Shown: in pieces, positions 1-64,000 of the stretch
How the letters are laid out: each line of letters starts with the position of its first letter
Position numbering within the stretch: position 1 is the first letter of the stretch
Origin: Phycomyces nitens
Lineage: Eukaryota > Mucoromycota > Mucoromycetes > Mucorales > Phycomycetaceae
Assembly: GCA_022702545.1 (NCBI GenBank)
Contig: JAHRBC010000002.1
Span: 3,844,001 to 3,908,000, forward strand
Length of the DNA stretch: 64,000 nucleotides
Direction of reading: 5' to 3'
The notes under the pieces: generated by a model
Told to the model about the DNA's origin: nothing
Databases searched by the model: none
The model's input: the letters and a program-made list of their open reading frames with translations, nothing else
Position numbers and translations under genes: made by a program

Positions 1-2961
1 CCTCAGCTCAATGTCATCAACATTTTCCCCTTTTCATCCTTCGTTTACAACCCGAGAACTGAATTCAAACTCGTTACCAAGCAGCCTACATTTGATTTCT
101 ATTAGTCTGTCTGGATACCACGGTTCTGTACCTGAGCTTACCGGATAATTACAGTTGTACCCGTTTTACACTGGTACTCAAAAGACTAATGTATCAAAGT
201 ATAGCGACCATCTTTTTCTTTTTGGCTCATAATTATGCTCTTTAATAAAATCGATAAAGTGTTTACTAAAACTTGGCATTTGATTATTCACCGACTAGGC
301 ATTTATTTGTAAATATTATGAAGTCTGCAGATCCAGCCTCTCAAAAAAAAAGAAGCTAATGCTGTCTTTCCAGGCAAGTTGAAGGTATACAAAAAGCAAC
401 CGGCGTTTAAGTATAAAGATGCCCCAAAAACAAACAAACAAACGATAAAATCATACGTTGGTTGTTGTAGAATGTAGGCTATACGCAACATTTCCAGTAC
501 TTGGAAAGCAATCATTCTATATATTAGACCTTTTTGTTTTGTTTTTAAAAAAATTGCTTGTATTTATCAAGGCATTCAAAGACACGATTACTTTTGGAGA
601 CTAGTCGGGTTTCCCTGGTTCCATTACAGGCAATTACTTATGTTCAAGGGCCGTGTTACACCCAGAATATATCAAAGAAACACAAAAAAAAGTGAACATT
701 AGGTGTCAAACATCCAAGGTGTTCATCAGCTATATACTCTTAAAACTAGAGAGTCAATAAACCACTTTCAGCACTCCTCCCCTTTTATTTTGGCGAGAAT
801 AGCCTCTACAATAAAAGAAAGGATAAATTCATCTGCACAGTTTTTTTTTGTCGCATAAAAGTTTATACGTATTATTTGTTTTCTGTATTTCTTTAATTGG
901 TTTACAAGTCAAGCCTTGCATTCAAATAAAAAAAGGCTGGTTGACTGACAAGAGATTGGTAACCATAAAATAGTGTGGCTATAGACAGGCTAGGTAGATT
1001 ATAATGCTAGGTGTTGTGAGCGGATAATGGACAGAGGCAGAGACCAGAAATACTTACAGAAAAAAAATGACAAGCGAGGGACAATACTTTGAGAGAATCA
1101 TAGTAGTGAAGATAAAAAGCTCAAACAGGCGTAAAGATGGTTGAAATTGGCGCCGAGGAAGTAAGGGATACTGAGATGGGACTTGGATCAGCCTGATTCC
1201 AATAAACAAAAACATGAATAATTTGTATATAAAGAGTTTGGAGAATTTACCTTTTACTGCCTCGTTTGCCTAGGATAAATATTTTCTGGTTAGAACAAGT
1301 ATATAAATATTGCTGTATTATTTGTAGGTTATTTGTTCTTGACAGCCAAAGAACGTTTAGCCCAAACCGGTTTGATGTAAAGAGCAAACAAAAAGTTTAG
1401 TTGCAAATAAAGATGGTCTTTGGGTATTTACTACTACAAAACAAAACAAAACCCTTACTTTGAATAGAATTAGACTCTAGTATAGATCAACATACTCGAG
1501 AGATACATGCTGTTGCCGAATAGCTTGAAAATGTCTGTACATTTAGGGCTGATTATTGAATAATTATAGATACATCTCAAATCAGTTTTACTGTCCAATA
1601 TGATTTGTACATCAAGCCCGTATATACACCACACCTGTTTTATTGCATACATATTAACTAAAAAGATAAAATGTAGAGAGGATCTTTTATACCATAAAAG
1701 TAACTGGCCGACTGCACTATTCTCCAGTATTAATCTAGAAATGCCAGGAGTTACGATCAAGGACTTGTTATTGTAGATTACTTATAGACTATTGGAAAAT
1801 CCAAGGCAAAAAAAGGGGGGAATTGGTGATATCAAAAGTATTTAAATTGTTGGATTGTAATAATATAATCCATAAACAACTATAAAAAGACTCTTGAGAT
1901 CTTGATACCACAGTTATTGTGAGTCTGGATTACAAAATCATAAAGAGATTGAAACTAGGGTATTTTAAGAGATATTAAAGAATACCGTGGCCGAGAATGA
2001 GAATAAAGACATTTGAATTGAGACTGGACTACCATATGTAACAATAGCATCACTGACAATCATCCATTTTTCAATTGATAGACATGGAGTCCATATTTGA
2101 CCTTTTTTTTTTGCCTGATATACTTTTTGGAAAGTTTAGCACTATACAAACAACCTGTAGGTCATATTGCAGCCGGATATAACCATGCTCATTTTGTTGA
2201 ATTGTATGGGAAACAATGGTTGTAATTGATAAAATACTAGGTTATATATTGGATGTATTTGACAATAGCTAACAAGTAAATATGGCTTTTATCAATAAAA
2301 AAAAGCTTTTCTCATTTATCTGCGATTATAAACCAAACAAACAAAAAAACAGGTCATTTTCCATAGTATATCATGTTTTGTAGACATGAACTATTTGTTC
2401 TCGAGTCAAACAGTTGATAGGGTACCGTGAGACTATGGATAATTATATTTTGAATAGGCTTATCCAAAGTATCATGAAAATAAGCAAACCGAGTGATTGA
2501 ATCAAGCTCCAGTAATGTGTTCCTGAGATTAGCACGTGTGGGAACCTTTAAAGTAGCAATATATACATTGGCAAATTCATGTTGCAGAGTCATAAGACAA
2601 AGATGAATAAGGGTACCAATTAGATGGAAAGACAAACAGATTTAAAAGATGTATGTTTCTATAGCGATTCTAGTCCCATAAACCAATCGACATGGAATAC
2701 CTTCTAAGTATATATATATATAAAGATGTGATTCATTTACTTTATATTTTTCTACCAGTTGGAAACACAAGCAAGAAAAAAAAGGGCAATTGTCCTGAAT
2801 AGCAACCCATGTTTGTTACCGTTGGTATGGTTCTCGTAATGTACTATTCAATCCAAACAATAATGTTTATCATGTATTGGTAAAGAAAAGACACGGAAAG
2901 AGTTGCAGTCAGTCTTGTCAAGTTGAATCAATCTAGTTTAGACTGCTTATTGGTTCCAAGC

Positions 2962-3008
<47 letters not shown>

Positions 3009-4275
3009 GGTGCTTGTAGACTCTCATGGATTATCTATTCATTTAAAGTGATTTTGATAATGTAGAAAGATGGTGCTTAAAGAAAGGCAAGTATTGCCAA
3101 CCAAGGTCTTGCAAACAATACATGGTTTTGTATCTTGATTCTGATTGTTGTACGTTTGTAGCCGTCAGGCTATAAAACACAGCTAATAAGAGACCGACTA
3201 ATTATTTAAAATAAGCATTTTATCTAGCGTATTACATTGTTTTTTTTAGTTACTCATCTCATGTAACATGCTATAAAAATATTTTATAAAGAGATGTGTT
3301 GTGGCTGTAAAATTCAACGGAATATGCTTCTAGGCCCAAAAATCCTTGTATATAATACACTACAATATAATAAAATTAAATCTATTTTTATTTATTCTCT
3401 CTAGTTGCCCAAATAAAGCTTATATACATTCAATCTATATACAGTAAATCAATCAATCTTGTCTTTTTGTTCTAGTACATCATGTATTATTATATGATTT
3501 TTGGTATTAAATATCATTAATATAAAACTAGACAATCGTATTAATCCTTGCAAAACGAATTATGAATAATTGCAACACTAAATAGCCAAGAGATATATAA
3601 ATTAACATATTAATCTTGTGTATCAGATCAAAAATAGCTCCTCAATTGGTCTTTTTACTCAGAATCGCTATACAATGGTTACATTGTTCTTGTAGACAAT
3701 AAGGATCTCTACATTGCAATCCATAAATCACAGTTTATAACAAAAGAGGTCTATAAATATCAGACTTTTACAAATATGATCTTCATTGGTTTCCAAAATA
3801 ACTTTTAGTGTAACATACACTATAATGAACGATTTATCACTAGGCTAGTCAATAGATACAACATGGGAAATCTAGATAAACATCCCAAAGCGTTCCTGAA
3901 GCACCTCTTCGATGAGTCAAGAAGTATAACAGTCAGATATCTTGAAATATCTCTGGTACCCAAGATTCAAAGTGGCTAAAAAGAGTGATAGGAATAGAGA
4001 CAAGAAGGCGACTTTTACTAATTCACATTGCCTAGGAAAGAAACATGGCATACTTCGGCTCAATGGAAATGGCATAAATCGTCCTGTAGCCATGACAACA
4101 GAAGCCACTTGAAGAAGTGGAGTTTGTACAAGGACATTCAACTAACCAGCCTAAATTTAGACAGAATGGTTACAATTAGTAGCTCCATATGGACACGCCC
4201 AGGAAGTGCTTTTTCTTACAAGGGAAAAAACGACAGCAAGTTTGGTTTTCTCTACTAGTCATTACAAACCTTTAA
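1..4275. other. gene-poor AT-rich intergenic DNA
   Basis: No reading frame in this 4.3 kb shows a recognisable domain, and no chain of frames joins through good splice sites. The DNA is AT-rich, with poly-A/T tracts, a (TA)n stretch near 2710 and an ATT microsatellite. The longest frames (70-96 codons) lack family features and look like chance. The last few hundred bases probably hold the promoter and 5' leader of the gene starting at 4276. Confidence 0.6.
2963..3008. repeat. (ATT)n microsatellite
   Basis: About fifteen uninterrupted ATT/TTA trinucleotides lie in gene-free AT-rich DNA. This is seen directly. Confidence 0.95.
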
Positions 4276-5879
4276 ATGGCCAATAACCAATACTCAACCA
4301 CAGCCCTGGAAGCTAATCACACCCCACCACATCCACCTCAGCATGATTTCGTGGATCTAAGGATTCCAATCGAAGTTGGTCCATCAAGGTCCATGCAACG
4401 TTCCAAAACAGTACGCAATCTCGGAAATGCCGGAAGTAGAGTACGAGGTTTCTTCAAAAAGCAAAATTCAAAAGAAGTTGATTCCAGCAAACCAACCTAT
4501 ACTACACGCGATGAACCACAGTCATTTTCCGCTGCCAGTACCCATCGACAGACTCGTCCATTATTGCCATCATCATCATCTTATGGCCCAAATTCGCAAT
4601 TCGAACAAGACAATACCGATCTATCTCGACCACCATCCCATAATATAGAACGAACCTCACAAGAGAAAGGTAAGATATTGTGTTTCTGCATAGTTGACGC
4701 AGAAATATTTCCATAGCAACGGGGTTATTTGTGCATCGTACGACAACCCTGCTTTTCTTTATCTAACCTTTTGTTCTTCTTTCTCATCCCTAACCCTTTC
4801 TGTTTCTGCATCAAGATTCAGCAATGGACACTCGAGTCAGTCAATCGTCAGCCACAAATGGCGTTCAGAACCCAACTCTACCCACAGACAAGGCCCTGGT
4901 GGAATCAGCTGAGCCGCTTACTCCAGAAGCAGCCGAGCTCATGCGGGAAATAGAACAAGTGAATGCTTCGATTACGCGTGCCAAGCAAGAGATTGAAGCC
5001 GAAGCAGAAAAAAAACAGACATTGCAGACGGAATTAGATGAGGCCCGTAGAGTATTCCAGGCACGAGAGATGGAGTACACTCAGGTCGAGCATAGCTTCT
5101 TTGCACACACCCGTGCTATTCGTGCTACCGACGACGATTTATCGACAATTCGAGACTCATTCAAGTTACTAAAGTATTCCATTACTCGTGTCATCATGAC
5201 ATTGAATAAGAAAGCAGACCGAGCCATAGCCACCGAGTGCCTGGTGGCTGCCTGGCCCAACCTCAATGTCCTGGACCCCAACAGCCCAACCAAGGAGCTC
5301 GAGTCAGCACATATCAATCTCTTGGCTGAAAAGAAGGTCCATGAGCACTTGGTTCAGTCTGTGTTCAGATGTCCCATTTATCCTGGCTTGTCTGTGAACG
5401 AGTCCTTTGCTGCTCTTAACGAGTGGCTGATTTCGCACGATTCCAAGTTTAACGTACGTCTCCGGCAACAGCTCGCGTCGATTGTGGCTAAGAACAGCAA
5501 AGAAGGGGTTATTTACCAAGCAGGACATGCAGAGAAAAAGCGAATTGCAGATATGATATATAATGACATTGCAGACATATACGCTCCCTTTGTGCGCGAG
5601 AATGATGCGGCTGTTGAAGAAGACAAGCGCTATTCGACCAAGATCACCGACATTGTTGACAAGGCCATGCGTCTGGTAGTAGCTATCCGAGGCCAGGATG
5701 TCGACATTTCTACGCTTGATATTGAGGAAGGAAAACAGGCATTTGACGAGGAAACCATGATTGACGTCAAGGGCAAGACAACAGGCACCATTAGGTTCTG
5801 TATCTGTCCTGTGTTTGTAGGTGGGGATGGCGAGCACGGCTTTTTAGAAAAAGGCAAAGTTGTAGTGGGAAGCAGTTAA
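4276..5879 (+). CDS. coiled-coil protein of unknown function
   Basis: Two exons, 4276..4669 and 4816..5879, give 485 residues. The intron has donor GTAAGA and ends in TCAAG; the frame continues as Gly-Lys-Asp-Ser-Ala-Met. The first 130 residues are Ser/Pro/Gln-rich and look disordered. A strongly charged coiled coil follows at about 168-228. The rest is mainly helical and includes a conserved-looking segment around 300-430. I see no catalytic motif, signal peptide or membrane segment. I do not recognise the family, and a downstream start at 4824 would still keep the whole helical part. Upstream frames around 4028-4258 look spurious. The protein is probably a cytoplasmic scaffold, but that is inference only. 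Confidence 0.75.
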
Positions 5880-6004
5880 CTCTCTTTTTATATTTTTTTT
5901 ACTATCCTTTTTTCATTTCATACCTCTTCCTCCCTTTTCTTTTGTGTAACAACACTAGTTCTTTCATTTCAGTGTACTCTTTATCTACATATTCTTCTTT
6001 TCCA

Positions 6005-7211
6005 ATGAATCACCCACTTGGGAATTTAAATCACGGAAATTCTGCTGAGCCAGGCAAAAGAGTACTCTTTCGTTCAGTTACTCAAGTGAAGGATCAGAAT
6101 ACCCCATTTGCACATTACAATGGTCGTCCTGTAGGACCTCACACAATGTCCTCTCGAAGGCCTAATCCTCGGTCGAATGAATCATTCCGAGAGATTTCTA
6201 AAAATGTGCCGATTGTAAATGAAGTTGTTGATTATATCCCAGATGGTCTTGTTCAGATTAATGGCGAATTGCCATTGGAATTTATCAATCCATCCAACAA
6301 TGACAATGCACAAAAGACATTGTTGAATTCAGGTGGAAATGAAGATTCAGTAATGCCTCATTATGTTCTAATACCTATGGGAAAGGTAAACTTTGATCAT
6401 GCCATGGATATCTAGATAAAGATGGATTGTATATATTAGACAGGAGACGGGAAGTCTAGTCTTTTGAATGCCATGTTTGGCTATGATCAGTTTTTGGCAA
6501 AGACCAAGGCAAAGGTAAGCTGGAAACCCATTGGAAACCCATTGGAAGCCCATTGGAAGCCCATTATTAAGAATTGTGCTAGTCTGTTACAGAAAATATA
6601 ACCGAGAGAACAAGTGTCTGGACTACGGGAGCAAATGATGCCGTGATTACTGTTGCAGACACACCTGGGTTTGCCGATAGTTATGGCCGAAGTACCGAAT
6701 TCAATACGAGTATCAAGGATTATATCCTCGATGTAGGCTCACGTTTGGGTATCGATGCTTTTCTATTGGTCTTCAAGTTCAAGGCATCGTGGTAATGATG
6801 GCGTTAATATTGTCTGTACATCTCATACGATTCTCTTTTAGGGTTCTAAAGGTACTAAAAGAGTTTGATGAGATGATGAGGGATATAGAGCCAGATACCT
6901 GGTGGAATCATGTTATTTTGGTCTTCACGTGTGTCGACTATAACTCTGACATATCTACGGATATCTTTGAGAAGAAGCTCTTTATCTCAAACGAGTTGAT
7001 CAAGACTATCCAGACCGAGTTTAATCTCTCGACCCCTCCTACGTTTGTATTCGTGTCTTCCAAGCAGCAGGCAAACTGTGGCCATTTTTCAGGCAAGGGA
7101 ATCTGCGACTGCAAAAACGAAGCAAACTACAAGCTGGATCGGATGAGGAAACTAAAGCAGGCCATTGCAGCCAAGAATGATGCTGGGCGCTGGTTTCCAA
7201 AGCAAAAATAA
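6005..7211 (+). CDS. AIG1/GIMAP-family GTPase
   Basis: Four exons (6005..6385, 6440..6514, 6583..6791, 6842..7211) give 344 residues. The P-loop GKTGDGKSS spans the first splice junction at about residue 126, so the intron at 6386-6439 is well supported. Switch II is DTPG at about 178, after the SVTENITERTSVWTT stretch typical of AIG1 proteins. The G4-like motif is TCVD at about 250. The third exon uses the acceptor at 6581-6582; the later AG at 6591-6592 would give a stop. The first 120 residues are polar and unlike other GTPases. AIG1 proteins bind GTP and often associate with membranes in plants and vertebrates; the fungal role is unknown. A frame without ATG extends upstream, but the first ATG is at 6005. 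Confidence 0.85.
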
Positions 7212-7438
7212 GTTCTCTTTTTTTTTTAAAAAAAAAATTATTGTGCCAACCAGTGACGCAAATATGAAAGCTCAGACGTACAAAAACGGATATCCTTGGC
7301 GTAAATTTATCAAAATTAAGCACAAACATGTCTTATACTAGCGCCGACCAAATATTTTAAATCCACGAACACTTTTTAAAAAAAACTTTATTTTTGCCTT
7401 ATGCTCAACTGGCTCTTTATTTGACCTGAGACACTCTC

Positions 7439-10400
7439 ATGGCGATGGCCGAGACACAAGCCTCAATATTAAGTGCCATGGACATAACCAAGCTTTGGCC
7501 GCAATGGCGATTCCCCATTGATTTTTGTCCCGGGATATTCGCATGCAATGACAATCCCATACCCGGCACACCCGTATATTCCTCAAAGACACAAACCGGT
7601 TTACAAGCACAACTACTTCTTTGCAGTAGTGTAGGCATCCTCTGTTTGCTATTGTTCTGCTTGCTGCGAGTCAGGCAAGTCTCAAACTACTGTGTGCAGG
7701 CGTCTGTTTATCTGACACAACCAAGGGTTTTTTATATACATATATATAAATAGGTGGGGCACCATGTACTCTCCTAGACTTCGTATGTCAAAGTAAGTTT
7801 GATGGTGGAGTGCATAGTCTGTACCAAAAAAAAATACCTATATTTACAATGCTGGTCATATAGACATGCTCCTGAACATCTTCCAGATACCTTTTTTGGC
7901 TGGATATTACCTCTGTTAAAGACATCAAATTCTGTTGTACTCGAGAAAGTCGGACTTGATGCTGTCGTGGTATTTAATTATTTATGCGTCTACATACAAA
8001 TATACTCACTCGTTTTTATAGATGCTCCAATTCTTGATGATGGGCTTCAAGCTATTCACTCTCTGTGGCTTCTTTGGTGTCATTGTTCTCTATCCCATAA
8101 GCAAGATGGGGGGAGACTTGACAGATCCTATTGACCCTGAGCCAGGAAATCCTGATAATTCCACCCAGCCTGACAGCCTGCTTGGTCTCGATCTTTCGGG
8201 TTACTCACCTGCATTCTTATGGGTCTACCTATTCTTTACCTATTTATTCTGTTTTGCTACATTCTACTTTACATTCATGAACTACCGTGATTATGTCTAT
8301 ATCCGCCGCGAGTATCTCTTGCGAATTGGAAAGACGATTCCTGCAAAGACCATCCTGGTGACAGGTATCCCACCCAACCTTCGATCTGACCGAAAGTTGG
8401 CTGAATACTTTGAGACCCTCGGTATTGGTGTGGTGGATTCGGTCCATATAATACGCCATGTCAGTCGTCTATTGGAATTCATCAAAGAGCGTGCCCAGTA
8501 CTTGCGTCGTCTTGAGACAGCATATACTGACTTTTGGGGCAACCCTTGTTACGATCCTACATACGATCCAGACCGTCTTTTAAGAGAAGCTGAACGCGAC
8601 CAATCACTGCATGCCCTTGACTGGACAACCACTGGAACCGAAGGCTTGCCGACCCATAGCAAGGATAGAGAACGTCCATTGGTCCGCGATGGATTTATGG
8701 GTCTGATCGGTAACGAGGTTGACTCGATCAAGTTCCACACTGAAAAGTTCAACGAGATTGATGAAATGGTCCTAAAGGCCAGGAAACATGGAAGATTTCT
8801 CCCAACCAGCGTTGGGTTTGTTACTTATGAAGATTCCATTAGTGCTGTAAGACACACGAGCTTCTCCTGCTTATTTTACTGATCCTATTCTTTATTTCAT
8901 TCTAGTCTATCGCTTCCCAGGTCCTCATTTCCTCTACACCCTTTCGTCTACGGGCGCATCTTGCTCCTGAGCCAAGGGATGTCTTGTGGGAGAATATAGC
9001 TATGCATGGGAGAGAAAGGGTCATTCGAAAGGGAATGATATGGTTCATCCTTTTGTTTCTTGTCTTCTTCTGGGTCATTCCAATCTCTTACTTTTCTGCT
9101 CTTACCAGCGAAAACTCCCTAAGAAACTACTTTCCATGGCTTATGAAGTTGGCAGAGAAGAATAAACTGCTGCGCCAGATCATCCAGGGCTTTCTGCCCA
9201 CACTTGGTGTCAATATATTCATGGCCTTTTTGCCCTTGATTCTTAATGGTATGCAGCGATCCGATTGTTCTGCAGACAAAAACTGGCTGATGAACTCACA
9301 ATACTTTCTTCTTCTTCTTGTGCCATACAATAGGACTCAGTGTGGTCGAAGGGTTTGCGACACGCAGTGAAGCCGAGGAGTCGACGTTTAGCAAGCAAGT
9401 ATAAAGGAAATCCTACAAAAATGTTTATTAACCATGCCTTAGACACTTCTTCTTCCTCTTGTTCAACGTCTTGCTGGTGTTTACCATCTCGAGTGCCCTG
9501 TTCAAGGCATTGACAGAAATGATTGAGGATCCTACCAAAATATCCCAGATTTTGGCAACAAGACTTCCCCAGGTCGCCCCCTTCTTTGTCAACTACACGG
9601 TGATGCAAGGCATGATGCTGTAAGTGTGTTTAGCCAATAGCCACCTGTCCCGGAATTGACATTTGATGTTGAATCAGACTTCCCATACAGCTCTTGCAGA
9701 TCGGTCCGATTATTGTTCAACTACTGCAAAGCGCCTTTTTTTGCAAGACTCCTCGAGATTATGCCGAAGTTTTGGCACCTCGGATGTACAATTATGGCTC
9801 TGGTTACCCAGTCCCAGTGTTTATGTTTGTCGTGCTACTGGTCTATTCTACCATTAGCCCTCTAATCCTGTTATTTGGTGCTGTTTACTATGGCCTGGCC
9901 TACTTGGTGTTCAAGTATCAGCTGCTGTATGGTATGTGATTGTCCTGAGCCACCAACATTTTGCTCATACCACTTTAGTCTATTTTCATCCCTACGAAGT
10001 AGCAGGTAGAATGTGGCCCCTTGTGTTCTCTCGCATCATCGTTGGCCTCTTGCTCTTTCAATTGACATCTTCTGGCTTGTTTGTGCTGAGACATGCCTAT
10101 CCCCTGGCTGCTCTCTGCCTTCCACTCATCCTAATAACCATTGCATTTAAGATTGGAATGGAAGCAGCCTACAAGAAAAACACCCAGTTTCTACCCCTTC
10201 AATTGCTTGCTGAGCGGTTTGGCCCCATGGCTTCGACTGTGGCTGATCCTCCAAATTCAAATCCTCCCGAGAGATCAATCCATCCGACGTCCCATGATAC
10301 CACTGGTGAAGTGGCGAATGAGTCTCCTCAGCTCGAGAACGTTCTGGACAATGGGCTTGGTGGTTCTGAAGCAGCCCAACTTGATGCTGCATTGGATCAA

Positions 10401-11020
10401 GGTACCAGAAGCGAGATAGGGCATGAAATTGACGAACATATGAGTCATACAGCCCGTGATGTACTTGAACACGACGATAGTAATAATGACCCGGCAATGA
10501 AGCCACTGCGACGCAGACGGACGGTTCTGGATGAGGATGACTATACCGCCGAGCCGCGTCAGTACACAGACTTTAAAGAGCCTCCTATGACATTGTTGGA
10601 CGGTATTCTTAATACGGGGATGAAGCAGTACGGTCACCCTGCTCTTCTTGGTGTTCTTCCTCAATTGTGGTTACCGATCAAGGCAGGTCATACAAACAAT
10701 CAAGGAGTATGTTATGGCTCCAAACCGGGATCTGGTAGATATGTGGCGAGTAATTCTCGATGTGAGTATGACAATTGAGGCTCTAAATCAAACACTTACT
10801 AATCCATGTATTAGCTATACATGACAATGGTGAAAGACAACCATTGCTGGGAACTCCTCCAATCAACATTCGAGAGCCCCCAAGAGATATACCAAATGGA
10901 CGGGTTGAGGATAGTGAGACTGACGATGATTTTGAAGTGGGTACTTATTACCACCACCCAGAGAGACGCCATTCGCGTACATTGAGCAAAAACTATGGAG
11001 CAGCCCGATCACACCATTAA
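7439..11020 (+). CDS. CSC1/OSCA-like calcium-permeable channel
   Basis: Ten exons: 7439..7674, 7754..7792, 7864..7969, 8022..8846, 8906..9248, 9334..9394, 9443..9619, 9678..9931, 9979..10761, 10815..11020 (1009 residues). The family (RSN1/PHM7, related to OSCA/TMEM63) forms hyperosmolality- or stretch-gated cation channels in plasma or internal membranes. The N-terminal membrane segment is followed by the motif RWGTMYSPRL and then VGLDAVV before the second segment. A cytosolic loop (about residues 180-400) precedes a core of roughly eight hydrophobic helices with FHPYEVAGRMWP near its end. The tail from about 720 is acidic, low in complexity and probably disordered. Introns 1 and 6 have GC donors (GCAAGT), needed to keep LLRVRWG and FSKHFFF in frame. 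The exon-9 end is the least certain part, because a second frame there also looks protein-like. Confidence 0.88.
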
Positions 11021-11418
11021 TATCAATAAAAAAAGAACACATACAGATCCATCATATATCCTGTTTTACAAATTAAAAAGTGGTCAGAAAGGCCCACCAA
11101 AAAAAAACTTGTTTCTATTTGCTTGACGACAGGCCTATTCCCATTGTGAAGCCGACTGATGGGCTCAATGAAAAGCAGAAAATAAAAGGGGCATTTTGGA
11201 TGAGCTTAATGGTTCGATGGTATTGCAGAAAATAAGATAAAAATCCAATAGGGAATGAGGGAGGTCCCTCATGGTAGAGTTTTGCAGTGTGAACCATATT
11301 CAGGGGAAAAAGGGCTCCAACATAAAAATACTGTCGCTTTGAGAAAGCCTTGAAGGAGTCCTTAAAGCATGTCGTCTTTTGACTCCGCGTCCATTACCCC
11401 TTGGCAGATTAAGAAGGA

Positions 11419-11435
11419 GGGGGGGGGGGGGGGGG
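11419..11435 (+). repeat. 17-nt poly-G tract
   Basis: An uninterrupted run of 17 G lies about 130 bp upstream of the chosen start of the SH3/RA gene, followed by further short G-runs to 11457. It is probably in the 5' leader or a leader intron and could form a G-quadruplex. Poly-G runs are also error-prone in sequencing, so the exact length is unsure. Confidence 0.9.
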
Positions 11436-11563
11436 ATGGGATTGGTTTGGGGGGACATTGGTCATCACTAGTGCAAAAAAACCCATTTTTATTGTTATTT
11501 TTGTTTGCGATTTGTTGTGCATATCATTTGCTCTTTTATTTCAGAATCATTCCTCTCTTTACA

Positions 11564-14500
11564 ATGAAGCCCTGTTCAAAGTATCCGCACCAAGGTCAAG
11601 ACAGTGGCCAACAAGTCCGGAACTCACATAACACTCGAATGCACTCTATCCAGCAACGACAACAACCCGGCACTGGTCTACGTGGCATTGATACCGGTCT
11701 ACAGGTCATTGAAGACGACGACGAAGAGGAAGACGACGAAGAGGAAGAAGACGAAGACGATGATGAAGATGAAGAAGAAATGATAATTGAAGACACTTCA
11801 TCAATGTCCTCGTCCCCCAGTATACCAGACGAGAACATCAATTTTGATTTAGTTTATGCCCTCCACACATTTGTCGCGACAGTAGAGGGCCAGGCCTCGG
11901 TCGTAAAGGGAGACGCATTGATACTGATGGAAGACACAAATATATACTGGTGGCTCGTCGAAGTGTTCAAGACGCGTGAGATGGGATACATCCCAGCAGA
12001 AAACATCGAGGTCCGTTTGATTAGCCATATAAATGTAGCCGTGTTTCTAAATAACATTCAATAGACGCCCTACGAGCGACTTGCTCGCCTAAACAAACAT
12101 CGAAACGTCGAGCTCACGTCGCCTAGATTGGAGAATGTCGAGAATATTGAGCCCACTAGAGACGAGACTGGGACGAAACAAAAGCGTGTGGTGATTGCCA
12201 GTGGAAGTGGTGCAACCCAGATATTTCACTTTGAAGTCGAATCCGATGTCGATGAAGACCAAGACGATAGCGACGAAGACGACAGAACAGAGGATTCCAT
12301 CTCCATGGCAACAAATGACCAGACAAAAACCCCACCAGCAAATACAGATTGGCAGGAACAACAATGGGATCTTGAATCGCCCATATTGCGCAAATCATTC
12401 GAGGACGCTGGACGGCCAAGTAGCTGTGAAGCACAAGAGCTCAGAGTTTTTGCAGGAAATATCGGAAAGGGACCTTTGTTCCATGCGTTCATGATTGGCA
12501 ACACAACGACAGCAGAGGAGCTTGTAAAAGAGGCGGTGGTCCGCTTTGGTATCCAGGACTTTGCCACCGAGAATTCTTCAGACTGCACCATTGAGCACTA
12601 CCTTGCAGTGCAAGGGCTGGACGGGGGTAGGTGTAAGCCAAGAGATATGCCAATCGACTAACACAATACCAGACGATTACGTTCTGGCCGGACAGGACAA
12701 ACCGTTATCGATCTTTAGGACCCTGACGGCACCTCTAACCACACCAATGCCCAGCCTATCTCATATAAGACGGATCTCGCAGCAAGAGAGCAGTCAGGAA
12801 GGCCGAGTGATCCAGGCACGCTCAAGACGTCCCCGATCTAGTAGTTTTAGCAGCTATGAGCAGACGTCGTACGATGAAGATTCTGTGCTTCGGTTCTACC
12901 TCCATAGACGGATTAAGCGGGCACATGAAAAGGAGGGGTTGATTTACATCAAGGTCTCCCTATACCCAGATGAAAATGTTGCTATCCCTTCCAAACCACA
13001 CACCTCTCGTGACGATGCCTTTACAACAAATCCGACCCCATCTACTCCATCCAAAAAGAAGCCTAGTGTTCACCGCACCGAGATCGACCGGATCGACAAG
13101 ATCATTGCTGTCCGACAAGAGTTGCAGGTAGGTGCGGTGATCAATGCGGCACTCGACAAGTTCCATGTGCCAGACGCAGAAGCAGATAATTTTGGCTTGA
13201 TGGAACAATCGCACGACCTGCCTGGTGCAGCTGCTGGAGTTAGACGCTTTGCCAAATACAGAATGTCCGTGCGTGCTAATGGAAAAGGTAGATTGGGCCC
13301 AAAGAGTACAAGGCAACGTTGTGGAGGGGGAGCAGGGGTTGCGAGTGATTTTTATGTTAGGGGAAAAAATCAACTAAGCTCGTCTGAACCTTGCTTTAGA
13401 ATGGGAGCTGCAGCCTCTGGATCTCATGTCCACTGTCCTTCACCAGCAACATCCCTCGGCGCCTCACGGTCCAGTCACAAGCGACCTCTTGTTTATCCTC
13501 TCTCGATCTGACATTGATCCCGTACACCGGCCAAGACATGCTCCTCGTCTGGCAGGGGTCGCCAGGGCCCTCTCTGATACATGTCTCAGTGCTCCTCCAA
13601 TGCTGACATCTCAAGACAGGCGCCCAAGTATCCTTGACATCTTGATGGACAGTCGACTAGAGGACCGCAGACCAAGTGCCACGAGCACTCTGGACAGTTC
13701 ACGTGGGGACGAAAGAAGGCCTTTGGGAACATTGAGCCAGGAACGAAAGTCATCCCTGACACCACAAGGAGGACCCCCGGGATCCAGCCAGGGATCACTG
13801 GCTTCTTATCCAAATCATCCAGGAAAGCCAAACTCGCCTTCTTCTGCTCTTTCTCCTCCTTCTCTCCTTGGCTTCCGTCGGTCATCCGTCACTTCCTCCA
13901 ACATTTCCGGCAATTCCCTCAGCTCAGACACGGCTATCGATAGCTCATCATCCATGGCTCGCTCCAATTCTCTCCAGCCATCGTCTGTTGATTCAGCAGC
14001 CGAGGCAGGAAAGCGCAAGAAAGAAAGCTCATTCAAGCAACAGCTCAAGCGACTCGTCGGCTGGGGATCAAAGTCTCGAAAGACGCCTCCGGCCGCCCTC
14101 TCGCCCCAGTCGACAATGGCAACCGCCACCTTTGACGTACATCCACTACAGCCCAGTCTGTCATGTACAACGTCTCCGAGCATGCTACAGCCCATCGATG
14201 CTCGCTCTGATTTCAGTTTCGCTTCGGCCCCCTGTTCTGCCCGTCAAGCCATGCCTGGAACTCCTCACTCGATGAACCACCCGAGCCAGAGCACCCTTAC
14301 CGTACCAGAGTCCACAGGAGGTGTCCGTCGCGCTAGTGCTCCAACCACAAGTATCAGCTCAGATTCAGCCAAACAGCCACCCAGCCGGCGTCTATCTGCA
14401 GTATCTTCTGTGTCGTCTGAATCGACATCCACAGACTCTGACACTGAAGATTCCAAACATCTAGGCCAGGAAATTCTCACTCACAGTCCCGAAGACGACA

Positions 14501-15644
14501 TTGAGGACAAGGAGCACTTTTTAGCCGTGTCGCTCAATCCTGGACTGCCACCGGCTCCAGAGCCTCTCTTGACTGATATCCAGGCCCAGTATGCTATGTG
14601 GATTGGAAGTCAAGACACCCAAGAGGAGGCCGTCCAGAGCCCCACCTTGGCCCCTCAACCAGCAGCAAGGTCTCGGCAGATCAAGGTCGTCCCAGCTGCT
14701 TCAAAGGCAGAACAATCTATTTCGCCTCCTCCTCCTCCTCCGTCTTGCTCTCCTCCACCTCCTCCTTCTACTGCTCCTGCTTCTATTCCTGCCTCTACTT
14801 CTACTTTGGACTCTACAGACTCTACAGACAAAGTCATCTCAAATTCCCCTCCTGCAAAATCAGTAACAGACACCATTGTTACTCCTTTGTCTGTGCCTTG
14901 CACGCCTGCCGTTGCCCAAATCGTGGTGCCCGAGAAACTTCCAGCTCAGTCTATCCAGGCCGTCCATGCTGTCCAATCTGTCCAATCTGTCCAACCTGTT
15001 CAACCTGTTCAACCTGTCCAGAAAGTCCAGCCTGCTCCTCCAGTTGAGCCATATATAAAGCCTACCCATCAATCCAATGCCCACATGAGCAGCAATGGTC
15101 TTGATGACTTGTTCTTGCTTGTTGCACATGGTGTTGACTTTTTACAGACACGCGAGAATTCCCAATGGGAAGATGAGGGTGGATATGAATACCATCCATG
15201 GAACAGATCAGAGGGATCGTTTGCTGTCCGTAGCAACAAAAAGAATCCCAAACCCACCATTCTCAAAGACAATACAGAAATTGCACCGCTCTCTGTTGAA
15301 AAGGAAGAGGAGGAAATCTTGCCTAGCACCATACTCCTGGCCGACGAGAGCGAGGCTCTGGTAGCCGAGGGTGTGACGACCGAGAGTGTGCCGGCTGAAG
15401 AAGACAAGCCATTGTCACCTCCTCCTACTCCATTACCGCGACAACAGAAACAAGATGAAGGGATCCCAAAGAAGGTGGCCAAGCCAGAATACGTTTCTCC
15501 ACCCACACCAGCCCATTTTAGCAGCAAAGTAGTTCAAACAGAAGGAAACATGGACGAGGTAAGGAGACTACAGGATCCAAATCCAGAGTACTAACTTTTT
15601 TTCAGGAGCTCCAACGGATTGTTGCCGCACACATTGTCTTTTGA
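11564..15644 (+). CDS. SH3 and Ras-association domain scaffold protein
   Basis: Five exons (11564..12010, 12065..12626, 12673..13287, 13400..15558, 15606..15644) give 1273 residues. An acidic Glu/Asp run (about 46-68) precedes an SH3 domain at about 93-152, with YALHTF, a WW pair and MGYIPAENIETP. That ending and the following RLARLNKHRN match a conserved fungal SH3 family. A Ras-association-like fold starts at about 273 (ELRVFAGN, AEELVKEAVVRFG) and a second ubiquitin-like segment at about 470-580. The C-terminal 600 residues are Ser/Pro-rich with PPPPPP runs and VQ-rich repeats, so probably disordered. The likely role is linking Ras/Cdc42-type GTPases to polarised growth; this is inference. 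An in-frame ATG at 11369 exists, but 11465-11544 looks like a pyrimidine-rich leader intron ending TTTCAG, so I start at 11564. Confidence 0.82.
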
Positions 15645-15913
15645 AGAATCCAACAACAACAAAAAAAGCATGAATACCGCCTACCTACCTCTCATACCCC
15701 CTTAACCCTCCATTTATCTCTTTTCAACTTTCTTTATTATAATATAAACATACAAATTGCTATTGTTCCTTTGATTCTTACTCAATCGAAAGATGATTCG
15801 ACTATATAGTCTCCTACCCCTCCTTCCTTCATTCCCATTTTTTTTCTAACTTTATACAAAGTATTAATCTATCGTACGGTGAAATAAAGCAAACATTATT
15901 TTTGTAACAAGAA

Positions 15914-16461
15914 CTATCGACTTGCTGTCAAAGGTACTTGGTCCTCTTCTAAATCAAGATCGTCCATCAAGGCCTTTTGGTATTCTGCTTCTCGCTGGCC
16001 TCCCCAGCGTCGACGATGGGCTCTTTTCATCGTAATAAAATAGTCGAGCAAGAATGACAATCCAATTCCACAGCCTCCACCCGCCACGTTGGCAAAAATA
16101 TCATTGAAATCAAAAGTACGATACTTGTAGCCAAAAAAATAATGTGTGTGTGTATATATATAAAAATAAATTGGATAATAATGGGGTTGGTGATTTCTGT
16201 TAGTTGAGACACACTTACGGGCAAGAGTCCCTGTACGCATTCGCTAATCACAGCAGCAAACAATAGAATGATTGCCGCAAAGAGTACATTGCGCCGATAA
16301 GACAGATTCCACACGTAATACAGACAGGAACCAAGCAAAAAAAAAGAGAAAAAGTGCAGGACCTTGTCGTTGATCTTTTCTTCGAGATTGATGGGTGCGA
16401 ATCCAAGCACACCCATGAGAATCAGCAGTATAAACAGAATAATGAGAACCTTGAATCGCAT
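15914..16461 (-). CDS. VanZ-like small membrane protein
   Basis: Exons 16461..16219 and 16123..15914 on the minus strand give 150 residues. The first exon encodes two or three hydrophobic helices with NDKVLHFFSFFLLG and the ECVQGLLP motif. The second begins YRTFDFNDIFANVAGGG, another VanZ hallmark (Arg, Asp, Asn, Gly), then a final helix and a charged tail. The donor is GTAAGTGT and the acceptor is TACAAG. VanZ was named from a bacterial teicoplanin-resistance protein; related small proteins occur in fungi with unknown function. There are no other catalytic motifs. It is divergent from SEC22. Confidence 0.82.
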
Positions 16462-16675
16462 TGGATAATGTTCAAGAAACACGGTTTGATTTTTTTTGGT
16501 GGTGACTTTTCTTTTCCCTGTACAGACTGTGTGTGTGTGTGTGTATGACCTCATCAGAAAATTGGTCATTGTTTGAACCTGATCGTATCGCCTTGTTCTT
16601 GTCACCCCAGTTTTCTCTTTATATTCTATACACACTTTTATATATATATATATTTATATATTTTTCTGAGCAAAA
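16462..16675. promoter_or_regulatory. short shared promoter between VanZ-like gene and SEC22
   Basis: Only 214 bp separate two divergent start codons. The segment has a GT-rich microsatellite (about 16529-16545) and a (TA)n stretch (about 16638-16662) close to the SEC22 start. A bidirectional promoter is an inference from spacing; no specific factor site is claimed. Confidence 0.5.
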
Positions 16676-17601
16676 ATGGTAAAGACAACCATCATCGCAC
16701 GCCTATCAGATGGCCTTCCCTTGGCAGCCAGTATGGATGACGAACAGGCAAGTTTATCTAGTTAATTATGAATGAATAAAGAAATTAAAAAATAAAATAA
16801 AAATAAACTAATAATCTCATCCATCACAGGTAGAAACAGAACTTGCAGAATACAAGGGACAGGCCAAGAGTATATTCAAGCGCCTTAACATTAATTCCGA
16901 GCCAAGATGCTCCATCGAGTCTAATGGCTATCAATTCCAGTAAGCAAAATGATAATAATAATAATAAAAAGAAGCAACTCTATAAAAACTAAAAAAAAAC
17001 TAAAAAACTAAAAATGTCTGTAGCTACATCATTGAAGGAGGCGTGTGTTATCTTTGCATCTGTGACAAATCATACCCTCGTAAACTTGCATTTAGCTACC
17101 TTGAAGAACTTGCCAAAGAATTCAACATGAGCTATGGTAATGAGGTGGAGAAGCCTGGACTGAGACCCTATGCGTTTGTAAAATTCGGCAAGTATATGAA
17201 ACATAATTGGGCGTTTGTATCAAGGCTCATAATAGTCCCATAGACACGTTCATGCAAAAGACCAAGCGAATCTATCAAGATACCCGAACACAGCACAATC
17301 TGACAAAATTGAATGAAGATCTTCAGGACGTTACGCGAATTATGACCAAGAACATGGAGGATCTCTTGTGGCGGGGGGATAGTCTGGATCGTAAGTAGCA
17401 ATTAGAGATATTCCAAAAAGCTGGGACTAATGGGTGATAGGTATGAGCCATATCTCTGGCGAACTCAAGGACAGTGCCAAGATGTTCAAGGATAAAGCGC
17501 GTCATTTGAACTTGCAGGCACTCTATAGAAAGTATGGACCCCCAGCCATTATTGGCTCCTTTATCTTGTTTGTATTGTTTGTCAGATACTATTGGTACTA
17601 A
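16676..17601 (+). CDS. SEC22: R-SNARE Sec22
   Basis: Five exons (16676..16747, 16830..16939, 17024..17187, 17244..17390, 17441..17601) give 217 residues, the usual Sec22 length. The N-terminal longin domain ends with RPYAFVKFDTFMQKTKR. The SNARE motif follows with its zero-layer Arg at about 146 (DVTRIM), and one C-terminal transmembrane helix ends in RYYWY. Sec22 acts in vesicle fusion between ER and Golgi, pairing with Sed5/Bet1/Bos1-type or Ufe1/Sec20-type partners in yeast. Introns 1 and 3 both begin GCAAGT rather than GT; only these junctions keep the conserved longin frame. Confidence is high because the whole family length is recovered. Confidence 0.95.
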
Positions 17602-18013
17602 TGATTATAGCCATAAAAAATCACTCAATACTATTTGGTTACATTGGTTTGTGTGCTTTGGTATAAAGGATAGGGTGGGTTGGAGCGAAAAGATTAAAGG
17701 TGTTAGTGGTAGGGAATCTGCAATGGGTACTATAGACCCTTGTACTTCTTGAAAGTTTGCCTTGCTTTTTTTTTCCAAAGAGGATTCTATAGGAGTGAGT
17801 TTCATATTCTGGATTCCAATGCAGGCTTGTCTATTGGATGCCAAATCCCGATCCGGAGATTTAAACAATATTTCATGCTATGCAAAAAAGTCTGTTGTCT
17901 TTGGATAGAGTATCGGGAATGTGTTTCTGTGACTGAAGATATTTTCAAGTCATAAATTAGCATCTGGCTGGATCAATTACTTCTTTATTTCTTTATAAAC
18001 ATTTAACTGTATA
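17602..18013. other. intergenic spacer SEC22 to YAK1-like gene
   Basis: These 412 bp contain no frame with recognisable features. They presumably hold the SEC22 3' end and the promoter of the kinase gene. Confidence 0.6.
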
Positions 18014-20248
18014 ATGGAATATCATAAAGACCAACCTTCCTACCGAACACTCTCTAATCTGTTTTCAAGAAAAAAGAAGGAAAATCGTATGGAACCAATT
18101 GGCCACACCAATGATCACCCAGAAGCTGCAATTGACTATCACGACAACTCTCGTGTGTACGCACCACCCTCTCTACCATCTCTACCATCTCCACCATCTC
18201 CACAGCAAAGCTTTGGTAGTTCATCAAGTGGAATTTCAGTAGACGAGGCTGGGCTAATCGAGCAAACCAACTCCATTGACTTTTATTCTTCGTCTTACAC
18301 CCGTCGTCCAGACACTCCTCCACACGAATTTCTGGGCTCCACCAGACCAAAATCAAGATCAAGGCGAGAAAGCAGACGAAAGAGAGGAAGAAGTGTATGT
18401 AGCATCTGTCAAAAACAGAATATTTTTTTTGAACTACAGACACCTTATTAACCTTGATTATATATTAAAAAAAAAAGATCCTAAAGGCACTGACGGTCTA
18501 TCTGTGCACAACATACAGACGCCGTGACCCATCCTATTACTATGACCGATCAAATAACCCACGAAGAGCCCTCACACGGCCAGCAAGACCCAAGCAAGAA
18601 AATATCAATGTTAATGAAAACAATGACTTTATTCTCTATATAAATGACATTATTGGAAATGACCAGGATGGAAAGTAAGCTGGCCTAAACCTCATACTTT
18701 ATCAAACAACAATTAACATCTTACTTATTGGTAGATATGTCGTACTGGAACTCCTTGGATCTGGTACCTTTGGACAGGTGGCCAAATGTAGAGATTTGTC
18801 GAATAATCAACTGGTGGGAATAAAGGTCATCAAAAATATACCTTCGTATCTAAAGCAAAGCCTTGTTGAAATCAAGGTGCTAGACTATGTAAGTCTCTGA
18901 CGATTATTTATAACCCATACTCATATTTCTCTAGTTGAAAAGAGAGTGCGACCCATACGACAAGCATCATATTGTACGCACATATGGCTCATTTAAACAT
19001 AAAGGTCATCTGTGCCTCATATTCGAACTGCTCTCGATCAGCCTCTACGATCTCTTGCAACAGAATTCGTTCAAGGGCCTGCCAATGGATACCATCAGAC
19101 ACATCTGTGCTCAGTTATTGGACACATTGTGTGTATTAAGACAGGCCAAGGTCATTCACTGTGATCTGAAGCCTGAAAACATATTGCTAAAGAGGTAATT
19201 GTGGATCCAAAAGATATTATGGGCTCATTCAAATATGTAATCACAGGCTGCATGACCCGGACATAAAAGTAATAGACTTTGGATCTTCGTGTCTTGAGAA
19301 GGACCAGATGTATACGTATATTCAATCACGATTCTACCGGTCCCCTGAGGTGCTTCTTGGCCTGAAATACACCGTTGCAATTGATATGTGGTCTTTTGGG
19401 TGCGTCATGGGCGAGCTGTTTCTTGGTTTGCCATTATTCCCAGGAAACTCTGAATATGACCAAGTCAGTCGAATAGTTGATGCACTAGGGTAATTTTTGG
19501 TTTTATGACTTGAAGCTTCTGAAAAATGTATTTGTACCTATTTTCCCTAGATTGCCCCCTCCGTATATGATTAAGGAGGGAAAGAAAGGCCATGTCTATT
19601 TCTCGAAGAACCAAGATGGCTTTAAATTGAAAAGCATACAAGAATACATGGAATCTCAGAGCAAACAGGAGAGAGTTGGCAAAAAGTACTTTAAATCGAC
19701 CAAACTCCAAGACCTCGTTATGAACTACCCAGTCCGCCCCAAAGGAATGAGCCTCCAGGACGGAGAAAAAGGTTGGTTGGAAATGAACAACGGGACAGTA
19801 TTGACGAATTGGTTTAGAAATCACCAAAAGATTGGATTTCCTGGACCTCTTGAAAAAAGTGCTTACTATTGACCCAAAAGAACGAATAACTCCAGAAGAA
19901 GCCAGACAACATCCCTTCGTCAAGGGACTCCTAGACCGTGAACCTGAAAGCCCGGATAGGAGAGAGACAAATGACAGCAAGGAAGCTGAGGATTATCTAC
20001 AGCGGTTCTATGCTAGCCGATGGCAAGAGTACAAACGGCCATTGATGCGCAAGAAGCGGTCCCCGGACGTATTACCCTCTCCAGATGAAGAATTAAAGGA
20101 TACTGCCAAACACGACCTCCCAAAATGTGCGGCCAGTGCTACGGGAAGTTGCCGCTATGACTCAAAAGATAGGGCTCTAGATGACCATGACTGGTGTTCG
20201 CGTCTTGATAATAAGGATACTTCTTTACGCTATAGACATCGTTTATAG
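18014..20248 (+). CDS. YAK1: YAK1-like dual-specificity (DYRK family) kinase
   Basis: Seven exons (18014..18394, 18478..18674, 18735..18888, 18935..19194, 19247..19489, 19551..19771, 19818..20248) give 628 residues. The pre-kinase box characteristic of Yak1 is present: [19 protein letters not shown] and [11 protein letters not shown] (about 130-190). The kinase starts LGSGTFGQV (about 200). It has GIKVIK, the catalytic loop [12 protein letters not shown] (about 318), IDFGSSC and the activation-loop [14 protein letters not shown] with the autophosphorylated Tyr pair pattern YxY. It ends with a HPFVKG helix. Yak1 restrains growth downstream of PKA/TOR in yeast. The N-terminal 127 residues are Ser/Pro-rich. 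Intron 1 has an A-rich acceptor without a pyrimidine tract, and intron 6 has the weak donor GTTGGT. Confidence 0.9.
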
Positions 20249-20769
20249 AAAAAACACAGTTTGTAACAATAAAACCCATTGCACCCAATAATCCTATAGC
20301 TGGCTCATAAAACGCGTTGCCATCAAGGTAGCCGATATATTGCTGTTTGGTTTTGGCCGTTTCTTTTGTATTGAAATGTCAGATGACTTGGCAAATTGCC
20401 TTGTTTAGCAAGTCAGTACTCACGATTTTTTCCCTGTCAGCAAAATCAGAACCATGCCCCCGTTTTGTGATTCTATCTCTTTTGCTCTGCTTCTTCCAAC
20501 TAATCGTGCCTGATCTCCAAAGCTTTCTTTTTCTTCTTCTTCTTCTTCTTATTCAAGGTAGGCCATATAAATATAAGCTGCCAGCAAAAAAGTTGTATAC
20601 ACAAGTCTATATAGCATACACACTCCCTCTATAGTTTCTCAACTGTTTTTGACCAACTTTTTGATCAAAGAAGATAAATCATACTCACACGTCTCTGGTT
20701 CTCAAGAACACTCCAACCAAATACTTTTTGCAGCCTCCCAACCCATAATCTACATAAACATCCTTGACA
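20249..20769. other. intergenic spacer between the two kinase genes
   Basis: These 521 bp are AT-rich with a CTT-rich stretch near 20527-20550. No coding frame is supported; a 95-codon frame across it has no family features. It probably contains the GSK3 promoter. Confidence 0.6.
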
Positions 20770-22336
20770 ATGGCACATGGCCCAATGAGTGGTTTGAAAA
20801 TAATAGGTTAGTTCAGGCTCAGAAAGAAAGAAAGAAAGAAAACGAGAAATCCAAGCTCACTACTACTACTTTATATTCAGGCGACACTGACCCAATGAAA
20901 GTCATAAAGGTCGCAGCAAAGAACGGAAAGACAGGAGAAGACATACAGCTTCATTATTCAAACTACAAGGTAGCCGGGAATGGTTCATTCGGTGTGGTCT
21001 ATCAGGCCAAGCTACTGCGTACTGGCGAAAGTGTTGCAATTAAAAAGGTCTTGCAAGACAAGAGATTCAAGGTAGTTTACCTACAGAATTCAATTACGAA
21101 CAACAACAAAAAGTATATATATACTAATAAAAAGAGGGGGGGCTGGTTGGCTAGAATCGAGAACTTCAAGTGATGAAGAGTGTCTCGCACCCAAACATTG
21201 TCACACTAAAGGCCTACTTTTACAGCCAGGGAGATCTAAAGGTAACTCGATAGACTGATTATAAAAGGTGTATGAATAAGAGAGAACAAGATATATAACC
21301 TCTTTTGCATGTCTAGAAAGACGAGGTCTTTCTTAATCTAGTGCTAGAGTACATTCCCGAAACTGTCTACAGAACCACCCGCCACTATGCAAAGGCAAAA
21401 CAGCACATCCCAACCCTCCATGTTAAGCTATACACCTACCAGCTACTACGGGCACTGGCCTATATTCACTCGCTGGGTATCTGCCATCGAGACATCAAAC
21501 CCCAGAACCTCTTGCTGGACCCTGCCTCGGGTATCCTTAAGCTATGTGATTTTGGAAGGTAAATATAAAAATATTCTAATAGACGACCACTAAATATTTC
21601 TTCTACTAATAATAATAATAATGATAATAATGATAATACACAGTGCAAAAGTGCTTGTGGCCAAGGAGCCAAATGTGTCCTACATTTGTTCCCGTTATTA
21701 CCGAGCACCCGAGCTGATATTTGGGGCCACAAATTATACCGTCAGTATTGATGTTTGGTCGGCAGGGTGCGTCATGGCTGAGTTGATGTTATGCCAGCCA
21801 TTGTTCCCTGGTGAGAGTGGGATTGACCAGCTGGTAGAAATCATCAAGGTCCTTGGCACACCCACCAAAGAACAGCTTCTGGCCATGAACCCAGACTATA
21901 CCGAACATCGGTTCCCTCAGATCAAAGCACATCCTTTTGTAAAGGTCTTCAAGGCACGGACACCTGTTGAGGCCATTGATTTTATTAGCGAACTCCTTCA
22001 ATATGCCCCAGAGAAACGCCTGACTGCGATAGATGCACTTGTTCACCCCTTCTTTGACGAACTGCGTGACCCAGCTGCACGACCTGTGACAGGCAAGGAG
22101 ATGCCGAAGCTCTTTGATTTCACAGCCCATGGTAAGACCATAGACCATAGACTATAGAATATAGAATATAGAATATGGACTAAAGATGGTTTGCAGAGCT
22201 GTCAATAAAGCCAGAACTCATCAAGAGACTGGTCCCATCCCACTGTGAGGCAGAGCTCCTGGCCAGAGATATCGACATCAACCACTTTCAACCATTATTG
22301 CTGGACGACCTGAAACGCACTGCTATCAAGAGTTGA
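20770..22336 (+). CDS. GSK3: glycogen synthase kinase 3 (GSK3)
   Basis: Six exons (20770..20806, 20881..21071, 21155..21241, 21317..21558, 21644..22131, 22197..22336) give 394 residues. The core is classic GSK3: [22 protein letters not shown] (about 44), [29 protein letters not shown] (about 163), CDFGSAK, then [13 protein letters not shown] with the regulatory Tyr. [13 protein letters not shown] and FTAHELSI follow near the C-terminus. GSK3 is a Ser/Thr kinase acting on primed substrates in glucose, meiosis and stress signalling. The tiny first exon is chosen because ATG at 20770 gives [13 protein letters not shown] joined in frame to DTDPMKV across a GTTAGT...TTCAG intron. An intronless reading from 20649 or a start at 20895 remain possible. 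Confidence 0.93.
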
Positions 22337-24369
22337 TTGGCCTTTGAGGAACCCAAGCACATCACACCAACTATCATATAATAATAATAATTTCTTTGAT
22401 TGTCTATTATCTTTACATATATATATACATTTCTGAATTTATTGTATTTTTCCAAACATTTTGCACCACATACAATAAAATAGACATTGAAACAAGACCC
22501 AGGATGCTTATGCTTATCAATCAATGAAAGTACAGCCAAGCACGTCTTGCATGGCCTATATGGTATTATTTTATTTTATTTTATTGGAAAAAACAAGTAA
22601 AAATGGTCAACAAGAGCTCAATGGTAAACAACAGTCTACAATAGGCTATATTAAAATAGGCCAATCAGTGATTTAGATTTATATATATATATATATATAA
22701 AGACCAGCATGTAAACCTGCAGCAATTGACTGTAGTACATTTATTACCAATTTTCTTAATCTAGGCTATATTCTGCTTCCAATTCTGTATATTGTGATTA
22801 CTCAAAATATCAATAGACTTTTTTGTACACACTTTCAAATGCCTGTTTTTAATTTAAATAGGCCAATTAGATTCTCAAGCAAACGATTTTGTGGGTCCAA
22901 TTGGGTAATACTAGAAATTATATATATAAATATATATAAATATTGGGCAATGTGCAAATGACTAGAGAGATTGTCGTCGAATGTAGGTTGCTAGTGACTA
23001 TTAAAAATATTATAGAGTATTCATTCAAAAGTGTAAATAGCCATTTGTTATTATATACATATACATATATCTTTACAAATCCCGCTAATCCTTGATACTT
23101 TGATACCTAGATACAGACTGTTAAGTAACCAAGCAACTATCAAATGAAATAAAAGTGGTAATAAAGGATATTCCTGTGCTCCACTAAATTGCCTAATAGC
23201 ACATACATTACTAGATTTAGAGTTATCATACAGCTCTTTTTCTTCAAGTGAATAATCATTTGGATGAAATCAAGCTTATTGTGGAGCTAATCTTGGCTAT
23301 AAAATGATTATCAATAAAGATTATACTTGTATCTAGTAAGAATACAAATAAATACAAGACTGATGTATAGACTATTGTTTGACTTGGCAGTTGATGAATA
23401 TAATGTTGATACAAAGAATAATCAAATGCAATCATATCTATGCCTAACAACATTAATAGTCTATTGTATTATTGCATCCCACAAGACCTATACATTTGAA
23501 CTTTTGGAACCAAAATCCTTGTCCTTTTCTTTAATCTTGTAATCATCAAATATAGGTAATTTTATAATGCCTTGGCTTAAAACTGATTAGAGTACTTCTT
23601 GATTAAATAAAGCATCAAACTACAAAATAAAAATGACAATTACACTATTCTTTGAGATTATTGCTTTTACTGACTGCACTTTTTTTTTAGGATAATCCAC
23701 CTTGGAATGCAAATTACCTTTTGTTCATTCTATTTTACTTGTTGCTCTTGTACACAAACTGGCAATTATTTTATGTGATTACTTGATGCTTTTGCTGTTG
23801 CCTTTACAGATCATCAACACGTTTCTTCTCTCTGGTCATCCCAGTTTCTAATGTCATATAATCAAACATTATGGTAAGCTACTACATTATTCCAAATCAT
23901 ATGTATTTCCTTATTTATTTATACATACATACATAATTGTGTTATATTTTCTATTAGATATATTAATAACCTTGCCCGCATAGCTGTACAGATAATCATA
24001 CAGGTAAGCAGACTGCTGATAATATTTTTTTTCTTTCAAAAATCATTGTGATATTTGAAGACAAAGGGACAATAAGTACTTTGAGACTCTTTTATTATGT
24101 CCAAGAGAAATCAAGTCGAATCGAATTAAAAAGTACTTTGAATGAGTAATTATACGAGTATTTATAATTATTAAGATAAATCCAGTCGGTCTGGATATTG
24201 TTCATTGCAATGGCTGTGCTGTTAGTTAATTGGATACTTTAGGAAAAGTGTCCCACCATGGATTAAATGTAATACTTTTAGGCTTATACAAGGATTTATA
24301 GATTGTAGTTTATATTGCTCCTTTGACAGTTCAGCTGTCTGGGTTTGTATATATTACTCTATCTAGTGT
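22337..24369. other. AT-rich intergenic DNA
   Basis: About 2 kb with several (TA)n tracts (for example 22681-22700). Short frames, such as a hydrophobic one near 23690-23790, are not supported by neighbours or motifs. I see no convincing gene. Confidence 0.55.
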
Positions 24370-25794
24370 TCAATCATGCCAAATATACAACACCCATTGT
24401 GTCAGATAGTAGAATGTGATACTTGTGCCTATGGATGAAAAAAAGATGCGAAGATTGGTTAAAGAATTTGCAAAAGTGTATTCTATTCAAATGATGTTTT
24501 TCTAACAAATTGTTTAATATTTACCAATGCTTTGGAACAAGATCACTCCATTCAACTGATGTTTTTCTAGTGCCTGTTTTCCGAACAAGGCAAGGCGATA
24601 GAAATCCGTAATCTTTCCAAGATTTGGGGAACTGTCAACTTTGATTTCCCCAAAGACGGTCGAATGTGAGAATTCGTATTCATCATATACGTCTGTTACA
24701 TAGTCTGGTCGTTTGTCAAAATCAGTGTCTTCATTGTCGACCAAACAGTTGGCGCAATGTGGCACTATCATAGCCCCATTACCAACCAGAAATTGTACAA
24801 ATGGATGTACATATGAAGCGACTATGTGTTGTTCAGATAGCCGCTTCAAGTTGACATCCTTCATTGATGGAATCAAGGACTCCACAGCCAAGACTACATT
24901 CTTTTCTGCGGTATTATTTTGCTGTCTTGCCAAGCTCAACAATGACATTCGGGTGTCTAAATCATCCATATTATCATTTCGAAAGTCCTATTTTTTTTTA
25001 ATAAACAACCAAAAAAGGAAAGAAAAAGAAGTAAATATCATAAATTCGCAATCCATTCAGTCAAGTGTAAACTGCGCCTTACCTTGAGAATTTTTTTGAT
25101 TTTACCCATCAATTCAGAGCTTACGGCTTTTTCTATGTCAAGTTCCTTTGTCAATTTTCTGTGGATGTCACGCAGGAGAGAAGTAGAAAAAAATTGGCCA
25201 GACACGCGTTTGTAATCGTGTCGCTGCTGGACAACAAAAATTGACGACATGGGCCTAGAATAAACACAAAATAAGTAACATGTACAATATAATAGAAAAA
25301 TAATACCGTTACAAAAGTTTATGAAAGTGTTGATCAATATCCAACACTTTACTACCGTTTTCAAGACAATAGGCACGAAGCTGGCGAAAGCATTCAGAAA
25401 CGCTCGTGTCACCAATCATCCAATTAGCACATTGACGCCCTGTGACGATCGAGGAGAAGGGGTTGGTGTCAATGTGTGGAAGGATATTAGAAGTATCGTT
25501 GTGTTCAACAAACACAACATGGCCTTTGACAACACGATATTTTAAGGTCATTCTATTGGCAAAAGATTCATTGCAACACGGGCAGGAAATCTCAAGTGGT
25601 GCGCCTGGGTATAACTGTCGGTTTCTGGCGTTTAAAGGCATGTCACTGGAAACATTTTGTAGTTGTCTTGGACGCGGTGGAAGAATCTTCATACGCGTTT
25701 TATGTATGTGTCTCAGAATCACTTGATTCGAGGAAAAGTCGATCGAATCTTTGCAGTATGGGCATTCTCGTTTTAATAATGTCAGAATGGCCAT
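24370..25794 (-). CDS. CxxC zinc-finger protein with nuclease-like C-terminus
   Basis: Four minus-strand exons (25794..25313, 25254..25083, 24987..24525, 24428..24370) give 391 residues. Two N-terminal Cys-pair fingers are visible: CPYC followed by HIHK (about 12-35) and CPCC followed by a downstream His (about 73-98). The C-terminal part has DYVTDVYDEYEFSHS, then GEIK, then a hydrophobic stretch LNGVILFQSIGTSITFYL. The spaced Asp...GEIK arrangement resembles a PD-(D/E)XK nuclease core. I base this on pattern only. The last exon restores SITFYL after a GTAAAT donor; without it the protein would stop six bases past the splice site. I do not know a named family. A Mucoromycota-restricted multigene family is plausible. 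A relic transposase and a hairpin sit just upstream. Confidence 0.65.
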
Positions 25795-25837
25795 GTAAAA
25801 CACACACACGCAAAAACTTTCATAGTCGAGGTCCTCC

Positions 25838-25900
25838 AGTCCATGTAGGTGAATGACTAGAATAAAGGCGTTTCATTCTAGTCAATCACCTACATGGACT
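25838..25900. repeat. 26-bp inverted repeat (hairpin)
   Basis: Arms 25838-25863 and 25875-25900 are reverse complements over 26 nt with a single mismatch, around an 11-nt loop. The structure is only 43 bp upstream of the zinc-finger gene's start. It could be a miniature inverted-repeat element, a collapsed pair of transposon ends, or an expressed stem-loop in the gene's leader. Confidence 0.9.
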
Positions 25901-26164
25901 AAAGGTTTTCAAGCTGGAAATGAGAGAAAGAAATCGCATACACAGATTGAGTAAGGATTGTACACTTTTATACAGTCAAGTTTCAATTGTCCCATAATTT
26001 TTTCTTGGGTGTTGGTTGTCGCGCATTGTATGTCGGGAAACTAAAAAAAAACGGGATTTTTATTTAAATTGGTGTTTTATTTAAACAATCATCATAATTG
26101 GAGATGGAATGTCTACAAAACCCTACAAGATCACTTGAGAGAATTTGATTACATGAATCGTAAA

Positions 26165-26760
26165 TCCCGCTAGTCAAGGCTTCTTTATCCAGTAATCTTC
26201 CCCTTTTTTAACTTGCTCAATGGGATTCAACTCTGGTGAATACGGAGAGATATAGACACAGCGGTATCCACGGTGTTCAATGTATTTCTGAATGTCAGTA
26301 TCTTTTTTTTATATGGATAGGTGCATTATCCATTACAAGGCAATGACCCTTAACTTCATTGTGCTAGCAATGAAGTTAAAGTAGTGCCCTCTGACCGTAC
26401 CGCCTTTGTTGTTCTCACCAATTTGATTGTCACTGGTCATTTTTTTAAAGGAAATGCTACTTTAGGTCGTCATACTGATATATTCACAACGCCACAAGGA
26501 GAAATGACACCTATAATAGTTGTTGTCTTTGCCTTTGTTTTTGGTACTTTTACGGTTGACTCTGGCTCATTTTGTTGACCACACAAAAGAACGCTTCATA
26601 TTAATGTAGAGTGCTGCTTCATCCATGAACACACAATTACTGGAATAATCAAGATCAGTATCCAACTATTTCTTTCAACAGAGTGAAAATGATCTTGCTA
26701 GAGGCTAATCCTGTATTTTTGTTTTGGTGACAACATTGTAAAGGGCGGTTCTTCCAATCT
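26165..26760 (-). pseudogene. decayed Tc1/mariner (DDE) transposase
   Basis: Minus-strand translation in shifting frames shows the landmarks of a DDE transposase in the right order. These are VFMDEAALYIN (first Asp), KTKAKTTTIIGVISPCG, GHYFNFIASTM, LVMDNAPIHI (second Asp) and YSPELNPIEQVKKG (third acidic site). Stops and at least two frameshifts separate them, so the copy is dead. The 3' end reads toward about 26165. The further 425 bp to 27185 contain no supported gene, though some of it may be the rest of this element. Confidence 0.8.
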
Positions 26761-27185
26761 CCACAACCCAGCAAACTGGCTGGTTAAACTTGTCATCATC
26801 TGAGCCAGCAGCAGCAAAGGATCTTCGTCCATCACGCCTACCAGAAATTGAGATTGCTGAAAACGCAAGTCGATGTTGCCAAGTGCGCTAAAATTGGATC
26901 AGTGTCAAATGGCGCCAATTGACAGGCTCAAAAGCGCAATATGTTTTCAAAAAAAAGTACAATTTGGCACAGGAGGCACTGTATTTCCAAAAAGCAAAAG
27001 CAAAAGCACCAAAGCCTAAACCTCGATTTCAATTTTCAATAAACTCAGTTTAACAAAAAAAATAAAAATGTCAAACCTAGATATCCATAAAAAGCAAGAG
27101 AAGTCACCCTCACAGTCATGGCCGAATTTTTTTCAGGCCAAAGAAAAAGTGTCGAAAAAAAAAATTTCAAAATCCATCGATCGAC
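26761..27185. other. spacer upstream of UTP14
   Basis: No gene is supported here. It may include the 5' remnant of the neighbouring transposase and the UTP14 promoter. Short A-rich runs precede the start codon at 27186. Confidence 0.5.
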
Positions 27186-30100
27186 ATGCCTCCCCAACAA
27201 CGCAAAGGAAAGAAAGGACCCGCCAAGGGATCCAAGGGTGCTCCTAACAAGGGAAAGGGAAAGGCAAAGCCAAGAGTTCCCTTTAAAGCCAACATTACCG
27301 ACGTCTTTGAGGCCGATGACGATGAACAGCGTTTGTCTCGTAAAGGCCACGATTTGGACGAAGTAGACGACTATGAATACAATGTTGGCGAGATCCAGGA
27401 TGAGGATGACGAAGAAATTGATTCTGATGAGGCATTTGATGAGTCTGACGATGAGAAGTTTGAGAGTTTCAAGTTCCACGGCTCCACAAAGGTAAATTGA
27501 GACAGGACCACAAAAGATGTATATATATATATATATATATATACTAACTTTCTTTACTACCAGGCCGATGAAAAGAAAAAGATGAAGAAGCCAAAGAACT
27601 ATAACATTGACGACGATTCTGAAGCCGAGAATGCTTCTGAGGAAGAAATCGATCTGAATGAATCTGACAACGACGACGAAGACGAAAGCAACTCTGAAGA
27701 CGGTGAAGACTATGTTGATCTCTCAGATATGCTCAACGATCCTGTCAGCAGTGAACATACAAAGACCGTAAAGGCCTTGATGCCTGTGGAGAGCAGCGAC
27801 GATGAAATGGACAACTTTGAGGATATGGATAATAGTGACGAAGATGCCATTGAAGATGCCAGCGAGGGTGCCAGTGAGGATGAAAATGATGAAAATGTCG
27901 TAACTTTCATTGACAGTCTGGAAAACAAGAAGCGCAAGAACGGCGAGAATGACGGTACCAACAAAAAGAAGAAGCATATTTCAGAACGCACTGAAGTCTA
28001 CCAAGAAAGCGAATTCAACTTGCTGGCACGCTCATCTGATTCACTCGATGGAAAGAAAAAGAAAATCGACATGAACGATTTGATGGGATCTTTCAGTAAC
28101 GAAGTTGGCTTTGAGTCAATGAGAAAGAGCTTGCTTGCTTTGGATGGCAAGGGAAAACATGCAACCAAGAGAGCACTTGATGCACCTTTGCCTAAACGTC
28201 TTCAGGATCGTATGGAGCGCGAGGCTGCTTACAAGGAAGCCAACAAGGAGATTGCCCGCTGGCAACCAACTGTCAAGAAGAATCGCGAAGCCGATCATCT
28301 TTCATTCCCCATGCAAGGTCCTGCTGTTGAAAAGATGTCGAGTGCAAATATGGCTAGCAAATTCAAGCCAGAAACCGACATGGAGAAGGAGATTGAAAAG
28401 GCACTGGAAGAAGCTGGCATGAAGGACGAGGAGCTCGAGGAATTTGAAGCTTTGAAGCTTAACAAGCTCTCTGTAGAAGAAGTAGAGAAGCGCCGTAACG
28501 AGCTGCGTTTGATGCGTGAACTGATGTTCCGCCATGAAATCAAGGCTAAGCGTCTCGGAAAAATCAAGAGCAAGAGTTACCGTAAGCTCCAGAGAAAGGA
28601 AAAGGCCAAGCTTGAACTCCAGATCAAGCAGATGGAGGAGGTTGAGCATGGTATTACCAATGACGATCAAGTCAAGGCTGCCATGGATCGTGCTGAGGAG
28701 CGCATGTCACTCAAGCATAAGAACACTGGTCAATGGGCTAAACGTGCTCTTGCCAGAGGTAACCAAGACGAAGGTACCCGTGAAGCTATTATGGATCAGT
28801 TGAGACGTGGTGAACAGCTCAAGCGTAAGGTCCAGGGTCGCGACTCTGACGAAGGCTCCGAAGAAGAAAGTGGAGAAGACGAAGACCTTGATGTTACTGA
28901 TAGAGAGGAGATTATGAGACAATTGGCCAAACTTGAGGATGCCCCCGAGAAGCCCGCAAAGGGCTTGATGACCATGAAGTTCATGCAAGAAGGAGAAAAG
29001 AGACAAAAGGATGCTACTGATGCCGCAATTGACTCTTTCAAAGAAGAATGGCTCAGTGATGAAAGTGGCGATGAAGAAAACGCAAAAGGTGAAAAGGAAG
29101 TCCCAACCCATTCTATTGTTGAGAATAACCCTGGCCGTATGGCATTTGGTGCTAAAAAGGTAAATTGAATGATAGGAAATCACGATTCTAACGATCTATT
29201 GTATTAGAATGATGAAAAGACAACCAAGACCACTAGTTCCTCAAAAGTCAATGTTGAATTGAATGAAGCTGGCCAGATCAAGAAAGTCTCACATTCTGCA
29301 GCTCACAACACTCGCACATCCGGACCAATTGACACAAAGGCTGTCAAGAAGAACGAGAGTCCACTAGCAGATCTTAATGACTTGACTGCTGCAAACCCTT
29401 GGCTCCAGCATGATACCTCTCGTCTGGGGAAGAGAGCTGTCAAGGCCAACAAAGCAAATGCCAGCAAGTCCGAAAATAAATCAGAACACAACATTGAAAA
29501 GATCAAAAAGTTACAAAAGAATACCAAAGCAGCAGAAGATGTGGAAGATGTCAAACTTGATCTGACCAAGACACTCACAATGACTGCAACCCCCACAAAA
29601 GCAAATAAGAAGCAAAAGATTTCCGCAACTGTCACAGCATCAAAAGCAGCAGCAGCGTCAGATAGCGAAGATGATGATGATGAAGAGGAGCGTGTCGAAT
29701 TCACCCAGCGTGAGCTTGTGGCACGGGCATTTGCTAATGACGATGTAGTTGCAGAATTCGAGGAAGAAAAGAAGAGAGTGATTGAGGAAGACGGTGACAA
29801 GGTAGAAGACCTCACATTACCGGGATGGGGTAGCTGGGGTGGTAAGGGTGTCAAGGCACCAAAGAAAAAGAAGGTCTTTACTCGTACAATCAAGGGTGTG
29901 TCTGCCAGCCAGAGAAAGGATAATAAGCTTACCCACGTCATTATTAACGAAAAGAAAAACAAAAAGGTTAGTTTAAAGTGTTGGAGTATTATCATAAACT
30001 GACATTTGTTTTATTAGGCCGAGAAATACCAAGTTACCCACGTACCCTTCCCCTTCCAGAACATGGAGCAATACGAGCGTTCGCTACGTGCTCCTGTTGG

Positions 30101-30203
30101 TAAGGAGTGGAACACACGGGAAACTTTCCAGAAGATGACCAAGCCAAGAGTTATTACCAAGCTTGGCACGGTTATCGATCCTCTTTCTGCCCCATTCAAA
30201 TAG
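27186..30203 (+). CDS. UTP14: U3 snoRNP / small-subunit processome protein Utp14
   Basis: Four exons (27186..27491, 27564..29159, 29208..29966, 30018..30203) give 948 residues, typical for Utp14. All introns are phase 0. The N-terminal third is highly acidic with Lys-rich patches. The central conserved part contains RKSLLALDG, PLPKRLQDRMEREAAY, KIKSKSYRK and MSLKHKNTGQWAKR. The C-terminal signature LPGWGSWGG is followed by KKKVF and ends with VTHVPFPFQNMEQYERSLR, a Utp14 hallmark. Utp14 activates the helicase Dhr1 in nucleolar 18S pre-rRNA processing in yeast. Intron 1 contains a (TA)n tract at about 27521-27543. Confidence 0.97.
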
Positions 30204-30528
30204 ATACAGAATCTGACCAAAAAGATTGGTCAAATATAGTCATGTTTATATTCTCATAAACCCTTGCTTTTTACATTCCTCATAATCTTCAAAATCAATA
30301 AAATCTAATATGATGCAAAACGTACAAAACGACAGCTTTTGTGGCAAATATAAGAAGCTTTCAGATGTTGAGAAATGAACTATGGTTGGTCTTTATATAG
30401 TGGAAAATATACAAAGAACAACATTTGTTTGAATTCTGAAAAAAAAACAAGTTCAAGAAAACTGTCAAAAAAAAGTGTAATCTCTGGTAGGCCACCCTTG
30501 CACCCAGAGATAGGCACTATATGCTTAA

Positions 30529-30775
30529 TGGGATAAAGAAAAAATTATTTGGAGTGATGAATCCTATTATTCGGTCCACAAGAGAAACAGATGTGACAAT
30601 GTCTGGCGCCAACCAAAGCCATATAATATAGATTGCCTCTCTCTCTCTCTAGGTTCAAGGAAACAGTGAGTCCATCATGGTTTGGGTGTCTCTGGTCATT
30701 ATTGATGGAAACTTGAATAGGCCAAAGTATACAGAAATTACTGTTCTGCAAATGGTGTCAAATACGTGTTGCTCA
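30529..30775 (+). pseudogene. fragment of a second Tc1/mariner transposase
   Basis: The plus strand reads WDKEKIIWSDESYYSVHKR and NVWRQPKPYNIDC. After a CT-rich interruption, VQGNSESIMVW and IDGNLNRPKYTEI follow. This order (IWSDES...VQGNSESIMVW...IDGN) matches the middle of Tc1-type transposases. Only a fragment remains, with frameshifts and no second Asp block. It is in the opposite orientation to the relic at 26.2-26.8 kb and looks like a different subfamily. Confidence 0.8.
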
Positions 30776-31170
30776 GATCTCTTTATTGCTTTGGTTTCTG
30801 TATATTAAAAAGTAAACGAAATTTATATTTTGTGTTTTATTGTTAATACATATAGTTCGTGGCTTGCTATCCGCTGTGTCGGTTTAACGGTATCCTGATC
30901 TTGGATATCAGGCATTAACCGACCAGTCTTTTCGGGCAAGCCTTGTATATTGCATAAATTAGTACTAGACCTATCATCTTGTCTTTATCAAGCTTTCATA
31001 AATAAGTAAACAGAATATTACACGACTAGACGATTATAAAACATTAGTTTATCTAGTGTGCTTTTTCGATTATAGTCCTTTATATCATTTTTGTTCTATA
31101 CAATTAAATAAATAAAAAAAGTATATATATATATATATATATATATAATATGTCTTGTGTACATTGGTTA
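30776..31170. other. spacer with hairpin and (TA)n tract
   Basis: This is the intergenic region between the convergent UTP14 and RhoGAP genes. An imperfect hairpin (CCTGAT / ATCAGG inside CGGTTTA / TAACCG) lies at about 30881-30926. A (TA)n tract is at about 31121-31147. No gene is seen. Confidence 0.55.
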
Positions 31171-34124
31171 TCATAATTGCTTCCTATCCAAACTTCTGGA
31201 GAGAGGAGAACCTTGTCGCCGGGATGCCTTTTGACGAATTGAGGGTAGACGTAGGTTGGGTTCAAACAGTGAATGGACATTCTGGAGCAGAAAGTGTACA
31301 ATCTGGATCTTGATGCCTGTATCCTCAATTGAATATCCTTCGCCTGTATTTTGCATCAATGTTGGACCAAAGACAACAGCAAGGTTTTTGGTTGTCATCA
31401 GATTGTGTCTACTCAACTGTTGTACTCTATAGACAGCTCTTAATACCATACAAATAACATGAGTATTTACCTGTCAAGATGAAGTAATAAATATTGAATT
31501 GTGTCATGATTTTCAACCGGGAGTTCTTTTAATAGAAACCGTACGGTATCTAATTGGTCTTTATCGTCTTGAATGTCTAAACGTCATTTATCATTTAAAA
31601 TCGATTAGTAAAAAGATGCAAGAGTTTTGTGATATCAATTACCTATAGAACTAATGAACTTTGGGTGTAGTTCCTTTGTAAACAGTGGCTGGGGTAAATT
31701 TCGAAAATATTGCTTTAATACACTGGTGATGGCACACACATCATCCCAATCATCCTCGTTGCACAGGTCTGGAGAGTCTTCTTGGTCGAAAGCGTCTTGA
31801 ATTGATCGTATTTGAGCAGCTCCCCCTGATTTACGGTAGATGCCTTCGAATCGCATGCCTATACATAGGGTACATTGTCTTTAGGAGATAGTCATGATGA
31901 AGCCGATCTCTCGTATTACCTCGTTCTTCAACAGCTTCAACACATGCTTGGACAAGGAGTGGTATCATACCTCCTTCAATTTGGATCTGTCTTAAAAGGC
32001 TACTTCCAAACATACTCGATCCTTTGGATAAACAACGTCCGTCACATGGTATGTTACCAGCCTGAATTCTATCCTTGTCAACAAACCTACCTTTTTGGAC
32101 ACTGTTTTCTTCTGGAAGGTCATGGCTAGCGTGTTCATTCCCACATGCTCGGGCGAATTTAAGTAGGCACTTTGAGTGACAAACAGCGTTACAATCAGAA
32201 GCTATGAGATCCCCAATACGATTTGCAAGTCAGTTAAAATATTCTGTATGTGCGCATGTACACCTTACATTGGCATTTGAGTTCAGTTCCACCCCACATC
32301 TTATCTCCGCATACTTTGCATCGTATGGGCCGTCTAGATTTTGAAGGCTTAAAGGTGTGGCCCTTGATAGAAAATGTGGTATTGCTTGAACCCTGGGGTT
32401 GGGATGGCACACCATCGCTTCCCTTTGAAAAATCTCTTGAAGAATCTGATGACATATGGTCTCTCTCCTCCTCAGCCATCTTTGGCGGATAGAATTTTGT
32501 ATTCGAATCACTTGCACCAAATATACCAAACACAGCATCCTTTGTCCGCTTGAATTTGAAGAGTTTGTTTGATTCTGGAGAGGTTCCAACCGTAGAACTA
32601 GAGCCTGTGTGCTCTTGTTTGGATTTACTACTTGTTCCCAGAGCAGTATTGCTTATGTTGTAAGTACTCTCCCGGGACTGTATCTTTGGCTGGTAAATAT
32701 TATCAGACGAGTCTGCTCTCAAAAAGTTTGTACTCGCAATAAGTGCCATGGCCTCCTTTTCACGACGATCCATTCGCATCGAGAGCTCATTATTCATGGC
32801 TGTAAGTTCTGCATTTTTGGTGTTGATCATGACCATCTCGCCAAGAATACCATCTCTGGCCACCACAAGGTTATCATACGACTCTTTTACATGGCTAATA
32901 TCCGACTGAATTGATTTAAGGCGTAACTTGTATACTTCCTCTAGGGCGCTAAAGTCAATTGTAATATCTTCCTGCCTTTTTTTTTAATAGATGATGCAAA
33001 TAATAAGCACAATAGCCCTTGTTTAAATATATTTACTTACTTTGGTGACATGGCTTGGGATTTTATAAATGTACATTCGATCTCAGAGATCATGTTATCC
33101 CTCTCAAGTCGAAGCTGGGCGCAAGTCTTTTCCAGCTCGCCTTTAGCCTTGCAGAGACAACTGATCTCTTTTGCCATCAATTCTGAAAACTTTTCAGTGT
33201 CAAATGTGGAAAGCAGTTGAGTGCACAAGGTAGATGATTTCAGATTCTCAACCAGCGCTTCGGCCTTGCGCCTGGCCTTTACTTCTTCTTGATACTCTTC
33301 CTTCAAGGTCTGTATATCGTCTAGGTCCTTGCCACATAATGCCTAATACCCAGCTATTAGTCCACAGAGACCAATGCCTTTGTTTTATACATTTATCAAT
33401 CACCACATTTCTTACCTTGAAATTCTTAAATTTCCTTTCAGACTCATGAAGACGCCGCTTGGTTCTCTCGAGTTGTTTTGCCAGCGTATCTCTCTCTAGG
33501 CTTTCATCGACTGGTCTTTGTGGCAAGGGTCGAAATTCTGCTGTCCTTCTTTGAATAATTGGCTTTTCACGCTGGGTTTCATCCGAATTGTTATCAGGGT
33601 AGACTTGATTTGGGGCTGAACGAATTCCCCTTTTGTTAGCCAACAGAATTGCAGTTTCGTCCATGTTTTCTTGGTCTCGACAGGATTGCATCGCAGTACA
33701 CTTTCTGCCAGGAGGCTCTATCGAAATATAGACGCAATTTATCAGTTATTTTTTAATTAGCTTGAGTTTGGTACTCTTATGGCATACCAACTGATCTATA
33801 GCTATCTGAAGTATGATTTGGTCGATGGCGCGACCGTCTGCTGAACGAAGGCACTCTTACTACGCCTATTCCATGATGGGTCTTGCGAGTATGATATTCT
33901 TTGGGATATACAGGTTTGTCTTTTGGGGGTACGGTGGTGTTTTGCTGGTAACAAAGGGGATTTATGGCTCATAGCTCATGGCTCTTGACAAGACTCTAAA
34001 GAGAGAGAGAAAGACTTACACTAGACATTGATGTGTTGCTCAACACCTCTGGCTGAGAATTCGATTGGTTGGCTGAAAGGATTAATCGAGATGGATTTTG
34101 ATGAGGATCCTGGTCTTGGTGCAT
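31171..34124 (-). CDS. Rho GTPase-activating protein with coiled coil and C1 domain
   Basis: Ten minus-strand exons (34124..34020, 33944..33788, 33717..33416, 33342..33041, 32975..32269, 32201..32091, 32021..31920, 31858..31643, 31576..31471, 31438..31171) give at least 791 residues. A disordered N-terminus is followed by coiled coils (about 150-380). A C1-type zinc domain begins HTFKPSKSRRPIRCKVC (about 494) and ends CHSKCLLKFARAC. The RhoGAP domain starts MFGSSLL; the arginine finger is in FEGIYRKSGG (about 604), and KNLAVVFGPTL marks the second half. Rho-GAPs switch off Rho/Cdc42 GTPases in polarised growth. One C1 Cys spacing is odd at the exon 5/6 junction. More 5' exons may exist upstream (34135-34560 has suggestive frames). 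Confidence 0.87.
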
Positions 34125-35124
34125 TGCATGGCGGTCTGAATCCTTTGGATATTAGCAGAATACAAATCGCAAACCCGACAGCCAAAAGAGCAAAAAGGAA
34201 AAGGGATGACGATGAGTGCAAGAAATATATACCTAGTCAATCTACATACTTTGTCTATCTGGGTGAGAATGAGATCTTTTGATCTACCTTTTTGGCACAA
34301 GCGTTGGAAGGCTCATCAGTCGTTTAAAACAAGTATTCCTATATATCCTAAATTACCTGGCTGACGATCAGTGGGACAGTGCCGGTGATATACATATGGC
34401 ATTCTTTCTTTGGCCGTCTGGTCACTGGCATCACACAATAGAACCTTAATGATTTCACAAGGACTCTAATCCCACCAATTGAAAAGAATGCATATCTGCA
34501 AGGCCATTTAATGAAAACGACAGACCTACCATTCAGGGTCAATTTTGGCTAAACTGATTGTTTGGTAAGACCTGGAAGCCAAGACACGGTGGTAGTGGGT
34601 AAGTAGAGACATTTTGGTTAAAAATAATACAATGAGAGAAAGAGAAACGACGATATGGCTGGTCCACAACCCTTAATAACAATAATAACAATAGCGCAAG
34701 ATCCTTGGTGCTTAAAGATATAAAAATAGCATACACAAGCTAAAAAGACAAGATTTTCTGCTTGCTTGCTTTTTATATTTGTTCCCCTTGCTTTCGTTTT
34801 TTGTTTTATAAAGTCTATATATTTTCTTTGGGGGGGATGAATAGCTCGAAAATCTTGTATTTCACCAGATATAACAAATCATGAATATATAAAATAAAGC
34901 ATTACAAGTATGGAAAAAAAAAGGTTTGATACATGAGAGAGGGAGTAGTTTTTGAAGACTAAGAGACGATACTTTGTGAAAGCAAAACAAAATGTTTATC
35001 TTTTATAGTGTGAAAGTAAAAAGAAAAGTGAAAACAATATCAAAGTTTAAGATACGAAAATGAAATCAGAAAGACATGGAGGAGTGAAGAAAGAGCGAGA
35101 GAATTAATAGAGAGAGAGAGAGGC
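34125..35124. other. region between RhoGAP start and DBP2 end
   Basis: On the minus strand, an acceptor at 34136-34137 is in frame with the RhoGAP start. A small candidate exon around 34297-34320 and a larger one around 34345-34475 (reading through MPYVYHRHCPTDRQP) could extend the RhoGAP gene upstream. I could not close a continuous model to a start codon, so I leave them out of the CDS. The rest is AT-rich, with AGAG-rich stretches near 35070-35120. Confidence 0.45.
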
Positions 35125-37718
<2,594 letters not shown>

Positions 37719-38200
37719 GATCAGTACTTTGAAAGGAGAGAGTAAGCGGAATTCAGCAACAAATAAAGAAAACAAAATTTTATTTAGAACCCCGATACAG
37801 CGTCACACTCATCACAAGTAAAAGGTATCCAATCATCGTAATTTAATTGAAGCTTAATATGGTGGATCTGTCTCATCCCTCATTTAGGATACCGCTTTTC
37901 CATCTTTCTCTGGTCATGTTAATCTACGTCACTCTGGGATGACGTATTTAAGCAATAAGCGGTGCGCTTAGAGGCCGTTGTCCTGCCACACAGAAAAAAA
38001 AAAGTAGAGCAAGAATGGAAGGGTGGAAAGGCAGGCATATATCATGCATAGCTTAATTAAGTCAGCACCCTCTGGCATCCTAAAATGATAGTAATATATT
38101 GTTCTTGCAGATAGATCGTCATTAAAGTCTGCATAAAGACAGCCATCTTTTGTTGCTCGTCTTAAAAACAGAGTCACCCTTCTTTCACTTTTTGTTAATC
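37719..38200. promoter_or_regulatory. divergent intergenic region DBP2 / MFS transporter
   Basis: These 482 bp separate two divergent start codons. No coding frame is supported and no specific factor site is claimed. It must contain both promoters unless they lie in leader introns. Confidence 0.5.
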
Positions 38201-39870
38201 ATGTCAGCCCGGCTAATCAGACAAAAGGAGCCTTCAGAGAATGATGAACTGCTTGGATTCAAAGCACAGCCCTGGCATCGATGGTGTGTCCTGTTCTCAT
38301 TCTCATTCCTGTCGTTCTCTAGTGCACTCATGTGGATCACATTCGCCCCCTGCCTATATGACTTTGTTGAATACTACTTTCACTCTTCCACGACCGCTAC
38401 TACTAATGCCATTAGCTCAATGTCATCGATCTACATGCTTAGCTATCCATTTGTCATTCATTTTACTTTCCGATACTTTGAAGACTACAAGACCAGTCAG
38501 GGCAATGTTCCTGGCAATGGACTCAGACGGGGTATTCTGATAGGCGCGGTCCTTAATGCGTGTGGAGCGATCGTTCGTTGGCTAGGAAATGGACCTTCTC
38601 CAACCGGATTCGCTTTTGTATTTCTAGGCCAAACCATGGCAGCTGTAGGCAAGTCTTATATACATGTATAATGTGTATATGTATATTACTTGTACACAAT
38701 TTAATTAAATGATAACCACATGTGTAAATAGCCCAGGCGTTTATACTTTCGATCCCCCCTAGATTGGCTGTGGCTTGGTTTCCGGACAGCGAAATCAATC
38801 TTGCAACGGCCATAGCTGTGTCGTGCAATAGCCTTGGAATTGCTGCTGGCTGTGCATGGTCACCACTGGCCATTCAAAAGGACACTATCCAAGATGATAT
38901 TCCTAGGCTGCTGCTTATGCAGGTAGGTTTGTTCACGGGCCATGCGTGATAAGCAGTTGACAATATGTATTTAACTGGCCAAATAGTGCCTCATGTGCCT
39001 CCTTGTCTTACTATTGATCTGTCTCTCCTTCCGAGAATCTCCTCCGTATCCTGAACGGTAAGTTGGGTTGAAGATTTGAATGCCTAATGATAAGTATTGA
39101 GCAGAATTCAAAATGAAGCAAGTTCGACCGAGCAGATTGCTGAGCTATGGAAACAGCCGTCATTTACCTATATGCTTGTGGCATATGGTATCAGTATGGG
39201 GGCTCAGTGCTCAGTTGTAACCTTGTTGGCCCAGATAATAAAGCCACCCTTTGAGGGCCGGGTAGACGAGAGGTACATTGGCTTGCTTGGATCCATGATG
39301 TTGTTGGTAGGTGCTTTGGCAAGCGTGTTTACCGGATATTACTTGGACCGGAATCATGATTATCGCCGTGTCTGTAATATGCTGTTCTTTATCACATGCC
39401 TGAGCGGGCTTGGGCTCTATGTGGCTACAGAACAAAGATCGCTTTCTGGCATTGTTGTATCATGGTAAGTTGCAAATGTGTATTGACAGTCCTGTCTGGA
39501 TAATAACCTTAACCTGTAGTGCTCTCTTCGGGCTGTCTTCGTCTGGTAAAGTATATCACGTCATATTATATTATAGAGGCTTTGGGGCGTGTCTAATGGC
39601 CTCTCTATAGCCATCATTCCTGCCATTTGTCAATATGCAAGTGAGCTGTTTTACCCAGTAAGCGAAATCATCCCTGCTGGATACCTATTCACGGTTGGTA
39701 ACATTGCCGGGGTGGTTATGGTGGCAGTCATGGGCTGGAGTCAAGACGAAACGGCCAAATACTCGATGCGCCTACCGATGCTTGGTCTTACTCTATTCCT
39801 ATTTATCGGCGCTGGATTTATGATGCGCGTAAACGGACAGTTGAAGAGATCAAACGCCTCTCTCTTGTAG
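38201..39870 (+). CDS. FLVCR-type major facilitator transporter
   Basis: Six exons (38201..38648, 38732..38922, 38987..39057, 39105..39464, 39520..39545, 39611..39870) give 451 residues with about twelve hydrophobic segments. Family-like blocks include RWCVLFSFSFLSFSSALMW, AFILSIPPRLAVAWFPDSE and YASELFYPVSE. FLVCR-group MFS proteins carry heme, choline or related small molecules in animals; the fungal substrate is not evident. Intron 1 starts GCAAGT (GC-AG). The 26-nt exon 39520..39545 joins directly to 39611, giving GLSSSAIIPAICQ. Reading straight through would look like a frameshift but is just a 65-nt intron. Confidence 0.87.
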
Positions 39871-41002
39871 TTCTTTAGACTCTTATCCTAGATCTGTTCC
39901 ATATATTCCAGACACATTCAACCCTTTTGTGACACATGCACCGCATGAGCCGTACAACTAATCCTAGTCTTGTATTTCTTTTCAAACTATTTCAGTAGCA
40001 ATATTTATACGCGCCATATCTCGATTGAGAATAATATAATAATTTTTATACCTTTCACAAACAATTGTACACCACAGATTTAAAGACGCCATCTTCTAGG
40101 CAACATATACAATTTACCGCATCAATTATAATGACTTAAATATGGGGGCAGTCTCTTGCTTTCTTTGAAACGAGTTCCCTTGACCTTGGTGATGAAACAA
40201 AGCGTCTAAAACCTTTTTATTCACTAAGTTTTAGGTTCCAAAGCCTACATCTCATAGGGCAGCTTTTATTAACGTGTGTCCAGGCTTCCAAACGCTATGA
40301 TTGTGGTACACAACGCTCGAACAGCGATTTGTCAAGGTTTTGGTCCAGATAAACGATAATCTGGACGCCTATTTTTAACAACATCAATCAAAATAAAAAA
40401 AAAGAAGTGTCTACATATTTTTTTGTGGATTCTGGGCTTCTTGGATAAATAACTAGAGAAGCTATTGTGCATTTTGTTTAATAAGTGATACCATTTAGAA
40501 CTTCATTCTGTTACTACTAAACTTATTATAATTGACATTCCGGTGCATGCTAGAATCGGAACTGTGCCCGGTGAGACAGATTTGAGCCTCAATAGGGTCC
40601 TAGACACCCAAAATTAGCAGAATACGTTACCGGAGAGGTGTTTAATATGGCATTATCCGAGTCAAACGGTGGGAAGTTTGGTGCTTTGGTAGCCGGCTCA
40701 ACGCCTCTAGATGGAAGGCTTGTCCTACCCCACTCGAAAACGCAAAGTGTTACAGCAAGACACCTCGGCAACTATATAAATCATCTGGAATCGCGTCTCT
40801 AGTTCTTCCTGTTTCCTTTCGGCCTCTTCGCAAAAGAAAAATCCGTGAAGAGATTCATCGAAACGCCTGTATACCTTTTTCTTAAAAAACCAAAAACTGT
40901 TTTTTACATAGTTTTCTTGTTCTTATTTGTATCTATTTTATTTTGACATAATTTCTTCCCCCCCAAAAAAATACCCCTAAAACTACTCTTATTATTACTA
41001 TT
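39871..41002. promoter_or_regulatory. upstream region of the giant gene
   Basis: These 1.1 kb contain no supported gene. A perfect 8-bp inverted repeat with an 8-nt loop lies at 40343-40366. Pyrimidine-rich DNA with C/T runs (40855-41000) precedes the ATG at 41003, as is common upstream of highly expressed fungal genes. The strong codon bias of the downstream gene fits a strong promoter here. Confidence 0.5.
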
Positions 41003-44000
41003 ATGTCCACCTCTACTTTCCCCGAGGGATGGTTTTTTATCAAAAACCAAAACAATGGCTACGTTTTAATGGTCGATAACGCCTCTAGCCAGCCCGGCGA
41101 GCACATTACAATTTCTGCTCTTCGCAACAAAGAATATGAGGCCCAACTCTGGCAGCATACCGAAGATGGTCGCTTGCGCAACAAAAAGAGTGGCCTTGTT
41201 TTGGACATCGCCAAGGGTAAGTTGTTGTTTGATTGCCTCTTGAGCCAAAAATCGAATTTTCAAATAATAAAGTCAATAAATAATAATAATATAATAATAA
41301 TATACTATAATAATAATATAATAATATAATAATATAATAATAAACAATAATAATAATAATGGGAAAGAATAATAAGCATTGGCACTGACGTGAAACAATG
41401 GTTTCTAGGCAATGCCAAAGTTGGTGCTGAGGTCGTACAACAGGCCGTCTCATCTGTCAAAGCAGACAAAAACTTCCAGTCCTATGGTGTCTCACCCCAA
41501 GGCCAGATCTTCCTTACCCACAAACCTACTCTTGTCTTGGGTATCAAGGAATCTTTCTTCTCCCGTCGTGAGGGACTTCATGTCCATCTCCAGTTGGCCG
41601 AGAAGCACGTCACGGACCACAAAGAGCAGAGATGGGACTTTGTGCAACCTGTGATTAGGCAGACCGCCAGCCAGGCTTCTCTGTCTGCAATCAAGCGTAC
41701 TGGCAGCACCAGCACTGTAGCCAGCGCTTCAGGCTCGGTCCGAAGCTCCAAAGTCGATATCCGTAAGTATTGTTTGTTTGTCATTGTAGACCTAACCTTT
41801 TGGTCCGTTCAATAGCTGCTCCTGCTGCTCCTGCTGCCACCAGCTCTGTGGTTACCCCTGTCCTCCAGGTGCCTGCCGGTACCTTCCCCACAACCTCTTT
41901 CTTCCTCAAGTCCATCTTCAGTGGTCTCCTCATCGGCTCTGAAGTCGCATCCGGACAGAGCCGCATTTCTCTTGATTCTCTCCGAAAGACCGAATTTGAA
42001 CGCCAGCTGTGGACTTACAATCCCCAGACCTCCCAGATTGTCAACACAAAGTCTGGATTTGTCTTGGCTGCCCAGGAACTCAAGGACGGTATCGATATTT
42101 TTCAGGTTTCCGCTGAAAAGGCCGTCCACAGTGAATGGATCATCAGCAACGTTGGCGAGCTGACTCTCAAACAGGCCCCCAACTGGGTTGCTGGTTTCAA
42201 AGACAGCTGGTTTGGTGCCACTCGCGAAGGTGCCCATCTCCACCTCCAGCGCAAATCGTCTGATGCAAAGCTCGCCCAGTATCAGAAGTTCATGATCACT
42301 CTGCCAATCTTCAAGAACACCACCAAGGAAGAGCGCGTTGGTGTCTTCCCTGAGGGCTGGTTCTTTGTCAAGAACCACTCCAACAACCTTGTCATTACTG
42401 TTCTCGAGAGTGGCAAACTTGCAGCCCAGGCTGTTGCTGTTAAGCTGGACATGTCCAACCACAGCCGCCAGCTCTGGAAGTACAAGGACGGAAATCTGGT
42501 CAACAAGGCTTCCAACCTTGTTCTCGACGTCAAAGGAGGTATGTGAACAGAGCCTTGCAAAACATTTTAATCACATTTATTATCTAGGATGCGTCGAGGT
42601 TGGCTCTACTCTTTGCCAGTACAAGGCTAAGAAGAAGGATGCCGAGAACCAGAACTGGGCCCTTGGCATTGATGGCACCATCCACTCTATTGCTGACAAG
42701 TCTCTTGTGATCGCAGTCGAAGAGGACACTGACAAGCAATCCAAGCTGTTCATGGCTCGCCGTTCCGAGTCCAACAGCTCTGTCCAGCGATGGAACTTTG
42801 TCTTGCCTGTCTTTAAGAAGAGAGAGGGTAATAATAGTTGTAGCTGACGTTGGTACCCCCCCCCCCAAAAAAAAAAGAAACTAATCATTTTGAATGTGCA
42901 CCATAGTTGCTGTTGCAGCTCCCATCAAGAAGACCATCACCCACACCTATACCCAGTATCCTTCCGGCTGGTTCTTCATCCGTTCTTTCTGTGCTGCATC
43001 CACTGCCGAGAAGCCCTTGGTTCTTACTGCTGATAAGAACAGCACCTCTCTTTTCTTGACCGAGATTAGCGGCACCCAGTGGGGTACCCAGTTGTGGACC
43101 TACTCCAACGGTGTCTTGGTCAACTTTGACACCCAGTTTGCTCTTGATATCAGTGGTATGTTTTCGATCTATACGCACGCGTACTATGATCACTAATTCC
43201 AAAATTGTCTCTCTAGCTATCCGCACTGCTGTCAAGGTGCAGCAATCCAAGCGTTCTGTCCACTCACTTACCCAGCGCTGGTACCTCTCTAGCGAGGGTT
43301 ATTTGATCCACGGCAGCAACTCTTCCTTTGCCCTTGTGCCAGTGGCCAAGGACAATGGTCCTCTTTCCATCGAACTCGCTGAATTTACCACCGTAACTTC
43401 TACCCAGCGATGGGGTCTTCTTTTGCCCAAGTTTGAGACACGCACCGGTGTACAGACTCTTATCAAGTGGTCTGTTGCCGAACTCAAGGAATGGCGCATG
43501 ACATCCAAGACTGTCCAACGCACTATTTCCCATGTTGCTCACTGGCCTTCCGAGTCATTCATCATTGGCAACGACGATGGAATGGCTCTTGTGCCTGTCA
43601 AGGAAGAGGCATTTGCGGCCATCATTGTTCAGAAGCTCGATGCCAACGACTGTGCCCGCTTCCAATGGATCTTCGCTGATGGATATCTTGTCCACAAATC
43701 CACCGGCCTTGTTTTGCATGCTACTGGTAAGTCCGCGCTTTCGGGAAAATTGGATCACTTTAGCTCATATTTTTTTTAATTTCACTAGATAACCTAGTTA
43801 ACGGCAGCCAATTGCAGCTTCGCAGCAAGCTTGTTGTCAATGAGTCCAGCGTCGATGAGCGCCAGATGTGGGTCGTCAAGACCGATGGCTCCATCTCCTC
43901 AGAGTCCCACCCAGCCCTTGGATTTGGTCTTCTCCAGCAGGGTGACCACTGGATTGTCCAGTTGGCTACTTCCTCCACAACCGAGCACTACTCATGGAGA

Positions 44001-47000
44001 ATGTTCTACGGAAAGTACACCACCTCGTACAGCGAGCACCACAAGCGTGAGATTATTACCATGATTAGCAAGGTCAGAATTGTCCTCACCATGCGCACCG
44101 AGAAGGAACGCATCAGTGCCGACAAGAAGTTGGTTACCGTCAGCTATGGTCTCTTCCCTCGCGGATGGTTCTACATTCGCTCCAAGCAAAATAGCTCTCT
44201 GGTTGTCACAACCATCAACCGCTCCAAGGGTGCCAAGATTGTTTTGGCCAAGATCGATTCTGCCATCTTCCGTCGCCAGTTGTGGCAATACCGCGATGAT
44301 GGATGTCTTGCAAACCTCGAGACCGACTATGTGATTGACGTTGCCGGTGGCTCCCTCAACAAGAACAGCAAGGTTATCCAGTGGTCCGAAAAGTTCTTTA
44401 AGAGCTACCGCAAGAACCAGCTCTGGGGTCTCTCAGTCGATGGTCATATCCACCCCAAGGTCCGTCCCAGCCTTGTCTTGGGTGCCGTCAAGGGTGAATC
44501 CGTCGAAGGTGCCGATCTCGAGTTGCAGGCTCGTGGTGCCTTGACCTATACCCACCAGCAGTTCAGCTTCGCCACTCCAGTCTTTGGACGTCGTGCTGAG
44601 GGTGGTGTTATCACCAAGGATACCTTTGTTGAAAGCGTCGGTGATGCATCCTTTGATGTGTCCAGCGCCGAACGCTACGAGAGCATTACCAAGCGTACTG
44701 TTATCCGTCGCTGGGGTCTCTTCCCTACCTCGGCCTTCTTTATTCGCTGTGCCTATGGTGCCAATAACTTTGCTCTGTCTGTCGAGAAGAAGTCCACTGA
44801 GATTGATGGAAAGCCTGTACACGATGTCTCACTCCGCCCAGTCGACTTTAAGGAGTACAAGTACTTCCTCTGGACCTACAAGGATGGTCACCTCATCAAC
44901 GTCCAGACCGGACTTGCTCTTGACTCCCAGGCTATCAAGGGTCAGCTCGTTGAAGACGGACTCACTGCATTGCTCCACGTCCGCGAAACAACTCTTAGCG
45001 AGAACCAGTTCTGGTCACTCACTGTTGATGGTGAAGTCCACCAGCGCTCCAACATGGGTCTTGTTGTCGGTGTGGCCAATGAATCTCGTGCCACTGTTGC
45101 AGGTGCTCAAATTGGTCTCCGCGAACTTCGCGTCAAGAAGATCGAGATCGATGGCAAGCAAGAGTTTGTCCTCCGTTCCAAGCAATGGTTGCGATGGACT
45201 TTCTCTACTCCTGTATATGGCAAGCGCTCAACAACCGTCACAACCACTGCCACAGCAGGTGCTGTTGCTATCAAGGAAGGAGACGATATCTTGGACCAGA
45301 TCTTTGAAGGTTTCCATGATGAAACTCTCACTTCCAAGGAGGTTGACGAATCCGACTCTGAAGACACCGATGTCGAGGAAGAGGAAGAAGAAGAAGAAGA
45401 GGAGGAGTACGAAGATGTCGAAGAGGAGCTCGAGCAGATTACTGCTGTCGAAGAGAGCGAAGATGTTATTGAAGACAAACCCCTTCCTATTACTCGTCAT
45501 GAAGCCATGGTCGGCGATGACTATGTTCCTACTGGTTTTGAAAAGGTTGTTCATTACACCACATACCGCGGAAGCTTCCCTCAGGGATACTTCTTTATCA
45601 AGAGCGGTTACCATGGTTATGTTCTCGATGTTCGTGGTGAAGCAAACCAAGGTGCTCAGATTGTATTGAGCCGCATCAGAACCACCGATTTCTCTAGCCA
45701 GCTCTGGACCATCCGCAACGGTGCCCTCATCAACCTCAAGGGTCAGAACTTTGCTCTCGCTGCTACAAAGGAGACTGACGAGGAGGAGAAGGCTTGCCTC
45801 ACTACTGTTTCCGAGACTCAAAAGTGGGTCTACAGCTCTGAAGGTCTTATTTACAACCAGTCCAAGCGTTCTTGGATCTTGACCATCAAGGAACTCCGTC
45901 GCTCCGAGACATACGAGTACATTGAGGTCTACATCCAAAAGACCGAGAAGAAGACCACTGAGGAAAGCAAGTGGCAAATCCTTGTTCCCGGTCTTATCCC
46001 TGCCGATCAGGAAGAATCGAATGTCAAGATTGTCGAAGGTGGCAAGGTTGCCGCTATCACCAGCTCTTCATCCGCAGTTCTTGCTTACAAGTGGCTCAAA
46101 GAGACATACGAGCAGAGAATCACTGCTGCCAACCAGTGGCCAAGCAGTGAACACTGGTTCTTTATTCGTAATGGTACTACTAACTACTTTTTAGGTGCAG
46201 GTCAAGATAAGGAACAGGTAATCCTTTCTCGTTTGGACCAGAATGTCGACTACAGACGTTTCCTCTGGGTGTATGTCAGCGGATACTTGATTAACTACAA
46301 GTACATGCTTCGCCTGGTTTTGACCAAGGGTAAATATATATATATATTACAATTTGTAAGCATGGCTAACATGATTTCATCAGAGCGCCGTTGGATCTTG
46401 TCTAGTGACAAGGAGTCTACCGATCAGACTTACGAGATTTCTGCTCATGGTTCTATCTCTGTCCGTACTGAGAAGGAGACTTACTACCTCCGCATCACTC
46501 AAACCGAGAATGACTATAGCGTGTCTTCTACTACTGAAGAGGTTGACACCAAGGGTTTCCAGTTGCACATTCCTGTCTATGCCGACAAGCAGGTTCAGAA
46601 ATCCGCCAATGTGTCCTTGACCACTGTTGTCAGATGGGCCCGCACTCAGCGCACCACTACAACTACTACAACCACCACCACTACCACAATTACCACTCGT
46701 CGCGGTATCTTCCCCAGTGAATGGTTCTTTGTCAAGGTCAAGCACGAGGGTCAAGACTACGCCTTGTCCGTAGAAAGTGACTCTACTGGTGCCAAGTTGG
46801 TCATCCGCAAGTTGTCTTTCAAGGACTTCAAGACCCAGCTCTGGACTCACAGAAATGGCCTGCTTATCAACTATGGCAGCAAGTTTGTCATTGATGTTCA
46901 AGGTAAGATTCAATAGTTCGTACATATTATCCACCATAAACTTTACTAATCTAATGCATCGATATTACAGACTCTATTGATAAGCATTCCCAGGTCATCC

Positions 47001-50000
47001 AAACCTCCCAGTCCAGCTCTAGCACTCAAAAGTGGCTCTTGACTGTTGATGGTGAGATCCAACTCGAAAGCTACCGCAATTTGATGTTGGGCTACACAAA
47101 CACCATTGAAGAGAACACCTCTGTTGTCTTGACTACCGACAAGGCCATCTCATGGACCTTCTCTGTCCCTGTGTTTGGTCGCAGATCTACCGCTGTAACA
47201 ACCTCCCAGACTCTTACCGAGGCAATTGAAAATGGTGCTCAGATCGAAAAGACCGAAGAGATCACTATCAAGACCCACGATGTCATGCAGCCTGCCGAGG
47301 ATGAAGACGATGAGTCCACCCTTCATCAGGTTCTCGAGGGTGCTGGTGTTGTTGCCGCTGTCGGAACTGTTGCAGCTGTTGCCACCGGTGTTGCTTCCAA
47401 CATTGCCTCTATTTTCCACCATTCTGATGCTGAAAAGATCCACACTGAAGAAAAGGAAGATAAGAAGACCCAGGTCACCAAGAAGCCTGTTACTCTCCGC
47501 ATCACTGGTCGTTCGTCTGTGGTTATCTTGAGAGAAACCAGTATCATTGTTCGTGCCTGGAAGATCACCTTCATTCGCCGTTTGAGACGTTGCACTACCA
47601 AGAAGGAGTTTACTCAGGTTATCGAGTCTTCTCGCAAGGAGCTCTATACCACTCTTGATAAGCACCGCTATGCTCACAGCACTGTCAAGAAGGAGTCCAA
47701 CGAATGGGAGGTTGCACTTGAGCAGGTCAAGGAACTCTACCGTGCCCGTGTCTTTGATTCGGTTTTGGATAAGCTCCAGACCGTCAAGGATGACGAAAAG
47801 ATCACCTTTGAGTCGCTCAACATTAAAGAGTCTCTCGAGAATGTCACTGTAGAGATTGATGAACACTATAAGCAAGCCACCAAGACCGAGGTCTCCGAGA
47901 CATCTGAGACCCAGCAGACCCAGATTGTTCAGGCAAAGGCAACCAAGCAGGTGCTTGTCACCGTCGATACCATCAAGGTCACCGTCCGCTACTGGTTCAT
48001 TGAGCTGTACCGCACTATCAAGATTGCCAAGGAGGGAGGTGCATCTGATGAGGATATTGAGACTGTGATCAAGGACGCCAAGAAGAACCTTGATGTCCAG
48101 CTCACTGAGATCCGTACTTCTGTCTCGAGCAATGTCGAAAAGTCTCATGTTTCCTCCTCCAAGACTACCTCAATTGAGCACTCTGTAGAGACTGCCATTG
48201 AGCGTACTCAGACTCTTGTTAGCGAGCAGGTCAAGACTATCAAGCACACCACAACCGAAGAGTCTTGGCTGAAGGTCACAGAAGAGACCGAGGAGAAGCT
48301 TGTTACCGAACTCAACAACTGCCAGTCTGCCATTACCCAGGAGGTCATTGTTGATCATGAGGAGAAGGACAAGGAGACAGTCTCGGTTACCGTTACTGAC
48401 AATGTTGCCCAGGAAACCGTCTCTCGCACTCTTACCGAGACCAAAACCCATCTCGACACCTGGTTCAAGCAGGTCACACATGATGTTACTTCTGAATTGG
48501 AGGAAGGCGATGTCGAAGATGCTCTTGTATTGGTTGAGGCTGCCAAGGTCAACATCACCACCACCATTGATGAGGCCAAATTGGTTGTTCGCACCTACCA
48601 TGCCCAGCTTACCTACCTTTCTGTTGCCGAGCGTCGCCGTGTGGAGGCCTCTTTGGAGCACATCAAGCTGTCCATTCTTGCCAGCATTTCGTACTTTAAA
48701 AAGTCTGTCCGTTCCACCACCGCAACCAAGGAGGACATCCGTCGCTATGTGACCTATTCCTTTGGCAGTGTCGCTCAAAAGACTGTCCAGAATGAATTGG
48801 ACTCGGTTGTTGTCAAGGTTACCCATGCCACCAATGTTCACACCGAGACCAAGAAGCAGGAGCAGGCCAAGATCGAGGCTCAGATCGTCGAAAGCACCCA
48901 AGAGGTTAAGCCCGAGTCAAGACCTGTTTCGTTTGTTACCGCAGCAACTGCTGCTGCTGTGGCTACTGCAATTGCTGGTGCAACTGTCAACCATCATCGT
49001 AACCACAAGGAGAACGAAGACTCTACCGAGGTTGTCACCGATCATACTTATGACTCCCTCATCTTTGTGACCGAGGACGTCAAGTACACCGTTTCTCACT
49101 GGCTCACTCGCTTGACCACCAAGATTGAGGAGCGTGCTAAGCAGGGTGGAAGTGATGTCGAGGAAGATATTTCCGTGATTGTGACTCAGTCCCGTGAAGA
49201 GCTTGTACTCGCTCTTGAGAATGCTAAGCGTTCATCCTCTTCTCAGGTTACTTTCCACGAGACTATCAAGTCCGTTCGCACCTTGGCCTGGACCCAGTCC
49301 TACTACATCAGAGCAATTGGTATTCAGCTTGCAAAGAACCCTCAACCTGCAACTGAGATCCAGCTCAAGGCTGTCGCCGAGAGCACCATTAAGCAGGTCG
49401 AGACCCTTGTCACCAACTACCGCTCAACAATTGTCTCTGAGCAGCGTATCAGTGAGATTACTAGCAGTGTCAAGGCTGGACAGTACAAGGCTGTTGACTA
49501 CTCTACAATTGGTGGTCTCCCTATCGATAAGGCCAGAGCCTACGTATCTGTTGCCGTTCAGGATGTGAGCACAACCGTCAACGATTGGTTCACAAGATGG
49601 ACTCGCACAGTCTCTGAGCGCATCTCCAAGGGTGGCGACAATGTCCAGGAAGATGTTGATGTGTTGATCAAGGAGGGTCGCACTCATGTCACCAAGATCA
49701 TTACCGAGGCTCACACATCCATTGAAAAGTACTCTTCTACCAAGACTGAGCTTACCGAGAGCGAGACTATCTTGATCAAGGAGGCTCAGGAACAAATCAA
49801 GACTACCCTTACTTCTATCGAACAGAGTGTCTTGACCCAAGTTACCGAGGTTGAAAAGATTGATACCAGCGTAACTGATGTCAGCGAAACCTTCAAGACC
49901 ATTGTCGAGCGCACCAAGCAGACTATTGAGGGTACCTTGGAGAAGTCCGAGACTACTATCCGTAAGCACTTGGAAACTGTTTCTGAATCCACCATCAATC

Positions 50001-53000
50001 ACGAAGCTCATGAGACTGAAGACCACGAGGAAGAGAGCACAAATATCATCAAGGAGACCTCAAAGAACGTCCTTGGATACCTTTCTGGTGTCACTGACCG
50101 TATCAAGGACAGTCTCACAGATGGAAAGGAGCAAACCGAAGAGGAGATTAAGGCTAGCCACGAGACTGTTGAGACTTTGTGTGAGGAGGCCAAGTCCAAG
50201 GTTCCTGTTGAAGAACATGCCACAATCGACTCAATCAAGAACTCTGCCAAGGACCGTCTTAATGAGATTCAAGTCATTGCTGTTTCTCACAAAGATGATC
50301 ACAAGGTTGCTGCCGAGAAGCTTAACAAGGTTACCAAGGATACCAAGCAGGAGATTGAGGGTCACCATACTTCAGTCAAGTCTGATACCAAGACAAAGAA
50401 AGAAGAGGAGCACCACGCTAATGTGGCCGAGAAGGTTTTGGCTACCACTGCCGCTGCCGCTGCTGGTACCAGTGTAGCTGTGGCTATTGCTAAGAAGCTC
50501 AAGGTCAAGAAGGACAAGGCTGCCGAGGAGAAGAAGACTACTACAGTTGACAATACTGAAGTTTCCGAGGTTTCCGAGGTTGTCAAGATCACTGAGCACA
50601 CCAAGATTACCAAGGTTACAGAAGAGCAGGTCGTCGCTGTTGAAGATGTCAAGGTTAAGTTCACCTCCTGGTTGACTCAGTTGACTACCACTGTTACCAA
50701 GCGTACCCAGGAGACCGAGGTTTCTGATGAAGAGATCCGTATTCTTGTCGAGAAGTCTACCAAGGAGTTCCAAAAGGTGATCAAGACTGCCAAGAAGAAC
50801 AAGTCTCTCCAGACCCACCAGAAGCAGACACTTGTTTGGATTGAGCAGACCGCAATTGCTCAGACTACTCGCATTCAAGAAATTGTTTCCAAGAAGGAAA
50901 ACATTGCTGTCAAACTTGATGCCTTGACCACCTCCACCACCCAGGAGGTTAGCTTTGCTGTCGAGAAGTGCAAGTACAAGCCTACTATTGGACAAACCAT
51001 CGGTGTCACTGTCAAGGAGATCCGTGAGAAGGAGGAAGCCTTGATCGATGTCAAGAGCACTGTGACTGAGATTATCGAGACCACCAAGGAGACCCTCACC
51101 ACTTACTTCACCGAGTTGACTGAGCGTATCAAGGAGCGTGTCCAGACTGGCGGCGAAAATGTTCGTCAGGATGTTGCTATCTTGATCCAAGAAGCTCGTT
51201 CTGAAATCACCGTCCAGACTACCAAGGCTGAAACCGAGGCCAAGGAGAAGCTGACAGTATGTGAGACCAAGACATACGGTTCCACCGTTTCCGTTTCTTC
51301 GCTTGTCAGCGTTGCTCTTCTTGAAATCAACGGTGTTATTCGCCAGACCGAGAAAACCCTGACAAAGACAGTTGACCGTGTTGAAACTTGCGTTGCTTTG
51401 GTTAGCGAGGATGAAGACTCTTCTTCTGTTATCGAGCAGTTGGAAACCATTCAGACTGAGACAAAGGTCACTATTCACGAAGATATTGAGACTACAAAGA
51501 AGCAGACCATCTCCACTGTAACAGAGACCACTGACTCTACAAAGAAGAGTGGATCTGTTGAGACTGTCCAGGATGTTCGTGTTGTTGTAAGCACTTGGTT
51601 GCGTTCTTTGACCGAAAAGGTTTCTACTCGTGCAAAGATTGGCGGCGAGACTGCCGAGAAGGATATCAAGACCATTGTCGCCAAGGAGACTGCCTTGATC
51701 TATGGCACCCTTGAAGTCTCAAGACGCAAGTTCACCGAGACTGTCACCACTGAGGAGGAAGAAACCATTCGCACTACCTGGAGCTCTATTAAGACCATTG
51801 TTTCCCAGAGTGCCACTCAGATCAAGACTATTGGTATCAAGGCTGTTGAGACTTCTTCAGTGACTGGTGGTCTGGAAGAGATGCACACCTGTGTCTCTAC
51901 TCATGACCAAAAGTTGAACAAGACTCTTGACCATTGTGAGTCCAAGGTCACTGTCAAGGCCAAGAAGACAGAGACCAAGAAGTGCGAAAAGGTAAGAGAT
52001 TATTCAAAGCTACCTAATATTCCCCATACTTATCTTATAATTTATAGAAGGCTGACACCAAGGTCAAGGTTGAGGAGAAATACGAGCTTTCTCACTATGC
52101 TTGGGACACCAAGACAACCATCAACACCTGGTTCAAGAAGCTGATCCATGATGTTTCAACCCGTGCTAAGAAGGGCGGTGATTCTTGCACCGAAGACATT
52201 GAAGTCATCTTTGTCAAGGCTACCAAGGAGATCACCGAGACTTTGACCATCATTAGCTCTCAATCTACCCAGGTTTTCAAGGATCAATCGACTGCACGCC
52301 AATTTGAATCCACAATCACATGGACCCGTGGTATGGTTATTCAGGGTGCCAACCAGGTTAAGGCTGTCGGTCTTAACTCTGCTGCCGCCAAGTCCAAGAC
52401 CGGAGGTGCTGAGCAAATGACTCCTTTGGTTAACGCTATCGAGACCCAGATCAACGTGGAGTTGGGCCGTTACAAGTTGGAGACCCGTGCTACCAAGCTC
52501 AAGGAAAACAAGAACTTGATTTCCTCAGGAAAGAAAGCCACTCACAAGCGCAAGGAGCACAACGAGAAGGCCATGAAGACCGTTTCTGAGCTTATCGAAG
52601 AATCCCAGATTGTCATTGTTGGATGGTTAGGCCACTTGATTGAGCAGGTTACCGAACGCCGTCAACAAGGTGGTGATAATGTTGAAGAGGACATCAAAGA
52701 GTTGATTTCCGAAGGTCGTCAGCAGCTTACTGAGACTATCACTCGTACCCAGTCAACTATCATCTCCAAGGTTAGATCAAGCTCTGATTATACCAAGGAT
52801 GAGTCGTTTGTTACTATTCAGGAACGTATCCAAAAGAGCCTCCGTATTGTCGAAACCACCGTGTCTACCAAGGTTACCGAAGTCCAAGACATTGCCATTT
52901 ACAGTTCTGAAGAAGAGACCAAGGAGAAGCTCTCTGCCTTGTTGCACAGTACTCAGACCGATGTTATCCACGTTCTTGACCAGTCTCGCAAGGAGTCCAT

Positions 53001-56000
53001 TGCCATCCTTGAGACCGAGACCACCCAATCTACTGCTGCTGTTAGAATCGTTGATACTGTTGACAGTGTTAAGAAGACAATCACTAGCTGGTATCTTCGC
53101 TTGACAACCTCCATTGCTGAGGTCTCTGAGACCAATGCTGAAGATAAGGAAGCAAAGATCACTGCTCTTGTCGAGGAAGCCAACACCGAGATCACTCGCA
53201 TCATTACCGAAGCCAAGGACAAGGTCACCGAAGATTCCACCGTCACAAACCACACTGAAGATGTTGTTGCTGCCCTTACCAAGGTCCAGTCTTCGGTTAA
53301 TGTTCAGGTTGAGGAAATCAAGAAGGTCGGAATTGCCTCCTCTACTGTTGAGGAGGCCAAGACCACTCTCACTCGCTTGGTAACCAAGTCCCAGGAGAAG
53401 ATTGATAACGTTCTTAGCAAGACCAGTGCTGCTGTCTTGGGTGCCACTGCCGGTGTCATTGTTGGCGGTGCCCATGTTGTTCATGAAGAGGGCAAATGGG
53501 TTGTTGATGTTCACGAGAACGCCGATGTCTTCTCTGAATGGTTTGAGCATGTTACCATTACCCTTCGCGAAACTGTCGAAAAGGGCGGTGACGATGTGAC
53601 CGACAATGTCGAGAAGGCTACCAAGGAAGCCGAGCAAGAGATCACTGAGATCGTCAATGCTGCCCGCACTGACTTTTACAAGACTTTGACCGAAGCTCAC
53701 TTGGATGAGGCATCTCTCAAGCATGCCCGTGAATATTATGAGACCAATTTGGAGACAGTCAAGACCTCCGTCACAAAGAACATTGTCGAAGCCAAGCGCA
53801 TCGCTATCAACGCCCACGCAACTGGCCAGGTTCATCTCCTTGAAGAGAAGTTTGACCATCTTATCGAAGTCTCCAAGACCAAGATTAAGACCGATATTGG
53901 TCATGATGTTGTAGTTAGCGAGACTCAGAACAAGGGTTCTAGCGAAAACACTACTCAAATCACCTTTACTCAGGAAGAAGATGTCGATGTCGTTGGTTCT
54001 GAGGATGTTATCATTGGTCAGAACGAAAAGATCGAGACAGCTGAAAAAACCACAACTACCAAGGGTAAGTAGATTAGAGCATTAATACATCTTTGATATT
54101 TATTTGCCATTATTATATAGTTACCGAGAAGTCTACTGAGATTGAAAAGACCGTGAAGGAAACCAAGGATACCAAGGCCTTTGTTTCTGGATGGTTGTCT
54201 ACTCTTGTGACAAAGGTAACACAGCGTGTCCAGCAAGGTGGTGACAATGTAAAGGAAGACACTGCTATCATCATCAAGAAGGCCGAGGAAGAAGCCGTTA
54301 AAGTGATCGAGACTACAACAACCAATGTCAGCACAACAAAGGATACCAAAGAGTCGATCGAGAGCAAGAAAACTTTGTTGGAGTCATTGAAGGAAGTCAA
54401 GAAGGCCGTTACTACCCACGCAAACGCTCTTGTCACTGTTGTAGAAGACATCACGTCATCCACCGACTCCACTACCGAGCAGGTTGACCTCATCGAAAAG
54501 GCTTCTGAGACTAGCCACCAACAGGTTCTCGAGAAGCTTACAACTCTTGAAACGTCTACAACAAAGCTTTCTGAATGCGAGAAGACCACAAAGACCGCAA
54601 CTGGTGCCTTCATTGCCGTTGAAGCCGAAAAGGTCGATACCCAAAAGGTTGAGACCCAAAAGGTTGAAAACGAGAAGTCGTTGTTGGACAACTTATCCAT
54701 GGAAAACGTTGTTGCTGGAGCCTTGGCCATTGGTACCACAATTGCAGTTGCCAGTGGCATTTCAAAGTCCCACGATGATGAAAAGGTTACAAAGGTTACT
54801 GACACCAAGCAGACTGTTTCTACCTACGAATCTGCCGAGACAGTCATTGAGAGCACAAGAACCGAGATTACAAAGTGGTTCAACTCATTGACAACCCAAG
54901 TTATCACTACCTCCGAAACAAAGAAGACTGAAGAAGTTTCAATTACAGTCCAAAGATACCGCAAGGACTTGACTGTAATCGTTGAGAAGGCAAGAATTGA
55001 GGGTGTCAAGCAATGTACTACCAAGAAAGAGCGCGAGGACTATCTTGCTCAATTGACCATCATTGAGTCATTTGCTTCGACTCAAACAGTCCAGATCGAA
55101 GAAGTTGCAATCAATGCTATCAAGACTGACACCAATGTCAAGACCGAGCTTGAGACAGTAGTACAGACAACCACCAAGAAAATAAACGAAGGTTTTGAGC
55201 AGCTCAAGTCGCTCATCACCATTACTACCGTTGCTCACACACAGGTGGTAGCCGAAAAGACCAAGAAGGCCGCTTCTGCTGTCGAAGCCAAGCGTGTTGC
55301 TGCCACCAGCTGGTTCTCTTCACTCACTGACCGCATCAACTCTCGCATCCAGGAGGGTGGTGACAATGTCAAGGAGGACATTACCAAGATTACCGAGAAG
55401 GCTGAGGAGGAGATCACCACTGTCTTGAAGGAGGAAGACGAGGAGGATGACGAGACTGTCAAGGGATCTGTTGGCACCGCTTTGGTTTCCATCAAGGACT
55501 CCATCGCTGCTCAGTTGACCCAGGTCAAGAACGTTATTACCGAGACCACCGATACTTCTGCTCTCCAAGAGAAGTTCACCGAGGTTTCCGAGAAGACCAA
55601 GCAGGAAATCGACACTACCTTTACCACCGTTACCGAGAAGGTTAAGACTGATGGTAAGTTGCTAATTCTTTATATAAAATATATTTTACATAATACAATT
55701 GCTGACATTACCAATTTTAGTCAAACGTACCGAGAACGAAAAGGTCACAGTAAAGACAGATAAGACCGAGGTCGTAGACAGTGTCGTTTTGGATACTACC
55801 AAGAAGGCTACAGAGACCGTTGAAAACTGGTACAGCAGCTTGAAGACCAAGCTTTCTACACTCGTTGATCGTGACAGTGAAGAGGCCAAGGTTGAAGCCG
55901 AGGTTATTATTGCCGAGGCTGAGGTTGAGCTTAAGGAGAAGATGGACGTTCTCAAGGAGACTTCCAAGACCAATACTACAACTGAATCGACGGAACATAT

Positions 56001-59000
56001 CGATTCGTACTTTGGACAGCTCACTAACAGTGTAAAGAACCAACTGACCGCTGTAAAGACTGCAGTTTCCGAGAATGCTCTCCAAGACAAGACCACATTT
56101 GAAGAATCCTTGACCAAGACCGAGACTAAATTGCAAGAAGACATTGCTTCCCACACCGAGGTTGTCAAAACCGAATCGAAGAAGCATAGTATCGGAGAAA
56201 CAATTGGCAAGGCCATCTTGGGTTCCACTCTTGTTGCCGGTGTAACAGCTGCCGTTGTTAAAAACCAAAACGACAAGAAGGTTTCCAACTCTAAGGACAC
56301 ACTTGTCACATACCAGACTGCCGATTCTGTGATCGAGAAGACCCGAACTGAGATTACCAAGCGTTTCACGACTATGACTACTCAAGTCATCACTACTTCT
56401 CGTACCAAGAAAACCGAGGAAGTTACTATTGTTGTCGAGAGTTACCGCAAGGAGCTTACCGTCATTATCGAGCAGGCTAGAACTGAAGGTGTTAAGCACT
56501 GCACAACCAAGAAGGATCGTGAAGAGTACCTTGCTCAGCTCGCTATCATTGAGAAGACCACATCCACTCAGACTGTTGAAGTTGAGCATGTCGCTATTCA
56601 AGCTATTGAAAGTGACACTGATGTCAAGAGTCAGCTCGAGACATTGGTTAAGTCCACTACACAGAAGATTAACGAGCATTTCGACGAACTCAAGTCCCGT
56701 GTTACATTTACTTCTGTTGTTCATGCAGAGGTTATTGCTGAGAAGACCAAGAAGGCCGCCTCTGTTGTCGAAGCCAAGCGTGTTGCCGCCACAAGCTGGT
56801 TCTCTTCACTCACTGACCGCATCAACTCTCGCATCCAGGAGGGTGGTGACAATGTCAAGGAGGACATTACCAAGATTACCGAGAAGGCTGAGGAGGAGAT
56901 CCACACTGTCTTGAAGGAGGATGACGAGGAGGATGACGAGACTGTCAAGGGATCTGTTGGCACTGCTTTGGTTTCTATCAAGGACTCCATCGCTGCTCAG
57001 TTGACCCAGGTCAAGAACGTCATCACTGAGACCACCGATACTTCTGCTCTCCAAGAGAAGTTCACCGAGGTTTCCGAGAAGACCAAGCAGGAGATCGACA
57101 CTACCTTTACTACTGTTACTGATAAAGTGAAGGAAGAAGGTAATTGTCTATACAGCATTTTTTATTAAAAATAATTCGTCGTAATAACACTGCTTTTTGT
57201 AGTTAACCGTACTGAGAAGAACAAGGTTACAATTCAGGTTGACGAAAACACTGTAGTTGATTCTACTGTAGTCGACACTACCAAGAAAGCTACTGAAACC
57301 GTTCAAAGCTGGTACAGCGACTTGAAGACCAAGCTTTCTACACTCGTTGATCGTGACAGTGAAGAGGCCAAGGTTGAAGCCGAGGTTATTATTGCCAAGG
57401 CTGAGGTTGATCTGAAGGAGAAGATGGACGTTCTCAAGGAGACTTCCAAGACCAATACTACAACTGAGTCCACTGAGCATATCGATTCATACTTTGGACA
57501 GCTCACTAACAGTGTGAAGAATCAGTTGACCGCTGTCAAGACTGCAGTTTCCGAGAATGCTCTCCAAGACAAGACCACATTTGAAGAATCCTTGACCAAG
57601 ACCGAGACCAAGCTCGAAGAAGATATTGCTTCCCACACCGAGATTGTTAAGGAGGAGTCAAAGAAGCGTTCGATTGGTGAGACAATTAGCCGTGCTGTAT
57701 TTGGATCGGCTACCGTTGTTGCTGGTGCCATTGGTTTGTCGAAGGTTAATGAGCAGAAGGAAAATGTCAAAGAGCAAGTTGTCGTCTTCGAGACTACTGA
57801 GACAGTCATTGAGAATACTAGAACTGAAATTACCAAGTGGTTCTCTACCATGACTACCCAAGTTATCACCACATCTGAGACCAAGAAAACCCAAGAAGTT
57901 ACTGTTGTTGTCGAGGAGTACCGCAAGGAGCTCGACGTAATTGTCAAGAAAGCCAGAACCGAAGGCGTAAAGCATTGTACAACCAAGAAGGAGCGTGAAG
58001 AGTACCTTGCCCAGTTGACAATTATCGAGTCAGTCGCTTCTTCGCAGACCGTAGAAGTCGAACAAGTCGTCATTGAAGCAATTGAGTCAAACACCGATGT
58101 CAAGACAAAGATCGAAGAATTGGTGAAGACAAGTACCGAAAAGATCAACAATGGATTCGAGGAATTGAAGTCTCGTATTACATTCTCCTCAGTTACTCAT
58201 GCTGAAGAAGTTGTTGAGAAGACCAAGAAGGCCGCTTCTGCTGTTGAAGCCAAGCGCGTCGCTGCCACTAGCTGGTTCTCTTCCCTTACCGACCGTATCA
58301 ACACTCGCATCCAGGAAGGTGGAGACAATGTTAAGGAGGACATTACCAAGATTACCGAGAAGGCTGAAGAGGAGATCAGCACTGTTTTGAAGGAGGAAGA
58401 CGAGGAGGATGACGAGACTGTCAAGGGATCTGTTGGCACCGCTTTGGTTTCTATCAAGGACTCCATCGCTGCTCAATTGACCCAGGTCAAGAACGTTATC
58501 ACCGAGACCACCGATACTTCTGCTCTCCAAGAGAAGTTCACCAAGGTTTCCGAGAAGACCAAGCAGGAGATCGATACCACCTTCACCACTGTTACTGACA
58601 AGGTCCAAAACGATGGTAAGTAATTGGAATACTTTATTCTATTTGCAACATTTTTAACATTAATATATTATAGTCAAGCGCACTGAGAAGGAGAAGTTCA
58701 CAGTCAAGGCTGTTGAGACTGCTGTTGTTGATACTACCAACGAGGCAAATGAGACAGTAAAGAATTGGTATAGCAATTTGACCACAAAGCTGTCTACTTT
58801 GGTTGGAAAAGATACCGAAGAGTCCAAGGCTGAGGCTGACGTTATTATTGCTGAGGCCGAAGTTGAGCTGAAGGAAAAGATTAACACACTCAAGGAGACT
58901 ACCAAGACCGAGTCCAAGACCGAAAACACTGAACACATCGATTCTTATTTTGCCAAAATCACAAACAGTGCAAAGGACCAGTTGACTGCTGTCAAGACTG

Positions 59001-62000
59001 CTGTGACCGAAAACGTATTCCAGGACAAGACCACTTTCGATGAGTCCATTAAAAAGAACGAGGTCAAGCTTGAGGAGGATATTACTTCTCATGCAGAGGT
59101 CGTAAAGGAAGATGCGAAGAAGCACAGTATCTCAGAGACTCTAGGAAAGGTTTTGCTTGGTTCCACTATTGTTGCAGCTGGTGTTGTTGGCGCTATCGCT
59201 TTGAACAAGAAGCATGATGAGAAGAAGGCCGCTGAGATCAAGAAGCAAAAGGCTACCGAAACCAAGGAGGTTATCACCTTTGAAACTACCGAAACAGTAA
59301 TTGAGAACACAAGAACCGAAATTACTAGATGGTTCTCGACAATGACAACCCAAGTCGTGACGAAGTCTGAGACAAAGAAGACCAGCGATGTTACTGTTAC
59401 TGTCAAGCAATACCGCAAGGAGTTGTCTGTCATTGTAGAGCGTGCTCGTGTAGAGGGTGTGAAGCACTGCACTACAAAGAAGGAACGCAAGGAATACTTG
59501 GATCAATTGGTTATCATTGAGCGCCTTGCCGCATCTCAAACTACTGAGGTTGAGAAGGTTGCCATCCAAGCAATTGAGGAAGACACCGATGTGAAGTCTA
59601 AGATCGAAACTCTTGTCAAGACCACCACTGAGAAGATCAACGAACACTTCGATGAGCTCAAGTCTGCCATCACCTTTACTTCAGTTGTTCATGCCGAGGA
59701 AGTTGTTGAGAAGACCAAGAAGGCCGCTTCTGCTGTTGAAGCCAAGCGCGTCGCTGCCACTAGCTGGTTCTCTTCCCTTACCGACCGTATCAACACTCGC
59801 ATCCAGGAGGGTGGTGACAATGTCAAGGAGGACATTACCAAGATTACCGAGAAGGCTGAAGAGGAGATCAGCACTGTCTTGAAGGAGGAAGACGAGGAGG
59901 AAGACGAGACTGTCAAGGGATCTGTTGGAACCGCTTTGGTTTCTATCAAAGACTCCATCGCTGCTCAATTGACCCAGGTCAAGAACGTCATTACCGAGAC
60001 CACCGATACTTCTGCTCTCCAAGAGAAGTTCACCAAGGTTTCCGAGAAGACCAAGCAGGAGATCGATACCACCTTCACCACTGTTACTGACAAGGTCCAA
60101 AACGATGGTAAGTACTTTGAATATTTTATTCTATTTGTAATATTTATTAACGTTAATCTATTATAGTCAAGCGCACTGAGAAGGAGAAGTTCACAGTCAA
60201 GGCTGTTGAGACCGCTGTTGTCGATACCACCAAGGAAGCTTCTGAGACCGTTCAGAACTGGTACAGCAACCTGACCACCAAGCTGTCTACTCTCGTCGGT
60301 AACGACTCTGAGGAGGCAAAGGCTGAGGCCCAGGTTATCATTGCCGAAGCCGAGGTCGAATTGAAGGAGAAGATCGAAGTTCTTAAGGAGACTTCCAAGA
60401 CTGAGTCCAAGACCGAGAGCAACGATCATTTGGATTCGTACTTCAGCAAGATCACTGATACAGTCAAGAACCAATTGACCGCTGTCAAGACTGCTGTCGC
60501 AGAGAACGCTTTCCAGGATAAGACTACTTTCGAGGAGTCTGTTAAGAAGACTGAGACCAAGTTGCAGGAAGATATCACTACTGAATCTGAAGTTGTCAAG
60601 ACCGAGGCCAAGACCAGCATTGGTGAGACCCTTAGCCGTGCCATCTTTGGTTCCGCTGCCGCTGTCGCTGGAACCATTGGCTTGTCCAAGTTGACCAAGG
60701 ATAAGAAGACTACTGAGGAAGTTGTTACTTTTGAGACTACCGAGACCGTCATCGAGAACACTAGAACTGAGTTGACACAGTGGTTTACCACTATGACTAC
60801 CCAGGTCGTGACCAAGTCGGAGACAAAGAGAACAGAGGATGTAACAATCGTAGTCAAGAACTACCGTAAGGAGCTGACTGTTATTGTCGAGCGCGCTCGA
60901 GTTGAAGGTGTGAAGCACTGCACAACCAAGAAGGAACGCAAGGAGTACTTGGCCCAGCTTGCTACAATTGAGCATGTCGCTTCTACCCAAACATTCGAAG
61001 TCGAAAAGGTTGCCATTCAGGCAATTGAGGAAGACACCGATGTGAAGTCTAAGATTGAGACTCTTGTCAAGACCACCACTGAGAAGATTAACGAGCGTTT
61101 CGATGAGCTCAAGTCTGCCATTACCTTTACTTCAGTTGTTCACGCCGAGGAAGTCGTAGAGAAGACCAAGAAGGCCGCTTCTGCTGTTGAAGCCAAGCGC
61201 GTCGCTGCTACTAGCTGGTTCTCTTCCCTTACCGACCGTATCAACACTCGCATCCAGGAAGGTGGTGACAATGTCAAGGAGGACATTACCAAGATTACCG
61301 AGAAGGCTGAAGAGGAGATCAGCACTGTCTTGAAGGAGGAAGACGAGGAGGAAGACGAGACTGTCAAGGGATCTGTTGGCACCGCTTTGGTTTCCATCAA
61401 GGACTCCATCGCTGCTCAGTTGACTCAGGTCAAGAACGTCATCACTGAAACCACCGATACTTCTGCTCTCCAAGAGAAGTTCACCAAGGTTTCCGAGAAG
61501 ACCAAGCAGGAGATCGATACCACCTTCACCACTGTTACTGACAAGGTCCAAAACGATGGTAAGTACTTTGAATATTTTATTCTATTTGTAATATTTATTA
61601 ACGTTAATCTATTATAGTCAAGCGCACTGAGAAGGAGAAGTTCACAGTCAAGGCTGTTGAGACTGCCGTTGTCGATACCACCAAGGAAGCTTCTGAGACC
61701 GTTCAGAACTGGTACAGCAACCTGACCACCAAGCTGTCTACTCTCGTCGGTAACGACTCTGAGGAGGCAAAGGCCGAGGCCCAGGTTATCATTGCCGAAG
61801 CCGAGGTTGAATTGAAGGAGAAGATTGAAGTTCTCAAGGAGACTTCCAAGACTGAGTCCAAGACCGAAAGCAACGAGCATTTGGATTCGTACTTCAGCAA
61901 GATCACTGATACAGTCAAGAACCAATTGACCGCTGTCAAGACTGCTGTCGCAGAGAACGCTTTCCAGGATAAGACTACTTTCGAGGAGTCTGTTAAGAAG

Positions 62001-64000
62001 ACTGAGACCAAGTTGCAGGAAGATATCACTACTGAATCTGAAGTTGTCAAGACCGAGGCCAAGACCAGCATTGGTGAGACCCTTAGCCGTGCCATCTTTG
62101 GTTCCGCTGCCGCTGTCGCTGGAACCATTGGCTTGTCCAAGTTGACCAAGGATAAGACTACTACCGAGGAAGTTGTCACTTTCGAGACCACCGAAACTGT
62201 CATCGACAACACCAGAACTGAGATTAGCAACTGGTTTACAAAAATGACCAGCCAAGTGATCACAAAGTCGGAGACTAAGAAGACAGAAGACGTTACCGTA
62301 GTTGTCGAAAACTATCGTAAAGAGTTGACTGTTATCGTTGAGCGCGCTAGAGTTGAAGGTGTTAAGCATTGCAATTCGAAGCAAGAACGCGAGCAATATC
62401 TGGCGCAGTTGACTGTTATTGAGTCTGTTGCTACTACACAGACTTTACAGGTTGAACATGTTGTTATCAAGGCCATTGAAGAGGATGTTGATGTTAAATC
62501 CCAGCTCGAGTCGTTGATTGTAACAAGCACAGAAAAGATTAACGAAGGTTTTGAGAAGATCAAGTCTCAAGTGAAGTTTAGCTCTGTTGTTCATGCTGAG
62601 GAAGTTGTTGAGAAGACCAAGAAGGCCGCTTCTGCTGTTGAAGCCAAGCGTGTTGCTGCCACAAGCTGGTTCTCTTCCCTTACCGACCGCATCAACACTC
62701 GCATCCAGGAAGGTGGTGACAATGTCAAGGAGGACATTACCAAGATTACCGAGAAGGCTGAAGAGGAGATCAGCACTGTCTTGAAGGAGGAAGACGAGGA
62801 GGAAGACGAGACTGTCAAGGGATCTGTTGGCACCGCTTTGGTTTCCATCAAGGACTCCATCGCTGCTCAGTTGACTCAGGTCAAGAACGTCATCACTGAA
62901 ACCACCGATACCACTGCTCTCCAAGAGAAGTTCACCAAGGTTTCCGAGAAGACCAAGCAGGAGATCGATACCACCTTCACCACTGTTACTGACAAGGTCC
63001 AAAACGATGGTAAGTACTTTGAATATTTTATTCTATTTGTAATATTTATTAACATTAATATATTATAGTCAAGCGCACTGAGAAGGAGAAGTTCACAGTC
63101 AAGGCTGTTGAGACCGCCGTTGTCGATACCACCAAGGAAGCATCTGAGACCGTTCAGAACTGGTACAGCAACCTGACCACCAAGCTGTCTACTCTCGTCG
63201 GTAACGACTCTGAGGAGGCAAAGGCTGAGGCCCAGGTTATCATTGCCGAAGCCGAGGTCGAATTGAAGGAGAAGATCGAAGTTCTCAAGGAGACTTCCAA
63301 GACTGAGTCCAAGACCGAGAGCAACGAGCATTTGGATTCGTACTTCAGCAAGATCACTGATACTGTCAAGAACCAATTGACCGCTGTCAAGACTGCTGTC
63401 GCAGATAATGCTTTCCAGGATCAAACTGTCTTTGAAGAGTCCGTAAAGAAGACCGAGACCAAATTGCAGCAAGATATCACCACTGAATCCGAAGTTGTTA
63501 AAACTGAGGCTAAAAAGCAGAGTCTTTCCGAGACTCTTGGAAAAGTTGTTCTGGGATCGGCTGTTGTAGCTGCGGGTATTTTTGGTGCTGTGTCTTTGAA
63601 CAAGAAGCATGATGAGAAGAAGGCTGCTGAGATCAAGAAGCAAAAGGCTACCGAAACAAAGGAGGTCATCACGTTTGAAACTACCGAAACAGTAATCGAA
63701 AACACAAGAACCGAGATTACTAGATGGTTCTCGACAATGACAACCCAAGTCGTGACGAAGTCTGAGACAAAGAAGACCAGCGATGTTACTGTTACTGTCA
63801 AGCAATACCGCAAGGAGTTGTCTGTCATTGTAGAGCGTGCTCGTGTAGAGGGTGTGAAGCACTGCACTACAAAGAAGGAACGCAAGGAATACTTGGATCA
63901 ATTGGTTATCATTGAGCGCCTTGCCGCATCTCAAACTACTGAGGTTGAGAAGGTTGCCATCCAAGCAATTGAGGAAGACACCGATGTGAAGTCTAAGATC
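41003..64000 (+). CDS. giant Gellin-like protein, 3' end outside the window
   Basis: Seventeen exons: 41003..41216, 41409..41762, 41816..42538, 42588..42827, 42907..43155, 43217..43726, 43789..46329, 46384..46902, 46971..51991, 52048..54064, 54121..55653, 55721..57139, 57203..58615, 58674..60107, 60167..61558, 61618..63009, 63069..>64000. These total 7,301 codons with no stop. Ten beta-trefoil domains, each opening with an FPxGWFFI-like strand, match the number of Gll domains described for Gellin, the Mucoromycota protein whose loss causes uncontrolled bleeding of wounded hyphae. A helical region follows with Trp-containing modules, Gly/Ala-rich hydrophobic segments and tandem exon repeats. 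There is no signal peptide, so it is probably cytoplasmic. AAG dominates for Lys and codons ending in C or G are favoured, suggesting high expression. Whether described Gellins share this long helical tail I cannot tell. Confidence 0.88.
41018..47185 (+). other. array of ten Gll-type beta-trefoil domains
   Basis: Approximate domain starts are 41018, 41861, 42336, 42955, 43541, 44143, 44713, 45568, 46135 and 46699. Each has an opening FP.GWFF(I/V)-like strand, a QLW strand, an LVLDV-like strand, a Q.W strand, and closes with a W.F..PVF-like strand. Domains 5 and 9 have altered openings (HWPSESF, QWPSSEHWFF). An acidic Glu/Asp linker (about 45340-45480) separates domains 7 and 8. The count of ten is by eye. 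Confidence 0.85.
41278..41360 (+). repeat. TAATAA-rich microsatellite in intron 1
   Basis: TAA/ATA repeats fill the middle of the 192-nt first intron (41217-41408) of the giant gene. The tract is seen directly and likely explains why this intron is longer than its neighbours. Confidence 0.9.
47186..54064 (+). other. first part of helical region of the giant protein
   Basis: Degenerate helical modules of roughly 110-180 residues share a W(F/L)..LT..(V/I)..R pattern, then GG(D/S)(N/D)V.EDI and an Ala/Glu/Lys-rich helix. Clear copies start near 47980, 49080, 49570, 51080, 51570, 52100, 52600 and 53520. Four Gly/Ala-rich hydrophobic stretches lie at about 47333, 48924, 50432 and 53419. This part has only one intron (51992-52047, phase 0), and its copies have diverged more than those after 54 kb. 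Confidence 0.75.
54121..64000 (+). repeat. tandem array of ~1.4-kb one-exon repeat units
   Basis: Exons starting at 54121, 55721, 57203, 58674, 60167, 61618 and 63069 are copies of one unit of about 1,390-1,530 nt, the last cut by the window edge. Each starts with a V(K/T/N).TE-like segment and holds three Trp modules (NWYS, WF..MT, SWFSSLTDRI). A hydrophobic Gly/Ala segment lies about one third of the way in, and a KHCTTKKER-like block follows. Each complete unit ends with TTVT(D/E)KV before the intron. All introns are phase 1, 56-68 nt. Units at 60167 and 61618 are both exactly 1,392 nt. Confidence 0.93.

Follow-up and report, generated by a model that had tools for sequence, protein, structure and literature searches.

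Towards the end of the window, a 64,000-nucleotide stretch of a Phycomyces nitens contig, lies a row of beta-trefoils which raises the question of whether they form a protein of their own or the head of a far larger chain, and what such a chain could do. A sequence-only reading had placed ten Gll-like trefoils, from a start at 41003, in a single open frame with a very long helical tail. All three elements are present in our gene model, whose splice sites were picked from the sequence. The gene, here called A, runs on the plus strand from the start codon at 41003 to window-equivalent position 77209 (C4:3921209), beyond the window, and comprises 24 exons in one frame encoding 11,567 amino acids (aa). 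The domain order is ten beta-trefoils (aa 6-1874), tail modules (aa 2121-11273) and a C-terminal domain like type II haloacid dehalogenases (HAD). All 23 introns are of the GT..AG type, and each contains an in-frame stop or has a length not divisible by three. By arithmetic on the gene model, 7,319 residues fall within the window, in line with the earlier estimate of more than 7,300 residues and an end outside it; 5,445 of them follow the last trefoil, so the long in-window tail stands while the figure of more than 5,500 residues was slightly high.

Table 1. Coordinates of gene A features in the window.
Feature	Position	Strand	Basis
Gene A, in-window part: 15 whole exons and most of exon 16 (of 24)	41003..64000	+	Gene model and downstream DNA
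Ten Gll-like beta-trefoils	41018..47188	+	Start motifs by eye, Pfam Ricin_B_lectin, 6LCI match
Exon 8 (5,021 nt), holding the last part of trefoil 10, a hydrophobic segment and tail modules 1-8	46971..51991	+	Gene model, module profile, shuffles
A/G/V-rich hydrophobic segment directly after trefoil 10, aa 1921-1950	47327..47416	+	Hydrophobicity search
Tail modules: 31 of 57 wholly in window, module 32 cut by window end	47927..63511	+	Profile search; AlphaFold of one module
Exon 9, with tail modules 9-12; the next intron interrupts module 13	52048..54064	+	Gene model and module profile
Start of the array of exons 10-23: 14 phase-1 symmetric exons, three modules each	54121..64000	+	Gene model

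Such a fusion could arise if a ten-trefoil Gellin gene and a separate neighbouring tail gene were misread as one. We rejected this reading as extremely improbable. The trefoil frame of gene A has no stop before 52144, and the exon described earlier as leading from the end of trefoil 10 into the start of the tail is present (exon 8 in our numbering, not exon 9) and is open through the junction. Its frame of 1,673 codons, compared with a maximum of 251 among 200 dinucleotide shuffles, is not a chance open frame. The same genome contains a paralogue, gene B (contig C1; 11,082 aa), with the same domain order, in which a single 25,119-nt exon joins trefoil 10 to the tail, and the trefoil-tail junction aligns between A and B. 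Because one exon thus crosses the junction in B as well as in A, the fusion is no splicing guess, as had been argued from gene A, and the two-gene alternative named by the sequence-only reading as its refutation is excluded in the paralogue. As read from the genomic DNA, trefoils, tail and HAD-like domain are encoded in one reading frame in both genes. A scan for bacterial promoters and terminators over the junction, which is not meaningful for a eukaryote, gave no promoter-like and two terminator-like sites, with about one of each in shuffles.

Ten related trefoil start motifs were picked by eye in A (aa 6, 213, 367, 528, 703, 886, 1075, 1360, 1547, and 1738, the last trefoil ending at about aa 1874) and ten in B. 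Pfam Ricin_B_lectin scored above the cut-off in two of the scanned pieces, and trefoil 1 matched PDB entry 6LCI ('mdaA-1') at E 2e-66, the next best chain reaching 5e-5. The name of 6LCI and its authorship suggest that it is a Gellin domain, although a literature search listed no paper naming the entry; if it is one, these matches would agree with the Gll-like character proposed for the trefoils. Small trefoil genes are present elsewhere in the same genome. Gellin domains are thought to gel cell contents after wounding. Mucorales Gellins reportedly carry ten related beta-trefoil Gll domains, as Nguyen and colleagues are said to have described in Current Biology in 2021, and the property reported there is that the trefoils unfold and stack. 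Gellins are reportedly found in Mucoromycota, required for gelation at wounds, and able to unfold into sheets under flow. Gene A shares with these Gellins the ten related trefoils and, if 6LCI is one of their domains, the match of trefoil 1 to it, but the same frame continues into a tail of ~9,000 residues, followed by a HAD-like cap. Since ricin-B-type trefoils often bind sugars, and with the small trefoil genes in mind, the protein could instead be a very large structural protein or cargo scaffold with no role in wounding, whose trefoils bind sugar or protein. The ten domains and the 6LCI similarity, if 6LCI is a Gellin domain, nevertheless point to the Gellin family, and we consider the scaffold reading quite unlikely.

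A separate matter, which concerns novelty and not mechanism, is whether published full-length Gellins already carry the tail and cap, making gene A an ordinary orthologue. The count of exactly ten trefoils and the strong similarity of trefoil 1 to 6LCI agree with this, and the fact that both paralogues of this genome keep one domain order hints at an ancient layout. The fusion may be ordinary for Gellins, and we give this possibility only slightly less than an even chance. On the other side, the passages on gellins in PMC12712441, which cites the 2021 Gellin paper, do not mention a tail. No description of a tail on Gellins was found among the literature matches listed, including passages of PMC10023807 and the reference list of PMC11842775.

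In a profile search, 57 copies of a ~139-aa module tile aa 2121-11273 of A; the tail of B has 14. AlphaFold predicts four helices for one module (pLDDT 79, pTM 0.67), which supports the helical tail proposed earlier, and a three-module model reached a pTM of 0.34. Foldseek ranked vinculin, alpha-catenin, and talin first, weakly, for the three-module model. TM-scores of this model to vinculin and talin were ~0.2, and neither model matched the PDB at E <=0.001. Vinculin-type proteins may rank at the top simply because no other kind of tandem bundle is as frequent in the PDB. No relatives of spectrin, talin, vinculin, or alpha-catenin were among the 16 PDB sequences matched by the module profile at E <=1, and a sequence relation of the tail to spectrin, talin, or vinculin was rejected on this basis. 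The tail of A resembles the talin rod, vinculin, and alpha-catenin, which come closest to the three-module model in structure, though weakly, in its predicted tandem alpha-helical bundles, but differs in having 57 of them and no significant sequence or fold relation. A known Pfam family was likewise rejected, as no tail match exceeded the cut-off in the exon 8 and exon 9 frames, one repeat exon, and the last exon; a scan of the exon-8 frame and one repeat exon against NCBIfam yielded 0 families. A pattern search of prokaryotes gave 132 matches, none of which proved to be a relative by tblastn, with one of the 14 repeat exons as query and a reach limited to close relatives.

The first PDB match of the module profile was apolipoprotein A-IV, a weak one (E 0.004). 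When 27 modules were scanned singly, 11 families matched (best E 2e-4), and nine of the 27 modules showed weak Apolipoprotein matches (19.9 bits for the first scanned module, cut-off 90), which are as compatible with lipid binding as with a spring. Hydrophobic A/G/V-rich linkers recur in tail A about once per three modules, roughly 19 as a raw count. In the three-module model the linker has a pLDDT <50, and it may be membrane-spanning, disordered, or part of a bundle. Because of this recurrence, the membrane-collecting part proposed for the tail of A is plausible at the level of sequence. The tail might even be mainly a membrane- or organelle-binding array, in which amphipathic module helices and hydrophobic linkers would coat or tether vesicles and extension would be incidental. 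The regular linkers and the low-scoring apolipoprotein matches agree with such an array; however, the tail of B, though about as long, has only three hydrophobic segments above the cut-off and is mostly V/E/T/K/P-rich, and we regard the array as an unlikely main function.

Outside its modules, the B tail (aa 2521-10020) consists of P, E, V, and K to 58%, or 76% with T, and contains 5% proline; it is PEVK-like. In composition, the 58% resembles the PEVK region of titin, and the phase-symmetric exons of that region have a counterpart in exons 10-23 of A's tail. The B tail differs from titin PEVK in its 5% proline and its abundant threonine and valine. Titin is far larger than the A and B proteins.

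A and B share 44-59% identity across the ten trefoils and 46% in the HAD-like domain, with 36% where the tail starts and 40% where it ends. Nonsynonymous differences (pN 0.27-0.44) stay below synonymous ones (pS 0.60-0.73) in the compared regions, and dN/dS lies between 0.11 and 0.26 in 28 of 28 pairs from eight tail exons chosen from the 14. By these substitution ratios, A and B are under purifying selection. Exons 10-23, of which exons 10-15 and part of 16 lie in the window, are separated by 53-67-nt introns, and their copy number, including that of the near-identical exons among 13-22, depends on the genome assembly. The third module of these repeat exons is near-identical, with a mean pS of 0.227 (21 pairs, seven of 14 exons chosen), compared with 0.706 for the second module (21 pairs, seven of 14 exons) and 0.603 for the first (15 pairs, six exons). 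Constraint is unlikely to be the sole cause, since synonymous difference is low too; the low pS suggests that gene conversion or some recent exchange took place.

The C-terminal domain of both A and B matches nearly the whole TIGR01428 profile of type II haloacid dehalogenases, but at 45.4 and 43.2 bits both remain far below the curated cut-off of 125.4, so that neither reaches the family score of an active enzyme. Both also match solved haloacid dehalogenase type II and cis-epoxysuccinate hydrolase structures (8WNH, 8WBK, 3UMC). In alignments of these distant sequences, the N-terminal Asp, presumably the nucleophile, is kept in A and B, and an Asp which we take to be catalytic is replaced by Val (aligned to 8WNH for A and 8WBK for B). 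Chains 8WBM and 8WBN have Ala and Asn at this position.

Taking these features together, we lean modestly towards A and B being wound-gelation proteins whose trefoil heads sit on an extensible, partly hydrophobic tether of great length that ends in a non-enzymatic HAD-like cap; their mechanics and gelation role are what we infer from the domain layout. In the intact hypha, the protein would be a soluble or organelle-associated chain. Wounding would cause fast flow, under which the trefoils would unfold and stack, and the tail would serve as an extensible tether. In A, the ~57 four-helix bundles might open in sequence, by analogy with talin or spectrin repeats, and the roughly 19 hydrophobic linkers could hold membranes in the clot, whereas the tail of B would already be an extended PEVK-like chain. 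With its conserved Asp changed to Val in both genes, the HAD-like domain would be a cap for binding or dimerisation that has no enzymatic role. The outcome would be a hypha-spanning gel that absorbs load without tearing. If so, wound clotting in coenocytic fungi would rely on single chains that unite a flow switch with membrane anchors and an extensible tether. Stretched to its limit, this tether could measure up to ~3.4 micrometres (9,153 residues, assuming 0.37 nm for each). This would give a testable answer to very fast gel formation, pressure holding, and organelle trapping, and a model from nature for materials that harden in flow.

More tentatively, and with some doubt on our part, one fungus may possess two megadalton flow-sensitive clotting proteins with common heads and cap and two different springs, 57 bundles in A and a PEVK-like chain in B. 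The length of A could be tunable by skipping any of the 14 phase-symmetric exons, and recent tandem duplication and conversion of exons would both lengthen the array and keep it uniform, amounting to a titin-like elasticity that evolved independently in a kingdom without muscle. This would represent titin-like evolution without muscle and provide two natural springs for comparison. The HAD-like cap and the paralogue with its PEVK-like tail are both new relative to the sequence-only interpretation.

A 46-kb stretch that overlaps and follows the window was joined to the window sequence with 0 mismatches and 0 N. In the joined sequence, the last exon of gene A ends in a stop codon, 3' of which lies a probable polyadenylation signal. 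The gene model, for which splice sites were picked from the sequence, comprises 24 exons; its coding sequence of 34,704 nt encodes 11,567 residues (~1.29 MDa). Each of the 23 introns has GT..AG ends, measures 49-192 nt and either contains an in-frame stop or has a length that is not a multiple of three.

Coordinates of gene A, its paralogue B, trefoil genes and neighbours in the 49-Mb, 11-contig genome (w, window numbering, continued downstream beyond the window)
Feature	Location	Strand	Remark
Window	C4:3844001-3908000		
Gene A, start to stop	w 41003-77209		
Exon 8 of A	w 46971-51991		
Ten trefoils of A	residues 6, 213, 367, 528, 703, 886, 1075, 1360, 1547, 1738		starts; motifs chosen by eye
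Paralogue B	C1:6866928-6900817	-	loci L016-L020, outside the window
B exon 7	C1:6869596-6894714	-	25,119 nt
Small ricin-B trefoil gene	C9:891006-891311	-	family match
Small ricin-B trefoil gene	C4:887116-887409	+	family match
Small ricin-B trefoil gene	C4:3237841-3238065	+	family match alone
RSN1/PHM7 family frames	w 6681-10775	+	Pfam on 8022-8876
Protein kinase exon	w 21594-22154	+	Pkinase, E 5e-21
Utp14 gene	w 27501-29999	+	E 1e-110 on 27501-29162
Open frame	w 103669-105999	-	in L005, a locus outside the window

The sequence-only reading had proposed that trefoils and tail are fused in one frame, and that a 5,021-nt exon runs from the end of trefoil 10 into the start of the tail. Both claims were borne out: this exon, exon 8 in our model, contains the last part of trefoil 10 together with the first eight ~139-residue tail modules and stays open for 1,673 codons (maximum in 200 shuffles, 251), and the trefoil frame is free of stops up to 52144. 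Pfam Ricin_B_lectin matches the frames of exon 7 (E 1.5e-24) and exon 3 (4e-8). The best PDB chain for trefoil 1 is 6LCI "mdaA-1" (226 bits, E 2e-66; second-best chain, 5e-5). We infer that 6LCI is tied to the paper on Gellin, the Mucorales trefoil protein linked to gelation; none of the papers searched names 6LCI. Full-length Gellins already published might carry the same tail as A, and the three small ricin-B genes may be related to the ancestor from which the ten-domain head arose.

In the first profile round, a seed module picked up 37 domains across proteins A and B, and the iterated profile settled at 71 (57 in A and 14 in B). Each of these scores at least 57.6 bits, but the scores are not independent because the profile was trained on these proteins themselves. 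Modules span 7,852 of the 9,153 residues of A between 2121 and 11273, with a median pairwise identity of 20% among all 71. The tail is predicted to be helical: AlphaFold, given an alignment of 27 modules out of the 31 within the window, placed helices at 2-37, 42-60, 70-100 and 104-132 of a single module (pLDDT 79.2, pTM 0.67). For a three-module exon, aligned from 6 of the 14 exons, it predicted four long helices in each module, twelve in total (pLDDT 71.3, pTM 0.34); the hydrophobic linker stayed below pLDDT 50. Foldseek against the PDB returned nothing at E ≤ 0.001 for the single-module model, the top ranks being designed bundles and the vinculin tail. Vinculin, alpha-catenin and talin lead the ranks for the three-module model (E 6e-3 to 0.1, TM ~0.2), a likeness that we read as suggesting similar build rather than kinship.

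Each of exons 10-23 begins and ends in phase 1, so that any could by rule be skipped without a frame change. Across all 28 pairs formed by eight chosen exons of the 14, dN/dS ranged from 0.11 to 0.26. The third module per exon is almost uniform, at synonymous sites too (mean pS 0.227 versus 0.603 and 0.706, seven chosen exons). Exons 16 and 18 are 100.0% identical, and pairs 15-16 and 17-18 agree at 99.86% over 2,944 nt, introns included; exon copy number therefore depends on the assembly.

Using a plain threshold count (Kyte-Doolittle, 19-residue window, cut-off 1.4), we found 19 hydrophobic stretches in A, some overlapping. Read manually, these resolve into 13 distinct A/G/V-rich segments, most of which lie outside modules; one segment sits where trefoils and tail meet. 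One stretch falls within a module. Six similar segments lie slightly below the cut-off, bringing the total to ~19. Of the five stretches in B, three belong to the tail and two to trefoils.

B emerged from family searches of the same genome as ricin-B and HAD matches ~31 kb apart on contig C1, so that at least two genes have this architecture. Its model has 9 exons, 33,249 nt and 11,082 residues, and exon 7 is open for 8,372 codons (maximum in 40 shuffles, 304). Identity between A and B is 44-59% in the individual trefoils and 46% in the HAD region; the tail gives 36% at its start and 40% at its end. Between its modules (residues 2521-10020), B consists of V 21.9, E 19.3, T 18.7, K 11.3, I 8.5 and P 5.1%, with a strongest repeat period of 1,047 residues. 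Heads, border, tail ends and cap are thus common to both, whereas the mid-tail has diverged in kind.

The ~270 C-terminal residues of A match NCBIfam HAD type II at E 1.4e-10 within a longer piece and at 9.1e-12 alone (profile 2-194 of 197; 45.4 bits versus a cut-off of 125.4), and solved epoxide hydrolases at 4e-8. The Pfam HAD model reached E 0.083 on A, below its cut-off, and did not match B. Alignments of both caps retain the HAD N-terminal Asp; Val lies opposite an Asp of 8WNH in A and of 8WBK in B. With moderate confidence, we take the cap to be non-catalytic.

In A, trefoil heads, a module tail with hydrophobic linkers and a cap follow one another in a coding sequence under constraint. 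The tails of A and B could act as springs; that of A would measure ~0.3 micrometre folded (57 bundles at an assumed ~5 nm each) and ~3.4 micrometres extended (9,153 residues at an assumed 0.37 nm). Protein A may capture membrane, and both proteins may act in wounding, with the cap as a putative non-enzymatic part.

Upstream of A lie frames of an RSN1/PHM7 family membrane protein, which we take to be CSC1/TMEM63-like, a kinase exon presumably resembling GSK3, and a Utp14 gene. An open frame downstream of A presumably resembles the reverse transcriptase/RNase H of a Ty3/gypsy-type element.
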